Part shown: in pieces, positions 1 to 64,000 of the stretch
Numbering within the stretch: position 1 is the stretch's first letter
Layout: every line of letters starts with the position of its first letter
NCBI RefSeq assembly: GCF_016862995.1
Contig: NZ_BOOA01000045.1
Span: 1 to 64,000 of the forward strand
Reading direction: 5' to 3'
From: Acrocarpospora phusangensis
GTDB lineage: Bacteria; Actinomycetota; Actinomycetes; Streptosporangiales; Streptosporangiaceae
DNA length: 64,000 nucleotides
Position numbers and translations under genes: made by a program
Notes under the pieces: model-generated
Seen by the model: only the letters and a program-made list of their open reading frames with translations
What the model was told of the DNA's origin: nothing
Database searches by the model: none

Positions 1-894
1 AGTTCCGTCCCGGCCGCCGGCGCGGTCAGCGGCGCGGACGCTGCCGCCGCGACTTCCTTCGCGGGCTCGAAGGCGCCGACTTCGGACTCTGTCGCGGGTT
101 CTGTCGCGAACGCTGAGACGTCGAATGTCCCGGACGGACAGGCCGGGGCGAGCCCCGAACCGAGGGCCGTCCCCAGTGCGGCAGCCGACGCGGCGCTCAA
201 CCCCACGAGCGAGAAATTCGCCACCGACACGGTGTCGAACCTTGCCGTCTCTTCGCCGAGCCCTGCCGCTCCCGCGGCTTCGAGCCCGGCCCACGACTCC
301 ACGGCGAGCCCTGTCGCCGAACGTGACGACGCGGCCGTTTCGGGTACGAAACCGGCCTCCGAGAGCGACCTCGCCGCCAGTGCGGCGTCCGCCTCCTCTC
401 CTTCGGCCACGGACGGGCGAATCGACGTACCTGCTGCTCAGGCCGTCGCCGAGCCCACCGCGCAACCCTTGACGCCACCCGCCGCTGCGGCCGTCGGCAC
501 CCCCGCCGCGGAATCTGTCGCCCAGCCGGTGACCCCTGCCACCGAACCGGTGAAGGCCGAAAAGACGCCCGAGCCGTCCACCGTGGCAGGGCCCTCTGAG
601 GACACCAGGCCCGCCGTCGCCGCAGCGATCATGGAGGCGGAGGCCGTCACCGAGACCCCGGTGGAGGAACCGGTCACGGTCCCCGCCGCCCGCGTCCCCG
701 ACGAGCCCCCCGCCGAGCCCGTCCCCGTCCCGGCCAAGAACGGCACCCAGCCGACCAAGGACCCCAAGCCCGAACCCCCCACCCCGGCCTCGGTCGCCCC
801 CAAACCCGCCCCACCCCGCCGCAAGTCCCGCGGCCGCCGCGCCTCCGTCCCCAGCTGGGACGAAATCATGTTCGGCGCCCGCAAACCCGACTAA
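1..894 (+). CDS. sepH: SepH septation protein, C-terminal part (5' end outside window)
   Basis: The frame is open from the first base to TAA at 892-894, so 297 C-terminal residues are visible and the N-terminal DUF3071 domain lies upstream. Most of the fragment is an Ala/Pro/Val/Glu-rich, probably disordered linker. It ends in a basic, conserved tail (RRKSRGRRASVPSWDEIMFG), which is the signature I use for the assignment. In streptomycetes and mycobacteria SepH acts in the cytoplasm and stimulates FtsZ assembly at the septum; that role is family knowledge. The next gene converges from the other strand across a 304-base gap. The tail match is strong, but without the N-terminal domain the call is not absolute. 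Confidence 0.82.
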   Translation, partial: SSVPAAGAVSGADAAAATSFAGSKAPTSDSVAGSVANAETSNVPDGQAGASPEPRAVPSAAADAALNPTSEKFATDTVSNLAVSSPSPAAPAASSPAHDSTASPVAERDDAAVSGTKPASESDLAASAASASSPSATDGRIDVPAAQAVAEPTAQPLTPPAAAAVGTPAAESVAQPVTPATEPVKAEKTPEPSTVAGPSEDTRPAVAAAIMEAEAVTETPVEEPVTVPAARVPDEPPAEPVPVPAKNGTQPTKDPKPEPPTPASVAPKPAPPRRKSRGRRASVPSWDEIMFGARKPD

Positions 895-926
895 GAACCC
901 CTGACAGAATGAAGCCGATCACGCTT

Positions 927-1092
927 GGCGTCGGTTCAGCAGTCGCGTCACCCGCGCTGAATAACGGCGAGAAGATGGCGCCTAGTCCATCTGAGCGGCG
1001 CCCTAAGATCTCCAACAGGCTGGATCGGCTGGGCCAGACTGGGCCGGCTGCTCTTGGCGCCGGTGCGGCGAGTCGCGTCGCCTGCGTTGACG
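927..1092. repeat. Two imperfect direct repeats in the sepH/PH-operon gap
   Basis: The 895-1198 gap between converging genes holds no convincing gene. It contains two related stretches starting at 927 and 1056, each beginning TTGGCG[T/C]CGGT and continuing through AGTCGCGTC to GCG[C/T]TGA. They run about 35 bases with a few mismatches and are roughly 130 bases apart. Their function is unknown. No U-tract terminator is obvious. Confidence 0.45.
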
Positions 1093-1198
1093 GCGCCGGA
1101 TGACGGCGAGAGCCTGGCATCCGTGCCGATCGGCGCTCAGGGCGTCCGCCGGAGATAGCGGGCCGACGCCGAGGCCGCACGTGGCCGATGTTGGGTGT

Positions 1199-2938
1199 TC
1201 AGGGATGGGTGATGAACTGGGTCAGCCATTCGGGGGTGACTTCGGCGGCGAACTCGACGCCCTGGCGTTCGCCGGTGTCGAGGGCGGAGTAGCCGCCGCT
1301 GCCGGCGCCGACGCCCGCGATCACGGTCAGGAGGCCGGAGGAGCGCTGGAACCAGGTTTGCTTGAAGGTCCAGCCGACCAGGGCGCGGCGTTCGACGACG
1401 GCTTGGGTTCGCCGGAGGGAGCCGGACCGTACCGAGAATCGGGCGCCGTCGTAGCCGTGGCCGAGGGAACGGTAGCGGTCTAGGCCGAGGGGGATTCCCA
1501 GGAGGGCGAGGGCCAGGGCGACCGCGACGACGACGCCCCAGCCGAGGACGGCGGCGACGGCGGCGACCAGCAGCCAGGGAAAGATGGCGCGGAACAGGCG
1601 TCGTCTGCGGGCCTGCGGTGGGTGTGGACGCAGGCCTACGGCGTTCGTGTGCGTCGAGCCGGCGTTGGGGCCGAAGGGGGCGATCGCATCGGCGGCGATG
1701 GCCAGGGCGTCGGCTTTAGGGGCGACAGGAAGGAGTTGGCCGCGGGTTTCGGAGTCGCCGAGGCCGGTCACCACCGCCCAGAGGCGGACGAGCTTGGCGA
1801 CGCGTTCCGGTGGGCTTTCCGCCAGTTCGTAGCCGCGGATCCTGCTGCGTTCGAGCGAGACTGCCCGCCGGTTGATCAGGCCGCGCTCGGCGACCAGGTA
1901 GCCGTCCCGCGCTTTGAGGGTGAAGTCCCAGTTGAAGACCGCGTACATGATTCCGCCGGCCAGCGGCATGGCCAGCACGAGAACGATCACACCGGCGATC
2001 AGGTACTGCGGGTGGTCCCACAGCCATTCCCCGATCGCCCAGGCGGCCTTGCCGCTGATGCCGAACTCGTCACCCCACTGGAACAGCAGACCCACCGCAC
2101 CGGCGACCAGCGCGAACGGCGTGAGCAGGTACGCCCCCGACAGCGGACCGTACCTGAGCCAGGACCTCGGCACGCGTATGAAGTAGTGCTCGCCGGACAC
2201 CCCGGCAGGCACTCCACCAGGAATCCCAGCGGCACCGGCGGGAACTCCGGCAGCGGGCCCGGTGGGTCCGGGCACTCCCGCCGCTGTCCCGTTGTACGCC
2301 TCAGACGTCGCCCTGGGCGGGCTCGGGCGACGGGCCAGCAGGATGGCGCGAAGACGCTCGGCCTCCTCGACGGTGACCCCGTTGAGTTCACCCTCCTGCT
2401 TGTCACCCCCCGCTCCCGTATCCAGCTTGACCACGGCCAGCCCGAACAAACGATGCAACGGCGGCGTACTGACATCCACTCCGCGAATCCGCTCCAACGG
2501 GATGGTCCGCACAGATCGGCTGACGAACGCCCTGGTCAGCTCCAGCCGATCCCCCACGATCGTGTACGTGAACGTGGCCCACCTGATGACCGCGAACACG
2601 ATCGATCCCGCCACCCCCATCGCCGCGAACAGAAACGACCGCGCCGAGAACCCACCCGCGACCAGCACCCCACCCAACGGCAGCAGCAGCGACGGCAACA
2701 TCCGCACCGGATCGATCAACAACACCTTCGGACTGAGCCGCATCGGCACCGGTGCCACCGTCCCCGGCCCGAAGAACCCCCCACCCGAAGCCGCCCCACC
2801 AGGACCGCCACTGCCGGAGGCCCCAGCCTCGGGGACCGGACCGGTGGGAGTCGGGTTGGTGGGGGTTGGGTCGCTGGGGGAGGAAGGGTGTGGGGCCGGG
2901 TCGGGTGTGGGTGGGGTGGTGGGGTCAGGGGGTGTCAT
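1199..2938 (-). CDS. PH domain-containing membrane protein (YdbT-like, three bPH domains)
   Basis: 579 residues, with ATG at 2938 overlapping the TGA of the upstream gene (ATGA), so the pair is translationally coupled. A Pro/Thr/Gly-rich N-terminus (about 1-65) precedes three units, each a hydrophobic hairpin followed by a bacterial PH (DUF304/bPH_2) domain. The first domain is near residues 118-200 (TYTIVGDRLEL, PLERIRGVDV), the second near 335-410 (RDGYLVAERGLINRR) and the third near 490-570. This is the YdbT layout. With its YdbS-like partner it probably forms a membrane complex; in Bacillus YdbS/YdbT are linked to resistance to Bacillus amyloliquefaciens antibiotics. The biochemical role is not known. 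Confidence 0.82.
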   Translation of the reverse strand: MTPPDPTTPPTPDPAPHPSSPSDPTPTNPTPTGPVPEAGASGSGGPGGAASGGGFFGPGTVAPVPMRLSPKVLLIDPVRMLPSLLLPLGGVLVAGGFSARSFLFAAMGVAGSIVFAVIRWATFTYTIVGDRLELTRAFVSRSVRTIPLERIRGVDVSTPPLHRLFGLAVVKLDTGAGGDKQEGELNGVTVEEAERLRAILLARRPSPPRATSEAYNGTAAGVPGPTGPAAGVPAGAAGIPGGVPAGVSGEHYFIRVPRSWLRYGPLSGAYLLTPFALVAGAVGLLFQWGDEFGISGKAAWAIGEWLWDHPQYLIAGVIVLVLAMPLAGGIMYAVFNWDFTLKARDGYLVAERGLINRRAVSLERSRIRGYELAESPPERVAKLVRLWAVVTGLGDSETRGQLLPVAPKADALAIAADAIAPFGPNAGSTHTNAVGLRPHPPQARRRRLFRAIFPWLLVAAVAAVLGWGVVVAVALALALLGIPLGLDRYRSLGHGYDGARFSVRSGSLRRTQAVVERRALVGWTFKQTWFQRSSGLLTVIAGVGAGSGGYSALDTGERQGVEFAAEVTPEWLTQFITHP

Positions 2939-3519
2939 GTGGCGTCGTCTCGAAGTTGCTGGGCTCGGTGGGAGAGGTCCTCGGCGAGGCGGGCGGCGAT
3001 TTCGTAGTCGAGGCCCTTGATGGAGGAGGAACCGGCGTAGGAGGCGGTCCTGATCTCCACGGTGGCGAGGCCGAGGAGGCGTTCGAACCAGCCCTGGGTC
3101 TTGTCGACGGTCTGGATGCGCCCCACGGGGACGAAGACCCATTCTCTGCTCAGCCAGCCGGAGCGCGCGTACACGATGTCGCCCGAGAGCTCCCAGCGGT
3201 GGACGGCGTAACGCAGCGGCGGCTCGATGATCACTGGCGGGAGGAGAACGGCGGCCACGGCCACCGGGAGCAGCCAGGGCCGGGCGGTCAGCCAGTCGGG
3301 CAGCCAGGACCAGCTGCCGACCCACAGGGACAGCAGGGCCGCCCCGCCGACCATGAAGAGGAGCCCCATGACGCCTTCGAGGAACCACAGCGTCATGGCC
3401 CGCCGCGACACCTGGTGGGCGGGCGCCCGGAGCGCGTCACGCGAAGTCTGCCGCGCTGCCGGCGGCGACTGGGGAGGTGGGCCTGCGGGCTGCCCGGCGA
3501 GATCGCTCACGTATCCCAC
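2935..3519 (-). CDS. PH domain-containing membrane protein (YdbS-like)
   Basis: 194 residues. A Pro-rich cytoplasmic start is followed by two membrane helices (about residues 42-66 and 80-100) and one bPH_2 domain from about residue 105 (GDIVYARSGWLSREWVFVPVGRIQTVDKTQGW). It is the first gene of a two-gene operon, and its TGA overlaps the ATG of the larger YdbT-like gene. YdbS/YdbT pairs are widespread in Gram-positives. The start at 3519 is the first good in-frame start before the hydrophobic segment. No promoter motif close to consensus was found upstream. Confidence 0.8.
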   Translation of the reverse strand: MGYVSDLAGQPAGPPPQSPPAARQTSRDALRAPAHQVSRRAMTLWFLEGVMGLLFMVGGAALLSLWVGSWSWLPDWLTARPWLLPVAVAAVLLPPVIIEPPLRYAVHRWELSGDIVYARSGWLSREWVFVPVGRIQTVDKTQGWFERLLGLATVEIRTASYAGSSSIKGLDYEIAARLAEDLSHRAQQLRDDAT

Positions 3520-4590
3520 CCTAAGTCGTGCGGACGCCCCCTCGTCCGCATGGTGGAACCCGGTGGCGACAGGACCCGCAACGCCCGCCGCAACTCCCCG
3601 GACGGCCGTCGGATGGCAGCTATGGCAAACCGCCCGGCTAGGCCCTGCGGGAACCTCCGCGTGGCCGTGCGATGGCCTGGTGGGGCTGAGCGGTCGTGCC
3701 TGGCCTCTCCCTGAGCATGATCGGCCAGCCCCACCAGGGTCACTCTTCTCCGCGCACGTGCCGGATCAGCCTGTACGACCCATCCGCACGCAGAAATACC
3801 GGGAATGCCGGGGAAGCCGGGCGGACCGGTAAACAGGCCACCAGCCGACCTGTTTCCCGCTATATCTCAACTAGGTGCCTAACTATGAGAATCCGCCTCC
3901 GCTTTTAGCGCAGAGTGTTGTGAAACGGAGATACCCGAGCCCGTCCGGACAAAATCTCAGCCTACGTATGAACTTGGGCAAACAACTGCCACACTAAAGA
4001 AAACCGTAATCCCATTTCCGGACATTTCTTCATTTACGAGCGATCGAGAGCAACTTCTGCAATGCCGTGGCTGTAGGGGTTCCAGGCCCCTGACTTATGA
4101 CCGGATCTCCACCCAGCGAGTACGGATCTTCGAATGCCCGACGAGGCTCAGCCCGTACAGAATCGAAAGGTTTCGAGGAGTCCAACGGCCACAGGATTCC
4201 GACGACAGTTCGGGTCACACCGGCACATCCCAGCACCCACCCGGCCCGGCGACCCCACGACCGCGTGACGACATGTCGCTTATGTATGCCAGTTCACCGA
4301 TAAATCGGGAAAAGGTGATGTTAGGTACCCTCCGCACGACCCACGACCGCCGCCTCACGAGCCCCCGGATCGCCTCCCACACCCCCCAGGACCGACCACG
4401 CACCGCGAGCCCGGAGCCACGCACCTAGATCGCCAGCAAGCCCGGCACACCCGCCGAATCATGCCGCAACCGTCAGGTCTGGAATCCGGTGTCAAATCCG
4501 GTGTGGAAGGGCCTCCGCCCAGGTCCAGAGCTCGATCAGCCCGATTCGGTGCGTTCTTCGCGCCACGGATCATCGCGATCCGGTCAGCGC
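3520..4590. other. Gene-poor region with an AT-richer block
   Basis: About 1.07 kb between the divergent PH operon and the PEBP-like gene holds no reading frame I can support. The part from about 3830 to 4070 is visibly richer in A+T than the rest of the window, with many runs of A and T. It has no recognisable gene remnant, tRNA fold or terminal repeats. A short hairpin (AGGGG/CCCCT) sits near 4075-4092, and CGATAAATCG near 4298 is a 10-base palindrome. It may be a regulatory spacer or decayed sequence. Confidence 0.5.
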
Positions 4591-4620
4591 ATGGTCAGTA
4601 TCCGCGTAGCATCATCCGGC

Positions 4621-5178
4621 ATGGGGTCGCCTTCCAAGCCAGCACGCGCCCGGCGTGCCGCCGTCGCTCCCGCGGTGGCAGCCGCCGTGTGGGCGGGGGC
4701 CTCCGGATGCGGGATCGTGGGCGGTGGTTCGCCCGCGGACCTCGACGTGATCAGCGTGTCGAGCCCGCAGTTCCGGGACGGCGACCCGCTGCCGCACGGC
4801 TACTCCTGCCGGGGCGGGATCGGCAATCCGCCGCTCCGCTGGTCGGGGACGTCGGGCGCCAAGTCGGTGGCCCTGGTGGTCGACGGCAACGACTCGCGCG
4901 ATGGAGCGGAGGTGCACTGGGTCGTGTACAACATCGATCCGGAAACCACCGAACTCGGGGAGAACACGGTGCCCCGGGGAGCGCGGCAGGGTGCGACGAC
5001 TAGCGGAAAAGTCGGATATGTGCTCCCTTGTCGTGCCGATGACAGTTACCGTTTCACTGTCTATGCCCTCGACGCGAAACTGGATCTTCCGGCGGGTGCC
5101 CCCCTCTCGGAGAGTCTGGAACGCATCGCGGAGCACACCATCGCACGTGGACGGCTCACAGCGACCAACATCCAGTGA
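4621..5178 (+). CDS. YbhB/YbcL (PEBP)-family lipoprotein
   Basis: 185 residues from ATG 4621. A basic N-terminus, a short Ala-rich hydrophobic stretch and GASGC near residue 30 form a plausible lipoprotein signal, so the protein is probably tethered outside the membrane. The body is a phosphatidylethanolamine-binding-protein fold: FRDGDPLPHGYSCRGG, NPPLRWSG, then HWVVYNIDP with the ligand-pocket His, and YRFTVYALD near the end. Bacterial members are small secreted or periplasmic proteins of unclear ligand. An in-frame ATG at 4591 would lengthen the N-terminus by 10 residues; neither start has a strong ribosome site. It appears to be a single gene. Confidence 0.8.
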   Translation: MGSPSKPARARRAAVAPAVAAAVWAGASGCGIVGGGSPADLDVISVSSPQFRDGDPLPHGYSCRGGIGNPPLRWSGTSGAKSVALVVDGNDSRDGAEVHWVVYNIDPETTELGENTVPRGARQGATTSGKVGYVLPCRADDSYRFTVYALDAKLDLPAGAPLSESLERIAEHTIARGRLTATNIQ

Positions 5179-5361
5179 CATGCTGAACACCGGAGGTAAT
5201 AGTGCCGAACCAATCTTCGCCTAGGGTGTGACAACGGTCATTGTGGTCAAGCAGAATCGGATCCAATTGCTGAGCGCAGGTGAACGAAGGGGGCAGGTCG
5301 CGTCGATGGCCGCGCGATCTCACCGGCGCCGCTGGAAGGCCATGGCCTTGAGGGTGGTGCT

Positions 5362-6879
5362 ATGACCGCGGTCATTTTGGGCCTCGTCGCCGTTGTGCTA
5401 TTGGTGCTGGTAGTGGTGGCACTGGGCATGCGGTCGATGAACCGCAGGGAGAGCGCGCTCTCTTCCGAGCGGATCAAGGCGATGGCCGAAGGAAAAGGAC
5501 CGAAGAGTCGCCGTCCTGCCGAGGAGACGTTCTTCGAGAGCTTCCCTGAGGGTTTTGACGCCTTTGAGGAGCCGGCCAAGCGCGCCGCCGTCAAACAGAA
5601 CGGCGCTCCGCCGCGTCCGGCGCAGCGTCCGGGTGGCCGCCAGGCCGCGCGCCCCGCGCAGCGCGGCGGCAAGCCCGCGGGCAAGCCGGGGGGCAAACCC
5701 GCCACCGCCGCCACGGCGCCGCGCGGCAAGCGCGGGGTCGACGAGTGGGGCGCGGACGACGACTACGACGACGACTACTGGAGCCGGGTCCGCGCCGACG
5801 ACGGCGCGTTCGGCGGAACGATCAAACAGCGGATGGCGGCCCCGCGCCCGGTCGAGGCCGAGGCCGGCGTCAGCGCCGGAGCCGATCCCAACGCGGCCAC
5901 CGTGCAGGCCCCGCTCCCGCAGCGCCCGGTCGGCGCTCCCGGCATCGCCGCCGCCGTCCCGGGCCAGTCGCCCGGCCTGGCCGACCTCGTCGAGCCCCTG
6001 CGCGCCACCCCCGCCTCGGCCATCGCCGAGGAGAAGACCATGACCTTCTCCGCCCCGACCCCCGACCCGATGAGCACCTACACCGGGACGCCCACCGGTC
6101 CGCTGGCCATGCCGGAGCCGTCGCGCTCCACCGGCCCCTTCTCCTCGACCGGTCCGTTCGAGCCCACGCCCAGCACCGGGCCGTTCCTGTCGGGACCCTC
6201 CACCGGGTCGTTCGAGGCCTCCCGGGTCTCCGCGTACGAGCCGCCCAGGACGAGTGGATCGTTCGACGCCGTCCCCCCCGTCACCGGATCGTTCCCGGCG
6301 ACCGGCGCCTTCGAGGTCCCCCGGGGCGCCTTCGAGGCGCCGCGCGCCCCCAGTGGCTCGTTCCCGACGGTCGAGCCGCCCTACCAGGAGCCCGCGTACC
6401 AGGAGCCGTCCGGCTGGTCCCAGCCCGCCTACCCGCCCACGCCACCGGCCCCCGCCGCCCAGCCGCCCACCGGCTGGACCGGGGTGCGGGACGTGCTGGA
6501 CGACCCGGAGCCGCCGCGCCGCGACGACTCGTGGTCGACCTCGGGCAACTACCAGCTGCCCTCCGCGACGTACGACACCGGCTACGGCTCCTACCAGCAG
6601 CCGGAGCCCCCGGCCACGTCGTACTCCTCGTACGAGGTGAGCGCGGGCTGGGCGACCATCGACGACTCCGACTCGGTGAGCTACGACACCCCCTCCGGCC
6701 AGGACCGCCGCTACGACTACGAGACCGGCGGCTACCCGCAGCAGGGCGCCAACCCGGCGGCCGGCAGCTGGCCGTCCTACGACGAGCTGTACGGCGGGAC
6801 CGAGTCGACCACGCAGAGTGGCTCCCGGCGCGGCAACCACCGCAATCCCGAGACCGACTATCCCGACTATTACCGGTGA
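5362..6879 (+). CDS. Single-pass membrane protein with long disordered repeat tail, unknown function
   Basis: 505 residues. ATG 5362 follows a GAGGG ribosome site. One N-terminal membrane helix (about residues 3-23) is followed by a basic segment, an Ala/Pro/Gly/Lys stretch, a very acidic patch (ADDDYDDDYW, near residue 132), and then about 350 residues rich in Pro, Ser, Thr, Gly and Tyr. From about residue 253 to 335 the motif [S/T]-[T/S]-G-[P/S]-F recurs at least seven times. With the helix at the start, most of the chain should face the cytoplasm. No catalytic domain is seen. I do not recognise the protein; a scaffold-like role is only a guess. Confidence 0.75.
   Translation: MTAVILGLVAVVLLVLVVVALGMRSMNRRESALSSERIKAMAEGKGPKSRRPAEETFFESFPEGFDAFEEPAKRAAVKQNGAPPRPAQRPGGRQAARPAQRGGKPAGKPGGKPATAATAPRGKRGVDEWGADDDYDDDYWSRVRADDGAFGGTIKQRMAAPRPVEAEAGVSAGADPNAATVQAPLPQRPVGAPGIAAAVPGQSPGLADLVEPLRATPASAIAEEKTMTFSAPTPDPMSTYTGTPTGPLAMPEPSRSTGPFSSTGPFEPTPSTGPFLSGPSTGSFEASRVSAYEPPRTSGSFDAVPPVTGSFPATGAFEVPRGAFEAPRAPSGSFPTVEPPYQEPAYQEPSGWSQPAYPPTPPAPAAQPPTGWTGVRDVLDDPEPPRRDDSWSTSGNYQLPSATYDTGYGSYQQPEPPATSYSSYEVSAGWATIDDSDSVSYDTPSGQDRRYDYETGGYPQQGANPAAGSWPSYDELYGGTESTTQSGSRRGNHRNPETDYPDYYR
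6124..6372 (+). repeat. Degenerate STGPF/TGSF peptide repeats
   Basis: Within the membrane protein gene at 5362-6879, short units read STGPF, STGPF, STGPF, STGSF, TSGSF, TGSF, TGAF and PSGSF. Spacing is irregular (5-20 residues). The phenylalanines are regularly placed in an otherwise disordered tail, which is the pattern of a multivalent short linear motif. Confidence 0.6.
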
Positions 6880-6918
6880 TTTTCCCCGCGCTTGCGCAGG
6901 TCAGGCTGGTGATTGCCG

Positions 6919-6924
6919 TACAGT
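6919..6924 (+). promoter_or_regulatory. Possible -10 box for leaderless SulP transcript
   Basis: TACAGT ends six bases before ATG 6931 and no ribosome site precedes that ATG. In actinobacteria a TANNNT box at this distance often marks a leaderless mRNA. No -35 match lies at 16-18 bases, so this is weak. Confidence 0.3.
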
Positions 6925-6930
6925 CGCGGC

Positions 6931-9129
6931 ATGACCGGGGGCAACACAGCAGTCACACAGAGTAGTTTCAGGCGGGGCGGGCTCGCGTCGGTGCTGCGGT
7001 ATGACGTGCCGGCGTCGCTGGTCGTATTCCTCGTCGCGGTGCCGCTGTCGCTCGGCATCTCGGTGGCGTCCGGAGCCCCGCTGGCCGCCGGTCTGGTGGC
7101 CGCGGTGGTGGGCGGCATCGTGGCGGGCGCGCTGGGCGGGTCCGTGGTCCAGGTGAGCGGTCCCGCCGCCGGCCTCTCGCTGGTGGTGGCCGAACTCGTC
7201 CATGTGTACGGCTGGCGCGCCACCTGCATGATCACGCTGATGGCGGGCGCGCTGCAGCTGCTGCTCGGGGTGTTCCGGGTGGCCAGGGCGGCCCTGGGGG
7301 TGTCCCCCGCCGTGGTGCACGGCATGCTGGCCGGGGTGGGCGTGGTGATCGCGCTGGCCCAGCTGCACATCGTGCTGGGCGGGCAGCCGCAGAGTTCGGC
7401 GCTGGAGAACCTGCTCGAACTGCCCGAGCAGATCATCAACAACCACGCGCACGGCGTGCTGACCGGGGTGCTCACCATCGTGGTGCTGCTGGTCTGGACG
7501 CGGCTGCCGAAACTGAAGGTGGTGCCCGCGCCGCTGGCCGCGCTGGTGATCGCCTCGCTGTCGGCGGTGGCGCTCGGGTGGGATCTCACCGCGGTGGACC
7601 TGACCGGCGGGTTCGGCTCCATCGAGTCGCCGATCCTGCCGTCGGGCGACTGGCACGCGGTGGTCGGCGCGGTGGTGCTGGTGGCCGTGCTGGCGGGCGT
7701 GGAGTCGCTGCTCACCTGCGTGGCGGCCGACCGCATGCACGACGGGCCCCGCGCCGACCTGGACCGGGAGCTGACCGCGCAGGGCGCGGCCAACCTGATC
7801 TCGGGCGCGCTGGGCGGCCTGCCGGTCTCCGGCGTGGTGGTCCGGACCACCACCAACGTCAAGGCCGGGGCGCGCAGCCGCTGGTCGACGGTGCTGCACG
7901 GGTTCTGGGTGCTGCTGGCGGCCCTCGCGTTGGCCCCGGTCATCGGGCTGATCCCGCTGGAGGCGCTGGCCGCGCTGCTGCTGTTCATCGGCGTCAAGAT
8001 GGTGAACCTGGGCAACGCCAAGAACCTGAGCGGGCACGGCGAGATGCCCATCTACTTCGTGACCATGGGCGCGGTGGTCGTGATCGGGCTGGCCGAGGGC
8101 ATCGTGATCGGCCTGGGGCTCGCCGCGATCATCTCGCTGCGGCGGCTGACCCGGGTGTCGGTGGAGGTGCAGCAGCACGCCGGCCGGTGGCGGGTGGTGG
8201 TGACCGGGTCGCTGACGTTCCTGGGCGTGCCCCGGCTGTCGGAGGCGCTGCGCACCATCCCGCCGGGCGCGCCGGTGGACCTGGACCTGCACGTGGACTT
8301 CATGGACCACGCCGCGTTCGAGACGCTGCACGCCTGGCGCCTGGAGCAGGAGCGTACGGGCGGCTCCATCGACATCGACGAACTCCACGACAACTGGTAC
8401 GGCGCGGCCGCCAGCGGCACCCGGGTCTTCCCCGCCAAGTCGCCGCCACAGCTGGACCGGTGGTACCTGCCATGGGCGTACCGGCGGAGGGCGGCCGACC
8501 CGATCAGCGAGGACCTGACGATCGGGACCCGCGAGTACCACCGGCGGACCGCGCCGCTGGTGCAGCCCCTGCTGACCCGCCTGGCGCGCAAGCAGACGCC
8601 CTCGCACCTGTTCATCACCTGCGCCGACTCGCGCATCGTGCCGTCGCTGTTCACCTCCAGCGGCCCCGGCGACCTGTTCACCGTGCGGAACATCGGCAAC
8701 CTCGTCCCGCGGTACGGCTCGGCCCCCGCGGACGACTCGGTCGCGGCGGCGGTGGAGTACGCGGTGCAGGCCCTCGAAGTCCGGACGATCACGGTCTGCG
8801 GGCATTCGGGGTGCGGGGCGATGGCGGCGCTGCTGGAGGAGCCGCAGGGCCTGCCGTCGGTGCGGCGGTGGCTGCGGCACGGGCACGAGTCGCTGGCCCG
8901 GTTCGTGGCGGAGTCGCCCGGGGAGGAGAGCGGGCCGCTGGACCGGCTGTGCCGGACGAACGTGCTCCAGCAGCTGCAGAACCTGCGGACCTATCCGATG
9001 GTGGCGGAGCTGGAGCGGGCCGGGAAGCTGGAGCTGACCGCGATGTACTTCGACATCGGGACCGCGCGGGTGCACGCGCTGCCCGAGGAGGAGCCGCTCA
9101 GCCCGGTCCCGGAGCCCCGCAGCGGCTGA
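6931..9129 (+). CDS. SulP-family anion permease fused to beta-carbonic anhydrase
   Basis: 732 residues. Residues about 20-395 form a SulP transporter with many membrane helices (YDVPASLVVFLVAVPLSLGI at the start). About 405-490 is a STAS-like domain. From about 520 onward is a beta-class carbonic anhydrase with the full zinc set: Cys564 and the Asp566-Arg568 pair in CADSR, then His625 and Cys628 in CGHSGCG. SulP-carbonic anhydrase fusions are known in bacteria and are thought to couple bicarbonate transport with CO2/HCO3- interconversion; bicarbonate as substrate is inferred from the fusion. ATG 6931 is preferred over an in-frame TTG at 6913. It stands alone, with a 96-base gap to the next gene. 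Confidence 0.9.
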   Translation: MTGGNTAVTQSSFRRGGLASVLRYDVPASLVVFLVAVPLSLGISVASGAPLAAGLVAAVVGGIVAGALGGSVVQVSGPAAGLSLVVAELVHVYGWRATCMITLMAGALQLLLGVFRVARAALGVSPAVVHGMLAGVGVVIALAQLHIVLGGQPQSSALENLLELPEQIINNHAHGVLTGVLTIVVLLVWTRLPKLKVVPAPLAALVIASLSAVALGWDLTAVDLTGGFGSIESPILPSGDWHAVVGAVVLVAVLAGVESLLTCVAADRMHDGPRADLDRELTAQGAANLISGALGGLPVSGVVVRTTTNVKAGARSRWSTVLHGFWVLLAALALAPVIGLIPLEALAALLLFIGVKMVNLGNAKNLSGHGEMPIYFVTMGAVVVIGLAEGIVIGLGLAAIISLRRLTRVSVEVQQHAGRWRVVVTGSLTFLGVPRLSEALRTIPPGAPVDLDLHVDFMDHAAFETLHAWRLEQERTGGSIDIDELHDNWYGAAASGTRVFPAKSPPQLDRWYLPWAYRRRAADPISEDLTIGTREYHRRTAPLVQPLLTRLARKQTPSHLFITCADSRIVPSLFTSSGPGDLFTVRNIGNLVPRYGSAPADDSVAAAVEYAVQALEVRTITVCGHSGCGAMAALLEEPQGLPSVRRWLRHGHESLARFVAESPGEESGPLDRLCRTNVLQQLQNLRTYPMVAELERAGKLELTAMYFDIGTARVHALPEEEPLSPVPEPRSG

Positions 9130-9225
9130 CAGGATCCAGGCTGGCGGGATCCGCCCAGAGCGGATCGCGTCCGCTGACCGTGAAACGCCGACGACATGTC
9201 CGGGAACAGCGCGAAAAATGGCCGC

Positions 9226-10239
9226 ATGAGAATCTTGGTGATCGGTGGGTCGGTGTTCCTGGGGCGGGCGATCGTCGAGGAGGCGCTGCGCCGCGGCCAC
9301 GACGTGACGACGTTCAACCGCGGCGTTAGCCGTCCCGACCTGCCGGGGGTGACGGCGGTCCACGGCGACCGGGAGGTCTCCGCCGACCTGGACCGCCTGG
9401 CCGCCGCGGGCCCCTGGGACCGGGTCATCGACGTCTGCGGCTTCACCCCGAGCGTCGTCCTGGACGGCGTACGGCGGCTGAACGGCCGCGCCGCCCACTA
9501 CACGTTCATCTCCAGCATCTCCGCCTTCTCGGAGTGGCCGGGCGTCACCGAACTGGACGAGGACGGCGTCCGCCACGAGTGCCCGCCCGACGCCACCTCC
9601 GGCGAGTACGGCGTGCTGAAGGCCGGCTGCGAACGCGCCGTGGCGGAGTTCTTCGACGGCGGCACGCTGGTCATCAGCCCGGGACTGATCCTCGGCCCGC
9701 ACGAGAACGTCGGCCGCCTCCCCTGGTGGCTCACCCGCATCGAGCGAGGCGGACGGGTGCTGGCGCCGGGCGACCCCGGCCTGCCCATGCAGGTCATCGA
9801 CGCCAGGGACATCGCCGCCTTCACCCTCGACCAGTCCGAGATCTCCGCCACCGGGCGTTTCCTGACGAGCGGCGTACCGGGCAACACCACGTACGGCGAC
9901 TGGCTGAACCTGTGCATCGAGGCGACCGGCTCGGACGCCGAGCTGGTCTGGGTGGACGACCGGTTCCTCCTCGACCGGGGCGTCGAGCAGTGGAGCGAGC
10001 TCCCCCTGTGGATGGTGCCCGCTCCCGAGACGCGCGGCACCTGGAACCCGTCGTCCGCGAAGGCCGCCGCGGCGGGCCTCACCTGCCGCCCGGTCCGGGA
10101 GACCGTGCAGGACACGTGGGCGTGGCTGCGTGAGATCCCGGTCGCGGAGCGCAGCTTCCGCAGCCGCATGCTCAGCCACGGCATCGACCCCGGCAAGGAG
10201 GCCAAGATCCTGGCTGAATGGGACGCCCGCGACTCCTGA
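9226..10239 (+). CDS. NAD-dependent epimerase/dehydratase family (extended SDR) protein
   Basis: 337 residues. A Rossmann glycine motif (GGSVFLG, residues 7-13) lies at the N-terminus of the ATG 9226 product, which favours this start over ATG 9196. FNRGVSRPDLPG follows the second strand. The usual active-site YxxxK is present (EYGVLKAG, near residue 128). Proteins of this type are annotated as NAD-dependent epimerases, reductases or isoflavone-reductase-like proteins, and the substrate cannot be read from the sequence. The gene is close to the flanking genes but not coupled to them. Confidence 0.82.
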   Translation: MRILVIGGSVFLGRAIVEEALRRGHDVTTFNRGVSRPDLPGVTAVHGDREVSADLDRLAAAGPWDRVIDVCGFTPSVVLDGVRRLNGRAAHYTFISSISAFSEWPGVTELDEDGVRHECPPDATSGEYGVLKAGCERAVAEFFDGGTLVISPGLILGPHENVGRLPWWLTRIERGGRVLAPGDPGLPMQVIDARDIAAFTLDQSEISATGRFLTSGVPGNTTYGDWLNLCIEATGSDAELVWVDDRFLLDRGVEQWSELPLWMVPAPETRGTWNPSSAKAAAAGLTCRPVRETVQDTWAWLREIPVAERSFRSRMLSHGIDPGKEAKILAEWDARDS

Positions 10240-10361
10240 CATTCCCGGGCGAACTTGGACGCTTTCCGAGCATCCCCGCCGAGTGTCGGACGCGGGCTCT
10301 AGTATGCACGAGCCGCAGTCACGTGACTACACCACGTGATCCGATCCGGGGAGGGACGCTC

Positions 10362-12125
10362 GTGGCACGGTCGATCAAGGGGAATCCCGCCCTGGCCCGG
10401 CCCTACCGCGACCTGGTGTGGCTGGCGTACCTGACGCTGCCGCCCGACGGGGGCGAGCGGCGGCTGCTGCACGCGCACCGGCTCGCCGCCCGCGCCGTGC
10501 TCCGCCATCCCGACGACCTGCCCGCCGCCCGCCTGCGGGTGCTGACCCGGGCGCTCCGCCACCGTGTCCGGCCCTGGCTGGGGGTGGCCCGCCCGCTGGA
10601 GGTCGTGCCCGCCGTCGTGCGCAGCGGCGAGCACGCCTTCACGGCCGCGCTCGAATCCCTCCCGGCCCCGGCCCGCGCCGCGTACGCGATGACCCGCCTG
10701 GAGGGCCTGCCCCCGGACGAGACGCGCCGCGTGCTCGGCCAGGCCGCGGTCGCGGAGCCCTCCATCGCGCTGGCCCTGGTCGACGCCCTGGAGGACGAGC
10801 ACGGGCCCGCCATGCCGCACCGGCCGGCCGCCGACCCCACGCTGGCCCGCGTCTACGGCCGCGTCACGCCGCGCTGGCCGGCCTCCGTCGTGACCGTGCT
10901 GGTCCTGGCGGGGGTGATGGGGGTTCCGTACTGGCTGGGCACCGGGGCTCCGGTGCGGAGCGCGACGGCCGTACTGGCCCTCCAGCGGGTGCCGGAGGGC
11001 GCCTGGCGGAGCACCACGACGCTGGACGTGCGCGCCTGGCATCCCCGGGGCGCCCTGATCGACGACCGGCCGGTCACCACCCGCGCCCTGCGCGCCTGGC
11101 AGGGTTCGGTACGGCCCGAGGCCCTCTACGGCGTCTCCCCCGCCCCGCCCGCCACGGACCCGCAACTCCTGTACGCGGACCGGCTCGACGGCGGCACGAT
11201 CGTCCTGATGCGCGACCCCGGCCGGATCGCCCGTTACGCGGAGAGCCGTGGCGTCGCCTCGCTGGAGGTCTTCCCCGAGCCGCGCGCGAAACCCGACGGG
11301 TCAAGCCCGCTCAAACTGTCCGGCTCCCGTTACTTGCTTCCGCCGTGGGTGGAGGAGGTCTCCTCGGCGTCGCTCAGCCGGCTCGGCGCGCGCTGGGCCC
11401 CGGTCCCCGTCACGGACGGCGTGACCGGTCCCGTCCCGCCCGTGCGGACCGGGGCGTGCTGGCGTGGGCCGGTCCTGCGCCTGCGGGCTCCCTCGATCGC
11501 GCATGGACTGCCGTACACGATGATCGACTTCGGACGTCTGGCGCTGGCCGACATCCAGCACCAGCCCCCGCCTCCCGCCGAGATCGACCGGTACGGCCCG
11601 CCCGAGATCGACACCAGCCTCACCGCCTTCTCCGCCTGGGCGTACCTCGGCTGCGCGCTCCCCTTCCCGCCGACCGAGGTCCAGGCCGCCACCGCCTGGG
11701 AGTTCTGGTCGGGCCCGCTTCCCGAGCAGGCCACCGGACGCTGGCTCTGCACCCGCTTCACCAACGCCGACGGCACCAGCACCACCCGCGCCACCCTCCT
11801 CGCGTACGCCCAGGGCCGGACCACCGCCATCCCCACCGGCGAACGCACCAACACCTGGGACTGCAGCCGCCTGACCCGCGACGTCGTCTCCGGCACCTGG
11901 TGGCGGGCCCCGTCCGGCCGCTGGTACTACCTGGCCGCCGCCAGCCGCCGCATCACCCAGCTGTCCATCATGGGCGTCGGCGTCGTCGACACGCTCAGCG
12001 CCTCGACCTTCTCCTCGACTCCCGGCCCGGTGAGCACCACGACCCCGCGCATCAAGATCACCCTGAAGGCGACCGTGCCGGATGGAGCGGCGCCGCCGAT
12101 TTTCCAGCAGACGTACGAGCCGTGA
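10362..12125 (+). CDS. Membrane protein with sigma-factor-like cytoplasmic domain and large extracytoplasmic domain
   Basis: 587 residues from GTG 10362, which follows a strong GGGGAGGGA ribosome site. Residues about 10-145 are helical and resemble an ECF sigma factor: YRDLVWLAYLTL, then LPAPARAAYAMTRLEGLPPDE at about 100-120, close to the start of sigma region 4. One membrane helix follows at about 174-192, then about 390 residues outside with paired cysteines (GACWRG, LGCALP, WLCTRF, WDCSRL). I do not know a named family. The region 4 resemblance could be a relic that no longer binds DNA. The gene follows the SDR gene by 122 bases. Confidence 0.72.
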   Translation: MARSIKGNPALARPYRDLVWLAYLTLPPDGGERRLLHAHRLAARAVLRHPDDLPAARLRVLTRALRHRVRPWLGVARPLEVVPAVVRSGEHAFTAALESLPAPARAAYAMTRLEGLPPDETRRVLGQAAVAEPSIALALVDALEDEHGPAMPHRPAADPTLARVYGRVTPRWPASVVTVLVLAGVMGVPYWLGTGAPVRSATAVLALQRVPEGAWRSTTTLDVRAWHPRGALIDDRPVTTRALRAWQGSVRPEALYGVSPAPPATDPQLLYADRLDGGTIVLMRDPGRIARYAESRGVASLEVFPEPRAKPDGSSPLKLSGSRYLLPPWVEEVSSASLSRLGARWAPVPVTDGVTGPVPPVRTGACWRGPVLRLRAPSIAHGLPYTMIDFGRLALADIQHQPPPPAEIDRYGPPEIDTSLTAFSAWAYLGCALPFPPTEVQAATAWEFWSGPLPEQATGRWLCTRFTNADGTSTTRATLLAYAQGRTTAIPTGERTNTWDCSRLTRDVVSGTWWRAPSGRWYYLAAASRRITQLSIMGVGVVDTLSASTFSSTPGPVSTTTPRIKITLKATVPDGAAPPIFQQTYEP

Positions 12126-12146
12126 CGATGCACTCTCCCAAGAGGT

Positions 12147-13055
12147 TCACACCGCGGCACGGAATGCTTCGTAGCGTTCTTCGACCAGCTCAGGGTTGGG
12201 ACGGTCTGCACGCCGCCTGGGCACGGAGAGAGACAGGTTGTTCATCTCCTGGAGGCCGTGCTTGAGCATCGGCCCGTCGATTTCGGCAAGAATGTCGGCG
12301 CGTACCTCGATGACCAAGTCCGGACGGACACCCAGGATGTTCTGGTCGTAGGCGGCATGGTGGATCTTGCACAAGGCCATCCCGTTGGAGACTGCTGGCA
12401 CACCACGGGTGTCACGGTCCGGGATGATGTGAGCGGCATCCAGCAGGGATGGGTGCCGCAGGCGACACATCGCACAACTGGTCTCATACGCCTGAATCAC
12501 CCGTTGCCGGAATACGGGTTGGTGCAGGCGTTGGCGACTGATCCGCTCGGAGTAACGACGCTCGATCGGGCTTACCGGACCGTCCACCCGAAGGTGCCGC
12601 TGAGCCTCCTCTAACGCGACCGCAACCTGAAGCTCCGCGAGCTCGACGGCGACGATCCACACGGGGAAGAAGGGGAGAAACAACTTCGGCTGAACACCGA
12701 AGAACCACATCAGCGGCACCCCGAGTTCGTGAGCTCTGCGGAGTCCGACGTTCGTGTAATGGTTAGGGTTTCCCTGGAACTTATAGCGCAGCAGGCCGTC
12801 CTGACCGACCGCGTCCTCGTATGGAGCGCGGGCGCCGTCGGAGGTATAGGTCGTCAGGATCGACAGCGCCGCCGTCATTCCCTGGGGTTTGCGGATGCCA
12901 AGCTGGTTGTCGATAAGGGGAAATTTTCGCCCTTCCCACTGGAACCCGAGCAGTTCCTCACGCCGCACGACTGGATCTTCGGGTGTGCATCGCTGTCGCA
13001 GCCAGGCCATGGCCGCAGCCCGGATCCGGCTATCCAGGTCATCACCCAACGACAT
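12147..13055 (-). CDS. HNH endonuclease (restriction-type, with N-terminal recognition-like domain)
   Basis: 302 residues from ATG 13055; a GTG at 13061 is also possible. The C-terminal third is an HNH nuclease: a CxxC pair in CAMCRLRHPSLLDAAHIIP, then NGMALCKIHHAAYD, with His-Asn-His residues in place. The N-terminal 150 residues carry LIDNQLGIRKPQGMTAALSI and GLLRYKFQGNPNH. I have seen this type of domain in front of HNH domains in predicted restriction endonucleases (COG3440 type), where it probably recognises DNA. There is no methyltransferase nearby, so a modification-dependent (type IV-like) nuclease or a housekeeping nuclease are both possible. It converges on the upstream membrane protein gene with a 21-base gap. 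Confidence 0.8.
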   Translation of the reverse strand: MSLGDDLDSRIRAAAMAWLRQRCTPEDPVVRREELLGFQWEGRKFPLIDNQLGIRKPQGMTAALSILTTYTSDGARAPYEDAVGQDGLLRYKFQGNPNHYTNVGLRRAHELGVPLMWFFGVQPKLFLPFFPVWIVAVELAELQVAVALEEAQRHLRVDGPVSPIERRYSERISRQRLHQPVFRQRVIQAYETSCAMCRLRHPSLLDAAHIIPDRDTRGVPAVSNGMALCKIHHAAYDQNILGVRPDLVIEVRADILAEIDGPMLKHGLQEMNNLSLSVPRRRADRPNPELVEERYEAFRAAV

Positions 13056-13252
13056 GATCACAATCGTGTTTTACACCTGCCGCCGGCCGGTACGCCAGCG
13101 ATCGGGAATCATCTCCGCAGCTTCGGCGCCACACGACTTTGAACTAGTCTTCCGCCTCAACGCGAGAACTGAAATGGTCGCTTTGTCGTCCCACTCCTGC
13201 CGTGTCCCATGATGGTCCGGCAGACGAGCCGTGAAGCGCCGAGAACGATGCG

Positions 13253-13738
13253 ATGATTGCGGACGTGAGTGAGGTGACCCTGCGGCCGGTCGATGACGGC
13301 AACCGTGCGGCCGTGGTGGCCCTGGACGTCACGCCCGCCCAGCAGAACTACGTCGCCGGCGTGGCGGACTCAATCGACGACGCCCTCCGGTATCCGGAGG
13401 CGATGCCCTGGTACCGCGCCATCTACGCCGGCGACGATCCGGTCGGCTTCGTCATGATCAGCGACAACATCCCCCCGGGCGACCAGACTCTGCTGGGACC
13501 CTATTTCCTGTGGCGGCTCCTCGTGGACGCCCGCCACCAGGGCCGTGGCCACGGCCGTGCGGCCCTGAACCTGGTCCTGAACTACCTCCGGACCCGCCCC
13601 GGCTGCACCGAACTCCTGACCAGCGTGGTCCCCGGCGAAATCAGCTCGCCTCTCGGCTTCTACCTCCATCTCGGCTTCCAGGACACCGGCCGCTACTTCG
13701 ACGGCGAAAGGGTTCTCCGGCTCCCCCTGAACGGCTGA
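13253..13738 (+). CDS. GNAT-family N-acetyltransferase
   Basis: 161 residues. The acetyl-CoA loop is RHQGRGHGRAAL (near residue 99), preceded by FLWRLLVD and followed by the SPLGFYLHLGF strand-helix typical of the GNAT fold. LRPVDDGN at the N-terminus resembles spermidine/diamine acetyltransferases of the SpeG/BltD group, so a polyamine or small amine is a possible acceptor, but this cannot be fixed from sequence. The gene stands alone, with about 190 bases to the divergent HNH gene and 177 to the converging cvn operon. Confidence 0.85.
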   Translation: MIADVSEVTLRPVDDGNRAAVVALDVTPAQQNYVAGVADSIDDALRYPEAMPWYRAIYAGDDPVGFVMISDNIPPGDQTLLGPYFLWRLLVDARHQGRGHGRAALNLVLNYLRTRPGCTELLTSVVPGEISSPLGFYLHLGFQDTGRYFDGERVLRLPLNG

Positions 13739-13915
13739 ACATCCCGGCATCCTGTTACGGAGTCGAGACACCCAATCACCCATGAGCGACATCTCACAGT
13801 AGAGAGTCGCCCCAGCCCCGGCTATTGGCTTGTCCTTCTCGCCACGGGTTTCACCGCGGGAACCGCCGCGACCGGCCTGCTACGCCCCTACGTACACCCT
13901 CGATAACCCGGTCGA

Positions 13916-14509
13916 TTACGTTGAGCTGAAGGTGCCTTTCACGGCGTACGTGACCAGGTTGGTCAGGACGTCTTTGACTGATTCGCGGTCGCGTACGTCG
14001 CAGAGAACGATGGGCGTGAGGGCGCCCAGTCCCAGAGCCCGTCGGACGGTGGAGGGGTCGTGGCGGCGGGCGCCGTCGAAGCAGTTGACGGCGACGAGGA
14101 ACGGGATGCCGCGCTGTTCGAAGTAGTCGACGGCGGGGAAGCACTCGCGCAGGCGGCGGGTGTCGGCGAGGACGACGGCGCCGAGCGCGCCGAGGGCCAG
14201 TTCGTCCCACATGAACCAGAAACGATCCTGACCGGGTGTGCCGAACAGGTAGAGCCACAGGCCCTCGCGGATGGTGATGCGGCCGAAGTCGAGCGCCACG
14301 GTGGTGGTGGTCTTGCGTTCCACGCCCGTGGTGTCGTCCACGCCGATGCCGAGGTCGCTCAGCAGTTCCTCGGTGTGCAGCGGCCGGATCTCGCTGATCG
14401 TGCCGACCATGGTGGTCTTGCCGACGCCGAACCCGCCGGCGATGAGGATCTTGATGGCCAGGGCCGAGGCGACCTCGGTCGCGCCGGACTCAGAGGCGGC
14501 GTAGCCCAT
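13916..14509 (-). CDS. cvnD: Conservon GTPase-like protein CvnD
   Basis: 197 residues. Walker A is GGFGVGKTT (near residue 25) and the switch II-like DxxG region is LFGTPGQDRFWFMWD; VNCFDG stands where NKxD is normally found. It is the last gene of an A-B-C-D conservon. Its ATG at 14509 overlaps the end of cvnC by 20 bases. CvnD proteins are small Ras-like ATP/GTP-binding proteins that associate with CvnB and CvnC at the membrane and are thought to be controlled by the CvnA sensor. Confidence 0.92.
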   Translation of the reverse strand: MGYAASESGATEVASALAIKILIAGGFGVGKTTMVGTISEIRPLHTEELLSDLGIGVDDTTGVERKTTTTVALDFGRITIREGLWLYLFGTPGQDRFWFMWDELALGALGAVVLADTRRLRECFPAVDYFEQRGIPFLVAVNCFDGARRHDPSTVRRALGLGALTPIVLCDVRDRESVKDVLTNLVTYAVKGTFSST

Positions 14510-14858
14510 TGAGCACTTCCCGGTAGATGCGTTCGTCGATCGTCTGGGTCACCGGTCGCGGCCGGTCGATGGTCACCAGGCCCTCCCGGCGCAGGTCGCC
14601 GAGGAGCACACGGGTGATGTTGAGCGGCAGCCTGAGATGCGCCGCGACGTCCGCCACCGGGCAGGGTCTGCGGCAGAGCGTGAGCACGGCGAGATGTTCC
14701 CGCATGAGGTCCGCCCGCCCGGCGGCCATGCTGACGGTCGTGACGATGGCCACCAGGTCGAAGGCCTCGCCCTGCGGGCGCGCACGGCCGCCGGTCAGCC
14801 CGAAGAGCCTGATCAGCGGCCCGGGATCCGGTCCGCTCACGGCTGCGGGCCGTTCCAC
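14490..14858 (-). CDS. cvnC: Conservon protein CvnC (DUF742)
   Basis: 122 residues starting with GTG 14858, which overlaps the end of cvnB by 22 bases. The sequence is a typical DUF742 protein. LIRLFGLTGGRARP is followed by a winged-helix-like segment with the conserved pieces FDLVAIV, PVADVAAHLRLPLNITRVLLGDL and the YREVLNGLRRL end. In conservons it connects the roadblock protein CvnB with the GTPase CvnD. The exact role is not established. No operon member is missing. Confidence 0.9.
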   Translation of the reverse strand: MERPAAVSGPDPGPLIRLFGLTGGRARPQGEAFDLVAIVTTVSMAAGRADLMREHLAVLTLCRRPCPVADVAAHLRLPLNITRVLLGDLRREGLVTIDRPRPVTQTIDERIYREVLNGLRRL

Positions 14859-15262
14859 GCGGGCGCGGGGGCCGCCCCTCTCGGCTGCGTGGACAGGTGC
14901 TCGCCGACGCGCCTGACCAGCAGCGCCATCTCGTACGTGACCAGGCCGAGCTCGGCCTCACCACCCGCGAGCACGGCCAGCCTGGCGCCCTGACCGGCCC
15001 CGGTGACCAGCAGGAACCCGCCCTCCAGCTCGATGATGGTCTGCCGTACGCCACCGAGGCCGAAGTGCCGTCCGGCGCCCTGGGCCAGGCTGTGACTGCC
15101 CGCGGATATGGCGGAGAGGTGCTCGACGTCCTCCCGCGTCAGCTCGCGCGAGCCGCCCATGGCGAGGCCGTCGGCGGACAGCACGATGGCGTGCCGGATG
15201 TCGGGGACGCGCTGGGTCAGGTCGTCGAGCAGCCACTTCAGTTCAGCTCCGAGGTTGCGCAT
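14837..15262 (-). CDS. cvnB: Conservon roadblock/LC7 protein CvnB
   Basis: 141 residues from ATG 15262, which lies inside the end of cvnA (20-base overlap). It is a Roadblock/LC7 domain protein: ELKWLLDDLTQRVPDIRHAI, VLSADGLAMG, HLSAISAGSHSLAQ and GFLLVTGAGQGARLAVLA are standard for the family. Roadblock proteins act as MglB-like regulators or GAPs of small GTPases; here the partner should be CvnD. The C-terminal 20 residues are Pro/Ala-rich. Confidence 0.92.
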   Translation of the reverse strand: MRNLGAELKWLLDDLTQRVPDIRHAIVLSADGLAMGGSRELTREDVEHLSAISAGSHSLAQGAGRHFGLGGVRQTIIELEGGFLLVTGAGQGARLAVLAGGEAELGLVTYEMALLVRRVGEHLSTQPRGAAPAPAWNGPQP

Positions 15263-17480
15263 CGGGATGTCCGTCCTCTCTGTTCCACTGTCCCTGCTCC
15301 CCCTGGGTACGGCCCTGCTGCCAGCCCCGCTGCATCGCCGACATGAGCGACCTGAGCTCGTCCGGAGACCGTACGGAGACGTCCCGCCGCTCCTGGGACC
15401 CCGCCCCCCGGAGCTGCGGGGCCAGGTTGGCCAAGGGAACCCGTACCGGCAGGCCGTCCAGGTCGTCCTCATCCGGGGCGGACAGGACAGCCGGGGTGAA
15501 CGGCGCGAACGACATCGACGGCACCGGAGGCGCGGACGGGGCCCAGCGCACCGACACCGGCACCGGAGACCGCTCCGGCTCGGGCATCGCGGCGGCGAGC
15601 AGGCTCAACGGCAGCAGCACGATCGCGGTGACGCCCCCGTACGGCGACTGCCGGAGCACGATCTTGATGCCGTGCCGGGCGGCGAGCCTGGACACCACGA
15701 ACAGGCCGAGCCGGTCGCTGTCGGCCAGGTCGAACTCCGGGGGTTCGGCCAGCCGCGCGTTGATCCCCTCCAGGGTGGCCGGGCTGAGCCCCAGACCGCG
15801 GTCCTCCACCTCCAGCCCGTAGCCGTTCGCGGCCGGGGTGCTCCGGATGTGGATCGTGGTGTCGGGCGGCGAGAAGACCGCGGCGTTCTCCACCAGCTCC
15901 GCCACCAGGTGGATCACGTCGGTGACGGCCGCGCCCACCAGCAGCGGGGCGTTCGGCATGGGCGCCACCATGACACGGGTGTAGTCCTTGACCTCCAGCA
16001 CCGCGCTGCGGACGACGTCGTAGAGCGGCACCGGGTCGCGCCACCTCCGGGCCGGGGCGGAGTCGGACAGGATGATCAGGTTCTCCGCGTGCCGCCGCAT
16101 GCGGGTGGTCAGGTGGTCGAGGGTGAAGAGGTCCTCCAGGATCTCCGGCTCATCGACCCGGCGTTCCATCGCGTCCAGCAGGCCGAGCTGGCTGTGGAGC
16201 AGCGCCTGGTTGCGCCTGGCGAGGTTGAGGAAGACCTGGCCGACGCCCTTGCGCAGGGTCGCCTGCCCGACCGCGGCTTCGACGGCGGTACGCCGTACGG
16301 CGGAGAAAGCCCGCACGACGCGGTCGAACTCGGCGGTTTCCGCGGGGGCGGGACCGGGGGCCTCGGTGGCCGGATCCACGTCCTCGCCTCTGCGCAGCCG
16401 CTCGACCAGCCGGGGCAGCCGTTCCTCGGCGAGTTCCACGGCCGACGCCTGCAGCCGCTTGAGCTCGTTGATCAGCAGCCGGCCGAACCGGTACGACGAC
16501 ACGACCGACAGCAGGACCGCGAGCAGGCCCAGCACCAGGACCAGCCCGATCCGCCAGTACGCGGCGGCCTTGCGCCCCTCCTGGTCGGCCGCGGCCCGGC
16601 CCAGCTCCCGCGAGGTGTCCTGGTTGATCGTGTCGAGGATCGTCTCCGTGTCGCTCTTCCACTCGGCGGGATCCACCGGCGGCGCCCCGTTGGTGTCCCA
16701 GCTGAAGAGCCGATCCTCCACGGCCGTCAGCCGCTGGTACGGCCCGCCGTTCAGCAGGGCCTCATACCGTTCCCGCAGGTCGGGCCCCATGTCGCGGTCG
16801 GCGTTGGCGAAGACGAGCCGGCGGCTGGTCATCGCGGCCACGAACGCGGCCCGGTCGGTGGGGGTCATCTTCTGGTGCACGATCGTGCTGGTCAGCACGG
16901 CGTGCTCGCGGCCCAGGTACTCGGCGGTGGCGCTGTAGGCGGACATGCCGCGCACCGCCCGGTAGGACGACACGTCGCTCAGCGCGTCCCGGTCGCTGAA
17001 CTGCCGGTTGGCGACGCCGATCAGGTCGTCGTACGCGTCGATGACCCGCAGCGGCGGGGTCAGCCTGCCGCCGTCGGCCGAGGCGCGCAGGTCGCCGAGC
17101 CCGTCCAGGGCCTCCAGCAGGGCGCGCACCGCGGCCGGGGTCTCGGCCGTGCCGCGCAGCGCGGCGACCGAGTCCACCGATCCGATGGCCTGGCGCAGGC
17201 GCGCCACCTTCGCGTCGGTGATCCGGCGCTGTTCCGCCAGGGGCTGGTCGGCTCCGGTGCCGCCGACGGCCTCGGCGGAGCGCTGCCGCTCCCGCTGGAG
17301 TTCGACGATCAATTGCAGGACCGGTGACCCGATGGCCTCCCAGCGGTCCTGGGTCTGGGAGATCTCCGTGATCTCCTGGACGCTGGAGTAGGCGATGAAT
17401 CCCCATAAAGCGATCATGCAGATCAGGGGAATCAGCAGGATTCTGAGCAGCTTGGAGCGAATCGGCGGCGGCGAGCTCAA
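15243..17480 (-). CDS. cvnA: Conservon sensor histidine-kinase-like protein CvnA
   Basis: 745 residues. TTG 17480 is the only possible upstream start because an in-frame TGA lies two codons before it; a GGGACGTGAAGG stretch precedes it. A short basic N-terminus and first membrane helix (about 10-30) lead into a long extracytoplasmic region resembling nitrate/nitrite-sensing (NIT) domains. A second helix follows near 310-332 (IGLVLVLGLLAVLLSVVSSY), then a HAMP-like segment and an HATPase_c domain (ELVENAAVFSPPDT as N box, DRGLGLSP as G1). As in other CvnA proteins a normal phospho-acceptor His box is not evident. The last 150 residues are Pro-rich. Confidence 0.9.
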   Translation of the reverse strand: MSSPPPIRSKLLRILLIPLICMIALWGFIAYSSVQEITEISQTQDRWEAIGSPVLQLIVELQRERQRSAEAVGGTGADQPLAEQRRITDAKVARLRQAIGSVDSVAALRGTAETPAAVRALLEALDGLGDLRASADGGRLTPPLRVIDAYDDLIGVANRQFSDRDALSDVSSYRAVRGMSAYSATAEYLGREHAVLTSTIVHQKMTPTDRAAFVAAMTSRRLVFANADRDMGPDLRERYEALLNGGPYQRLTAVEDRLFSWDTNGAPPVDPAEWKSDTETILDTINQDTSRELGRAAADQEGRKAAAYWRIGLVLVLGLLAVLLSVVSSYRFGRLLINELKRLQASAVELAEERLPRLVERLRRGEDVDPATEAPGPAPAETAEFDRVVRAFSAVRRTAVEAAVGQATLRKGVGQVFLNLARRNQALLHSQLGLLDAMERRVDEPEILEDLFTLDHLTTRMRRHAENLIILSDSAPARRWRDPVPLYDVVRSAVLEVKDYTRVMVAPMPNAPLLVGAAVTDVIHLVAELVENAAVFSPPDTTIHIRSTPAANGYGLEVEDRGLGLSPATLEGINARLAEPPEFDLADSDRLGLFVVSRLAARHGIKIVLRQSPYGGVTAIVLLPLSLLAAAMPEPERSPVPVSVRWAPSAPPVPSMSFAPFTPAVLSAPDEDDLDGLPVRVPLANLAPQLRGAGSQERRDVSVRSPDELRSLMSAMQRGWQQGRTQGEQGQWNREDGHPDAQPRS

Positions 17481-17712
17481 CCTTCACGTCCCATTCCGCG
17501 CATGAAATGCGCACCCGGCTATGATCTTGGCTCGCCCCCAAGAACACATGCCACCGCGTTATACGCCGGTGGTTGGTCCACTATGCCCACGCGGCAGACG
17601 GACTTCAAGCGGCAGCTCACAAGAATTCCGCCGGAAATTCAGCCCATGAATCATGAAATGTCCGTACGTGCAGCTCAAAAGCCATTTAGAGCGCAATACC
17701 CGGAACAAGCAG

Positions 17713-17745
17713 ACGGGCTCGGCGCGGAATCCACGCCGAGCCCGT
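17713..17745 (-). terminator. Strong hairpin downstream of the secreted hydrolase gene
   Basis: ACGGGCTCGGCG (17713-17724) pairs perfectly with CGCCGAGCCCGT (17734-17745) around a 9-base loop, starting 12 bases beyond the stop at 17758. There is no U-tract, which is common for actinomycete terminators. It would separate this gene from cvnA, whose promoter should lie in 17481-17712. Confidence 0.75.
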
Positions 17746-17757
17746 GCTGCGCGCCGG

Positions 17758-19086
17758 TCAGGCCGTCAACGCGCAGGTGTTCTCCAGGTCGCCCGTCGCC
17801 GGACGCGGCAGCGTCGCGCTCGGCGGCGGCGTGCCCTTGCCCAGCCACGACTCCAGCGCGGCGAACGCGCTGCGGAAGCAGGGCAGCAGCGGGCGGATGC
17901 GGTCGGGGAAGCTCGCGTAGAGGCCGTCGACGTGGTTGCCGCCTTCGAACCGGTAGTAGCGGAACAGGCGGTCCCGGTGCCGGTCACTGATCATCTCGGC
18001 GTACGCGTCGGAGACCACGCCGATCGGCAGCAGGGTGTCCAGGGTGCCGTGCACCGTGATCAACGGGCGTTTGATCTTGCCGGTGAGACCGACCCGGGCC
18101 ACGGCCTGCCGTACGGCGGCGGGGCGGGAGCCGAAGTCGTAGTCGGTGTCGCAGGCGGGGGTGCCGGAGGCGCAGAACGGAGTGCCGGCCTCCAGGTCGC
18201 CGTCGAAACCGGGGTCGAACTCCTCGCGGTAGAGGCGCTGGGTGAGGTCCCAGTAGAAACTGTGATGGAACGGCCACAGGAAGGACGTCTCAGCGGTGAA
18301 GCCCGCCGCGGCCATCCCCGCGGTGTCCCCCGCCGGGTACGCGCGCAGCGCCGGCGGCAGGAACGTCAGCAGGTTGGGCCCGGTCGCCGTCCAGAGCACA
18401 CCCTCCCAGTCGACGCCGCCGTCGAACAGGTCGGGGCGGTTCTCCAGCTGCCAGCGGACCAGGTAGCCGCCGTTGGACTGGCCGGCGGCGATCGTGGTGC
18501 GGGCGGGCTTGCCGTACCGCTGGCGGACGACCGACTTGGCGGCGGTCGCGAGCTGGCTGACCCGGTGGTTCCACTCGGCGACCGCGTCACCGGGACGGGT
18601 CCCGTCGCGGTAGAAGGTCACGCCGGTGTTGCCCTTGTCGGTCGCCGCGTACGCGTAGCCGCGGGCCAGCGCCCAGTCGGAGATCGTGAAGTCGTTGGCG
18701 TACGTCTCCCGGTTGCCGGGCGATCCGGCCACGACCAAGCCGCCGTTCCACTGCTTCGGCAGCCGTACGACGAACTGGCTGTCGTGGTTCCAGCCGTGGT
18801 TGGTGTTGCCCGTCGAGGTGTCCGGGAAGTAGCCGTCGATCTGCATCCCCGGCACGCCGGACGGGTTGACCGCCCCCGCCGAGTTGAGGCCGGACCAGTC
18901 GCTCTGGTCGGTGTGGCCGGTGACGAAGGTGCCCTTGGTGGTGAGATCGTCCAGGCAGGCGACCACCTGCCGTTCCGCGCCCGGTACGGTCACCGAGGGG
19001 CAGCGGGACGCGGCCACGGCCGGAACCGGCGCGGCCACCACGGCCGTGGCGACCAGGGCGGCCGCGGTTAAGATACGCGTCTTCAT
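17758..19086 (-). CDS. Secreted alpha/beta hydrolase (tannase / 3-hydroxybutyrate oligomer hydrolase-like)
   Basis: 442 residues with a Sec signal peptide (about 1-26, cleavage after AVAA). The nucleophile is Ser204 in GQSNGG. HGTLDTLLP supplies the likely acid and GGNHVDG the catalytic His near residue 392. The many cysteines and overall plan recall tannase/feruloyl esterases and the 3HB-oligomer hydrolase family; a plant phenolic ester or polyester fragment is the likely substrate type, but this is inference. ATG 19086 shares one base with the stop of the upstream MHS transporter (TGATG), so uptake and cleavage are coupled. Confidence 0.8.
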   Translation of the reverse strand: MKTRILTAAALVATAVVAAPVPAVAASRCPSVTVPGAERQVVACLDDLTTKGTFVTGHTDQSDWSGLNSAGAVNPSGVPGMQIDGYFPDTSTGNTNHGWNHDSQFVVRLPKQWNGGLVVAGSPGNRETYANDFTISDWALARGYAYAATDKGNTGVTFYRDGTRPGDAVAEWNHRVSQLATAAKSVVRQRYGKPARTTIAAGQSNGGYLVRWQLENRPDLFDGGVDWEGVLWTATGPNLLTFLPPALRAYPAGDTAGMAAAGFTAETSFLWPFHHSFYWDLTQRLYREEFDPGFDGDLEAGTPFCASGTPACDTDYDFGSRPAAVRQAVARVGLTGKIKRPLITVHGTLDTLLPIGVVSDAYAEMISDRHRDRLFRYYRFEGGNHVDGLYASFPDRIRPLLPCFRSAFAALESWLGKGTPPPSATLPRPATGDLENTCALTA

Positions 19087-20426
19087 CACGCCTCCTTGGC
19101 GACGGGCACGGCGGCTTCGGTGGTGCTGGACGTCGGGGCGACCGAGGCCAGGTCCCGCTCCCGGGTCTCCTTGGCGGCGAACACCGCCACCAGGGTCAGC
19201 AGCGCGGAGGCCGCCACGTAGAGGGAGATCGGCAGGCTGGTGCCGTACGCGCCGAGCAGGGCGACCGCGATGATCGGAGCGAGCGCGCCCGCCACGATCG
19301 AGGCCAGCTGGTAGCCGATGGACACGCCGGAGTAGCGCATCCGGGTGCCGAACAGTTCGGAGAAGAACGCGGCCTGCGGGCCGTACATGGCGCCGTGGAA
19401 GACCAGGCCGACGGTCACCGCCAGCGTGGTGAGGGCGAACGAGGTGGTGTCGATCAGCGGGAAGAAGACGAACGCCCAGATGCCGACTCCGGCCGCGCCG
19501 AGCAGGTACACCGGCCGGCGGCCGAGCCGGTCCGAGAGCGCGCCCCACAGCGGGATCGTGACGAAGTGCACGGCCGACCCGATGAGCACCGCGTTGAGTA
19601 CCGTGCCGCGTGGCAGTCCGACCGTGGTGGTCCCGTACACCAGGACGAACGCGGTGATCACGTAGTAGGAGATGTTCTCCGCGAGACGGGCGCCGATGGC
19701 GACCAGCACGTCCCGCCAGTGGTGGCGGAACACGTCGACGATCGGGGCCTTCGGCGCGGACTCCTGGTTGGCGACCGCCTGCTGGAAGAGCGGCGATTCG
19801 GCCACGCTGAGCCGTACCCACAAGCCGATCAGGACGAGGGCGCCGGAGAGCAGGAACGCGATCCGCCAGCCCCAGGCGAGGAAGTCGTCCTCCGGCTGCA
19901 CCGCGGCCAGCAGCGCGAGCACGCCCGTGGCCAGCAGGTTTCCGCCCGGAGCGCCCGCCTGCGGCCACGAGGCCCAGAACCCGCGGTGGCGCGGATCCCC
20001 GTGCTCGGAGACCAGCAGCACCGCGCCGCCCCACTCCCCGCCCAGCGCGAAACCCTGCACCAGGCGCAACGCCGTGAGCAGCAGCGGCGCGGCCGCGCCC
20101 AGCGTCGCGTACGACGGCAGCAGGCCGATCAGGAAGGTGGCGCCGCCCATCATGACCAGGCTGATGACCAGCAGGCGCTTGCGGCCCAGCCGGTCGCCGT
20201 AGTGGCCGAACACCAGGCCGCCGAGGGGCCGGGCGACGAAGCCGATCGCGTACGTGAGGAACGCGAGGAGGGTGCCGGTGAGCTCGTCCTCCGTGGGGAA
20301 GAACAGTTTGTTGAAGACCAGGGCGGCGGCGGAGCCGTAAAGGAAGAAGTCGTACCACTCGATCGTGGTGCCGATCAGGCTGGCCGCGATGACCTTCTTG
20401 ATCCGGCCGGGTGAGGCGGTGGACAT
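19086..20426 (-). CDS. MHS-family MFS transporter (metabolite:H+ symporter)
   Basis: 446 residues with 12 predicted helices. The N-terminal signature GTTIEWYDFFLYG and the loop motif FGHYGDRLGRKRLL place it in the metabolite:proton symporter group (shikimate, ProP and alpha-ketoglutarate permeases). ATG 20426 has a GAGGAG ribosome site. It is the first gene of a pair with the secreted hydrolase, so an organic acid released by that enzyme is a reasonable substrate guess. A TTGACA-like -35 lies upstream at 20488-20493. Confidence 0.88.
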   Translation of the reverse strand: MSTASPGRIKKVIAASLIGTTIEWYDFFLYGSAAALVFNKLFFPTEDELTGTLLAFLTYAIGFVARPLGGLVFGHYGDRLGRKRLLVISLVMMGGATFLIGLLPSYATLGAAAPLLLTALRLVQGFALGGEWGGAVLLVSEHGDPRHRGFWASWPQAGAPGGNLLATGVLALLAAVQPEDDFLAWGWRIAFLLSGALVLIGLWVRLSVAESPLFQQAVANQESAPKAPIVDVFRHHWRDVLVAIGARLAENISYYVITAFVLVYGTTTVGLPRGTVLNAVLIGSAVHFVTIPLWGALSDRLGRRPVYLLGAAGVGIWAFVFFPLIDTTSFALTTLAVTVGLVFHGAMYGPQAAFFSELFGTRMRYSGVSIGYQLASIVAGALAPIIAVALLGAYGTSLPISLYVAASALLTLVAVFAAKETRERDLASVAPTSSTTEAAVPVAKEA

Positions 20427-20487
20427 GGGGAACTCCTCACAGTGGGGGGTTCCGCAACGTTATGCGTGCACCTAAATGACTCCTATG

Positions 20488-20493
20488 TGTCAA
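20488..20493 (-). promoter_or_regulatory. Candidate -35 box for the MHS transporter operon
   Basis: The minus strand reads TTGACA, an exact -35 consensus, 62 bases before the ATG. No TANNNT box at 16-18 bases was found, so only half of the promoter is supported. Confidence 0.35.
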
Positions 20494-20608
20494 CCCAACA
20501 CACCTCGGGACGCGCGTGTGTGCCTCCCGGAGGCTCCCTAAGTGCCCGCCTACCAGCGTTCTGGTCATTTAAGATCGTTTCGCAGCCTTCGCGAGGAGAT
20601 CTCGAGCG

Positions 20609-21097
20609 ATGACCGAACGCCCCATCCGGGCACGCGCACGAATCGCCCTGTACGCGGTCGTGACCCTGTGCACCGTCTTCGCCGGTTTCGCGCTGCTCGC
20701 CCACATCCTGGTTCCCAGGTGCTTGTTCGCCGGGGTCGTCAAGCGCGAGGTGCCGGTGCCGCCCGCCTCGGCCGGGCCTCGGGAGGTGGTGAACGCCTAC
20801 ATCGAGGCGATGCTCGGCAAGGACGAGAAGGCCGTACGCGCCCTCTCGGTCCCGGAAACGGACTTCGACAATTTAATCCTCCCGTTCCAGGACTGGATCT
20901 CGGCCAGCGGCCTCAGCATCGACGAACCCTACGCGACCACCGACTGCCCGGCCGGCGAGAAGTGCCAGCGGATGATGGTCACCATGGACCTCTGCGCCGT
21001 CAACGAGGGCTCACACCCCGACGGCCACTTCGCCACCGGCTTCCAGGTCCGGTACGTGAACGACCGCTGGCTCGTAACCGGCTTCGGAAGCGGCTGA
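20609..21097 (+). CDS. Small membrane-anchored protein with NTF2-like domain, unknown function
   Basis: 162 residues. ATG 20609 has a GAGGAG site. One N-terminal membrane helix (about 11-32) is followed by PREVVNAYIEAMLGKDEKAVRALS, the opening helix pattern of NTF2/DUF4878-like domains, and the closing strand QVRYVNDRWLVTGFG. Cys residues at 110 and 115 could form a disulphide outside the cell. Codon 89 is TTA (20873-20875), rare in this genome. The exact role is unknown. It is divergent from the MHS transporter. Confidence 0.72.
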   Translation: MTERPIRARARIALYAVVTLCTVFAGFALLAHILVPRCLFAGVVKREVPVPPASAGPREVVNAYIEAMLGKDEKAVRALSVPETDFDNLILPFQDWISASGLSIDEPYATTDCPAGEKCQRMMVTMDLCAVNEGSHPDGHFATGFQVRYVNDRWLVTGFGSG

Positions 21098-21190
21098 CCG
21101 CCCTTCGGATGGTCCGCTCGTGACGGGATCACTCAGCGAATCAATCCACCGCAGCCAACCCCGGCCCCAAGTGCTGCCCCCGCCGAAAGC

Positions 21191-21757
21191 TCAATACGTC
21201 GGCGTCTGCGTACAGCCCCGCCGGAGAAGCGCCTCGATTCGCGCCTCCAGCCTGCCTGCCCCACGCGGAGCCCCGGCAGGAAGCGGACCGACGATCCGCG
21301 TACCCAACCGGCCCAGTTCCGCGTCGACCGACGCCATGTCCGGCGAACTCATCTGCGGCGGAACGGTCAGCGTCTCGGCGGGCCGACTGGATTCCCGGAA
21401 AAAATGCTCGAAGCCGGCCGGAGTGGCCAACCCGAAGAGGCGCGCGGTCGGCGACTCCACCTTGTAGGTGTGCGGAACATCGCGCGGACCACACACGACC
21501 GAACCCGGCCCCACCGTGGCCACATCGTCGCCGATGAAGAAGCTGACCTCCCCACCGAGCACGTACCACAGCTCATCCTCATTCGAATGAACATGCATAG
21601 GCGGCCCCGACCCCTTGGCCGCCGAAACCTCCGCCAGCCAGAACCGCCCCCCGACGCCCTCCCCCACGGCCTTGAAGTGCATCAGCACACCATGGGACCA
21701 GATGGCCCTGCCACTCTTCGGCGACAGAACGAACGAACCAGCAGCCGAACTCTGCAC
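21191..21757 (-). CDS. Cupin-domain protein
   Basis: 188 residues from GTG 21757, which follows a clear GAGGAGG site at 21761-21767. Metal-binding cupin motif 1 is present (HVHSNEDELWYVLGGEVSFFIG, with H, H, E) and motif 2 is GPRDVPHTY with its His. A single cupin domain (about residues 35-110) is followed by a helical C-terminus. Such proteins are quercetinase-like or metal-dependent isomerases and dioxygenases; substrate unknown. It converges on the small membrane protein gene. Confidence 0.82.
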   Translation of the reverse strand: MQSSAAGSFVLSPKSGRAIWSHGVLMHFKAVGEGVGGRFWLAEVSAAKGSGPPMHVHSNEDELWYVLGGEVSFFIGDDVATVGPGSVVCGPRDVPHTYKVESPTARLFGLATPAGFEHFFRESSRPAETLTVPPQMSSPDMASVDAELGRLGTRIVGPLPAGAPRGAGRLEARIEALLRRGCTQTPTY

Positions 21758-21912
21758 GACGCCTCCTCGTGGGTTGTTTCCGTCCCACATACCGTGCCTG
21801 CCACGACGTACGGAGGACATCGGGGATCACCACGTATGTGACTACGTAACGAGACACGGCCACGTGAGACCCCGTAACACCCACTGAGGAACGCCGGCCA
21901 ACCTCTAGGAGA

Positions 21913-22437
21913 TCACAGCAGCTCGTAGACGCATTCGCCCTCGTCATGACGAGCAATGGGCAGAAAGTCGGGAACAGTACGGGATGCTGACGCACGCAGA
22001 CGCGTGACCGCCTCCTCTACGGTCGGCGGAGTGACACCAAGCAAACCGATGAGCTCCCCCCGAGCGGCCGAATAGTCAGGATGATCGTCACACATCTCCT
22101 CCTCCAACTCCTCCGCTGAATGCCCATGCAACAGGTCACGCCAGTACGGATAGGCCGCGATCAAAGTGACCGCTTCCACAAGGTCGGCGGCCATCAACGT
22201 GGCCTGCCCCTCCGAGTCGGCATACAAAACCGGCCGCGCAGTCCCGGGCGCTCCACACAGAAAGTACGTACCACCACTGCCATCACCGGCGATCGGCGTC
22301 AACGCCAATTGGTTGGGCAGAATCAATTCCTCAACAGGATCACGCCGCGCCACATCAAAGTCACCAGGCCACGTCAGCAGATCGGCCAACTCCGGAGTCG
22401 CCTCAATCCGTCGAAGAAGATCGTCAGTCCCATCCAT
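21913..22437 (-). CDS. Hypothetical acidic protein (SUKH/immunity-like appearance)
   Basis: 174 residues from ATG 22437; GTG 22461, preceded by AAAAGGTGG, is an alternative start. The protein is acidic (EELEEEMCDDHPDY near residue 120). TYFLCG, RPVLYADSEGQATLMAADLVEAV and YPYWRDLLHG resemble SMI1/KNR4 (SUKH)-type and related immunity proteins, which pair with polymorphic toxins, but no toxin gene is nearby. I therefore leave the function open. Confidence 0.65.
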   Translation of the reverse strand: MDGTDDLLRRIEATPELADLLTWPGDFDVARRDPVEELILPNQLALTPIAGDGSGGTYFLCGAPGTARPVLYADSEGQATLMAADLVEAVTLIAAYPYWRDLLHGHSAEELEEEMCDDHPDYSAARGELIGLLGVTPPTVEEAVTRLRASASRTVPDFLPIARHDEGECVYELL

Positions 22438-22628
22438 GGCCCGGACCTTAGCGGAGAACACCCCACCTTTTCACCACGCTGGGCCGGCAAAGCGCTGCTA
22501 CGCCGGCAATCTCGCTGTGCCCGGACGGTCAGCGCGTACGCGGGGGAACCAGCCGTCCGCCTGCGCCGAGCATGCCGCCCAGGCATTCGTCCCGTGCTGA
22601 CTCGGCGCTGGCTCATGGATCACAGATT

Positions 22629-22649
22629 CTCTGAACAGCCAGATCAGAG
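22629..22649 (-). terminator. Weak hairpin after rnpB
   Basis: CTCTGA and TCAGAG can pair around a 9-base loop just 3' of the predicted RNase P RNA end. The stem is only 6 bp and lacks a U-tract, so this could be a processing or termination structure or chance. Confidence 0.3.
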
Positions 22650-22656
22650 CTGTAAA

Positions 22657-23045
22657 GGCGGACGAGTCGGCCTGTAGGCCGGGTTTTGTAGGTTGACACC
22701 TGACGGCCATCCATCTAGGGCCACGATTGCTCGTGGTCTCAAGCGGTCTACCCGCGCGGCGTCGGGCGGGCAGCCCTCGAATGTCGCGCGCGGAATGCCC
22801 GGGGGCATTCCTTCTTGACCTTGCTCCAGGTGGGGTTTACCTAGCCGCCCACGTCGCCGTGGGCGCTGGTGGTCTCTTACACCACCGTTTCACCCTTACC
22901 CCCGTGCGGGGGCGGTCTGTTTTCTGTGGCACTGTCCCGCGGGTCGCCCCGGGTCGGTGTTACCGACCACCCTGCCCTGTGGAGCCCGGACCTTCCTCGG
23001 CGGGGTGCGAAACCCCGACGCGGCCGTCCGGCCGGCTCGTCCGCC
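22657..23045 (-). ncRNA. rnpB: RNase P RNA (bacterial type A)
   Basis: Read on the minus strand, the 5' end GGCGGACGAG (23045-23036) pairs perfectly with the 3' CTCGTCCGCC (22666-22657), forming helix P1. The conserved core GAGGAAGGTCCGGGCTCCAC is present near 22981-23000, followed by the GCAGGGTGG segment. The conserved 3' part ACAAAACCCGGCCTACAG is present near 22671-22690. GC-rich hairpins fill the middle. About 389 bases is the usual length. It processes the 5' leader of tRNA precursors. A matching promoter lies upstream at 23055-23083. Ends are set from the P1 pairing and could differ by a few bases. Confidence 0.95.
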
Positions 23046-23054
23046 GTGGGATCA

Positions 23055-23083
23055 AGCCTAGTGGCGTCTCAAGTCAGCGCCAA
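23055..23083 (-). promoter_or_regulatory. rnpB promoter
   Basis: On the minus strand TTGGCG (-35, 23083-23078), a 17-base spacer and TAGGCT (-10, 23060-23055) stand 9 bases before the predicted RNA start. This fits a housekeeping sigma promoter. Confidence 0.65.
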
Positions 23084-23177
23084 CCAAGCAGCAAGTGGGT
23101 CCCGGTCCAATGTCACAGACAACGGCCCGAGCGGGGCGCTACAACGAGGGGTAATACCGAGCGAATCTGGGGGAACC

Positions 23178-23786
23178 ATGATGAACAAGCATCCGGGGGA
23201 TGGGCGTCCGCCGAGGGGGCCGAGGCCGAGACGGGGGACGCAGGGGCCCTCGCGGGTTCTGCGGAACCTGGTCGGCGGGGTGGAGCTGGTCACGCGGCCG
23301 ATGACGGCGGGTGACGCGGAGGCGGTCCGGGAGATGCACGCGCGGTGCTCGCCGGAGAGTCTGCGGTCGCGGTACTTCGGGCCGATGCCGCGGTTGAGCG
23401 ACCGGGTGATCGCGCTGTTCACGAATCCGGCGAAGGGGGTGACCTTCGTGACGCACCTGGCCGGGGGCGACCGGGTGGTGGCGATGAGCAACCTGATGGA
23501 CGTCGCCGCCGGAGAGGCCGAGCTCGCCTTTCTGATCGAGGACGACTGGCAGGGGCGGGGGCTCGGCCGGATCCTGCTGCGGCATCTGCTGAACATCGCG
23601 CCGGGTCGCCGGATCCACGAGCTGACGGCCAGCGTGTACTCGACGAACCACCGCATGCTCGCCCTGTTCAAGGCCGCGGGGGCCATCCTGCCGCGGGGCG
23701 CCGGCATGGTGGTGGATCTCCGGATGCCGCTCGACGGCGACCAGTTCCACGGCGATCAGCTCGACGTCTTCGAGCCCTCTCACTGA
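23178..23786 (+). CDS. GNAT-family N-acetyltransferase
   Basis: 202 residues from ATG 23178 behind GGGGGAA. A basic, Pro/Gly/Arg-rich N-terminus of about 35 residues precedes the GNAT core. TRPMTAGDAEAVREMHARCSPESLRSRYFGP is the N-terminal pattern of the Pat-like acetyltransferase group, and EDDWQGRGLGRILLRHLL is the acetyl-CoA loop. Proteins with this SPESLRSRYF stretch occur as stand-alone acetyltransferases or fused to acyl-CoA synthetases, so a protein lysine acetyltransferase is possible. It is divergent from rnpB. Confidence 0.85.
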   Translation: MMNKHPGDGRPPRGPRPRRGTQGPSRVLRNLVGGVELVTRPMTAGDAEAVREMHARCSPESLRSRYFGPMPRLSDRVIALFTNPAKGVTFVTHLAGGDRVVAMSNLMDVAAGEAELAFLIEDDWQGRGLGRILLRHLLNIAPGRRIHELTASVYSTNHRMLALFKAAGAILPRGAGMVVDLRMPLDGDQFHGDQLDVFEPSH

Positions 23787-23824
23787 TCGCCGGGCATGCC
23801 CGGCACGCGGGCAAGCCCGGAAGA

Positions 23825-25132
23825 TCAGCTCAGGTGGGCTGTGTCGTTGAAGGCGCGCAGAACGGACGGCCCGTCCTCGTAGTAGTCGATGATCGACAAG
23901 CAGGCGAGATCGAGGTGCATCCGGTAGAGCGACTCGGGCGGGGCGTTCAGCGCGTACCGGACGAGTAGTTTGATCGGGGTCACGTGGGACACCAGGAGGA
24001 CGGTTTCGCCCTGGTGGTCGGTGAGGATGCGGTCGCGGGCGCGTTCTACCCGGCGGCCCGCGTCGGTGAAGCTCTCGCCGCCGGGCGGGGGCACGGAGGG
24101 GTCGGCCAGCCAGGCGGCGAGTTCGCCGGGCCACCGTTCCTGGATCTCGGCGAAGGTGTGACCTTCCCACGCCCCGAAATCGGCCTCTCGGAGGCCTTTG
24201 TCCACGCGGACCGGGAGCCCCACCCGGGCTCCGACGGCTTCGGCCGTCTGGCGTGCGCGGGTCAGCGGCGAGCTGACGATCGCGTCGATCCGGTACGGCT
24301 CCCGCGCCAACCGCCCCGCCGCCGCCTCAGCCTGCGCCATCCCGGTGGGGGTGAGCTCGGGATCCCCGACCCCGGAGAACCGCTTCTCGATCGACAAAGG
24401 CGTCTGCCCGTGCCGCAGCAGCAGCACCGACGTCGCCACCCGCGACGCCCGCCCCCAGCCGAGACCGCCGCGCGCGGAGGGCCGACTGGCGTCTCCGACC
24501 CACCCGTCACCGGACTCGGCCTCAGCCGTCCGGCCTGCCCCTGACTCGGGCCGGTCCGGCGGGGCCTGGTCGGCGCGGGACCCGGACGGGGCCGAATCCG
24601 GCACGCGCGGAGCGAACGGAGGGGCCTGCTCAGACGTCGAAAACGAGGTCGAATGGCTGATCGTCGCCGTGGTCGTGCGGTCCGAGGACGCCGCGAGCGT
24701 GGTCGACTGCCAGTTCTCGCCGCGGGCGGCGGCGTCCATCGCCTCGTTGGCGAGCCGGTCGGCGTGGCTGTTGCGCTCGCGCGGAATCCATTTCCAGGTC
24801 ACCCGGAGCCGCCGCGCCAGCCCCTGCGCTTCGAGCGCGAGCGGCCGCAGCCCTTCGTTCTTGATCTTCCAGCGGCCCGCCATCTGCTCGATGACCAGCT
24901 TGGAGTCCATCCGGGCCTCGACCGCGCGGCCCTCTCCGCCGAGGTCGAGCACGGCCTGGAGGGCGGCGATGAGCCCCCGGTACTCGGCGACGTTGTTGGT
25001 CGCGATACCGATGGAGGCGGCGGCCTCGGCGAGCACGTCGCCGGAGGGGTCGCGGACGACCGCGCCGTACCCGGCCGGGCCGGGGTTGCCACGGGAACCT
25101 CCGTCGGCTTCGCAGATGTAGTCGGCGGTCAC
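23825..25132 (-). CDS. Bifunctional RNase H type I / histidine (acid) phosphatase
   Basis: 435 residues from GTG 25132, which overlaps the upstream stop by 4 bases (GTGA). Residues 1-140 are an RNase HI domain with Asp10 (ADGGSRGNPGPAGYG), the Glu of NVAEYRGL, the Asp of MDSKLVIEQM and the final HADRLANEA Asp. From about residue 235 is a histidine phosphatase with LLLRHGQT, the second Arg and Glu in the middle, and LLVSHVTPIK. This fusion is the actinobacterial RNase H/CobC type (mycobacterial Rv2228c). The linker (about 145-230) is a Ser/Ala/Pro/Asp-rich insert. It is the last gene of a three-gene operon. Confidence 0.93.
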   Translation of the reverse strand: MTADYICEADGGSRGNPGPAGYGAVVRDPSGDVLAEAAASIGIATNNVAEYRGLIAALQAVLDLGGEGRAVEARMDSKLVIEQMAGRWKIKNEGLRPLALEAQGLARRLRVTWKWIPRERNSHADRLANEAMDAAARGENWQSTTLAASSDRTTTATISHSTSFSTSEQAPPFAPRVPDSAPSGSRADQAPPDRPESGAGRTAEAESGDGWVGDASRPSARGGLGWGRASRVATSVLLLRHGQTPLSIEKRFSGVGDPELTPTGMAQAEAAAGRLAREPYRIDAIVSSPLTRARQTAEAVGARVGLPVRVDKGLREADFGAWEGHTFAEIQERWPGELAAWLADPSVPPPGGESFTDAGRRVERARDRILTDHQGETVLLVSHVTPIKLLVRYALNAPPESLYRMHLDLACLSIIDYYEDGPSVLRAFNDTAHLS

Positions 25133-25869
25133 AGTCCAGACTCGGGGGTGCGGACGAGGATGCGGCGGCATTCCTCGCAGCGGACGACCTCGTCGGCGGC
25201 GGTCGCCCTGATCTGGTTGAGGTCGGCGATGGAGAGCGTGGTACGGCAGCCCAGGCAGCGCCCGCCCTGCAGCATGGCGGCGCCGACGCCGGAGGACTCG
25301 CGCAGCTTCTCGTACAGGCCGAGCAGGTCGCCGGGGATCTCGGCGGCCACGGCGGCGCGCTGGTCGCGGACCTGGCCCGCGTCCTTGTCGATCTCGGCGA
25401 AGGACTCGTCGCGGCGGGCCTCGGCGGCCGAGAGGGTCCCGGTGAGCTCGTCGCGTTCGGCGCGCAGGTCGCCGACCTTGGTGTCGGCGGCCTCCCGGCG
25501 TTCCATGATCTCCAGGACGACCTCCTCCAGGTCGCCCTGGCGCCGCTGGAGCGAGGTGATCTCGGACTGGAGGCTGGCCAGGTCCTTGGGCGAGGACACC
25601 TGGCCGGAGTCGAGCCGCTTGCGGTCGCGCTCGGCCCGCTGCCGGACCGCGTCCACGTCGGACTCGGCCTTGGCCTGCTCCCTGCCGAGATCGGCGGCCT
25701 CGGTCTCGGCGGCGATGATCTGGGTGGAGACCTGGGCGAGCTGCTTGGACTGCTCCTCGATGCCGGCCAGCTCGGGGAGCGTGCGGCGGCGGTGCCGGAG
25801 CCGGTCGAGGGCCGCGTCGCGCTCAGCCAGGTCGAGGAGACGCTTCTGTGCTTCCGGTGCAGCCTTCAT
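25129..25869 (-). CDS. Coiled-coil C4 zinc-ribbon protein
   Basis: 246 residues. Residues about 10-175 are a long charged coiled coil (heptads in LLDLAERDAALDRLRHRRRTL and onward). A C4 zinc ribbon follows, with CLGC (near 204) and CEEC (near 230). This is the CT398-like, zf-RING_7 family found next to Nif3 genes in many bacteria. Its function is not established; roles in nucleic acid or protein-complex assembly have been proposed. ATG 25869 overlaps the stop of the Nif3-like gene (ATGA) and its own stop overlaps the RNase H gene, so the three are translationally coupled. Confidence 0.9.
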   Translation of the reverse strand: MKAAPEAQKRLLDLAERDAALDRLRHRRRTLPELAGIEEQSKQLAQVSTQIIAAETEAADLGREQAKAESDVDAVRQRAERDRKRLDSGQVSSPKDLASLQSEITSLQRRQGDLEEVVLEIMERREAADTKVGDLRAERDELTGTLSAAEARRDESFAEIDKDAGQVRDQRAAVAAEIPGDLLGLYEKLRESSGVGAAMLQGGRCLGCRTTLSIADLNQIRATAADEVVRCEECRRILVRTPESGL

Positions 25870-26699
25870 CCCAATCCTCGCTGTGCTGTTGTGGTCCAGG
25901 CGTCCGTGACCGTGTCGGATACGCGCGCCTCAACACTAATACCCTTGGCCGCCAGGCCGGACGTCAGCCGCTCCGCCGCCTCGGCCAGCCACGGCCACTC
26001 GGTGGCCCAGTGGGCGGCGTCGATGAGGGCGGGGCCGCCCGACTCCACGTACTCGCTGGCGGGATGGTGGCGCAGGTCGGCGGTGAGGAAGACGTCCACG
26101 CCGGCGGCGCGAGCCGTACCGAGCAGGGAGTCGCCGGAGCCGCCGCTGACGGCGACCGTCTTGACCAGCCGGTCCAGGTCGCCGGCGACGCGCAGGCCGC
26201 CCGCGGTGCGGGGCAGGCCCTGGGCGGCGAGGGCGGCGAACTTGGCCAGCGTCATGGAGACGGGCAGCACGCCGACGCGGCCCAGGCCGAGCCCGGGGAC
26301 GACTCCCGGGCTGAGCGGCCGGTACGGCGGGTAGAGGCCGACCGCGCGGGCGAGCGCGTCGGAGACGCCGGGGTCGGCGACGTCGGCGTTGGTGTGGGCG
26401 GTGTAGAGGGCGACGCCGGCGCGGATCAGGCGGTGCACGATCCTGCCCTTGGCGGTGGTGGCGGCCACCGAGGTGGTGCCCTTCAGGTAGAGCGGGTGGT
26501 GGGTGACGATCAGGTCGGCGCCCCAGTCGAGCGCCTCGTCCACCACCGCGGCCACCGGGTCCACCGCGAACACGATCCTGCGGACGGGCTGCTCGGGATC
26601 CCCGCAGACCAGGCCGACGGCGTCCCAGGGTTCGGCCCACGCCGGATCGTAGGACCCCTCCAGCGCGTCGATCACTCCGGCCAAGGTCGTCTCGTTCAC
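25866..26699 (-). CDS. Nif3-like dinuclear metal-centre protein (YbgI/YqfO family)
   Basis: 277 residues from GTG 26699, giving VNETTLAGVIDALE, the usual N-terminus; a TTG at 26738 would add 13 residues. Metal-binding residues of the family are visible: the His pair in VTHHPLYLKG, THTNADVA, and the C-terminal HWATEWPW with Glu. Family members are hexameric toroids with a two-metal site; some act as GTP cyclohydrolase-like enzymes, but the cellular role is unclear. It is the first gene of the operon with the zinc ribbon and RNase H-phosphatase genes. The operon is divergent from the monooxygenase gene. Confidence 0.9.
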   Translation of the reverse strand: MNETTLAGVIDALEGSYDPAWAEPWDAVGLVCGDPEQPVRRIVFAVDPVAAVVDEALDWGADLIVTHHPLYLKGTTSVAATTAKGRIVHRLIRAGVALYTAHTNADVADPGVSDALARAVGLYPPYRPLSPGVVPGLGLGRVGVLPVSMTLAKFAALAAQGLPRTAGGLRVAGDLDRLVKTVAVSGGSGDSLLGTARAAGVDVFLTADLRHHPASEYVESGGPALIDAAHWATEWPWLAEAAERLTSGLAAKGISVEARVSDTVTDAWTTTAQRGLG

Positions 26700-26776
26700 G
26701 TTGGGAGGGTACCGGTCCCTTGGTGTACGGGGCTCCAAGGTCTAACGTAAGTGAGTCCTGACACGAGGAGGGCGGG

Positions 26777-28210
26777 ATGCGGGTCGCGATCATCGGTGCC
26801 GGTTTCGGCGGATTGTGCATGGCCATCCGGCTGGAGCAGGCGGGCATCCGGGACTACACGATCTTCGAGAAGTCCGGCGGCGTCGGCGGAACCTGGCACG
26901 ACAACACCTATCCGGGCGCGGGCTGCGACGTGCCCTCGCACCTCTACTCCTTCTCCTTCGCCAGGTACTCCGACTGGTCCCGCCGCTACCCGGCCCAGCC
27001 CGAGATCCTGGCCTACCTCGACCACTGCGCCGACCGGTACGGCCTGCGCCCCCACCTCCGCCTCAACACCGAGGTCACCGCCCTCACCTACGAGGACGGC
27101 GCCTGGCGGGTGGACACCGCCGCCAACCCGGACGGCGAGATCTTCGACGTGGTGGTCGCCGCCGTCGGCCAACTCAACCGCCCCCAAATCCCCGAAATAT
27201 CCGGAGATTTCGCCGGGCGGAGCTTCCACTCGGCGCGCTGGGAGGACCACGATCTGACCGGCCGGCGGGTCGCCGTCATCGGCAACGGCTCCTCGGCGGC
27301 CCAGCTCATCCCCAAGGTCGCCGAGCGCGCCGCCCACGTGGACGTCTACCTGCGCACGCCCAACTGGGTGGTCCCCAAACCCGACGCCGAGTTCGGCCCG
27401 CTGCTCAAGGCCGCGTTCCGCTTCGTGCCGCCACTCCAGTGGGCGTACCGCGCCTGGCTCTTCCAGTACTCGGAGCGGGCCGTCTTCCCCGCCCTCGCCG
27501 GCGGCTGGAGCACCAGACTGCTCCGCCAGCGCGCCCTCGGCCACCTCCACGCCCAGATCCGCGATCCGGACCTGCGGGCCGTGCTCACCCCGGACTACCC
27601 GGTCGGCTGCAAGCGCATCGTGCTCGACAACCACTTCTATCCGGCGCTGGCCAGGCCGGACGTCTCCGTGATCACCACGCCCATCGCGGGCCTCACCGAG
27701 GCGGGCGTCCGCACCGAGGACGGCCGGGAGCGCCCCGCCGACACGATCGTCTACGCGACCGGCTTCCAGGCCACCGAGTTCCTGATGCCCATGCGCGTCA
27801 CCGGCCGCGACGGCGACGACCTCCAGCAGACCTGGAAGGAGGGCGCGGAGGCGTACCTGGGCATCGCCGTGCCGCGTTTCCCCAACCTCTTCCTCCTGTA
27901 CGGTCCCAACACCAACGTGGGCCACAGCTCCATCGTCTTCATGCTCGAATGCCAGACCCGCTACATCATGGGCTGCCTCGGCCTGATCGAGGAGCACGGC
28001 CCGATGGAGGTACGGCCGGAGGCGATGGACCGCTGGCGGCGGGCGCTGGCGGAGGCCATGGACCGGACGGTCTGGCAGGCCGGGTGTGCCAGCTGGTACA
28101 AAACAGCGTCCGGCCGGGTGACCAACAACTGGCCGCGACCCATGTCCGTGTACCGGCGCGTCACCCGCAGACCCAACCCGGAGGCCTACCGATTCACTCC
28201 GGCGGGGTAA
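26777..28210 (+). CDS. Flavin-containing monooxygenase (Baeyer-Villiger type)
   Basis: 477 residues. ATG 26777 has GAGGAGGG upstream. The FAD Rossmann motif is GAGFGG (7-12). EKSGGVGGTWHDNTYPGAGCDVPSH-type sequence follows, typical of Baeyer-Villiger monooxygenases. The second nucleotide motif is GNGSSAAQ. The BVMO fingerprint FxGxxxHxxxW starts at Phe145 (FAGRSFHSARW), but the following residue is Glu rather than Pro or Asp. It should insert oxygen into ketones or oxidise heteroatoms with NADPH. Substrate unknown. A 33-base gap separates it from the dipeptidase operon downstream, so it may be co-transcribed. Confidence 0.88.
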   Translation: MRVAIIGAGFGGLCMAIRLEQAGIRDYTIFEKSGGVGGTWHDNTYPGAGCDVPSHLYSFSFARYSDWSRRYPAQPEILAYLDHCADRYGLRPHLRLNTEVTALTYEDGAWRVDTAANPDGEIFDVVVAAVGQLNRPQIPEISGDFAGRSFHSARWEDHDLTGRRVAVIGNGSSAAQLIPKVAERAAHVDVYLRTPNWVVPKPDAEFGPLLKAAFRFVPPLQWAYRAWLFQYSERAVFPALAGGWSTRLLRQRALGHLHAQIRDPDLRAVLTPDYPVGCKRIVLDNHFYPALARPDVSVITTPIAGLTEAGVRTEDGRERPADTIVYATGFQATEFLMPMRVTGRDGDDLQQTWKEGAEAYLGIAVPRFPNLFLLYGPNTNVGHSSIVFMLECQTRYIMGCLGLIEEHGPMEVRPEAMDRWRRALAEAMDRTVWQAGCASWYKTASGRVTNNWPRPMSVYRRVTRRPNPEAYRFTPAG

Positions 28211-28243
28211 CGTCCGGTACACGACCCCGGTGAAGGAGTGAGG

Positions 28244-29281
28244 GTGGCCGCTGACCTGCATCGCGACGCCGTCGTCGCGGACGCGCACAACGACTTGCTG
28301 ATGGCCGTGTCGGCCCGTCCGCCGGAGACGTGGGCGTCCTTCTTCCGCGTACGCTGGCTGCCCCAGCTGACCGGCGGCGGCGTGGACATCCAGGTCCTGC
28401 CGGTCTTCATCGACTCGCAGTACCGCCCGGAGGGCTCGCTCCGGCAGACCCTGCGCATGATCGAGTGCGCCCACGCCATCGCCGAGGGCAACCCCGGCAC
28501 CGTACGGCTCTGCCTGGACGGACCCCAGATCGACCAGGCGCTGGCCGACGGCAGGATCGCGCTGGTGCTGGCGCTGGAGAGCATGCCCGGCATCGACGAC
28601 AGCGTGGAGCTGATCCCGACCCTGCACCGGCTGGGCGTACGCGTGGCGTCGATCGCGCACTGGGGGCGCACCCCGCTCGCCGACGGCAGCGGCGAGGACG
28701 CGACCGGATCCCGCCTGACCGCCCGCGGCGTGGAGGCCCTGCGCGCCCTGGAGCGGCTCGGCATCCTCTTCGACGTCTCCCACCTGGGCGCCTCCGGCGT
28801 CGGGCACGTGCTGGAGCTGGCCACCCGCCCGGTCCTGGCCACCCACTCCTCCGCCCGCGCCCTGCGCGACCACCACCGCAACCTCACCGACGACCAGCTC
28901 CGCGGCGTCGCCGCCACCGGCGGGGTCGTCTGCGTGAACTTCCTGGCCGCGTTCCTGACGGAGGACCCGCGCGCCGCCACCGTCGACCACCTGGTGGACC
29001 ACATCGAGCACGTCGTCGGCGTGGCCGGGATCGACCACGTCGGCCTGGGCCCGGACTTCATCCGCGAGGTCATGACCGACCTGACCCCGCCGTGCTGCGA
29101 GACCGGCTCCGTCAGCGGCCTGGACGTGATCGCCGCCATCCCCGACCTGGACGGCCCGCTCGGCCTGCCGCTGGTCACCGAGGCCCTCAGCAAGCACGGC
29201 TTCGCCGACGAGGAGATCCGCAAGATCGTCGGCGGCAACCTGCACCGGCTGTTCCGGGCCGAGCTGGGCGTGGGCCGGTGA
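28244..29281 (+). CDS. Membrane dipeptidase family (M19, renal dipeptidase-like) protein
   Basis: 345 residues from GTG 28244, placed by a GAAGGAG site at 28232-28238. Zinc ligands of the M19 family are visible: His and Asp in DAHNDL (near 20), Glu in LALESM (near 118), the later His residues in DVSHLG and THSSAR, and HVGLGPD near the end. M19 enzymes cleave dipeptides, often with a D-residue at the C-terminus. No signal peptide is present, so it should be cytoplasmic. Its TGA overlaps the next gene's GTG (GTGA). Confidence 0.9.
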   Translation: MAADLHRDAVVADAHNDLLMAVSARPPETWASFFRVRWLPQLTGGGVDIQVLPVFIDSQYRPEGSLRQTLRMIECAHAIAEGNPGTVRLCLDGPQIDQALADGRIALVLALESMPGIDDSVELIPTLHRLGVRVASIAHWGRTPLADGSGEDATGSRLTARGVEALRALERLGILFDVSHLGASGVGHVLELATRPVLATHSSARALRDHHRNLTDDQLRGVAATGGVVCVNFLAAFLTEDPRAATVDHLVDHIEHVVGVAGIDHVGLGPDFIREVMTDLTPPCCETGSVSGLDVIAAIPDLDGPLGLPLVTEALSKHGFADEEIRKIVGGNLHRLFRAELGVGR

Positions 29282-30456
29282 ACGCCGATCCGGCGCGCGG
29301 CCCGCTGGCGGACGGCCAGTCCCTGGGCGGCGCCGTGGCCGCCCATACGGCCGAGCTGTCCCCGTTCCTGGCCGATCTGGCCGAGCTGGTCTGCTGTGAG
29401 TCGTTCTCCAGTGATCACGAGGCGCTGGCCCGCAGCGCGCGTACGGTCGCGGCGGTCGGCCGCCGGTCGCTGGGCGCCGAGCCGGAGACCGTGGTCGTCG
29501 ACGGTGTCCCGCACCTGCGCTGGGTGTTCGGCGAGCCCAGGGTGCTGCTGCTGGGTCACCACGACACGGTCTGGCCGACGGGCACGATCCACCAGATCCC
29601 GTGGAGCGTGACCCACGGCGTCGCCCGCGGGCCGGGCGTGTTCGACATGAAGGCCGGCCTGGTCCAGATCTTCCACGCCGTGGCCGCGCTGCGGTCCCGG
29701 GAGGGTGTCGCCGTGCTGATCGTGGGGGACGAGGAGCTGGGCTCCCCCACCTCGCGGCCGCTCATCGAGGACATGGCCCGCGGCCTGGCCGCCACGTTCG
29801 TCACCGAGGCGGGCGGCGAGAACGGCGCCATCAAGATCGCCCGCAAGGGCATCTCCCGGTATGAGCTGCTCGTGCACGGCCGGGCCGCCCACGCCGGCCT
29901 GGAGCCCGAGAAGGGGGTCAACGCCGGGGTGGAGCTGGCCCACCAGATCCTGGCCATCACCCGGATCGCCAGCGCGGTCGAGTCGTCCTCCCAGGCCGGG
30001 CTGCTGTCCGTGACGCCCACCCTGGCCTCGGCCGGGACCAGCACCAACACCATCCCGGCCCTGGCGAGGGTGGCCGTGGACGTGCGGGTTCCCGATCTGG
30101 CGTCCCAGACCCGGGTGGACGAGCTCATGCGCGCGCTCACCCCGAAGACTCCCGGCGCCCGCCTGGAGCTCCTGGGCGGCCCGAACCGGCCCCCGTTCGA
30201 CGAGGAGTCCTCCATCGGCCTGTTCCGGGAGGCCGTGCGTCTGTCCGCCGAGCTCGGCCTGCCGCCGCTGACCGGCGTCTCGGTCGGCGGCGCTTCGGAC
30301 GGCAACTTCACCGCCGGGGTGGGCTGCCCCACGCTGGACGGCCTGGGCGCGGTCGGCGGCGGCGCGCACGCGGCCGACGAGCACGTCCTGGTGGACCGCA
30401 TGCCCGACCGGGTGCGCCTGCTCACGGCCCTGGTCGAGTCGGTGCTGGCCAGATGA
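29278..30456 (+). CDS. M20-family metallopeptidase / amidase (CPG2-like; possible N-acyl amino acid desuccinylase)
   Basis: 392 residues. GTG 29278 overlaps the M19 stop. Family residues are clear: His and Asp in LGHHDTVWP, Asp in FDMKAG, the Glu pair in GDEELGS, and a His near the C-terminus (HAADEHV). The middle part carries the dimerisation domain with the GRAAHAGLEPEKGVNA loop, as in glutamate carboxypeptidase (CPG2) and ArgE/DapE relatives. In NSAR pathways the M20 member removes the succinyl group from N-succinyl-L-amino acids; I infer that role from its place beside a GNAT gene and the NSAR-like gene. Confidence 0.88.
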   Translation: MNADPARGPLADGQSLGGAVAAHTAELSPFLADLAELVCCESFSSDHEALARSARTVAAVGRRSLGAEPETVVVDGVPHLRWVFGEPRVLLLGHHDTVWPTGTIHQIPWSVTHGVARGPGVFDMKAGLVQIFHAVAALRSREGVAVLIVGDEELGSPTSRPLIEDMARGLAATFVTEAGGENGAIKIARKGISRYELLVHGRAAHAGLEPEKGVNAGVELAHQILAITRIASAVESSSQAGLLSVTPTLASAGTSTNTIPALARVAVDVRVPDLASQTRVDELMRALTPKTPGARLELLGGPNRPPFDEESSIGLFREAVRLSAELGLPPLTGVSVGGASDGNFTAGVGCPTLDGLGAVGGGAHAADEHVLVDRMPDRVRLLTALVESVLAR

Positions 30457-31250
30457 GACCGGAGGCGGCCGCCGCCGGGAAGGCGGGCGTCGAGCTGCGC
30501 GAACTCCACGAGATCCCCGAATTCGAGCAGGCGTTCCGCCTGTTCGACGACATCTGGCATCCCGAGCCGCTCAACGCGCCCGTGAGCGTGGAGATGATGC
30601 GCGCCCTCTCGCACGCGGGCAACTACGTGGCCGGGGCGTACGACGGGGAGGAACTGGTCGGGGCGTCGGTGGGATTCCTGGCCGCTCCCGTCGGCGAGGT
30701 GCTGCACTCGCACGTCACCGGCGCGGTCAGGAAGGGCGCCGGCCACGCGCTCAAACTGCACCAGCGCGCCTGGGCCCTGGCCCGCGGCCTGGACCGGGTG
30801 ACCTGGACCTTCGACCCGCTGGTACGGCGCAACGCACACTTCAACCTGGCCAAACTGGGCGCGCGGCCGGAGGCGTACCTGCGGGAGTTCTACGGGGTGA
30901 TGGCCGACGAGGTGAACGCGGGGGACGAGTCGGACCGGCTGCTCGCGGTGTGGCGGCTGACCTCGCCGGAGGCGGTGACGGCGGCGTCGGGGCGGCCGTA
31001 CCAGCCGGGAAGGGCGGCGGAGGCGGAGCCGGGGCTGCTGGCGGAGTACGGCAAGCCGGTGGCCCGGGTCGCGGGCGGGCGGGTGGTGCTGGTGGAATTG
31101 CCGGAGGACATCGAAGCCGTCCGGCGGGCCGATCCCGGCGCGGCGAGGGCGTGGCGGCTGGCGGTCCGGGAGGTGCTGGGCGGCATGATGGACGAGGGCG
31201 CGACCGTGACCGGGTTCGCGCGCGGGGGCTACGTGGTGGAGCGGCAATGA
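30453..31250 (+). CDS. GNAT-family acyltransferase (COG3375-like; possible D-amino acid N-succinyltransferase)
   Basis: 265 residues. ATG 30453 overlaps the M20 stop (ATGA). The protein has the long, atypical GNAT form: FDDIWHPE near residue 27, GASVGFLA, then HSHVTGAVRKGAGHALKLHQRAWA as the cofactor loop region, and TFDPLVRRNAHFNLAKLGA, a stretch characteristic of the predicted acetyltransferase family found beside menC-like genes. In the Geobacillus NSAR pathway such a protein succinylates D-amino acids. The same function is proposed here on family and context. Confidence 0.82.
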   Translation: MRPEAAAAGKAGVELRELHEIPEFEQAFRLFDDIWHPEPLNAPVSVEMMRALSHAGNYVAGAYDGEELVGASVGFLAAPVGEVLHSHVTGAVRKGAGHALKLHQRAWALARGLDRVTWTFDPLVRRNAHFNLAKLGARPEAYLREFYGVMADEVNAGDESDRLLAVWRLTSPEAVTAASGRPYQPGRAAEAEPGLLAEYGKPVARVAGGRVVLVELPEDIEAVRRADPGAARAWRLAVREVLGGMMDEGATVTGFARGGYVVERQ

Positions 31251-32350
31251 AGATCACCGGAGTGGAGCTGCGGCGGATCGCGATGCCGCTGGTGGCGCCG
31301 TTCCGCACCTCGTTCGGGACCGAGCACACCCGCGAGGTGCTGCTGGTCCGCGTGGTCACACCGGAGGCGGAGGGCTGGGCCGAGTGCGTGGCCATGGCCG
31401 AGCCGCTCTACTCGTCGGAGTACGCGGACGGCGCCGCCGACGTCATGCGCCGTTTCATGGTCCCCGCGCTGACCGCCCGCCCGCACGTGGACGCGTACGC
31501 GGTGGGCCGGATCCTGGAGCCCTTCAAAGGCCACCGGATGGCCAAGGCCGCGCTGGAGACGGCCGTGCTGGACGCCCAGCTCAGGGCCGCCGGGGAGTCG
31601 TTCGGGGCGTTCCTCGGCGCGGCCGCGGACCGGGTGCCCTGCGGCGTCTCGGTCGGCATCATGGACTCCATCCCCGAGCTGCTCGGCGCGGTGGACGGCT
31701 ACCTGGCCGAGGGCTACCGGCGGATCAAGCTGAAGATCGAGCCGGGCTGGGACCTGGAGCCGGTCCGCGCGGTCCGGGAGCGGTTCGGCGACATCCCGCT
31801 CCAGGTGGACGCGAACGCCGCCTACTCCCTGCTGGACGCGCCCCACCTGGCCAAGCTGGACGCGTACGGGCTGCTGCTGATCGAGCAGCCGCTGGCCGAG
31901 GACGACCTGGTGCAGCACGCCGCGCTGGCCGGGCGGCTGGCCACGCCGATCTGCCTGGACGAGTCGATCGAGTCGGCCGCGGACGCCGCCGCCGCGATCT
32001 CGCTGGGCGCGTGCTCGATCGTGAACATCAAGCCGGGGCGGGTGGGCGGCTACCTGGAGGCGCGCCGCATCCACGACCTGTGCCGGGCGCACGGCGTCGC
32101 GGTGTGGTGCGGCGGCATGCTGGAGACCGGCATCGGCCGCGCGGCCAACGTGGCGCTGGCCGCGCTGCCCGGCTTCACCCTGCCGGGCGACACCTCGGCC
32201 TCCCGGCGGTACTACGCGACGGACATCACGCCGCCGTTCGAGCTGCGCGACGGGCACCTGGACGTGCCGGCCGGGCCCGGCATCGGCGTGGAGCCGCTCG
32301 GGCACGTCCTGGACGCCATCACGACCTCCGTCGAGTGGCTCCCCAGCTAG
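31247..32350 (+). CDS. menC: o-Succinylbenzoate synthase / N-succinylamino acid racemase (MenC family)
   Basis: 367 residues. ATG 31247 overlaps the previous TGA. It is an enolase-superfamily muconate-lactonizing subgroup member. The acid-base KxK is Lys161-Leu-Lys163 (IKLKIEPGW), metal ligands follow in VDANAAY, LIEQPL and CLDES, and the second catalytic Lys is in VNIKPGRVGG. The N-terminal capping region has PFRTSFGTE, as in the NSAR/OSBS subfamily. Enzymes of this group can do both reactions; the neighbours (M20, GNAT, M19) and the absence of other menaquinone genes favour racemisation of N-succinyl amino acids. The gene ends 13 bases from the converging acyl-CoA ligase. Confidence 0.88.
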   Translation: MKITGVELRRIAMPLVAPFRTSFGTEHTREVLLVRVVTPEAEGWAECVAMAEPLYSSEYADGAADVMRRFMVPALTARPHVDAYAVGRILEPFKGHRMAKAALETAVLDAQLRAAGESFGAFLGAAADRVPCGVSVGIMDSIPELLGAVDGYLAEGYRRIKLKIEPGWDLEPVRAVRERFGDIPLQVDANAAYSLLDAPHLAKLDAYGLLLIEQPLAEDDLVQHAALAGRLATPICLDESIESAADAAAAISLGACSIVNIKPGRVGGYLEARRIHDLCRAHGVAVWCGGMLETGIGRAANVALAALPGFTLPGDTSASRRYYATDITPPFELRDGHLDVPAGPGIGVEPLGHVLDAITTSVEWLPS

Positions 32351-32363
32351 GCCGGCCTCCGCG

Positions 32364-33821
32364 TCATTCGCCCGGCTCGGCCAGGTACTCGGCTCTGACC
32401 TTGGAGCGGGAGAGCTTGCCGGTCGGCGTTCTGGGCAGTTCGTCGCGGAATTCGATGACTCGCGGGTGCTTGAAGCGGGCCAGGCGGGGGCGCAGGTGTT
32501 CGAGCAGTTCGTCCGGCGTGACGTCGGCGGAGGGCTGGACGAGGGCGACCACGCGGTGGCCCCACTCCTCGTCGGGCACGCCGATGACGGCCACGTCGCC
32601 GACCGCCGGGTGCTCCAGCAGGGCGGCCTCGATCTCGGCGGGGTAGATGTTGACGCCGCCGGAGACGATCAGGTCGGTCCTGCGGTCGTGGAGGAACAGG
32701 TAACCGTCCTCGTCCATCGAGGCGATGTCGCCGGGGGCGTACCAGTCGTCGCGCATGCTGGCGGCGGTCTTGGCGGGGTCCTTGCGGTAGCTGAAGGTGC
32801 TCATGGCGGACCTGATGTAGACCAGGCCGGGTTCGCCGCGGGGGACCTCCACGCCGTTCTCGTCCAGGACGCGGGCCTCGAAGAGGGGCGCGGGGCGGCC
32901 GACCGTGCCGGGTCTGGCCAGCCATTCGGCGGGTTTGACGGCGAAGGCGATGGCGGATTCGGTGGAGCCGTAGTACTCGTACAGCACGGGACCCCACCAG
33001 TCCATGATCGCCTTCTTGACCGCGATCGGGCAGGCCGCGCCCGTGTGGATCACCTGCTGCAAGCTCGACAGATCGTGATTTTTCCGGTCTTCGGCGGGGA
33101 GCTGGAGCATGCGGTGGAACATGGTCGGGACCATCATGGCGTTGTCGACGCGGTACCGGTCGATCAGCTCCAGGATGGTGACCGGCTCGAACCGGGGCGC
33201 GATGACCAGCGTGTGGCCCATGTTCAGCGCGAAGATCGCGTGGGCGCAGGGCGCGGAGTGGTACATGGGCGAGGTGACCAGGTGCACCGCGTCGCCCGGC
33301 TTCAGGTCGCAGACCTCGCCGACGAACCAGGCGTAGAGCGGCATGATCTCCTCCGGCGTCTTGCCCGCCAGCGGGCGCTGCACGCCCTTGGGGAAGCCGG
33401 TGGTGCCGGAGGTGTACCACATGACCGCGCCGTTGGTCCGGTCGCCGGGGTCGTCCGCGGGCTGCCCGGCGGCGAGGGCGGCGACGTCGGCGGAGTCGTA
33501 CACGACGACCGAGGCGTCGCAGTCGGAGAGGATGTAGTCGATCTCCGGGGCGGTCAGGTGCCAGTTGATCGGGACGTAGTAGAGCCCGGTCTGGCCGGTG
33601 GCCAGGAGCATGACCACCGCGTCGGCGCCGTTCGGGAGCACGCCCGCGACCACGTCGCCGGTCGTCAGCCCCCGGCCGCGCAGGCCGTGCGAGACCGCGT
33701 TGACCCGGGCCAGCAGGTCGCCGTACGAGATCTCCGAGCCGTCCGTGTCCACGACCGCGCGGCGGTCCGGGTGGGCCCGCGCGATCGCGTAGAAGCTGGG
33801 CGTCGCGGTGTAGTCGAACAT
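32364..33821 (-). CDS. AMP-dependent acyl-CoA ligase (FadD-like)
   Basis: 485 residues. ATG 33821 shares one base with the upstream stop (TGATG); a GTG at 33824 would overlap it by 4. It has the P-loop of adenylate-forming enzymes (YTSGTTGFPKGV, near residue 139), the YEYYGSTES motif, YAPGDIASMDEDGYLF, and the C-terminal PTGKLSRSK lysine loop. It would activate a carboxylic acid to its CoA thioester. It is the last gene of an operon whose first two genes are a pair of acyl-CoA dehydrogenases, so the product should feed straight into alpha,beta-dehydrogenation. The substrate is not defined. Confidence 0.9.
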   Translation of the reverse strand: MFDYTATPSFYAIARAHPDRRAVVDTDGSEISYGDLLARVNAVSHGLRGRGLTTGDVVAGVLPNGADAVVMLLATGQTGLYYVPINWHLTAPEIDYILSDCDASVVVYDSADVAALAAGQPADDPGDRTNGAVMWYTSGTTGFPKGVQRPLAGKTPEEIMPLYAWFVGEVCDLKPGDAVHLVTSPMYHSAPCAHAIFALNMGHTLVIAPRFEPVTILELIDRYRVDNAMMVPTMFHRMLQLPAEDRKNHDLSSLQQVIHTGAACPIAVKKAIMDWWGPVLYEYYGSTESAIAFAVKPAEWLARPGTVGRPAPLFEARVLDENGVEVPRGEPGLVYIRSAMSTFSYRKDPAKTAASMRDDWYAPGDIASMDEDGYLFLHDRRTDLIVSGGVNIYPAEIEAALLEHPAVGDVAVIGVPDEEWGHRVVALVQPSADVTPDELLEHLRPRLARFKHPRVIEFRDELPRTPTGKLSRSKVRAEYLAEPGE

Positions 33822-34804
33822 CACAGCTCCAGAAGGTCGGCCAGCTTCGCACGGTGGATGCGCGGCGGTCCGAGGAGGACTTCGTCGCTCTTCGCGCGCT
33901 TGTAGTAGAGATGCGCGTCGTGTTCCCAGGTGAAACCAATGCCGCCGTGCAGCAGCAGGCTCTCCTTCGCGGCCTGGAAGCAGGCCCTCCCGACGTACGC
34001 CTGGGCGAGCGCGGCGGCCTTGGGCAGCTCCTCCGGGTCCTCGTCGGCGGTCCAGGCGGCGTACCTGACGATCGACTCGGCCTGCTCCAGCGCGCAGTGC
34101 AGGTCGGCCAGCTTGTGCTTGACCCCCTGGTATGAGCCGATCTGCCGGCCGAAGGCCACCCGGACCTTGGCGTACTCGACGATCGCGGCCAGTGCGGCGC
34201 GGAGCACGCCCAGCTGTTCGGCGGCCAGCGCCACCGCGATCAGGTCCGAGGCGCGCGCCGGCAGCTCGCCGAGGGCGAGCGCGGGTTCCCCGTCGAACCG
34301 GATGCGGGCCTGTGACCTGGTGATGTCCAGGGTCTCGACCGGACTGGCCGTGCCCCGGCAGGCGAAGACGCCCTGCGGGGTGCGGACGAGGACCAGTTCG
34401 GCCTCCGCGCCGTTGACGAACAGCGCCTCGCCGGTGAGCGCGCCGCCGGACTCGGTGACGCCGCCGCCCCAGAGCGGGCCGACGGTGGCCGGGGTGCCCG
34501 CGGCGATGGCGGCCAGCTGCTCCTTGGCGCCCAGTTCGCCGAGGACGATGGCCGCGAAGACGGTGGCCAGGAAGGGGCCGGGCAGCAGGGCGGCGCCCGT
34601 CTCCTCCAGGACCACGGCCAGGTCGCGGTGGCCCGCGCCGGAGCCGCCGTACTCCTCGGGGACGATCAGGCCGCCGAGGCCGAGTTCGCCGTTGAGTCGT
34701 TCGTAGCCGCTCGGGGCGTACCCGTCGCGGGGGTTCACCGTGGTCAGGAAGGAGCGCACCGCGGCCCGGAGCTCGCGCTGCTCGCCGGTGAGGAGGAGGT
34801 TCAC
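33821..34804 (-). CDS. Acyl-CoA dehydrogenase, smaller subunit of a pair
   Basis: 327 residues. GTG 34804 overlaps the upstream ACAD stop by 4 bases (GTGA). It is shorter than typical 380-residue acyl-CoA dehydrogenases and has a reduced N-terminal region. The C-terminal helical domain is clear: VRVAFGRQIGSYQGVKHKLAD and HGGIGFTWEHDAHLYYKRAK. Pairs of adjacent, unequal ACAD genes in actinobacteria form alpha2beta2 heterotetramers (the ChsE/FadE type) with FAD bound at the interface. This gene and the next fit that model. The catalytic Glu position is not settled from sequence alone. Confidence 0.88.
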   Translation of the reverse strand: MNLLLTGEQRELRAAVRSFLTTVNPRDGYAPSGYERLNGELGLGGLIVPEEYGGSGAGHRDLAVVLEETGAALLPGPFLATVFAAIVLGELGAKEQLAAIAAGTPATVGPLWGGGVTESGGALTGEALFVNGAEAELVLVRTPQGVFACRGTASPVETLDITRSQARIRFDGEPALALGELPARASDLIAVALAAEQLGVLRAALAAIVEYAKVRVAFGRQIGSYQGVKHKLADLHCALEQAESIVRYAAWTADEDPEELPKAAALAQAYVGRACFQAAKESLLLHGGIGFTWEHDAHLYYKRAKSDEVLLGPPRIHRAKLADLLEL

Positions 34805-35934
34805 GAGTTCACCTTCAGGTCCTTGAACGGCACGTTCTTGTCCACCCGCGGCTCCGGCGGCAGGTTGAGCACCCGGTCGCCGATGATGTTGCGCATGATC
34901 TCGTTGGTGCCGCCGCCCAGCGACAGGGCGGGGGCCAGCGCGAGCGCGGCGCCCAGCGGGTGCCCGTCGGCGACCGCTTCCGGGCCGGCCAGCGAGACGC
35001 CCAGGTCGGCGCCGAAGGAGGTGAGCTCGGCCAGCAGCAGCTTGGCCGCGCTCCCCCGCGCGCCGGGGAAGATGCCCGCCTTGGTCTCCTGGGCCAGCCG
35101 CTGGTTGAACAGGGCGAGCGCGCGGGAGCGCACGTACAGCTCGACCAGCTGGTCGCGGACGACCGGGTCGCCGGTGTCCACGGACGCGCTGAGCGCCTCG
35201 AAGGAGGACGGGTCGTCGCGCTGGCCGCTCATCCCCACCCCGCTGGAGATGGACAGCCGCTCGTGCAGCAGCGTGGTGACCGCGACGCTCCACCCGTCGT
35301 CGACGTCGCCGATCCGGTTCTCGTCCGGGATGTGCACGTCGTCGAAGAAGATCTCGTTGAAGTTGGACCGGCCGGTCATGTCCCGCAGGGGCCGTACGGT
35401 CACGCCGGGGGCGTGCATGTCCACCACGAACATGGTCAGCCCCTTGTGCTTGGGCACGTCCACGTTCGTCCGGGTGAGCAGCAGCCCGAGGTCGGCGTGC
35501 TGGGCCACACTCGTCCACACCTTCTGCCCGTTGACCAGCCAGCCGCCCTCCACCCGCTCGGCCTTCGCCTGGAGCCCGGCCACGTCGGACCCGGCGCCCG
35601 GCTCGGAGAACAGCTGGCACCAGATCTCCTCGCCCCGGAGCAGCCTGCGGACGTACCGCTCCTTCTGCGCGGGAGTGCCCCGGTCCAGCAGGGTCGGCCC
35701 GCACATGCCCAGCCCGATCGAGAACACGTACGTCGGCAGCGAGAAGTCCCGGGCCACCGCCGCGAACGCCCGCTCCTCGGCCTGGGTCAGCCCTTGGCCG
35801 CCCCACTCCGCCGGCCAGGTGATCCCCGAGTACCCGGCGTCGTGGAGAGCGGCCATGAAGGTCTTCGGGTCGGAGGCGGGCAGGTTCTCCGCCAGCCAGG
35901 CCCGTGCGGCGGACCGGTATTCGGCAAGATCCAT
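34801..35934 (-). CDS. Acyl-CoA dehydrogenase, larger subunit of a pair
   Basis: 377 residues, the first gene of the operon. The three-domain ACAD fold is complete: N-terminal helical domain, beta domain with CQLFSEPGAGSDVAGL and KVWTSVAQHADLGLLLTRT, and C-terminal helices ending in GGGTNEIMRNIIGDRVLNLP. This sequence resembles the FadE26/FadE29-like subunits of heteromeric ACADs acting on steroid or other bulky CoA thioesters. The preferred substrate here is unknown. A 13-base palindrome lies 39 bases upstream of its start. Confidence 0.9.
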   Translation of the reverse strand: MDLAEYRSAARAWLAENLPASDPKTFMAALHDAGYSGITWPAEWGGQGLTQAEERAFAAVARDFSLPTYVFSIGLGMCGPTLLDRGTPAQKERYVRRLLRGEEIWCQLFSEPGAGSDVAGLQAKAERVEGGWLVNGQKVWTSVAQHADLGLLLTRTNVDVPKHKGLTMFVVDMHAPGVTVRPLRDMTGRSNFNEIFFDDVHIPDENRIGDVDDGWSVAVTTLLHERLSISSGVGMSGQRDDPSSFEALSASVDTGDPVVRDQLVELYVRSRALALFNQRLAQETKAGIFPGARGSAAKLLLAELTSFGADLGVSLAGPEAVADGHPLGAALALAPALSLGGGTNEIMRNIIGDRVLNLPPEPRVDKNVPFKDLKVNS

Positions 35935-35973
35935 ATTCGCTCCAATCAGTGCTTACTTACTCTAACGATCGAC

Positions 35974-35986
35974 AGAGCATTGCTCT
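35974..35986. promoter_or_regulatory. Candidate repressor operator (13-base palindrome)
   Basis: AGAGC-ATT-GCTCT is a perfect palindrome between the ACAD operon and the divergent histidine kinase gene. On the minus strand it lies just upstream of TAGAGT (35964-35959), a possible -10 box for the ACAD operon. A TetR-type repressor is encoded 1.4 kb away. That it binds here is inference. Confidence 0.5.
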
Positions 35987-36070
35987 AGACGGCACGTTTG
36001 CCCTTTTTTGACTCCCGTGAGCGTCCATCCGGCCGTGACGTGTGATCACCTGGACACTCAGGGGGAATCG

Positions 36071-37414
36071 GTGAGGACATGGCACAGCTGGTCGGTACGG
36101 GCCCGGCTGACTCTGATCGCCTGCGCGGTGATGACGCTGATCTGCTCTGCCGTCGGCGTCAGCGCCCTCATCGGCGTCCGCGACCTCGCGTACAACTACA
36201 GCACCAACCGGGTGGTCAAAGCCGCATTGAAGACCGTGCACCTGGTCAAGCGGGATGTCGTCAACGGGCTGGTCCCCAGCCAGGGCGTCGCCGGCGTCCA
36301 GATCATGCGGCCCGACGGCACGATCGCCGCCGCCAGCCCGAACCTGGTCGGCAGACCCCCGATGGCCGTCTTCCTGCCCGACGACTCCATCGTCCGCGCC
36401 GACCGCCTGATCTGCGACAGCCCCGTCTACCCCGACACCTGCATGATCATCGTCGCCTTCCGCGTCTACCAGCCCGACGGCGACTGGGTGATCTACGCCG
36501 CCGATGAGGCCGTCCCGTGGTACGTGGACTACCGCCTGCTCGCCGCCCTCATCGGCGGCAGCCTCCTCGTGGTCGGCATCACCGGGTACGGCGCCTCCTG
36601 GTCGATCGGCCGCGCCCTCGCCCCGGTCGACGCCATCAGCGAGGAACTCGCCGGCATCACCGTCTCCGACCTCGGCCACCGGGTGCCCGTACCCAAGTTC
36701 CGGGACGAGGTCAGGCGCATGGCCGAGGCCGCCAACCAGACCCTGGACCGCCTGGAGGAGGCCGTCGAGCAGCAGCGCCGGTTCGCCTCCGACGCCTCGC
36801 ACGACCTGCGCAGCCCGCTCACCGCCATGCGCGCCGAGATCGAGGGCGCGCTGCTCCATCCCGAGGACGCCGACTGGCCGGTCATCGGGGAGGCGCTGCT
36901 GGTCAGCCTGGACCGGCTCCAGGCGCTCGTCACCGATCTGCTGCAGGTGGCGAGGCTGGACGCGCGGGCGCCGGGCCGTACCGATCCGATCGATCTGGGC
37001 CGGCTGGCCGCGACCGAGCTGGACCGGCGGCGGCGGCGCGTCAAACTGGTCAAGGACCTGGGCGAACACGTGGTCGTCCGCGGCGACCGGCTGCGGCTGG
37101 CCCGGCTGATCACCAACCTGGTGGACAACGCGGAGCGTCACGCGGCCAGCGAGGTCGCCGTCCGGGTCGCCCGCAACAACGACGGCGCGGTCCTGGAGGT
37201 CGTGGACGACGGCGCCGGGATCGCGCCGGACAAACGCGAGATGGTGTTCCAGCGGTTCACCCGCCTGGACGCCGCCCGCAGCCGCGACTCCGGCGGCACC
37301 GGCCTCGGCCTCGCCATCGCCCGCCAGATCGCCGAGACCCACGGCGGCACCCTCACCATCGAGGACAGCAATCGCGGAGCCCGATTCGTGTTGCGAATCC
37401 CCATCGCGCGCTAG
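36071..37414 (+). CDS. Sensor histidine kinase
   Basis: 447 residues. GTG 36071 follows GGGGGAATC. Two membrane helices (about 13-35 and 157-178) flank a 120-residue extracytoplasmic sensor. A HAMP domain comes next (ALAPVDAISEELAGI). The H box is FASDASHDLRSPLTAMRAEIE with the phospho-acceptor His, and the ATP domain has N (LVDNAERHA), G1 (DDGAGIAP), F (FQRFTRLD) and G2 (GGTGLGLAI) boxes. No response regulator is adjacent. The next gene, 9 bases on, is a TetR regulator. The partner is therefore unknown. Confidence 0.9.
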   Translation: MRTWHSWSVRARLTLIACAVMTLICSAVGVSALIGVRDLAYNYSTNRVVKAALKTVHLVKRDVVNGLVPSQGVAGVQIMRPDGTIAAASPNLVGRPPMAVFLPDDSIVRADRLICDSPVYPDTCMIIVAFRVYQPDGDWVIYAADEAVPWYVDYRLLAALIGGSLLVVGITGYGASWSIGRALAPVDAISEELAGITVSDLGHRVPVPKFRDEVRRMAEAANQTLDRLEEAVEQQRRFASDASHDLRSPLTAMRAEIEGALLHPEDADWPVIGEALLVSLDRLQALVTDLLQVARLDARAPGRTDPIDLGRLAATELDRRRRRVKLVKDLGEHVVVRGDRLRLARLITNLVDNAERHAASEVAVRVARNNDGAVLEVVDDGAGIAPDKREMVFQRFTRLDAARSRDSGGTGLGLAIARQIAETHGGTLTIEDSNRGARFVLRIPIAR

Positions 37415-37423
37415 GGTTTCGAT

Positions 37424-38026
37424 GTGGGACGGGGAATGAGCCGCATGCGCCGGGAGGACCTGCTCCGCGTGGCCTGCGAGGTGATCGCGGCACAGGGCTT
37501 CGGGCACACCCGCACGGTCGACATCGCCCAGGCGGCCGGCGTGAGCCAGGCCCTGCTCTTCTACCACTTCGAAACCAAGGACAACCTGTTCGCGCAGGCC
37601 TTCGGCTACGCCGCCGAACGCGACCTGGACAATCTGAGCGCCCTCCTGGAATCCGCCGGCGGCCCGATGGAGAAACTCCGGGCCATGCTCAAGCTCTACT
37701 CCCCCACCGGCAAATCCAAATCCTGGGCGCTGTGGATCGACGCCTGGTCGGAGTCGATGCGCAACCAGGCCCTCGAAGACGTCTCCCGCACGCTCGACCT
37801 GCGCTGGAAGGACGCGCTCGCGTCGATCCTGCGGGACGGGGCGGACGAGGGCGTCTTCAAATGCCCCGACCCCGAGGGCGCGGCCTGGCGGCTGATGTCC
37901 CTCATCGACGGCCTGACCGTCCAGGTCACCGTCCACAAACGCATGCTCACCCGCGCCCGCCTTTTCGAACTGGTCCGTACGGCGGTCGCAATCGAACTCA
38001 CCTTAGAGCCCGACCAACTGATCTGA
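37424..38026 (+). CDS. TetR-family transcriptional regulator
   Basis: 200 residues. GTG 37424 has AGGG at 7 bases; an ATG at 37436 is an alternative start. The N-terminal helix-turn-helix reads VDIAQAAGVSQALLFYHFETKDNLFAQ, and the C-terminal part is a ligand-binding helical domain with a TetR_C_6-like appearance (RNQALEDVSRTLDLRWKDAL). It follows the histidine kinase by 9 bases and is likely co-transcribed. Codon 194 is TTA. Likely targets are its own operon and the divergent fatty-acid genes through the 35974-35986 palindrome, which is inference. Confidence 0.88.
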   Translation: MGRGMSRMRREDLLRVACEVIAAQGFGHTRTVDIAQAAGVSQALLFYHFETKDNLFAQAFGYAAERDLDNLSALLESAGGPMEKLRAMLKLYSPTGKSKSWALWIDAWSESMRNQALEDVSRTLDLRWKDALASILRDGADEGVFKCPDPEGAAWRLMSLIDGLTVQVTVHKRMLTRARLFELVRTAVAIELTLEPDQLI

Positions 38027-38091
38027 TCGGTCCGCGGCTCGCCACGCCAGGACGTCCCCCTTTCCCGGACAGGGCTCGACCGGGGAGTCCT

Positions 38092-40272
38092 TCAGCGGGT
38101 AGCGCCCGGTGTCGCGAGCAGGTCGAGGGCGAGGGTTCCCTCGGGCCTGGCGAGCAATGGGTTGATCTCCAGCTCGGCGAGGTCCGGGCGGGCGGCGAGG
38201 ACCCGCCCGACGGCGACCACGGCACGGGCGACCGCGTCCACGTCGCACGGCGGCGCGCCTCGCCAGCCTTCCAGCAGGCGGGCCGCCTTCGTGCGGCCCA
38301 GCAGCCGGAGCGCGCTGTCATGATCGAGCGGGCCAAGCGCGGTCGCGGTGTCAGCGAGCAGTTCGGTGTACACGCCGCCGCTCCCCACGGTGACCAGCAC
38401 TCCCAGATTCCGATCCCGGTACGCCCCGACGATGAGTTCCACACCTCCCGCCGCCTGCCGCTCCACCCAGAACCCGTCCAGCCGCACCCGCCCGGCCATC
38501 TGCTCAGCCTCGGCCCGCACAGCAGCCGCCAACGTCAGCCCGAGCACGACACCACCGACCTCGGTCTTGTGCGCAGGGCCGACCGCCTTGAGCACGACGG
38601 TCCCGCCGAGTCGCGCCGCAAGCCGGCCGGCCTCCTCGGGAGTGGGGGCGAAGCCGCCTTCGGGAAAGAGCACCCCTTCAGCCGCCAGCGCCGACCGGAC
38701 GTCACCGCCGGATGACAGCTGCCCAGGCGTGACCACCTCGGAGTCGGTGGCTTCGCCAGACCGCAGAGCCGGGCGAATACGACGGTCCTCAGGATCGGCC
38801 GCTTCCCCAGATTGGCGAGCCGAGCCGATGCCATGGTCCTCGAAGCCGGCGGTGTCGTCGGTCTGCGGGGCTGAGCCTGTGGCGGGGTCGGCTCCGGGGT
38901 GTGGGAGTGGGCGGATGCCTTCGGTGGCTCCGGAGTAGGCGGCGAGGGCGTTGACCGGGGCGTCGATGGTGGCGAAGACGGGGATGCCGCCGGTGCGGAG
39001 CAGGTCGGCGGCGGGGCCGTCGGTGCGCATTGTGTGGACGAAGCAGGGAGTGCCGAGGAGTTGGCGGGCGGCGGCTTCCTCGGGCTCGCGGAGCGCCGGG
39101 CTGTCAGCCGCGTATGAGCCGAAATATCCGGTCAAAAGGAGGGCGTCGGCTTCGCGGGCTACCAATTCCGCCACACGAGGGTAGACAGTCAGATCGGCTT
39201 CTCCGGCACCCGCCAGGTCGATGGGGTTGGTCAGCCCGGCGTCGGCCGGGAGCAGTTCCCTCAGGGCCGCGACAGCCGCCTCGGACAGCGCGGGCACCAC
39301 GAGCCCGGCCCGCTCGGCGAGCTCGGCCGCCAGCGCGCCCTGCCCCCCGCTGTCCGCCACGACAGCCAGACGCGGCCGGGCGGGAACGACCTCCGCCAGG
39401 CGGGTCTGGATGGCTTCTGCCAGGCAGATTTGGGCGGTGTGGATGGCCTGGGCTGGGGTGTGGACGCGGATTACGCCGGCGGCGTCGCAGAGGGCGTCTA
39501 CGGCGGTGTCGGGGGTGGCGAGGGCGCCGGTGTGGGAGGTGATCGCGCGTTCGCCCGCGGCGGAGCCGCCGACGGAGAGGAGGATTAGTCGTTTGCCCAG
39601 GGATCTGGCCTGGTCGGCGAAGGTGATGAGGGAGCGGCCGAGGGAGAGGTCTTCCAGGTAGAGGATGACGACGCCGGTGGTGGGGGCGGTGATCACTGGG
39701 TGGAGGAGGTCGGCGGTGGTGAGGTCGGCTTGGGCGCCGACGGAGGCGAAGCGGGAGAGGCCGAGGCCGGCGCGGGCGGCGAGGTAGCCGATTTCGAGGC
39801 CGACGGAGCCGCTCTGGGAGATCACGCCGATGGGGCCGGGGGTGAGGGTGCCCCAGGTGAGGGCGAGGTCGGTCGCGCCGTCGTACACGCCCATGCAGGT
39901 GGGGCCGAGGAGGCGGGCTCCGGCGGCGCGGACTCTGGCCGCGAGGGCGGGGTGGCCGCCGGGGTAGGCGCGGTCGACGCCGGCGGTGATGCCGACGAGG
40001 TAGCGGGCGCCCGCGGCGAGCGCGTCCTCGACGACGGCCTGGTACGAGGCGGCGGGCGTGACGATCGCGACCAGTTCCGGGGCCTCGGGGAGATCGGCGA
40101 GCCGCTGGTAGGCGGGCCGGCCCTGCACCTGCCCGGCCCGGCCGTTGACCAAGTAGACCCCTCGCCGTCCGGCACCCTCCAGCGCGCCTCTGGCCAGCCA
40201 GTAGCCCCATTTGGCGGGATCGTCGGAAGCCCCCACCACCGCGACCGAACGCGGGTCGAACAACCCGTTCAC
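38092..40272 (-). CDS. Acyl-CoA synthetase, ADP-forming (acetate-CoA ligase family)
   Basis: 726 residues. Domains in order: CoA-binding (MNGLFDPRSVAVVGASDDPAKWGY, 1-120), succinyl-CoA ligase-like (ISQSGSVGLEIG, then TSHTGALATPD with the phospho-His near 247), a repeat-bearing linker (about 465-520) and an ATP-grasp domain (about 520-720; AAEGVLFPEGG to LEINPLLA). It interconverts an acyl-CoA plus ADP and phosphate with the acid plus ATP. It lies 151 bases after the amino-acid catabolic operon on the same strand and could be its last step. The linker insert is unusual for the family. Confidence 0.92.
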   Translation of the reverse strand: MNGLFDPRSVAVVGASDDPAKWGYWLARGALEGAGRRGVYLVNGRAGQVQGRPAYQRLADLPEAPELVAIVTPAASYQAVVEDALAAGARYLVGITAGVDRAYPGGHPALAARVRAAGARLLGPTCMGVYDGATDLALTWGTLTPGPIGVISQSGSVGLEIGYLAARAGLGLSRFASVGAQADLTTADLLHPVITAPTTGVVILYLEDLSLGRSLITFADQARSLGKRLILLSVGGSAAGERAITSHTGALATPDTAVDALCDAAGVIRVHTPAQAIHTAQICLAEAIQTRLAEVVPARPRLAVVADSGGQGALAAELAERAGLVVPALSEAAVAALRELLPADAGLTNPIDLAGAGEADLTVYPRVAELVAREADALLLTGYFGSYAADSPALREPEEAAARQLLGTPCFVHTMRTDGPAADLLRTGGIPVFATIDAPVNALAAYSGATEGIRPLPHPGADPATGSAPQTDDTAGFEDHGIGSARQSGEAADPEDRRIRPALRSGEATDSEVVTPGQLSSGGDVRSALAAEGVLFPEGGFAPTPEEAGRLAARLGGTVVLKAVGPAHKTEVGGVVLGLTLAAAVRAEAEQMAGRVRLDGFWVERQAAGGVELIVGAYRDRNLGVLVTVGSGGVYTELLADTATALGPLDHDSALRLLGRTKAARLLEGWRGAPPCDVDAVARAVVAVGRVLAARPDLAELEINPLLARPEGTLALDLLATPGATR
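38725..38877 (-). repeat. Three tandem 51-base coding repeats in the acyl-CoA synthetase linker
   Basis: Units at 38877-38827, 38826-38776 and 38775-38725 encode 17-residue copies beginning GSAPQTDD, GSARQSGE and RPALRSGE, with matching [D/E]-A-x-D/F-x-E-D positions. They keep frame and separate the ligase-CoA and ATP-grasp domains. The second and third copies are closest. Confidence 0.6.
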
Positions 40273-40423
40273 CCGGCCCTCCGATCACTCACGAATCGAG
40301 CGAACCGTTCACGCGTGCCTCCGGTCGTTCTCGTCGTTCGGGGCCGGGCATGCCGGGGCGCGGCGTCGGCCGCGTACGTCCTCCAAACGCCCGCGGCCGA
40401 GTCGCCTGGATCGACAATGCGGG

Positions 40424-41578
40424 TCATCGGGGTGCCAGGTTGCGGTCGCTGATGGCGTGGGCGATCTCGCGGGGGAGGCGGCCGGTGGTGGCGGCTTCGG
40501 TGAGGACGTCGGTGACGACGCGGCGCATCCAGGAGCGGATTTTGGCGAAGGCCGCGTCGGATTCGGCGGGGATGTCGCCGAAGAGGGTCCACCACCACCA
40601 GGAGTTGGTCGCCGAGTTGGCGACCACGTCCGGTACGACGGTGACGCCGGAGGCGCGGAGCAGTGCTTCGGCCTCGGGGGTCACCGGGGAGTTCGCGGCT
40701 TCGACGATGAGCCGGGCCTTCACCCGGGGCGCCTCCGAGACGCCGATGCAGTACGACACCGCCGCCGGCACCAGAACGTCGCAGTCCAGGTCGAGCCAGG
40801 CGTCCCTGGGCAGCTTCTCGTCGGTGGCGCGCAGGCGGGACCGGTCGATGCGGCCGTGTTCGTCCCGGGTGAGCAGCAGGGTCTCCACGTCCAGGCCGTC
40901 CGGGTTGGCGACCAGGCCCTCGCTGTCGGCGATGCCGACGACCGGGACGCCCGCGCGGGCCAGGAAGCGGGCGGTCGCGCCGCCCATCGACCCGAAGCCC
41001 TGAATGACCGCAGTGGCCCGGCGGTCGGGGATCGTCAGGTCGATGGCGGTCAGGGCCGCTTCGGCGACGCCGCAGCCGCCGGCCAGGTCGGCCAGGCCGA
41101 TCCCGTCCACGGTCACCGCGAACGCCTCGTCGAGGCCCTTCAGCGCGGCGTCGGGATCGGGCAGCAGTGGCAGAACGGCGTCGATGGAGGTGCGCAGCCC
41201 GGCTTCGTGGCAGGCGGCGTCGATGGCCTCCTGCCGCAGCCCGAGATCCTCCCCGGTCGCCCAGTAGCTCTGCAGCAGCGGTTTCATGGCGGCGATGTAG
41301 CGCCGCAGCATCCCGCCCGCGCCGGGGTCCAGCGGGTCGCAGTCGATGCCGCCCTTGGCCCCGCCCAGCGGCTGGTACCGCAGGCCCGGCTCGTACGCCA
41401 AAGCCTCCTTGCGGCTCATCCCGAGAGCCAGGTCGGCCACCTCGTCCAGCGTCACCCCCGCCCGCATCCGCAGGCCGCCGCTGCTCACGCCCCGGCCCAG
41501 CCGGTCGATGACCAGATATCCCGGCCGCCCGGTCACCTCGTCGATCCAGGTCACCTTCAGGTACGGCTCGCGCGTCAT
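40424..41578 (-). CDS. Glu/Leu/Phe/Val-type amino acid dehydrogenase
   Basis: 384 residues. ATG 41578 overlaps the stop of the ThDP gene (ATGA). The active-site lysine motif is PLGGAKGGIDCDP (near residue 71), an upstream Lys/Gly-rich N-domain binds substrate, and the Rossmann domain has GFGSMGG (near 195) for NAD(P). VANSATNSWWWWTLFG is a family segment near the C-terminus. It reversibly deaminates an amino acid to a 2-oxo acid. Substrate class cannot be chosen safely between glutamate and branched or aromatic amino acids. It is the last gene of the five-gene operon. Confidence 0.9.
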   Translation of the reverse strand: MTREPYLKVTWIDEVTGRPGYLVIDRLGRGVSSGGLRMRAGVTLDEVADLALGMSRKEALAYEPGLRYQPLGGAKGGIDCDPLDPGAGGMLRRYIAAMKPLLQSYWATGEDLGLRQEAIDAACHEAGLRTSIDAVLPLLPDPDAALKGLDEAFAVTVDGIGLADLAGGCGVAEAALTAIDLTIPDRRATAVIQGFGSMGGATARFLARAGVPVVGIADSEGLVANPDGLDVETLLLTRDEHGRIDRSRLRATDEKLPRDAWLDLDCDVLVPAAVSYCIGVSEAPRVKARLIVEAANSPVTPEAEALLRASGVTVVPDVVANSATNSWWWWTLFGDIPAESDAAFAKIRSWMRRVVTDVLTEAATTGRLPREIAHAISDRNLAPR

Positions 41579-43233
41579 CGCGCCTCCCTCAAAACGATCA
41601 CGGTGGGCACCGGCGCGCGCAGCGCCTTGCCGACCGCCTCACCAAGTTCTCGCGGCGTGTCCGCGGCGGCCCCGCGCGCGCCGTACGCGACGGCGAGCGC
41701 GACGAAGTCGGGGGTGTGCAGATCGACCGCGACAGGCGGCATGCCGCGGGCGAGCATCTCCGCACGGATCTCCCCGTATCCGCCGTTGACGGAGACGACG
41801 ATCGGCAGCGGGAGCCCGAGTTCGACGGCCGTGGCCAGATCCTGGACGCTGAACTGGAAGGCGCCGTCCCCGGCGAGCGCCACGACCGGCGCCTCGGGAC
41901 GGGCGAGCTTGGCTCCGATGGCGGCCGGAAGCGCGAAGCCGAGCGTGCCGTACCCGGTCGGGAACAGGAACCGCCCGGGCGGATCGACCGGCAAGCCACC
42001 GAGCGCACCGTAGTAACAGAACATCGAGTTGTCGGCGACCACGATCGTGTCCGCAGGAAGCCCGTCCCTGAGCGCTTCGAGCTGCGGCGCCCAGCGTGCC
42101 GCGAGGATGCCCAGCTCAGCGGCGGCCTCCGGCGGGTCGGCACCCAATCCAGCCGAGCCGACAAGCCCTGGCAGTTCGGCACCCGACCACGCCGAACCAG
42201 CGAACTCTGGCTGTTGGGCGGGCGACCCGGCTGGATCAGCCGAGCCGGCCAAGTCGCCTTGGGCGTTCAACGCTTCGAGGGCGAGTGTGGCGTCGGCCAG
42301 GAGGGGGACGGTGGCGGGGTGGTCGCCGTGCATTTGGGATGGGTCTAGGTCGATTCTGATGAGGGAGCCGGTCAGGCGGAAGTCGTCCACCCAGAGGTCT
42401 GAGGGGGCCAGTTCGGTGCCGACGGCGAGCACGACGTCGCGGGTGGCCAGCCACTCCCGGATGGAGCGCAGGTGGAGTGTGGCGCCGAGGACCAGCGGAT
42501 GGGACTCGGGTACGGAGCCCTTGCCGTTGGCGGTGGTGACGATCGGCGCGCCGAAGCGTTCGGCGAGGGTCAGGGCGAGGGTGCCGGCGCGGGAGTGGTG
42601 GACGCCGCCGCCGAGGACGATCGCGGGGCGCAGGGCCGTACGGAGCAGAGTGAGGGCGGAGGTGACGGCGGCGGGATCGGGCGCGCGGGGCGGGACCGGG
42701 TACGGCGACGCCGGGACGGCCGGGGTGGGGAGGTCGAGGAGGTCGAGCGGGATTTCGAGGTGGACCGGGCGGGGGCGGCCTTCGGCGAAGGAGACGAAGG
42801 CGCGGGAGACGGCGGCGGGGATCTCGGCGGGTGAGGTGACGCGGTGGCTCCAGGCGCAGAGGGCGTCCAGGGCGCGCGACTGGTCCTTGGATTCGTGGAG
42901 GTAGCCGCGGGCGTGGCGCGGGTGCCCGAGCGGGACGCCCGGCGAGATGAGCAGCACGGGCGAGGAGTCGGAGTACGCCTGGGCGAGCGCGGTCGCGGCG
43001 TTGAGCACGGCCGGTCCCGTGGTGGTGAGCACGACACCGGCCCGCCCGCTCACCCGCGCGTAGCCGTCGGCCGCGTAACCCGCGCCCTGTTCGTGGCGGG
43101 TCGTCACGAAGCGTACGCCCGCCTCGGCCAGGGCCTGGTAGACGGCGAGATTGTGGGTGCCGGGGATGCCGAAGACGGTGTCCACGCCGTACGCGCGCAG
43201 GGACGCCGCCAGCACCTGGGCCGTGGTGTTCAC
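41575..43233 (-). CDS. Thiamine-diphosphate-dependent enzyme (acetolactate synthase / 2-oxo acid decarboxylase family)
   Basis: 552 residues from GTG 43233, overlapping the ACAD stop (GTGA). The N-terminal PYR domain has the activating Glu in TRHEQGAGYAADGYARVSG (near 48). The middle domain is present, and the C-terminal ThDP motif is GDGAFQFS followed about 25 residues later by SVNGGYGE. The segment GYLHESKDQ resembles 5-guanidino-2-oxopentanoate decarboxylases (AruI). A 42-residue Gly-Ser-Ala repeat insert lies between middle and C-terminal domains. Next to an amino acid dehydrogenase, decarboxylation of its 2-oxo product is a natural reading; acetolactate synthesis is less likely. Confidence 0.87.
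   Translation of the reverse strand: MNTTAQVLAASLRAYGVDTVFGIPGTHNLAVYQALAEAGVRFVTTRHEQGAGYAADGYARVSGRAGVVLTTTGPAVLNAATALAQAYSDSSPVLLISPGVPLGHPRHARGYLHESKDQSRALDALCAWSHRVTSPAEIPAAVSRAFVSFAEGRPRPVHLEIPLDLLDLPTPAVPASPYPVPPRAPDPAAVTSALTLLRTALRPAIVLGGGVHHSRAGTLALTLAERFGAPIVTTANGKGSVPESHPLVLGATLHLRSIREWLATRDVVLAVGTELAPSDLWVDDFRLTGSLIRIDLDPSQMHGDHPATVPLLADATLALEALNAQGDLAGSADPAGSPAQQPEFAGSAWSGAELPGLVGSAGLGADPPEAAAELGILAARWAPQLEALRDGLPADTIVVADNSMFCYYGALGGLPVDPPGRFLFPTGYGTLGFALPAAIGAKLARPEAPVVALAGDGAFQFSVQDLATAVELGLPLPIVVSVNGGYGEIRAEMLARGMPPVAVDLHTPDFVALAVAYGARGAAADTPRELGEAVGKALRAPVPTVIVLREAR
42127..42252 (-). repeat. Gly-Ser-Ala repeats inserted in the ThDP enzyme
   Basis: Three units of 16, 13 and 13 residues begin LAGSAD, FAGSAW and LVGSAG; the latter two continue [S/L]GA[E/D]xP. 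At DNA level they share GG[C/T]TCGGC[T/G] starts. The insert is in frame at a domain boundary. Confidence 0.55.
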
Positions 43234-44396
43234 GCCCGGCCCAGCGATCGGGAGATGATCAGGCGCTGGATGTCGGAGGTGCCTTCCTCGATCTCCTCGA
43301 GTTTGGCGTCGCGCATCCACTTCTCGACCAGGAACTCGCGCGAGTACCCCCAGCCGCCGTGCGTCTGCACGGCCGCCCACGTGCACCACATCGCGTTCTC
43401 GGAGGCGGTCAGCTTGGCGATGGCGGCCTCCTCGGTGACGGCGACCCCGGTGTCGTACAGCTCAGCCGCCCGCATGGTGACAAGTCGCGAAATATCGGTC
43501 TTGGTGGCCATGTCGGCGAGACGGAACGCCACCGACTGGTGCTCCAGGATCTTGACGCCGAACTGCTCGCGCTCCTTGGCGTACGCCAGGGCCGCGTCGA
43601 AAGCCGCCCGGGACAGGCCGGTACAGGCGGCGGCGATCAGGATGCGGGAGGCGTCGAAGGTGCGCATCAGGCCGTAGAAGCCCTGGCCCTCCTCCCCCAG
43701 CCGGTTCTCCACGGGCACCCGCACCCGGTCCAGGAACAGCTCCGCGCAGGCGATGCCGCGCTGGCCCATCTTCGGCATCGGCTTCCCGATGGTCAGGCCC
43801 GGCGTGTCCCGTTCGACCACGAACGCCGTGACGCCCTTCGACCGCGTCCCCGGCGCCACGGTCGCGAAGATCACGAAATAGCCGGCGAAAGGCGCGTTCG
43901 AGATCCAGGACTTCTGGCCGGTCAGCAGATAGCTGTCGCCGTCGCGTACGGCCCGGGTGGTGATGGCGGCGGCGTCCGAGCCGACGCCCGGTTCCGTGGT
44001 GGCCAGCGCGGTCAGCGGCGGCTCCGCCGAGCAGAGCGGCGTCAGGAAGCGTTTGCGCTGCTCCTCGGTGCCGAGTTCGAGCACGGGCGCGGCGAAGAAG
44101 CCGTTGGAGGTGACCAGGTTGCCGATCGCGATGTCGCCGTGGCACAACTCCTCCTGCACCAGGCACTGGGTGACCAGGTCCGCCACCCCGCCCCCGCCGT
44201 ACGCGTCGGGGATCATGAAAGAGGTGAGCCCGGTCTCGGCGGCCTTGGCCCAGATCTCCCGGGGCAGGACGTGGTCGGCCTCGTCCACCTCCCGGGCCCG
44301 GGGGCGGATCTCGGCGGCGGCGAAGTCGCGGGCCAGCCGGACGGCGTCCGCCTGCTCCTCGCTCAGTGGCCGGGCGGTACGGGGGACGCGGGGCAT
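43230..44396 (-). CDS. Acyl-CoA dehydrogenase
   Basis: 388 residues from ATG 44396 with a strong GAGGAGG site. It has ATTEPGVGSDAAAITT and YLLTGQKSWISNA in the beta domain, FGVKILEHQSVAFRLADMATK, then THGGWGYSREFLVEKWMRDAKLEEIEEGTSDIQR at the end. The Glu of EEGTSDI is at the usual catalytic-base position of short-chain and branched-chain enzymes. It should oxidise a CoA thioester formed from the 2-oxo acid branch of the operon. It overlaps the EamA gene by 34 bases upstream and the ThDP gene downstream. Confidence 0.92.
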   Translation of the reverse strand: MPRVPRTARPLSEEQADAVRLARDFAAAEIRPRAREVDEADHVLPREIWAKAAETGLTSFMIPDAYGGGGVADLVTQCLVQEELCHGDIAIGNLVTSNGFFAAPVLELGTEEQRKRFLTPLCSAEPPLTALATTEPGVGSDAAAITTRAVRDGDSYLLTGQKSWISNAPFAGYFVIFATVAPGTRSKGVTAFVVERDTPGLTIGKPMPKMGQRGIACAELFLDRVRVPVENRLGEEGQGFYGLMRTFDASRILIAAACTGLSRAAFDAALAYAKEREQFGVKILEHQSVAFRLADMATKTDISRLVTMRAAELYDTGVAVTEEAAIAKLTASENAMWCTWAAVQTHGGWGYSREFLVEKWMRDAKLEEIEEGTSDIQRLIISRSLGRA

Positions 44397-45298
44397 GTCG
44401 CCTCCTCGGGGAGCCAGTCGGGCACGGTCGCCTCGCGCCGGGGCCAGGCGACCAGGATCATCGCGGCGACCACGCAGGTCCCGCCGACGAGGACGGGCCA
44501 GGTGAGCGCCTCGCCGTACAGGGCGAAGGCGAAGCCGGTGGCCCACAGGGGTTCCGCCGAGATGACGACGGCGGCGGCCGTGGGCGGGACGTGGGCCTGC
44601 GCCCAGGTCTGGGCCAGGAAGGTGAAGGCGCCGGCGATCGTGGCCAGGTAGAGCACACCGGCCCAGTCGCCCGCGCTCGCGGGCAGGGCCACGCCACCGG
44701 GCGCGGCGGCCACCCACATGATCACGGTCAGCGTGAGGATCTGGATGATCGCCAGCGGGTACGCCTCCGCCGGGCTCGACCAGCGGCCCAGGGCGACGAT
44801 GTGCACCGCGTAGAGCACGGCCGACAGCAGGGTCAGCGCCACCGGCCCGGCCTCGATCACGCCGCCCGCGTCACCGCCGCTGAGCAGCGTGAACGCGGCC
44901 ATGCCCGCGGTGGCCAGCGCGACCGCCAGCCAGGTGCTCCGCTCGGGCGCGTGCCTGGTCCAGAGCCAGGCCAGCAACGGCGTCAGCACCAGGTACGACC
45001 CGGTCACGAACCCCGACACCGACGACGGCAGCTCGATCAGCGCGAACGTCTGCACGACGAGGGCGGCCCCGTAGACCAGCCCGAGCGCGACCCCGGTCAG
45101 CCAGGTACGGCGGCTGAGCCCGGCCAGCGCCTTCGGCCGGATCGCCACCAGGACGGCGACCGCGATGGCGAAGCGCACCGCGTACAGGTCGGCCACGGGG
45201 AGGCGGAGCAGCAGGTCCTTGGTCAGCGGAAACGTGGAGCCCCAGATGGCCGTGACGCTGACCAGGCAGGCGATCCCGGCGAGGTACGTGCGGTTCAC
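44363..45298 (-). CDS. EamA/DMT-family transporter
   Basis: 311 residues, ten predicted helices in two EamA repeats. GTG 45298 overlaps the amidohydrolase stop (GTGA). The first repeat starts with SVTAIWGSTFPLTKDLLLRLP, the second ends with SAEPLWATGFAFALYGEALTWP, both typical of drug/metabolite exporters (RhaT/YdcZ-like). It probably moves an amino acid or metabolite linked to this operon across the membrane; direction and substrate are not known. The last 34 bases run inside the ACAD gene. Confidence 0.88.
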   Translation of the reverse strand: MNRTYLAGIACLVSVTAIWGSTFPLTKDLLLRLPVADLYAVRFAIAVAVLVAIRPKALAGLSRRTWLTGVALGLVYGAALVVQTFALIELPSSVSGFVTGSYLVLTPLLAWLWTRHAPERSTWLAVALATAGMAAFTLLSGGDAGGVIEAGPVALTLLSAVLYAVHIVALGRWSSPAEAYPLAIIQILTLTVIMWVAAAPGGVALPASAGDWAGVLYLATIAGAFTFLAQTWAQAHVPPTAAAVVISAEPLWATGFAFALYGEALTWPVLVGGTCVVAAMILVAWPRREATVPDWLPEEATCPASPVPPGH

Positions 45299-46518
45299 CC
45301 GAGCTCGTTCTTGACGACCGTGCCGCCCTTCATCACGAAGGGCACGTCCTGGAACTTCCGGATGTCGAGCTCGCCGGGGACGGCGACGAGGTCGGCGTAC
45401 CGGCCCGGGGTTAGGGAGCCAACCCGGTCCTCCCAGCCCATGCACTCGGCGCTGGTCAGGGTGGCGGCGCGGAGGGCGGCCAGGGGGGTCATGCCGTACT
45501 CGACCATGGTGGCGAGCTGGCGGCCCTGGAGGCCGTGCGGGAAGCCGCCCGCGTCGGTGCCGAAGCCGATCTTCACGCCCGCCTTGACGGCCTTGGCGAA
45601 GGCGACGCGCTGGGCCTCGGCGGTCTCGTCGTTCTTGCGGAGCTGTTCGGCGTCGTAACCCTGGGAGGGGCCGGTCTCGCTGATCCAGTCGGCCCACCAG
45701 ATGTCGGCGGACAGGTAGGTGCCGTGCTCGGCCATCAGCTCCACGCCCTCGTCGTCGAGGAAGCAGGCGTGCTCGATCGAGCGCACGCCGGCCCGGATCG
45801 CGCGTTTGATGCCTTCCGCGCCGTGGGCGTGGGCGGCCACGTGGCGGCCGTACCAGGAGGCCTCCTCGACGGCGGCGCGCAGCTGCGCCTCGGTGAGCTC
45901 GGGAGCGCCGGGGACGGTGCCGTTGGCGAGGACCGCGCCGGTGGCGATCACCTTGATCAGGTCGGCGCCGTTGAAGATGATCTCGCGGACCCGCTCGCGG
46001 ATGTCGTCCACGCCCGAGGTCTGGCCGAACCGGAACTCGCGGGGCAGCTCGATGTCGGGGGCGAGCCCGGTGACCATGCCACCGCCGCCCTTCACGGTCA
46101 CGTACGCCCCCGCGACCGCCATGCGCGGCCCGAGGATGTGCCCCGCGTCGATCGCGTCCCGCAGGGCCACGTCGAGGAAGGCCCGGAACGTCCCGACGTC
46201 GCGGACGGTGGTGAAGCCGGCCAGCAGGGTGTCCCGCGCGTTCGGCACGCCGGCCAGGGTCTGCTGGGCGGCGCTGTACTTGAGCTCCTGGGCGTAGTCG
46301 CCGCAGGCCGCGACGCCGACCAGATGGGTGTGCAGGTCGATCAGGCCGGGCGTGACGGTGACGTCGCCCAGGTCGATCGGCTCGCCGTCGAACGGCGTCG
46401 TGGCGGCGGGGCCGACGGCGGCCACGCGTTCGCCCTCGATGAGGATCAGCTGGTCTTCCAGCACCCGCCCGGCGACCACGTCAACCAGCCGGCCGCACCG
46501 CAACGCCTTGTCCGCCAT
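45295..46518 (-). CDS. Metal-dependent amidohydrolase (imidazolonepropionase-like / Xaa-Pro or N-acyl amino acid hydrolase group)
   Basis: 407 residues from ATG 46518 after AAGGAG. The zinc-binding HxH is DLHTHL (near residue 62), with the carbamylated Lys of NGADLIKVIATG, His in AAHAHG and EHACFL, and the final Asp in FGTDAGGFPHG. This is the subtype III amidohydrolase pattern of Zn-dependent prolidase-like carboxypeptidases that cleave Xaa-Pro, Xaa-Arg and similar dipeptides or N-acyl amino acids. No signal peptide. It begins a five-gene overlapping operon and is divergent from the S9 peptidase gene. Confidence 0.88.
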   Translation of the reverse strand: MADKALRCGRLVDVVAGRVLEDQLILIEGERVAAVGPAATTPFDGEPIDLGDVTVTPGLIDLHTHLVGVAACGDYAQELKYSAAQQTLAGVPNARDTLLAGFTTVRDVGTFRAFLDVALRDAIDAGHILGPRMAVAGAYVTVKGGGGMVTGLAPDIELPREFRFGQTSGVDDIRERVREIIFNGADLIKVIATGAVLANGTVPGAPELTEAQLRAAVEEASWYGRHVAAHAHGAEGIKRAIRAGVRSIEHACFLDDEGVELMAEHGTYLSADIWWADWISETGPSQGYDAEQLRKNDETAEAQRVAFAKAVKAGVKIGFGTDAGGFPHGLQGRQLATMVEYGMTPLAALRAATLTSAECMGWEDRVGSLTPGRYADLVAVPGELDIRKFQDVPFVMKGGTVVKNELG

Positions 46519-46622
46519 CGGAGCTCCTTTCCTGATTGGCCACTCAAACACAGTGCTCTTTACCTTGGCAATAGCCATTCACTACCCTCTCATTCTGAGT
46601 CACTGATCAAGGGAGGACGCGG

Positions 46623-48452
46623 ATGCGGCCACAGGATCTGGCAGCCGATCGCCTACTGACGGAACTGGACGTCTCCCCGGACGGCTCCCTGGTCGCGGTC
46701 ATCGAGCGGCGGGTCGTGCGCGGCCGGGAACACCACCGGCTGCTCGTGGTCCCCACCTCGGGCGGCCGGGTCAGGGTGCTCGCTCCCGAGGCGTCGCTGC
46801 CCCGCTTCTCGCCGGACGGCCGTACCGTCGCGTACCTGGTGAAGGAGCAGCTCCACACGCGGCCGGCGCACGGCGGGGCCGCCACCAAGGTCACCTCGTT
46901 CCCGCGCGGCGTCGTGGACTACGCCTGGCTCGGCTCGTCGTTCCTCGTCCTGGCCCCCGACCAGGATTCTCCGGTCATGTCCGGCGGTTCGGTGGCCCGG
47001 GTGATCCGCCGCCTGGACTGGCGCGAGGACGGCCACGGCCTGCGGCTGCACCCCACCCACCTGCACGTGCTGTCTCCTGACGGGACCGCGCTGCGGCTGA
47101 CCTCCGGTGAGTGGTGGGCGTCCGGCCCGCGGATCTCCCCCTGCGGCACGAAGGCCGGCTTCATCGCCGACCCCCGCGAGGACGCGGACCTCGACCCCAA
47201 CCCCCAGGTCTACGAGGTGCCGCTCACCGGCGGGCCGATCTCGCTCGCCAGCTGGGTGGCAGGCCCGGTCACCCGCTTCTCGTACGACCCGGACGGGAGC
47301 GTCGTCTGCGTCGCGGCCCCGTCGCGCCGTCCGACCGACTTCGAGAACGAGCAGCTCTGGCACAACGTCCCCGGCCGGCCGCCGGTGTCGCTCACCGGCC
47401 ACCTCGACCGTTTCTCCGGGCAGGCGCCGACCACGGACGAACGCCTCACGGTCACCTGCGACAACGGCCGGGAACCGGCCCAGCACGTGACCGGTGACGG
47501 GATCGCCGACCTGACGCCCGCGCGGCTCGACCCCGTCGTGCACGCGCTGGCCGCCGCCGGCGGCGTGGTGTGCGCGATCGCGAGCCTCGGCGGCGCGGCC
47601 CGCCCCGACCTGTACCGGCTCGCCCCGGACGGCGACCCCGAGCTGCTGTTCCGGTCCGGCTCCGCCTGGCTGTCCGGCTTCGAACCCCCGCTCCAGCAGG
47701 AACTGGAGATCGGCGGCATCCAGGTCTTCCTCGTCGGCCCCCAGACGGACGGCCCGCTCCCGGTGGTGCTCCAGCTGCACGGCGGCCCCGCCTGGGCCTG
47801 GCCGGTCGAGCCCGACCTCGACGCCCTGCTCCTGGCCGCCGCCGGCTTCCTGGTGGTCCGCCCCAACATCCGCGGCTCCTTCCACCGCGGGTACGCCTTC
47901 GGCGCCGCCCTCGGGGGCGACTGGGGCGAACCCGACGCCGAGGACTGCCACACCGTCCTGGACGGCCTCGTCGCCCGCGGCCTGGCCGACCCCGCGCGGA
48001 TCGGCTGCTACGGCAACTCGTACGGCGGCTTCCTGACCAACTGGCTGATCGGCACCTCCGGCCGGTTCGCGGCGGCGGTCAGCCAGAACGGCGTCACCAA
48101 CCAGGTCTCCGGCTTCGCCGCCTGCGACCTGGGCGCGATCTACGACGTGGACTCGGGCCTCGGCGACGTCTGGACCCCGGAGGGCGTCGAGCACCTCTGG
48201 AAGATCTCACCGCTCCGCCACGTCGGCGCCATCACCACCCCGCTCCTGCTCCTCCAGGGCGAGCAGGACCACCGCTGCCCGCCCTCCGACGCCGAGCAGA
48301 TGTTCGTCGCCCTGCGCCGCCTGAACCGCACCGTCGAGTACGTGCTCTACCCCGACTCCGACCACTCCCTGGCCCACACCGCCCGGCTGGACCGCAGGAT
48401 CGACCGCGCCGAACGCATGATCGCCTGGTTCCGCACACACCTGCTCGGCTAG
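46623..48452 (+). CDS. Prolyl oligopeptidase family (S9) serine peptidase
   Basis: 609 residues. ATG 46623 follows GGGAGGAC. The N-terminal half is a beta-propeller-like region with repeated SPDG and RFSPDG strands. The C-terminal half is the hydrolase: nucleophile Ser466 in GNSYGG, Asp in QGEQDHRCP and His in SDHSLAHT. It resembles acylaminoacyl/dipeptidyl peptidases, which cut small peptides in the cytoplasm. Being divergent from a dipeptidase-like amidohydrolase operon, it may supply that pathway. Its TAG shares the CTAG at 48449-48452 with the converging GH43 stop. Confidence 0.92.
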   Translation: MRPQDLAADRLLTELDVSPDGSLVAVIERRVVRGREHHRLLVVPTSGGRVRVLAPEASLPRFSPDGRTVAYLVKEQLHTRPAHGGAATKVTSFPRGVVDYAWLGSSFLVLAPDQDSPVMSGGSVARVIRRLDWREDGHGLRLHPTHLHVLSPDGTALRLTSGEWWASGPRISPCGTKAGFIADPREDADLDPNPQVYEVPLTGGPISLASWVAGPVTRFSYDPDGSVVCVAAPSRRPTDFENEQLWHNVPGRPPVSLTGHLDRFSGQAPTTDERLTVTCDNGREPAQHVTGDGIADLTPARLDPVVHALAAAGGVVCAIASLGGAARPDLYRLAPDGDPELLFRSGSAWLSGFEPPLQQELEIGGIQVFLVGPQTDGPLPVVLQLHGGPAWAWPVEPDLDALLLAAAGFLVVRPNIRGSFHRGYAFGAALGGDWGEPDAEDCHTVLDGLVARGLADPARIGCYGNSYGGFLTNWLIGTSGRFAAAVSQNGVTNQVSGFAACDLGAIYDVDSGLGDVWTPEGVEHLWKISPLRHVGAITTPLLLLQGEQDHRCPPSDAEQMFVALRRLNRTVEYVLYPDSDHSLAHTARLDRRIDRAERMIAWFRTHLLG

Positions 48453-49999
48453 ACCGCCCGGTACTCGAACCAGTCGAAGGAGGCCGTGTTCGCGCTCGGG
48501 GCGCCGTTGGAGGTGGCGTAGAGGGCGATCATGGTGCCGATGAAACCGCCGGCGGTGGTGGAGCCGAGGATGCGGCCGTCGGCGGGCGCGCCCAGGTCAC
48601 GCCACTCGTCCGGTTCGAGTGCGTACCGGAACTGGTAGTCCTGGCCGTGGGCCTCGACGGCGAGGTGGACGCGGCCCGCGTCCGCCGCCGCGGTGGCGAG
48701 CAGGGTGTCCTCCCCGGCGGCGCGCCTGATCAGGTCCAGGCCGCGGGTCGAACGCTCCAGCCGCAGCTGGTAGGCGTCGTTCTGGATGAGCGCGAGCCCG
48801 GCGCTCTCGTCGCCCCGCGGCCGGAACTCCAGCACGGTGTGGGCGGCGAAGTCGATGTGCTGCTGGCGGCGGGCGACCAGGCTCGGGTTGGCCCGCTCGG
48901 TCAGCGACTCGGGGCGCAGCCGCAGGGTCAGGCGGCTGTCCGCGAGACTCCAGTACGGGGTGCGCGGCGTGCGGAGGTGGTTCCACTCGGGCGCGAGCCG
49001 TACGCCGTCGAAGTGGTCGCAGGCGGGGCGGGCGGGCCAGCGGCGGGGAGCCAGGGCCGGGGCGGGCATCTCCGGTTCCACCAGGTCGTAGACCGGCCAG
49101 CCGTCCTCCCAGCGCACGCTGGTGAGGAAGGTCTCCCGGCCCAGGTTGTAGCCGCTGTCGGCGCGTACGGCGGCCATGGTGAGGGGGCTGTCGGGGTGCC
49201 CGCCGTACGGGCGGGTGGCCAGCAGGACCGACCACCAGTCGCCGTTCTGGGTCCGCACCAGGTCGGGGTGCCCAGTGCTGGTGATCGGGTGCCGGAGGCC
49301 GAGGTGCCGGTGGGTAAGGATGGGATTGCGCGGGTTGTTCGTGTACGGCCCGGTGATGGCGTCGGCGCGGGCGACCATGACCGCGTGGTCCTCGGCGGTG
49401 CCGCCCTCCGAGGTGAGCAGGTAGTAGCGCCCGTCGACCAGGTAGACGTGCGGCCCCTCCGCCCAGATGCCGCCGCGCTGCACGGGCTCCCAGATGACGT
49501 GCTCCTCGCCGACGAGCTTCATCGAGGCCAGGTCCAGCTCGCGCAGCCAGATCTCGGTGTCGCCGTCGTAGCCTTTGGCGGCCTTCTCGCGGGTCCCGCA
49601 CATCCAGGCGCGCCCGTCGTCGTCGAAGAACAGGGACGGGTCGAAGCCGCCGGCCTCGGGGAACCAGATGGGGTCGCTCCACGGCCCGGCCGGGTCGGTG
49701 GCCGTGACCAGGAAGTTGCCGGGCTCGTCCATGAGCGTCGTGATCATGTAGAAGACGCCGTCGTGGTGGCGGATGGTCGGGGCGTAGATGCCGCCGGACG
49801 GCCGTACGCCGTCGAGGTCGAGCTGGGAGGGGCGGTCGAGCACGTGCCCGAGTTGCCGCCAGTGCACCAGATCCCGGCTGTGGAAGATCGGCACCCCGGG
49901 GAACCACTCGAACGAGGAGGTCACAAGGTAGTAGTCCGCGCCCACCCGGCACACCGAGGGGTCCGGGTGGAAGCCTGGAATGACTGGGTTCGAGAACAT
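48449..49999 (-). CDS. Glycoside hydrolase family 43 beta-xylosidase / arabinofuranosidase
   Basis: 516 residues without signal peptide, so intracellular. The five-blade propeller catalytic residues are visible: Asp13 (GFHPDPS), the pKa-modulating Asp in FDPSLFFDDDG, and the acid Glu181 (WAEGPHVY). A C-terminal beta-sandwich (GH43_C2/XAHS-like, about 320-516) follows, as in subfamily 11/12 beta-xylosidases. It should release xylose or arabinose from imported oligosaccharides. It follows GH10 by 79 bases with a strong hairpin between. Its stop overlaps the S9 peptidase stop. Confidence 0.93.
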   Translation of the reverse strand: MFSNPVIPGFHPDPSVCRVGADYYLVTSSFEWFPGVPIFHSRDLVHWRQLGHVLDRPSQLDLDGVRPSGGIYAPTIRHHDGVFYMITTLMDEPGNFLVTATDPAGPWSDPIWFPEAGGFDPSLFFDDDGRAWMCGTREKAAKGYDGDTEIWLRELDLASMKLVGEEHVIWEPVQRGGIWAEGPHVYLVDGRYYLLTSEGGTAEDHAVMVARADAITGPYTNNPRNPILTHRHLGLRHPITSTGHPDLVRTQNGDWWSVLLATRPYGGHPDSPLTMAAVRADSGYNLGRETFLTSVRWEDGWPVYDLVEPEMPAPALAPRRWPARPACDHFDGVRLAPEWNHLRTPRTPYWSLADSRLTLRLRPESLTERANPSLVARRQQHIDFAAHTVLEFRPRGDESAGLALIQNDAYQLRLERSTRGLDLIRRAAGEDTLLATAAADAGRVHLAVEAHGQDYQFRYALEPDEWRDLGAPADGRILGSTTAGGFIGTMIALYATSNGAPSANTASFDWFEYRAV

Positions 50000-50016
50000 G
50001 GGTCTCCCTGGGGCGC

Positions 50017-50060
50017 AGTTGCCGGGCCCCGCACGCTGCGGAAGGAGGGGCCCGGCAACT
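50017..50060 (-). terminator. Perfect 14-bp hairpin between GH10 and GH43 genes
   Basis: AGTTGCCGGGCCCC (50017-50030) pairs completely with GGGGCCCGGCAACT (50047-50060) around a 16-base loop. On the minus strand it starts 19 bases after the GH10 stop and ends 18 bases before the GH43 start. It has no U-tract in that direction; on the plus strand it is followed by TTTATTT. Confidence 0.8.
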
Positions 50061-50078
50061 GGCTTTATTTGAACATGT

Positions 50079-53027
50079 TTACTTCGCTAGTTGTAGGACG
50101 CCCCAGCGAGAGGTGTTCACGTAACTCTGTCCGGTCGGGTCGTTCCAGGTCACAGCCGCCGTACGGGCAGGCCCGGTGGCGTCGTTGACCTGGACGTCGA
50201 AGCCGAGGAGCGCGTCCTTGGCCAGCGTGACCGTCGGCAGCTCGATCGCCGCCTCCACGAGGTAGCCCGTCGGGGTGAGCGACACCGCGCTGGTCAGGTT
50301 GTCCCGCACACCGAACGCGTCGAACGTGCCGCCGATCGTCTGGTGGTTGGTGAAGCTGATCCGGTACTGCCCGTCGTCATCGTCGTAGCCCTTGTTCTTG
50401 TTGTTCTCCGGGTCCACGAAGATCTCGACCGAGTCCTCCTCGTACGCGTTGGGCGACTCCTCGCTCAGCACCGGGTCGGTGACCCGGGCCAGGACGTACA
50501 GGGTGCCGTCCTTCCACAGCGCCTTCACCTTGGCGGTCGCGCCCGAGGAGCCCTGCACCCAGGTCCCGGTGGTGATCTCCTGGGCCTTGCTCCACGCGGA
50601 GTCGACGGCGCCGTCGATCACCGGCGCGGTCTTCGCCTTCGGCGCGGAGGTCGTCTTGATCGCCGGCAGCGCGGTGACCGTGCCGTTCCACGAGGTCTCG
50701 GGACCGGTCGCGTCGTCGACCACGACCTTGACGCCGGTGGCGGAGCCGGAGGGCAGCCTGGCCTCCACCCGGTAGCCGGTGGCGCTGGTCCACTTGACGT
50801 CCGCCGTGAATCCGGGCGCGTGCTGGCCGTTCCGCCGGACGCGGTAGTCGGTGCCGCCCACGGTGAAGGTGACCGAGTCGTTCGTGCTGTAGCTGGCGTC
50901 GGACACCTCGGCCAGCACGTACAGCCCGGTGGCGGTGCTGCGCGCCTGGAACCCGGCGGACACGTCGCCGACCCGGGCGATCGGCGCGTCCGGCAGGTAG
51001 TCCCACGCGAGGTCCCGCTTGCCGTCCACCTGGATGCTCGCCGCGGGCGCGTTCAGCTTGCGCAGGAGCGGAGGCAGCTGCGACGGGTCGGCGATGCCCC
51101 AGAACGCGGGCTTGGCCTGGAGTTCGTCGTCGAACGGCAGCGGCGGGTTGAGCCGGGTGATCGGGAAGGTGGACAGCCAGGTGGCGTCGTCGGCCACGCC
51201 CCAGATCGTCACCGAGGACAGCTTCGACGCCTGCCGGCGGAACACGTCGAAGATCTCCTTGTACCGGTACCCCTGCTCGGCCAGCACCTCCGCCGGAACG
51301 GTGGCGTAGCTGTTCACGAAGTCGGTGTAGACGCTCACGTCCAGCTCGGTGACCTGCTGCTCGACACCGAGCTGGGCGAACCGCTCGATGCTCGACTCGA
51401 TCCAGGAGGCGGGCGCCTGTTCGATGTTGACGTGCAGCTGGTGCCCGACGGCGTCGATCGGCACGCCCTCCTGCCGCAGCTGCTTGACCACCTTGAACAT
51501 GGCCTCGCGCTTGCGCGGGAACTCGGTGTTGTAGTCGTTGAAGACGAGCGTCGCGTCCGGGTCCACCTCACGGGCCACCCGGAAGGCGGTCCGGATGTAG
51601 TCCAGACCGGCGATCTCGAACCACGGCGAGCGGCGCAGCCCGTCGGGCTGGTTCTCGTCGATGACCTCGTTGACCACGTCCCAGGTGCCGATCCGGCCCT
51701 TGTAGCGGCCCATCACGGCGCGGATGTGGTTCTCGATGCGCTGGAGCAGGATCTCCTTGGTCGCCCCGGCGAACACCCAGGCGGGCGTCTGACTGTGCCA
51801 CACCAGCGTGTGGCCGCGGAATTCCAGGTCGTTGTCGGTGGCGAAGTCCACCAGCGCGTCGCCCTCGTCGAAGGTGAAGACGCCCTCGGACGGCTCGGTG
51901 GCGTCCCACTTGAGCGCGTTGCCCGGGGTGACGCTGTCGTAGTGCTTGTTGATGAGCTTGGCGTGCTCGCCCAGGGTCGCGCCCCGGTAGAAGGCCGCGC
52001 CCAGCGTGAACGGCACGGTGTCCTTCAGCGACGGGATGTCGGTCTGGATCGGCTTGGGCGCGATGTAGGTCAGCGAGAAGTCGTCGATGTCGAACGGCAG
52101 CGTGCCGGTGTCCGACTCCACGTACGCGCTGAGGAAGTCGATGTCATGGGCGAGCGTGTACGTCCCGGACAGCTTGGTCCACACTCCGGCCGCGATCGGC
52201 GTGGGGGCGGCGACACGCTCGTAGCTGGGCGTGCCGGCCAGCCGGCGCTCGATGGAGAGGCCGAGGTTCTGCGCGGTGGCCGTACGGACCCAGACCTCCA
52301 GGGCGTACTTGGAGCCCTTGGCCATCTTGCCGAGGATGTTGCGGGCCGGGCCGTCCCAGGAGGCGGAGCGGTTGCTGACGGCCAGACCGTACGAGCCGGC
52401 GTGGGCGGCGGCGGTGGAGGCGGCGAGGGTGGCGGAGCCGCGCGGCGCCCAGCCCTGCGCGGCGCCGGTCTCGAAGTCGGTGACCAGGCCGGACTGGGTG
52501 GGGTCGGAGTCGGAGCTGACGACCACGTCGTCGAGGTAGAACGCGACGGTGTCGCCCGAGCTCTCGAAGTACAGGTTGAGCGTGGAGTCCACCGAGAACG
52601 AGTACGCCCCGGAGATCTCCACCCAGGCCGCGTCGGTGACGGTGGCCGCCCCGATGCGCTCGTAGGTGGTCGAGCCGCCCGACGGCGTGCGCTCCATGGT
52701 GAGCGCCACGGTCGAGGACGGCTGGCCGGGCAGCGCCCGCGCCCAGGCCGTCACGTTGTACGTGATCCCCTTCTCGAACGGCGGGGTGATGGAGGTGCCG
52801 TGCCAGTTCGCGGACCTGCCGGTGACCGACAGGGACCGGGCGCCGCCGTGGGCTGCGTCCGCGGTGGTGGCCACGGTCACACCCCCTCCGCGCGGCGCCC
52901 AGCCCCCGGCGCTGGTCTCGAAGTCGTAGCTGGCGATGGTGACGGGGGCGGCCAGCGCCGGGGGCGCGAGCAGCCCGGCTAACAGGCCTAGGAAGGCAGG
53001 GATCACCCAGTATCGGGCCGTGCGCAT
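50079..53027 (-). CDS. Secreted multidomain endo-1,4-beta-xylanase (GH10 with CBMs)
   Basis: 982 residues. A Sec signal peptide (about 1-27) precedes two CBM4_9-like beta-sandwich modules (about 30-175 and 180-325; repeated DFETGAAQGWAPRGS-type starts). The GH10 barrel spans about 335-660, with acid/base Glu454 (WDVVNEV) and nucleophile Glu561 (TELDVS). Two C-terminal DOMON/CBM9-like modules finish the protein (about 680-800 and 805-982). It attacks xylan outside the cell. It is 36 bases after the GH5 gene, so it is read from the LacI-controlled promoter near 54500. Confidence 0.94.
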   Translation of the reverse strand: MRTARYWVIPAFLGLLAGLLAPPALAAPVTIASYDFETSAGGWAPRGGGVTVATTADAAHGGARSLSVTGRSANWHGTSITPPFEKGITYNVTAWARALPGQPSSTVALTMERTPSGGSTTYERIGAATVTDAAWVEISGAYSFSVDSTLNLYFESSGDTVAFYLDDVVVSSDSDPTQSGLVTDFETGAAQGWAPRGSATLAASTAAAHAGSYGLAVSNRSASWDGPARNILGKMAKGSKYALEVWVRTATAQNLGLSIERRLAGTPSYERVAAPTPIAAGVWTKLSGTYTLAHDIDFLSAYVESDTGTLPFDIDDFSLTYIAPKPIQTDIPSLKDTVPFTLGAAFYRGATLGEHAKLINKHYDSVTPGNALKWDATEPSEGVFTFDEGDALVDFATDNDLEFRGHTLVWHSQTPAWVFAGATKEILLQRIENHIRAVMGRYKGRIGTWDVVNEVIDENQPDGLRRSPWFEIAGLDYIRTAFRVAREVDPDATLVFNDYNTEFPRKREAMFKVVKQLRQEGVPIDAVGHQLHVNIEQAPASWIESSIERFAQLGVEQQVTELDVSVYTDFVNSYATVPAEVLAEQGYRYKEIFDVFRRQASKLSSVTIWGVADDATWLSTFPITRLNPPLPFDDELQAKPAFWGIADPSQLPPLLRKLNAPAASIQVDGKRDLAWDYLPDAPIARVGDVSAGFQARSTATGLYVLAEVSDASYSTNDSVTFTVGGTDYRVRRNGQHAPGFTADVKWTSATGYRVEARLPSGSATGVKVVVDDATGPETSWNGTVTALPAIKTTSAPKAKTAPVIDGAVDSAWSKAQEITTGTWVQGSSGATAKVKALWKDGTLYVLARVTDPVLSEESPNAYEEDSVEIFVDPENNKNKGYDDDDGQYRISFTNHQTIGGTFDAFGVRDNLTSAVSLTPTGYLVEAAIELPTVTLAKDALLGFDVQVNDATGPARTAAVTWNDPTGQSYVNTSRWGVLQLAK

Positions 53028-53063
53028 GGAGGGGCTCCTGGTCAGATGGGAGTGTTACGCGTA

Positions 53064-54443
53064 CTACGGGTTCTGCGAGATGTTGTCGGTGAGCAGGTCG
53101 ATGAGGGGTTCGCGGCGGACGCAGCCGGCCAGCGCGAAGGAGTCGGCGAGCGCGATCAGCTCCTCGGGGGAGCAGCCGCGCAGCAGGTCGGCGTACTCGG
53201 GCACGAGCGCCTGCGCGATGAGGATGTGCCGGACCAGGTCGTCGATCTGGTAGCGGGCGCCCCACGGGTAGGGGTTCCAGGACGGGAACTCGGTGTCCAT
53301 GAGCCGGTGCAGCGGCGCCAGGTCGCTGGCCGACTCCTCCATCGTGGAGCCCCAGCGGTCGGCCCCCAGCCGATGCTTCTTCTGGATGAACGTCCCGAAC
53401 CTCTCCATGTACGGCCCCGCGGCCCCCACCAGCCCCTGCAGCCCGACGTCCTTGTAGGTCCAGATCGACCAGCCGGCCCCGTGCGCGTCGAAGATCTCCA
53501 GCTGGTCCCTGAGGATCTGGTACCGCTGCGCGTCGGTCTCGGGGTCGCCGGTGTAGACGGGCCCGAACTCGCCCACCCAGATCGGCGTGCCGGTCTCCCG
53601 CTGGAACGCGGTGCGCTTCTCGAAGGCCCGCTCCAGCTGGTCCCTGTCCACCCACTCGCCCCGCGTGTACCCCGGGTACGGCCCGCCGTGCGCGAAGCCG
53701 GCCAGCGCGTAGTCGTGGCAGACGAACACCGTGTTCTCGTACACCTCGCGGAAGATCGAGAAGTCGGTGGAGTAGGTGTTGCCGTCCAGGAAGAGCACGT
53801 GCCCCGGGTCGACCGCCCGGATCGCCTTGACCAGCCGGTCGTAGTACGGGCCGACCACCTGGCCGCGCACGTCGCCGGGCTCGTTGATGGGGTTGTAGCC
53901 CGCCACCCACGGGTTGTCCTTGTACCGGTCGGCGATGGCCTCCCACAGGTGCACGGCCCGGTCCTGGAAGGTCCGGTGCTGCCAGAAGGCGGCCACGTGC
54001 GTGGGGTTGTCGCTGTGCCAGTGCTGGTTCTGCGAGCCGGGCAGCGCGTGCAGGTCGATCACGCTGTAGATGCCCCGCTCGGCGAGGAGCGCGATCACCC
54101 GGTCCAGGTGCTTGAAGCCCTGCTCGATGATCTCGAACGGCTGGTCGTCGGCCTCGAAGTGGTGGTAGTTCACGGGGATGCGCACGCAGTTGGTGCCCAT
54201 GTCGCGGAGCAGGTCCGCGTCGGCGGCGTCGAAGAACGACGTCAGCAGCCGGTCGAAGAATATTTCATAACGTTCCTCGCCCAGCGCGTCCAGGACGGCC
54301 AGGCGCATGGCCGATTCGTTGGCCGAATAGCCGGTGATGAAGTTCTCCATGTTCAGCCAGCCACCGAGACCGACGCCCCGAAGTCGTACCGGCCGTCCGG
54401 AGGAGTCGGTGAGGTGGGATCCGGTCACGCGCAAGTCGGGCAT
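53064..54443 (-). CDS. Glycoside hydrolase family 5-like endoglucanase/glycosidase
   Basis: 459 residues from ATG 54443 after AGGAG. No signal peptide is seen, which is odd for a polymer-degrading enzyme. RGVGLGGWLNMENFITGY opens the barrel, the acid/base is Glu188 (YNPINEPG) and the nucleophile Glu292 (WVGEFGP); HAL, HDY and WTYKD are standard GH5 positions. It could act on xylo- or gluco-oligosaccharides inside the cell. It is the first gene of an operon with the GH10 xylanase and has the paired LacI operators in its leader. Subfamily not certain. Confidence 0.88.
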   Translation of the reverse strand: MPDLRVTGSHLTDSSGRPVRLRGVGLGGWLNMENFITGYSANESAMRLAVLDALGEERYEIFFDRLLTSFFDAADADLLRDMGTNCVRIPVNYHHFEADDQPFEIIEQGFKHLDRVIALLAERGIYSVIDLHALPGSQNQHWHSDNPTHVAAFWQHRTFQDRAVHLWEAIADRYKDNPWVAGYNPINEPGDVRGQVVGPYYDRLVKAIRAVDPGHVLFLDGNTYSTDFSIFREVYENTVFVCHDYALAGFAHGGPYPGYTRGEWVDRDQLERAFEKRTAFQRETGTPIWVGEFGPVYTGDPETDAQRYQILRDQLEIFDAHGAGWSIWTYKDVGLQGLVGAAGPYMERFGTFIQKKHRLGADRWGSTMEESASDLAPLHRLMDTEFPSWNPYPWGARYQIDDLVRHILIAQALVPEYADLLRGCSPEELIALADSFALAGCVRREPLIDLLTDNISQNP

Positions 54444-54460
54444 CGAAGCTCCTGACTGTC

Positions 54461-54491
54461 TGAAAGTTTCGGATGTCAACCGAATATTTCG
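54461..54491 (-). promoter_or_regulatory. Paired LacI-family operators in the GH5 leader
   Basis: TGAAAGTTTCG (54461-54471) and CGAATATTTCG (54481-54491) match the inverted pattern CGAAANTTTCG at all or most positions. Centres are 20 bp apart and both lie downstream of the -10 box. CGAA-N-TTCG type sites are known operators of streptomycete BxlR/XlnR xylan regulators. Confidence 0.75.
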
Positions 54492-54499
54492 CAAATCGC

Positions 54500-54529
54500 A
54501 GAATAGGTACCAGGCAGGTAACACGTCAA
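54500..54529 (-). promoter_or_regulatory. Promoter of the GH5-GH10 operon
   Basis: On the minus strand TTGACG (54529-54524), an 18-base spacer and TATTCT (54505-54500) form a good -35/-10 pair. Transcription would start near 54493, immediately before the operator pair. Confidence 0.7.
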
Positions 54530-54576
54530 CAGCTGGTGGGAGCGGTTCACATGCCTATTCGACCTGGGGAAGCGGT

Positions 54577-54598
54577 GCCGAAAGTTTTCGGCTATGAT
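54577..54598 (+). promoter_or_regulatory. lacI autoregulatory operator and -10 box
   Basis: GCCGAAA-GT-TTTCGGC (54577-54592) is a perfect palindrome of the same type as the other operators. TATGAT (54593-54598), one base from the -10 consensus, follows directly. ATG 54606 lies 7 bases after the -10, so the message is probably leaderless and the repressor would block its own promoter. Confidence 0.7.
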
Positions 54599-54605
54599 CC
54601 GTTCC

Positions 54606-55640
54606 ATGCCATCGAAAAGGCGGGTGACAATCGCCGTAATCGCCGAAGAGGCCGGGGTGTCCGTGCCCACCGTCTCCAAGGTCATCAACGGCCGCCCAGA
54701 AGTCGCCCCGGAGACCCGCCAGCGGGTGGAACGTCTCCTTCACAAGCACGGATATCAGCGCAGGGTCAGCCCCGGCGACGGCCCGGTCGGCCTGATCGAC
54801 CTGGTGTTCGCCGAGATAGAGAGCCCGTGGGCGATGGAGATCGTCCGCGGCGCCGAGACCGCCGCTCGCGAGGCCGAGGCCAGCGTGGTGATCTCGGTGC
54901 TGCACACCCACGCGGGTCCCGGCCGGGACTGGCTGGAACGCATCGCCGCCCGCAGGACCGACGGCGTCGTCATCGTCGCGTCGAGACTCTCCACCGGCCT
55001 GCAGGGCCAGCTGAGCGCCCGGTCGATGCCGTTCGTGGTGGTCGACCCCGAGGGCGAGCCCGCCAACGGCGTCGCCTCGGTGGGGGCCACCAACTGGCAC
55101 GGCGGCCTGTCGGCCACCCGCCACCTGCTCGAACTCGGCCACCGGCGAATCGGGATGATCGGCGGCCCCGGCGACATGCTGTGCAGCCGGGCCCGGATAG
55201 ACGGCTACCGGGCGGCCCTGGAGACGGCCGGCGTGCCGGTCGAGCCGGAGCTGATCCGGCACGGCGACTTCCTGGTGGACTCCGGCCACGACCAGGGCCA
55301 CGCCCTGCTGTCCCTGGCCGACCCGCCCACCGCCATCTTCGCCGGGAGCGACATGCAGGCGTTCGGCGTCTTCGAGGCGGCCAGGCAGCGCGGGCTGCGG
55401 GTGCCGGCGGACCTGAGCGTCGTCGGCTTCGACGACCTGCCGCTGGCCCGCTCGGCCTGGCCCCCGCTGACGACCGTCCGCCAGCCCCTGCAGGAGATGG
55501 CCGACCTGGCTACCCGGATGGTGCTGGCGATGGGCCGTGGCGACTCCGCCGAGGCCCGCCGGGTGGAACTCGCGACGGACCTGGTGGTCCGCGAAAGCAC
55601 CGCTCAGCCATCGCTCACCCCTTCGTCGAGCCAGTGGTGA
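54606..55640 (+). CDS. LacI-family transcriptional regulator of xylan utilisation
   Basis: 344 residues from ATG 54606; an in-frame ATG at 54594 lies inside the -10 box. The LacI helix-turn-helix is RVTIAVIAEEAGVSVPTVSKVING (HTH about 8-30, with the hinge region behind), followed by a periplasmic-binding-protein-like effector domain (GLIDLVFAEIESPWAMEIVRGAE to VVGFDDLPLARSAWPPLTTV). It should repress the surrounding GH and ABC genes until a xylo-oligosaccharide binds, as for BxlR. The shared operators at 54461-54491, 54577-54592, 58869-58903 and 60866-60897 support this. Its 3' end overlaps the converging permease gene by 26 bases. Confidence 0.92.
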   Translation: MPSKRRVTIAVIAEEAGVSVPTVSKVINGRPEVAPETRQRVERLLHKHGYQRRVSPGDGPVGLIDLVFAEIESPWAMEIVRGAETAAREAEASVVISVLHTHAGPGRDWLERIAARRTDGVVIVASRLSTGLQGQLSARSMPFVVVDPEGEPANGVASVGATNWHGGLSATRHLLELGHRRIGMIGGPGDMLCSRARIDGYRAALETAGVPVEPELIRHGDFLVDSGHDQGHALLSLADPPTAIFAGSDMQAFGVFEAARQRGLRVPADLSVVGFDDLPLARSAWPPLTTVRQPLQEMADLATRMVLAMGRGDSAEARRVELATDLVVRESTAQPSLTPSSSQW

Positions 55641-56466
55641 GTCCGCCGACGAGGTGGCGCTCGGCCACCGAGTAGAACGCGAGCGCCGGCACCATGGCCA
55701 GAACAACGTAGGCCAGGATGCGGGCCGTGTCCGAGCTGTACTGCCCCTGGAACTGCTGAACCCCGACCGGCAGCGTCCACAGGCCGGGATCGTTGAACAC
55801 GACCAGGGGCAGGAAGAAGTTGTTCCAGCTCCCCACGATCGCCAGCACCGACACGGTGGCCAGCGCCGGCCGCGCCATCGGCAGCAGGATGCGCCAGAAG
55901 AACCCGAACGGCGTGCAGCCGTCCAGGGTGGCCGCCTCCTCGATCTCCCCCGGGATGGACCGGAAGAACTGCCGCAGGATGATGATCGTCAGCGACAGGC
56001 CGAAGGCGGCCTGCGGCAGGATCACGCCCAGCGGGTTGTTCAGCAGCCCGAAGAAGCGCAGCAGGAGGAACAGCGGCAGGATCGCCACCGCGAACGGGAA
56101 CATCAGCCCCGCCGCGAAGACGGTGAACAGGAACTCCCGGCCGCGGAAGGCGAACCTGGCGAACACGAACGCCGCCAGCGCCGAGACTCCGACCGTGATG
56201 AAGGTCGTGGCCAGGGCGATGAACGAGCTGTTCCAGACCTGGATCCAGAAGTCGCCGGAGAGCAGCACGTCGGTGTAGTTGGACGGCACCCAGGGGCTCG
56301 GCAGGCCGATCGGGTTGGTCGACAGCTGCTGGTTGTTCTTGAAGCCGCCGAGCACGCCGTACAGGATCGGGAGCAGGACGAAGATGCCGATCACGATCAC
56401 GACGGTGTGCAGCGCGATCGGCCTGACCACCTGGATGGCGGGCTTGTCCCGCGCGTGTGTGCTCAT
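55615..56466 (-). CDS. Carbohydrate ABC transporter permease, MalG type
   Basis: 283 residues, six predicted helices. ATG 56466 overlaps the MalF-type gene's stop (ATGA). The cytoplasmic EAA loop is IPGEIEEAATLDGCTPFGFFWRILLP, which contacts the ATPase. MalG-family features include the VGGLTTGSTKG C-terminus. No ATPase gene is in the cluster; a shared MsiK-like ATPase from elsewhere would serve, as usual in actinomycetes. The substrate should be xylo-oligosaccharides by context. The 3' end overlaps lacI. Confidence 0.93.
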   Translation of the reverse strand: MSTHARDKPAIQVVRPIALHTVVIVIGIFVLLPILYGVLGGFKNNQQLSTNPIGLPSPWVPSNYTDVLLSGDFWIQVWNSSFIALATTFITVGVSALAAFVFARFAFRGREFLFTVFAAGLMFPFAVAILPLFLLLRFFGLLNNPLGVILPQAAFGLSLTIIILRQFFRSIPGEIEEAATLDGCTPFGFFWRILLPMARPALATVSVLAIVGSWNNFFLPLVVFNDPGLWTLPVGVQQFQGQYSSDTARILAYVVLAMVPALAFYSVAERHLVGGLTTGSTKG

Positions 56467-57494
56467 CGTTTGGCTCGCATGTTGGTGATGGCGCCCTCGG
56501 TGTCGCGGCGCATGACGAATCGCTGGTACCCGATCGCGAACACGAGGCTGAGCAGGAACATCACGACGCTGATGGCGCTGGCGTAGCCGACCTGGAACCG
56601 CTTGAAGCCGAACTCGTACATGGTCACGCCCATGGTCTCGGAGGCGTGCACGGGGCCGCCGCCGGTGAGCACGTAGACCAGGTCGAACAGCTGGATGGTG
56701 CCGATCACCGAGAGGAAGATGGTGATGCGGATGGTGGGGCCGAGCAGCGGCAGGGTGACGTGCCAGAAGACCCGCCACGGGGTGGCGCCGTCGATCTGCG
56801 CCGCCTCGGTCAGCTCGTTGGGGATGGACTGCCGGCCGGCCAAGTACAGGATCATGTGGAACCCGAAGTACTTCCAGGTCATCACGATCATCAGCGAGTA
56901 CATGACGGTGGACGGCTCGGACAGGAAGGTGGACTCCAGCGACTCCAGCCCGACGAAGGCGAGCAGCTCGTTGGCCAGGCCGCGCTCCGGCGAGAGGATC
57001 ATCGTGAACAGCACGGCCGTGATGACCTCGGACAGCACGTACGGCATGAAGAAGAGCAGCCGGTAGAACGCGCGCCCGCGCATCTTCTGGTTGAGCAGCA
57101 GCGCGATGGCCAGCGCCAGCGGCAGCTGGATGACCAGCGAGAAGATGATCAGAAGCAGGCCGCGCCAGAGGTCGCCGAGGAAGACCTCGTCCTCCAGGAG
57201 CCTGGTGAAGTTGTCGAGCCCGATGAAGTTCGTCGGGAACAGGCCGAAGCCGTTCCACTTGAAGAAGCTGGAGTACGCGGCCAGCGCGATCGGCGCCAGC
57301 ACCAGCAGCATGAACAGCACGAGGGCCGGGAGGATGAACAGGACGATCGTCACCCACGCGCGACGCCGACGGGCGGCGGGCGTGCCGCCCGCCGCCGGTC
57401 GCTTAGGTGGGGACGAGGCGACCGCTCCACGCGATCGCGCTCGGGGAGGGGCCGGAGGCGAGGTCGCGCCCTCCGGCCCTTTCGTCGTAGCCAC
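56463..57494 (-). CDS. Carbohydrate ABC transporter permease, MalF/UgpA type
   Basis: 343 residues from GTG 57494. A Pro/Ala/Arg-rich cytoplasmic N-terminus (about 45 residues) precedes six or more helices. The EAA loop is IPNELTEAAQIDGATPWRVFWHVTLP (near residue 220), as in MalF partners. It forms the membrane channel with the MalG-type permease encoded immediately downstream. The preceding binding-protein gene ends 7 bases upstream, so the three are one operon from the promoter near 58930. Confidence 0.93.
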   Translation of the reverse strand: MATTKGPEGATSPPAPPRARSRGAVASSPPKRPAAGGTPAARRRRAWVTIVLFILPALVLFMLLVLAPIALAAYSSFFKWNGFGLFPTNFIGLDNFTRLLEDEVFLGDLWRGLLLIIFSLVIQLPLALAIALLLNQKMRGRAFYRLLFFMPYVLSEVITAVLFTMILSPERGLANELLAFVGLESLESTFLSEPSTVMYSLMIVMTWKYFGFHMILYLAGRQSIPNELTEAAQIDGATPWRVFWHVTLPLLGPTIRITIFLSVIGTIQLFDLVYVLTGGGPVHASETMGVTMYEFGFKRFQVGYASAISVVMFLLSLVFAIGYQRFVMRRDTEGAITNMRAKR

Positions 57495-57501
57495 TACGCC
57501 G

Positions 57502-58794
57502 TTACTCCGACTGTGCCGTCTCGGTGATGGCCTTCACGACCTCTTCGGGAGACTTGGTCCCCGCGATGAGCTCGGCCACGCTGTCGTTGACCTGCTGGCC
57601 GACCGCCGGCGGGTAGGCCTGGTCGAGGTAGAGCTGGAAGTCGGTCGCCTGGGCGAGGGTGTCGGCCACCATCTTGCCGGTACGGCTGGTGACGGCGTCC
57701 TCGGTGCCCTTGATGACCGGGAGGAGCGCGCCGGTGGCGATCTCCTTGCGGTGGTTCTCGGCGGAGAGGATGAACTTCAGGAAGTCCGTCGCCGCCGGGG
57801 GCGCGTCAGCGCCGACCGCGAAGCCGCCGCCGCCGCCGAACGCGTCGGTGGCCGAGCCCTTGCCGCCCTCGACCATCGGGAAGGGGAAGAAGGCGAGGTC
57901 CTCGCCGAGGTCCTTCGCGGTGTCCTTCTGGACGGTGGGCGCCCACTGGCCCATCAGCTCCATGGCGGCCTTGCCGTTGCCCATGGTCGCGGCCTGGCCG
58001 TCGGGGGTGTCGTAGTTGGCGCCGAGGAACCCGTTCTGGAACGGCTTGAGGTCGGCGAGTTCCTTGAGCTTCTGGCCGGCCGCGATGAAGTCGGGGTTGT
58101 CGAACGACTTGGCGGCCGCCGCCTGCTTGAGCGCGTCCAGGCCGGCGATGCGCATCGCCAGGTAGGCCCAGTAGTAGTGGCCCGGCCACTTGGCCTTGCC
58201 GGCGAGCGACAGCGGCGTGATGCCGGCCGCCTGGAGCTTCTTGACGTCGTCGATGAACTCGGTCCAGGTGGCCGGGGGCGCCGTGATCCCCGCCTTCGCG
58301 AACAGCGCCTTGTTGTACCAGAAGCCGACCATGCCGATGTCGTACGGAACGCCGTAGGTCTTGCCGTTCAGCTTGTACGCGGCGGCCGCGGCCGGGGTGA
58401 TGGTGTCGGCCCAGGACGCGATGTCGGCGGTGATGTCCTTCGCGATGCCCGCGTCCGCCTGCTGCTGGAGGACGCCGCCACCCCAGGTCTGGTAGATGTC
58501 AGGGGATTCGCCCGACTGGGCGACGGTCGTCATCTTGGCCTTGAACGCCTCGTTCTCCAGGGCGGTGATGTTGATGGTGACGTTGGGATTCGCGGCCATG
58601 TACTCCTTGGCCATGGCCTCCCACACCGGCTGCATAGGCTCGATGTTCTGAATGTGCCACCATTCGACGGTGACCTTCTCCTGTGCCGCAGCGCTCCCAC
58701 CGGGCGCGGGAGTTTCCTCGCCCGAAGAGCCGCAGCCCGCCAGGAGCAGCGCCGTCGCTGCCAGTGTGACCACTCCGCGTCGAGTTAACGACAT
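57502..58794 (-). CDS. Extracellular sugar-binding lipoprotein of ABC transporter (BxlE-like)
   Basis: 430 residues. The signal peptide has Arg residues at 5-6 and lipobox LLAGC (Cys21), so the protein is anchored outside the membrane. The rest is a family 1 solute-binding protein (VTVEWWHIQNIEPMQPVWEAMAKEY, GKTYGVPYDIGMVGFWYNKALF). Xylobiose-binding BxlE of Streptomyces is the best model. ATG 58794 has a GAAGGGAA stretch upstream. First gene of the operon with both permeases; it carries the LacI operators in its leader. Confidence 0.93.
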   Translation of the reverse strand: MSLTRRGVVTLAATALLLAGCGSSGEETPAPGGSAAAQEKVTVEWWHIQNIEPMQPVWEAMAKEYMAANPNVTINITALENEAFKAKMTTVAQSGESPDIYQTWGGGVLQQQADAGIAKDITADIASWADTITPAAAAAYKLNGKTYGVPYDIGMVGFWYNKALFAKAGITAPPATWTEFIDDVKKLQAAGITPLSLAGKAKWPGHYYWAYLAMRIAGLDALKQAAAAKSFDNPDFIAAGQKLKELADLKPFQNGFLGANYDTPDGQAATMGNGKAAMELMGQWAPTVQKDTAKDLGEDLAFFPFPMVEGGKGSATDAFGGGGGFAVGADAPPAATDFLKFILSAENHRKEIATGALLPVIKGTEDAVTSRTGKMVADTLAQATDFQLYLDQAYPPAVGQQVNDSVAELIAGTKSPEEVVKAITETAQSE

Positions 58795-58868
58795 ATTGGT
58801 GGTTCCCTTCCGTCTAACCGCGGGGACGAGGGGGTCGGGGGCCGCGTCGCCGCCACGGGATCGGTCTT

Positions 58869-58903
58869 TGAAACTTTCGACATTAATCCGATAGTTTCTA
58901 TCG
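58869..58903 (-). promoter_or_regulatory. Paired LacI-family operators before the binding-protein gene
   Basis: TGAAACTTTCG (58869-58879) is a near-perfect copy of the operator. CGATAG-TTT-CTATCG (58889-58903) is a perfect palindrome whose first 11 bases (CGATAGTTTCT) also fit the operator with a few changes. Centres of the two 11-mers are 20 bp apart. Both lie between the -10 box and the gene. Confidence 0.72.
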
Positions 58904-58912
58904 ATGGCGCTG

Positions 58913-58941
58913 AGGTTACATCGGCTTTACCACGGGATCAA
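58913..58941 (-). promoter_or_regulatory. Promoter of the ABC transporter operon
   Basis: On the minus strand TTGATC (58941-58936), a 17-base spacer and TAACCT (58918-58913). Transcription should start near 58906, about 110 bases before the ATG. Confidence 0.65.
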
Positions 58942-59061
58942 CGGTCGTTGTGGAGCTGTTACTCGGCCGGGAACGCTAGGGTTCTGCCGTGATCGACGGA
59001 TATTTCGTAAGTCAACGCGAGATCTCCGATCAGTACGGATCTGGGCAGTGAGGCTGAACCG

Positions 59062-60792
59062 GTGCGCCAGTGGATGACGCTCTTGACCGTGACCCTGGCG
59101 GTCGTCGGTTCGCTTGGCCTTTCCGGCCCGGCCGCCGCCGACTCCGCCATCGAGGAACGGCCCTGTCCCGTTCCGGTGCCCGACGGCACGACCTGCGGGT
59201 TCCTGCTGGCTCCCGAACGCAGGGACGTCTTCGGCAGCGCCACCGTGAAGGTCGCGTACGCGGTGCACCGGGGTGACGGCGAACTGCCCGACCCGGTGGT
59301 CTTCACCAGCGGCGGCCCCGGCTCGGCCTCCGCGCCGCTGCTGAGCACCCTGGTGGACCTGGCCCCGGGCCGGGACGTCGTGGTGATCGAACAGCGCGGC
59401 GGCAGGTACTCCGAGCCCCGGCTGGAGTGTCCGGAAATTGCCAGCGGAATCGTCGCCGGTCTGAAAGGTTCGCGCGCGGAGGAGGTGACCGTGGCCGCCG
59501 CGACGTGCCGCGCCCGGCTCACCGCCGACCTGAGGGGCTACCGCACCCGGGAGATCGCGGCCGACGTGGTGGACCTGCGGCGCTCGCTCGGCTACGCGCA
59601 GTGGAACCTGTTCGGGGTCAGCTACTCCACCCGCGCCATGCTGCTGGCCGCCACGATGGACCCGGAGGGCACCCGCAGCGTCGTCCTCGACTCCTTCCTG
59701 CCCGAGTCCACCCCCTGGTACGACCAGGCCGTGCCGTCGCTGCGCGCCTCGATCGCCAAGCTCGGCGTGGCCGACCGCTTCGACGCGATGATCGCCAGGC
59801 TGAACCGCGTCCCCGCGGTGCTGGACGTCCGCGACCCGGTCACCCGGGCCAAGGTCGAGGTCCATCTCCGGGGCGACGACGTGGCCACCATGATCGGCGA
59901 GGCGCTCCAGGTGAGCGACGTGGTGCCGATCGTGCCCGCGCTCGTGGACGGCGTCGCCGGCGGCGACTACACCCTGCTCGAACCCCTGGCCGACCAGGCC
60001 GCCGACGCCCTCACCAGCCACGAGTGGGGCCAGTACTACGCGGTGCAGTGCCAGGACGAGGCCCCCTCCAACACCTTCGAGGACCGGCGCCTGATCACGG
60101 TGGCCGCGGACGCGGCGGTCTGCGGGCAGTGGCGGCTGTCCAGCTCGACCCCGGAGCAGGCGACCACGGCCGCGCCGGTGCTGGTGCTCGGCGGGCAGTA
60201 CGACCCGACCACCCCGCCGGAGGCCGCCAGAACGGCCGTACAGGCCCTGCCGAACGCCCGCTTCGCGGAGTTCGCCGGGATCGGCCACGGCGTCTTCCTG
60301 GGCAGCCTGTGCGCCCGGCAGACGGTCACGGCGTTCCTGGCCGACCCCCAGGCCGCGGCGCCGTGCGACGCGGCCGCGCCGCCGCACCGGAACGTGCGTC
60401 CGGGCGAGCTGCACCTGACCACGCTCGGCTACACGGCGCTGGGCGCGCCCTGGGTGCTCGCGCCGCTGGGGCTCTTCCTGCTTACCGCCGTCCTCCAGTT
60501 GCTGGGAGGCACGCTGACCGTGCGGCGGGGCGGCGGCTACACCGCGCTGGCCGGTCTGTCCGGCCTCGCCTTCGGCGGCCTGGCCGCGCTCAGCCTGAGC
60601 GGCATGGCCGGCGGCGTGGCCGCGCTCGCCATCGGCGTCCCCACGGCCGTCGTCTGGTACAGCGGGCTCGCCGTCGCCTCGGCCGCGCTGTCGATCGTGG
60701 CCGCCTTCCGGCTCCGCGCCCCGGCGATCAGCATCGTGCCGGCCGCCGTCGGCATCGTCTTCGTCGCTTGGCTGTACGGCTGGGCGCTCTGA
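59062..60792 (+). CDS. Secreted/membrane alpha/beta hydrolase (TAP/proline iminopeptidase-like) with C-terminal helices
   Basis: 576 residues. GTG 59062 has GAGG at 8 bases. A signal peptide (about 1-26) leads to an alpha/beta hydrolase: oxyanion motif SGGPGSAS (near 93), nucleophile Ser187 in GVSYST, Asp in GGQYDPTTPP and His in GIGHGVFLG, ending with a TAP C-terminal-like segment. Four membrane helices follow (about 460-575), anchoring it. Tripeptidyl aminopeptidase-type enzymes of streptomycetes are similar, but the membrane tail is unusual. It sits between sugar-uptake genes without their operators, so its link with xylan use is unclear. Confidence 0.82.
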   Translation: MRQWMTLLTVTLAVVGSLGLSGPAAADSAIEERPCPVPVPDGTTCGFLLAPERRDVFGSATVKVAYAVHRGDGELPDPVVFTSGGPGSASAPLLSTLVDLAPGRDVVVIEQRGGRYSEPRLECPEIASGIVAGLKGSRAEEVTVAAATCRARLTADLRGYRTREIAADVVDLRRSLGYAQWNLFGVSYSTRAMLLAATMDPEGTRSVVLDSFLPESTPWYDQAVPSLRASIAKLGVADRFDAMIARLNRVPAVLDVRDPVTRAKVEVHLRGDDVATMIGEALQVSDVVPIVPALVDGVAGGDYTLLEPLADQAADALTSHEWGQYYAVQCQDEAPSNTFEDRRLITVAADAAVCGQWRLSSSTPEQATTAAPVLVLGGQYDPTTPPEAARTAVQALPNARFAEFAGIGHGVFLGSLCARQTVTAFLADPQAAAPCDAAAPPHRNVRPGELHLTTLGYTALGAPWVLAPLGLFLLTAVLQLLGGTLTVRRGGGYTALAGLSGLAFGGLAALSLSGMAGGVAALAIGVPTAVVWYSGLAVASAALSIVAAFRLRAPAISIVPAAVGIVFVAWLYGWAL

Positions 60793-60827
60793 CCCGACCG
60801 TCCGGCGACCATCCCCCGCGCCACGGG

Positions 60828-60857
60828 TTGACGCGCTTGACCGGCAACATCTACGTT
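60828..60857 (+). promoter_or_regulatory. Promoter of the GH30 xylanase gene
   Basis: TTGACG (60828-60833), 18-base spacer, TACGTT (60852-60857). The start point would be near 60864, just ahead of the operator pair. Confidence 0.68.
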
Positions 60858-60865
60858 ACGTGACA

Positions 60866-60897
60866 CGAAAAGTCTCGGTAATCTTGTGAAACTTTCG
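60866..60897 (+). promoter_or_regulatory. Paired LacI-family operators before GH30
   Basis: CGAAAAGTCTCG (60866-60877, degenerate) and TGAAACTTTCG (60887-60897, close match). Centres about 20.5 bp apart. Same layout as at the GH5 and binding-protein promoters. Confidence 0.72.
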
Positions 60898-60913
60898 GAA
60901 AGCGGGTCTCCGC

Positions 60914-62317
60914 ATGTCGCGACGTCACAAGGCACTACTCGTTCCGATCCTGGGCTTACCCTTGGCGGGCATCACGCCCGCCGTTGCGGAAAGCGCTTCC
61001 CATGGATCGCGGATCGAGGTGGAACACCGAACGGTTCATCAGAAGATCGACGGATTCGGGATCTCCCAGGCGTTCCGCCGGATGGAGCTCATCGAGCAGC
61101 TCTCGCCGCAGCAGCAGCGGGAGATCCTCGACCTCTGGCTGAGCAGGGAGAAGGGCGCCGGGATCAGCATCCTGCGGCTGGGCATCGGCAGCTCGCCGAC
61201 GGGCAGCCCGTACGACCTCATGGAGTCGATTCAGCCGGTCGACCCCGGCGGCCCCAACGCCACGCCGAACTATGTGTGGGACGGCAAGGACGGCGGGCAG
61301 GTCGCGCTGGCCAAGGAGGCCAAGAAGTACGGCGTGAAACGGTTCTACGCCGACGCGTGGAGCGCGCCAGGCTACATGAAGGACAACGGCTCCGACAGCA
61401 ACGGCGGCAGCCTGTGCGGCCTCACCGGGGTCACCTGCGCCAGCGGCGACTGGCGCGCGGCGTACGCCAAGTACCTGGTGCAGTACGCCAAGTTCTACAA
61501 GCAGGAGGGCATCAAGATCACCGACATCGGGTTCACCAACGAGCCCGACTGGACGGCGACCTACGCCTCCATGCGCTTCACCCCGGAGCAGGCCACCGAG
61601 ATGGTCCGGGTGATGGGCCCGTACGCCCGGCAGGCCGGGCTCAACCTGGTCTGCTGTGACTCCTTCGGGTGGAACGAGTCCAGGGCGTACACGGCGTCGA
61701 TCGAGGCCGACCCGCTGGCGCGGCGCTACGTGGACGTGCACGCCGGGCACACCTACGCCAGCCCGGTGGACGGCCCGCTGCCGACGAACCGGCCGGTGTG
61801 GATGTCGGAGTGGAACCCGAACGGCGACCGCTGGAACGAGAGCTGGGACGACGGCTCCGGCTTCGACGGGTTCACCATCGCCTCGGCCATCCATGACGCG
61901 ATGGCGGTGGGCAACGCCGCGGCGTACGTGTACTGGTTCGGGGCCTCGCGGGGCGCGACCAGGGCGCTGCTGCAGGTGGACGTGCCGAACCAGACGTACG
62001 CGGTGTCCAAGCGGCTGTGGGCGCTGGCCGCGTACAGCAGGTTCATCCGGCCCGAGGCGGTGCGGATCGGGGTCTCGGCCACCGACCCGGCGCTGCGGGT
62101 GTCGGCGTTCCGCAACAAGGACGGCTCCGAGGTGGTCGAGATCCTCAACACCGCCACGACCGCCGTGAACACCACGCTCAAGACGAAGTCCGGCAAGGCC
62201 ACCCTCTACCTGACCGATGGTGGAAACTCGCTGACTCCGACCGCACTGCCCGGCAGGCACGGCCACCGCCCGGTGACCCTGCAGCCGCGTTCGCTCACGA
62301 CGATCGTCGTGAGATGA
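60914..62317 (+). CDS. Secreted GH30 xylanase (glucuronoxylanase XynC-like)
   Basis: 467 residues with a signal peptide (about 1-26). The barrel has acid/base Glu210 (GFTNEPDW) and nucleophile Glu299 (WMSEWNP). IDGFGISQAFRRM and WSAPGYMKDNG are GH30 motifs, and the C-terminal beta-sandwich (about 375-467) is the side domain fused to the barrel. The NEPDW and overall length fit the xylan-active GH30 (subfamily 8/7) rather than the glucosylceramidase type. Codon 15, inside the signal peptide, is TTA. It is controlled by the LacI operators just upstream. Confidence 0.9.
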   Translation: MSRRHKALLVPILGLPLAGITPAVAESASHGSRIEVEHRTVHQKIDGFGISQAFRRMELIEQLSPQQQREILDLWLSREKGAGISILRLGIGSSPTGSPYDLMESIQPVDPGGPNATPNYVWDGKDGGQVALAKEAKKYGVKRFYADAWSAPGYMKDNGSDSNGGSLCGLTGVTCASGDWRAAYAKYLVQYAKFYKQEGIKITDIGFTNEPDWTATYASMRFTPEQATEMVRVMGPYARQAGLNLVCCDSFGWNESRAYTASIEADPLARRYVDVHAGHTYASPVDGPLPTNRPVWMSEWNPNGDRWNESWDDGSGFDGFTIASAIHDAMAVGNAAAYVYWFGASRGATRALLQVDVPNQTYAVSKRLWALAAYSRFIRPEAVRIGVSATDPALRVSAFRNKDGSEVVEILNTATTAVNTTLKTKSGKATLYLTDGGNSLTPTALPGRHGHRPVTLQPRSLTTIVVR

Positions 62318-62330
62318 CCCTCTGACCCCG

Positions 62331-62363
62331 GGAGGGCGCCCCTGGGAGCGTGGGCGCCCTTCC
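62331..62363 (+). terminator. Terminator hairpin after GH30
   Basis: AGGGCGCCC (62333-62341) pairs with GGGCGCCCT (62352-62360) 16 bases after the stop; the flanking GG and TTCC extend the stem imperfectly. No long U-tract follows. Confidence 0.7.
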
Positions 62364-62434
62364 GGTCTTACTCAGCAGCTCCCGCGTACGAGACGAGCCG
62401 CCGGCGACTTCTCCTAAACATCGGGGTGATCGGG

Positions 62435-63466
62435 ATGATCCGGGTAGCGATCGTCGGCGCGGGCGGGATCGCGAGCGCCTGCCATCTGCCCGCGTTGCGC
62501 GCGCAGGCGCACCGGGCCGAGGTCGTGGCGGCCGTGGACGTGGACGAGGAGCGCGTCAAGGCGTTCTGCGTGGAGCACGGCATCCGGGGCGCGTACACGT
62601 CGCTGGCGGACATGCTGGACAGCGAGCGGCCCAATCTCGTGCACATCTGCACTCCCCCGCATCTGCACGCCGTGCAGGCCGTGGAGTGCCTGCGGGCGGG
62701 GGCCTGGGTGTGGATCGAGAAGCCCGTCTGCCGGTCGCTGGCCGAATACGACCTGATCTCCGCGGCGGAGCTGGACGGGTTCGCCTCCGTCGTCTCGCAG
62801 CACCGGTTCGGCTCGGGGGCGCGGCATCTGCGGGAGATCGCGCCCGAACTGGGGCGGGCCCTGGTGGCGCTCTGCGTGACCGCCTGGTACCGGGACCACG
62901 CCTACTTCGAGGTGCCCTGGCGGGGCAGATGGGAGACCGAGGGCGGCGGCCCCACGATGGGGCACGGCATCCACCAGATGGACCTGATGCTCGCGCTGCT
63001 CGGCGACTGGGCCGAGGTGCGGGCGATGACCGGCACCCTGGACCGGCGGGTGGAGACCGAGGACGTCTCCATGGCCATGGTCCGGTTCGAGTCCGGCGCG
63101 ATGGCCTCGGTCCTCAACAGCGTGCTCTCCCCCCGCGAGGAAAGTTACCTGCGTTTCGACTTCACCGGTGCCACCGTGGAGCTCCGCCACCTGTACGGCT
63201 ACCGCAACGCCGACTGGACCTCCGCGTCGCCGCTGTGGCGTCCCGCGCAGGACGTCCCCAGCTCCCACGAGGCGCAGCTGGCGGAACTGCTGGACGCGTT
63301 CGAGCGCGGCGAGGCACCCCCGATGAGCGGCCCCGAGGGACGCCAGGCGCTCGAACTGATCACCGGCCTGTACGCGGCCGCGTTCACCGGCACGCCCGTG
63401 TTCCGCGGCGAACTCACCGTGGATCACCCCTTCTACCACCGGATGGACGGCAAAACGTGGAGCTGA
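62435..63466 (+). CDS. Gfo/Idh/MocA-family oxidoreductase
   Basis: 343 residues from ATG 62435; GTG 62426 is also in frame. The N-terminal Rossmann motif is VGAGGIAS (near residue 6), the family EKP motif is WIEKPVCRS (near 93) with its lysine, and the second half is the beta-sheet substrate domain (HGIHQMDLMLALLGDW with the usual His). These enzymes use NAD(P) on sugars, sugar acids or inositols. It is likely co-transcribed with the next gene, which it overlaps by 10 bases, but no LacI operator is found upstream. Confidence 0.9.
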   Translation: MIRVAIVGAGGIASACHLPALRAQAHRAEVVAAVDVDEERVKAFCVEHGIRGAYTSLADMLDSERPNLVHICTPPHLHAVQAVECLRAGAWVWIEKPVCRSLAEYDLISAAELDGFASVVSQHRFGSGARHLREIAPELGRALVALCVTAWYRDHAYFEVPWRGRWETEGGGPTMGHGIHQMDLMLALLGDWAEVRAMTGTLDRRVETEDVSMAMVRFESGAMASVLNSVLSPREESYLRFDFTGATVELRHLYGYRNADWTSASPLWRPAQDVPSSHEAQLAELLDAFERGEAPPMSGPEGRQALELITGLYAAAFTGTPVFRGELTVDHPFYHRMDGKTWS

Positions 63467-64000
63467 GCTTCGCCGAGCGCGGGGTGGAGATCCTGCGCTA
63501 CACCTACAAGCCGAATATGCCGGTTTTCGAATCTCCGAAGCCATTTTTTCACCCGATAAAGACATTGGCGGGAGATGTCGTCAGCGCTTACCGGCCGCAC
63601 GACCATCGCTGGCACAAAGGATTACAACTGACTGTCTCCCATTTATCCGGGGAGAATTTCTGGGGCGGCGGAAGTTATGTTCGTTCGGAGGGCGGATACG
63701 TGGATCTGCCCAATAACGGGACCATGCGGCATGAGGAATTCCTGGCCCCCGGAGTCGAGCGGCTGACCTGGCACACCCAGGCGGGCGAGCACTGGGCGGA
63801 CGAGGAGCGCGCGTTCGCCGTCCGGGACGTCCAGGCCGACTCGTGGGCGCTGGACTTCAGCACGGCGATCACCAATGTGCGCGGCGCCGACCTGGTCTTC
63901 GGCAGTCCGACCACCAACGGGCGGCCGATGGCAGGCTACTGCGGGCTGTTCTGGCGGGGACCCCGCTCGTTCGAGCACGGCGAGGTGATCGCCTCGCACG
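63457..64000 (+). CDS. PmoA-like / DUF6807 family protein (3' end outside window)
   Basis: 181 residues are visible from GTG 63457; the frame is open to the window end. HPIKTLAGDVVSAYRPHDHRWHKG, LSGENFWGGGSYV and YVDLPNNGTMRHE are the conserved start of the DUF6807 (PmoA-like) family. These proteins are common near Gfo/Idh/MocA genes and sugar-uptake genes and probably act on sugar derivatives, but no reaction is established. Codons 56 and 63 are TTA, and the stretch 63500-63720 has notably more A/T-ending codons than its neighbours. Confidence 0.8.
   Translation, partial: MELSFAERGVEILRYTYKPNMPVFESPKPFFHPIKTLAGDVVSAYRPHDHRWHKGLQLTVSHLSGENFWGGGSYVRSEGGYVDLPNNGTMRHEEFLAPGVERLTWHTQAGEHWADEERAFAVRDVQADSWALDFSTAITNVRGADLVFGSPTTNGRPMAGYCGLFWRGPRSFEHGEVIASH

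Follow-up and report, generated by a model that had tools for sequence, protein, structure and literature searches.

The locus under study lies in a window of 64,000 nucleotides (the whole stretch of DNA analysed) and raises the question of how xylan-use genes grouped around a single regulatory gene are controlled, and whether the short palindromes at their promoters act in pairs. The original prediction that xylan genes are clustered with a lacI gene and carry operators in pairs, separated by two turns of the helix, is supported by the analysis. Our main reading, to which we assign a probability of about 75%, is that a BxlR-like LacI repressor rules a xylan-use regulon through two dimers placed on paired operators along the same side of the double helix. 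The LacI-family regulator (54606..55640, plus strand) contains an N-terminal HTH domain (PF00356) and a periplasmic-binding-like domain (PF13377), both over their cut-offs. Divergently from it, on the minus strand, run the genes for a cellulase-family glycoside hydrolase, GH5 (53064..54443; PF00150), which is the first of the operon, and for a GH10 xylanase with CBM_4_9 and CBM9 domains (50079..53027; PF00331, PF02018 and PF06452). The operon may extend into a GH43 gene (48449..49999, minus strand; PF04616 and PF17851), which starts 80 nt past the GH10 end on the same strand and probably belongs to it. An ABC importer, also on the minus strand, is composed of two permeases (55615..56466 and 56463..57494; both PF00528) and a sugar-binding protein (57502..58794; PF01547). 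The GH30 gene (60914..62317, plus strand; PF14587 and PF02055) is weakly xylanase XynC-like, with a score against NCBIfam NF052681 far under the cut-off.

Three promoters carry two operators each, and every site was found where it had been predicted. At the GH5 promoter (minus strand), the upstream operator CGAAATATTCG (54491-54481), with one of its halves altered, and the downstream operator CGAAACTTTCA (54471-54461), with an intact core, are both kept in orthologs and lie at a centre-to-centre distance of 20 bp. They follow a predicted -35 box TTGACG (54529-54524) and -10 box TATTCT (54505-54500) separated by an 18-nt spacer, with 8 nt from the -10 to the first operator. In the GH30 promoter (plus strand), a putative -35 TTGACG (60828-60833) and -10 TACGTT (60852-60857), again with an 18-nt spacer, are followed 8 nt past the -10 by the 12-mer CGAAAAGTCTCG (60866-60877; assigned from the sequence and the ortholog text) and then by TGAAACTTTCG (60887-60897), with 20.5 bp between centres. 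The candidate -35 TTGATC (58941-58936) and -10 TAACCT (58918-58913) of the ABC promoter (minus strand) are 17 nt apart, and its operators AGAAACTATCG (58899-58889) and CGAAAGTTTCA (58879-58869) show a spacing of 20 bp. The predicted separation of centres (20-20.5 bp) is thus seen at all three promoters. The predicted distance of 8-9 nt between the -10 and the first operator holds for GH5 and GH30 but not for the ABC promoter, where the 11-mer begins 13 nt past the -10 and 9 nt is obtained only for a longer palindrome, CGATAGAAACTATCG. This 15-bp palindrome was rejected as the true upstream unit because what relatives retain is the 11-mer register with its 20-bp distance to the partner site, and several of them lack the outer arm. 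The single 16-base copy expected at lacI, GCCGAAAGTTTTCGGC (54577-54592, plus strand), does abut the probable -10 box TATGAT (54593-54598), placed 7 nt before the ATG at 54606.

A search of the window for operator pairs (total mismatch ≤4, spacing 12-40 bp) returned only these three, all at 20 bp in the 11-mer register. In 300 first-order Markov simulations of the window the mean number of pairs was 0.077 over spacings of 12-40 bp and 0.01 at 20 and 21 bp taken together, and a chance origin was therefore rejected (3 seen against 0.08 expected). Single sites with ≤2 mismatches were also in excess (18 against 9.9 expected), and none of 100 shuffles reached at least 18.

Inspection of 53 orthologous lacI loci from 20 genera of the family, with a permitted pair spacing of 12-40 bp, revealed a pair facing away from lacI in 48 of them, 38 at 20 bp and 10 at 21 bp; two or three of these (L069, L080, L064) are weak fits, and no divergent pair was seen in the other 5 loci. 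A lack of conserved spacing in orthologous promoters, which had been named as a ground for refuting the architecture, was thus not what was found. A second search rule gave a pair in 46 of the 53 loci, compared with 0.1 of 53 when the regions were shuffled, and of 46 orthologous pairs, 44 have a TTGAC box 36-39 nt ahead of the first operator. These loci do not count as independent observations because orthologous promoters share descent. This favours an alternative in which two dimers bind independently, the pair only raising occupancy, and the distance of 20-21 bp reflects the inheritance of a conserved promoter block and not a requirement; a further point on its side is that cooperativity is something that we infer. 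We consider this alternative rather unlikely, since the linker between the operators changes in sequence and maintains its length, the distance of 20 bp recurs at the ABC and GH115 promoters within other sequences, and pairs at 25 bp are rarer in the genome than those at 20 bp (1 against 9, ≤2 mismatches).

The two copies of the pair are not equivalent. Mismatches in the 9-bp core (upstream, downstream) are 1,0 in 44 of the 48 loci, 2,0 in two and 1,1 in two, which makes the upstream copy the degenerate member of the pair and never the better match. Its deviation is itself conserved, at position 7 in 41 of the 48 loci and at position 8 in 6. The order of degenerate and intact copies rests on this core; when mismatches are counted at all 11 positions, the upstream copy is the poorer match in 14 of 46 pairs, ties with the downstream copy in 23 and is the better match in 9. 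The conserved deviation, together with the position of the copy at the expected start, could also be explained if the upstream copy were a start-site or early-transcribed element resembling an operator by accident. This is very improbable in our judgement, as the promoter-proximal half is left intact in most altered copies and the promoters of a distant GH115 gene hold two good cores at the same 20-bp spacing.

The separate ABC promoter shows the 20-bp spacing in 11 of 11 loci, in all of them with the upstream copy degenerate and the downstream copy intact. At the GH115 gene a pair at 20 bp is present in 10 of 18 loci, the remaining 8 having no 20-bp pair near the gene, and the order of the better and the worse copy varies. 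The predicted arrangement of a degenerate upstream and a near-consensus downstream copy therefore stands at the lacI-divergent promoter (46 of 48 loci, with 2 ties and no reversals) and at the ABC promoter, but a general weak/strong rule was rejected because of the inconsistent order at GH115.

The genome-wide search for paired sites that had been proposed (≤2 mismatches) yielded 9 pairs at 20 bp, 3 at 21 bp and 1 at 25 bp. The genome holds about 60 GAAASTTTC sites, the majority without a partner. The notion that every genome-wide pair marks a xylan gene was rejected, as one pair precedes a gene that, judged by eye, resembles a peptide-synthetase condensation domain. The exact asymmetric pair was also rejected as a class-wide feature: among 394 genomes of the class it occurs in 9, every one of them within the same family (41 genomes, own genome included), and in none of the 353 others. 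When a genome collection was scanned with a closely similar pattern, 62 stretches matched. We take 47 of these, from the names of their records, to belong to the same family; two come from Streptacidiphilus and Actinacidiphila, and the remaining 13, which are scattered, are taken for chance matches. In a related genus (g85), which we take to be Streptomyces, the generic 20-bp pair is hardly enriched, with 10 occurrences spread over 8 of 41 genomes, compared with 4 in the control.

The assignment of the sites to the window LacI is favoured by their position around its gene, including one operator directly before the lacI -10 (TANNNT) in 52 of the 53 loci, and by the pair remaining divergent from lacI where neighbouring genes differ between loci. 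These same observations make it improbable that the main binder is another regulator, either a LacI paralog whose recognition helix is nearly identical or a CsnR-like ROK protein. Several paralogs resembling the window LacI are nevertheless present in the genome, and 4 of its 26 parsed LacI-type genes (window lacI included) have an exact GAAANTTTC upstream together with similar TVSKV-NGR helices; moreover, the palindrome bound by the ROK repressor CsnR at a chitosanase gene is similar to these sites (PMC3048496).

Translation of the window LacI probably starts at 54606 (MPSKRR) rather than at 54594, as suggested by the alignment and the leader, and the gene is probably leaderless. Alignment with CcpA and 5ysz showed no hinge helix motif (ARxL type) between the HTH and the sensor domain, and a linker 3 residues shorter than in either protein. 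Since both domains match, the missing motif is not taken to exclude membership of the LacI/GalR family. Tentatively, and with more doubt than confidence, this could be an actinobacterial branch devoid of the hinge helix in which short A-tract palindromes, with a half-site gap of maybe 1-2 bases, replace the CG-centred, hinge-bent operators. Targets would then carry two sites two turns apart because a single short site binds weakly, with weak-strong pairs at some promoters sharpening induction and lacI keeping one symmetric site.

In the preferred reading of a BxlR-like repressor on paired operators, each target promoter would present two operators with centres 20-21 bp apart, so that two dimers can occupy the same DNA face. 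The first dimer would sit at the expected start site, just past the -10, and the second would lie within the early transcribed region, both jointly blocking initiation or promoter escape. At the lacI-divergent promoter the upstream operator has a good, promoter-facing half (CGAAA) and an altered half, and the downstream one an intact core; their affinities presumably differ. Xylo-oligosaccharides brought in by the ABC importer would act as inducer and release the dimers, and lacI would be autoregulated via the single symmetric operator beside its -10. What emerges for many genera within one family of soil actinobacteria is a testable map of how xylan use is controlled, covering operators, their spacing, promoter geometry and targets. 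Should the hinge-less proposal be true, LacI-type repressors would have another way to gain strength and specificity, with two short sites taking the place of a single hinge-bent operator.

Regarding known systems, the xlnC-type xylanase promoters of Streptomyces likewise have several CGAAA-N-TTTCG boxes near one promoter. By its description, the xylobiose-responsive LacI-type regulator BxlR of Streptomyces can be set beside the window LacI, a protein of the same type encoded next to genes for a sugar importer and for xylan enzymes. A bxlEFG-like importer adjoins the window lacI, and no GH3 (bxlA) was found among the ten neighbouring genes tested. In the related genus searched, where the binding protein is 60-63% like that of the window, the LacI of the locus reaches only 49-51%, and the closest LacI proteins (59-62%) either lack such a neighbour or adjoin a binding protein that is about 30-34% alike. 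Two reports describe CGAAACTTTCG as a BxlR site in Streptomyces, where deletion of bxlR raised reporter output (PMC4743123), and a BxlR homolog pulled down with xylanase promoters that have CGAANNTTTCG in common (PMC12772271); the window sites are of this same CGAA-N-TTCG type. CsnR is similar in that its palindrome lies at the start site of a gene for a secreted hydrolase, a printed construct holding GAAACTTTC, and differs in protein family, in having a single palindrome and in its link to chitosan (PMC3048496). In operator layout, a parallel is found in the double-site LacI regulons (RafR, ScrR and others), with two operators about two turns apart. A survey of LacI-family regulons gives distance peaks at 13, 22 and 32 bp for double sites, the latter two read as cooperative (PMC4052901). 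Ortholog-conserved pairs about two helical turns apart are what was found here too (48 of 53 loci), with a spacing of 20-21 bp instead of the 22-bp peak and palindromes of 11-12 bp instead of the 14-24 bp searched in the survey (PMC4052901). The tandem arrangement, which the original prediction held to be worth describing, is thus already known in kind from these regulons (PMC4052901), as is the motif for Streptomyces BxlR; the new details are a LacI without the usual hinge motif and the conserved asymmetry, a fixed degenerate/intact order of which the text of the survey at hand makes no mention (PMC4052901).

The window is made up of positions 1–64,000 of contig 45, from a genome of 9.1 Mb in 219 contigs. 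Its xylan-use cluster encodes a GH5, a GH10 with binding modules, a GH43, a LacI-type regulator, the binding protein and two permeases of a sugar importer, an alpha/beta hydrolase and a GH30. Re-reading of the window showed every operator position of the original prediction to be correct, and the predicted centre-to-centre spacing of the CGAAA[C/G]TTTCG-like pairs (20–20.5 bp) was measured as 20, 20 and 20.5 bp at the three promoters. The accompanying claim of 8–9 bases from the -10 box to the operators does not hold for the 11-mer at the ABC importer promoter, which 13 nt separate from the -10. In the 11-mer register the window contains three pairs, each at 20 bp (total mismatch ≤4, spacings of 12–40 bp allowed), the simulated expectation being 0.077. 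A single GAAACTTTC was also seen ~140 bp upstream of the gene for a GH18 chitinase, just past the window end (locus L082 position 5192, C45:65192).

A search for the LacI protein across 150 family genomes gave a match at E ≤ 1e-80 in 104. The 53 listed matches with at least 80% identity, own genome excluded (52 genomes, 20 genera; 10–14 kb each), formed the ortholog set, and one match at 79% was left out. A pair directed away from lacI, with any spacing from 12 to 40 bp allowed and ≤2 core mismatches summed over both copies, was found in 48 of the 53 loci (L069 and L080 being doubtful fits). The spacing, on whose conservation in orthologous promoters the original prediction had been staked, is kept in these 48, with the best pair at 20 bp in 38 loci, at 21 bp in 10 and at no other value. 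A second rule (11-mer, 15–30 bp) gave pairs in 46/53 loci, 35 at 20 bp and 11 at 21 bp; block-shuffled control regions gave a mean of 0.1 paired loci per 53. A TTGAC-like box starts 36–39 nt 5' of the first operator in 44/46 paired loci, and the linker between the operators is variable, save that most loci have a G following the first operator. In many genera the importer, instead of GH5, lies divergent from lacI with the pair in front of it; the genes behind this pair are swapped between genera while the promoter is kept. L055, L056, L058 and similar loci have either the importer or the GH5 operon behind one such pair, depending on the genus.

Scored on the core GAAANTTTC, the upstream and downstream copies have one and no mismatch, respectively, in 44 of the 48 loci, two and none in two loci and one each in the last two, and a downstream copy worse than the upstream one is absent from all 48. 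The predicted order of degenerate upstream and intact downstream copies therefore stands at the lacI-divergent promoter (46/48, two ties), but not at GH115 promoters, where either copy may be better. In 41 loci the upstream mismatch falls at position 7 and in six at position 8, so that conservation extends to the altered forms (CGAAAYATTCG, or NTATCG on the far side). The order is weaker when all of the 11-mer is scored, the upstream copy being worse in 14, equal in 23 and better in nine of 46 loci.

A separate ABC promoter has the pair at 20 bp in 11/11 loci from four genera, with RGAAANTATCG upstream, as read from the sequences (one, L067, is under the threshold of the scripted rule). The GH30 pair was found by that rule in 4/7 loci, all in the genus of the window, and visual inspection adds a fifth, L077. 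For GH115, which encodes an enzyme acting on xylan side chains, 10/18 loci from five genera have a pair at exactly 20 bp; the remaining eight showed no 20-bp pair within the 400–600 bp read, the true gene start lying some codons upstream of the match in several of them. In the own genome the same 20-bp pair (L084 4604–4634, contig C61) precedes GH115 (4662–7781) far from the cluster, and this gene is probably another member of the regulon.

Across the own genome GAAASTTTC occurs 60 times and the reversed pattern five times. The genome search for spaced pairs proposed earlier found those at 20 bp to be the commonest of three spacings, with nine at 20, three at 21 and one at 25 bp (≤2 mismatches). 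Allowing ≤3 mismatches gave 19, 14 (six at the same places as 20-bp pairs) and seven, with controls of 0, 1 and 0, respectively. Most single sites have no partner; among 48 read with flanks, one at 20–21 bp was seen only at GH115, C43 and C79. On C79 (L190, ~7153) a second LacI stands next to GH10, and the pair there, at 21 bp, is looser. On C24 (L083 13665–13693) TTGACC-18-TACGTT is followed by a GH30-type pair, with no convincing gene behind on the same strand.

In 52/53 loci the single operator of lacI itself reads CGAAA-(1 or 2 bases)-TTTCG, or nearly so, and lies 1–2 nt before a TANNNT box. The start codon follows this box by 7 nt in 46 loci and by 5–8 nt in all 52 (in the window TATGAT, 7 nt, ATG; 54593–54608), a distance so short that lacI, with its start at 54606, is probably leaderless. 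Two bases separate the half-sites in 36 loci and one base in 16, and this gap varies between genera at the same place. In LacI and PurR the hinge and the central CG of the operator have a role. The LacI of the window lacks the usual ARxL hinge motif, and its linker after the HTH is three residues shorter than in CcpA and 5ysz, a solved LacI-family chain. The use at one promoter of operators with and without an additional central base, and their lack of a central CG, would fit a repressor devoid of hinge helices. Of 49 LacI-type matches in the own genome, 30 were read and 26 parsed: an exact GAAANTTTC within ~300 bp upstream accompanies 0/15 genes with the hinge motif and 4/11 without it, including that of the window. 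These counts are small and the motif scan is crude; at least two entries, L268 and L275, seem to be misassigned, which leaves the four unaffected.

In genus g85, which we take to be Streptomyces, 12/16 LacI homologs at 59–62% identity have CGAATGTTTCG and CGAATGTTCCG upstream, 21 bp apart, so that paired sites are not confined to the family of the window. Among 14 less similar g85 loci, a looser pair, also at 21 bp, was seen in L211; L212–L214, beside a binding protein 60–63% like that of the window, look paired by eye. The generic 20-bp pair shows scarcely any enrichment in this genus. No description of the asymmetric 20–21 bp pair was recognised in a literature search that covered paper listings and the excerpts cited here, and this silence is weak evidence of novelty; the excerpted text of the review PMC10766802 does not mention BxlR. 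Excerpts of other papers describe double sites for LacI-family regulators (PMC4052901), the xylobiose-responsive repressor BxlR and its motif (PMC4743123, PMC12772271) and the ROK-family repressor CsnR (PMC3048496). The strongly conserved two-site arrangement is real and marks a probable LacI regulon of a kind already known, to which the conserved asymmetry of the pair and a putative hinge-less repressor would add new details.
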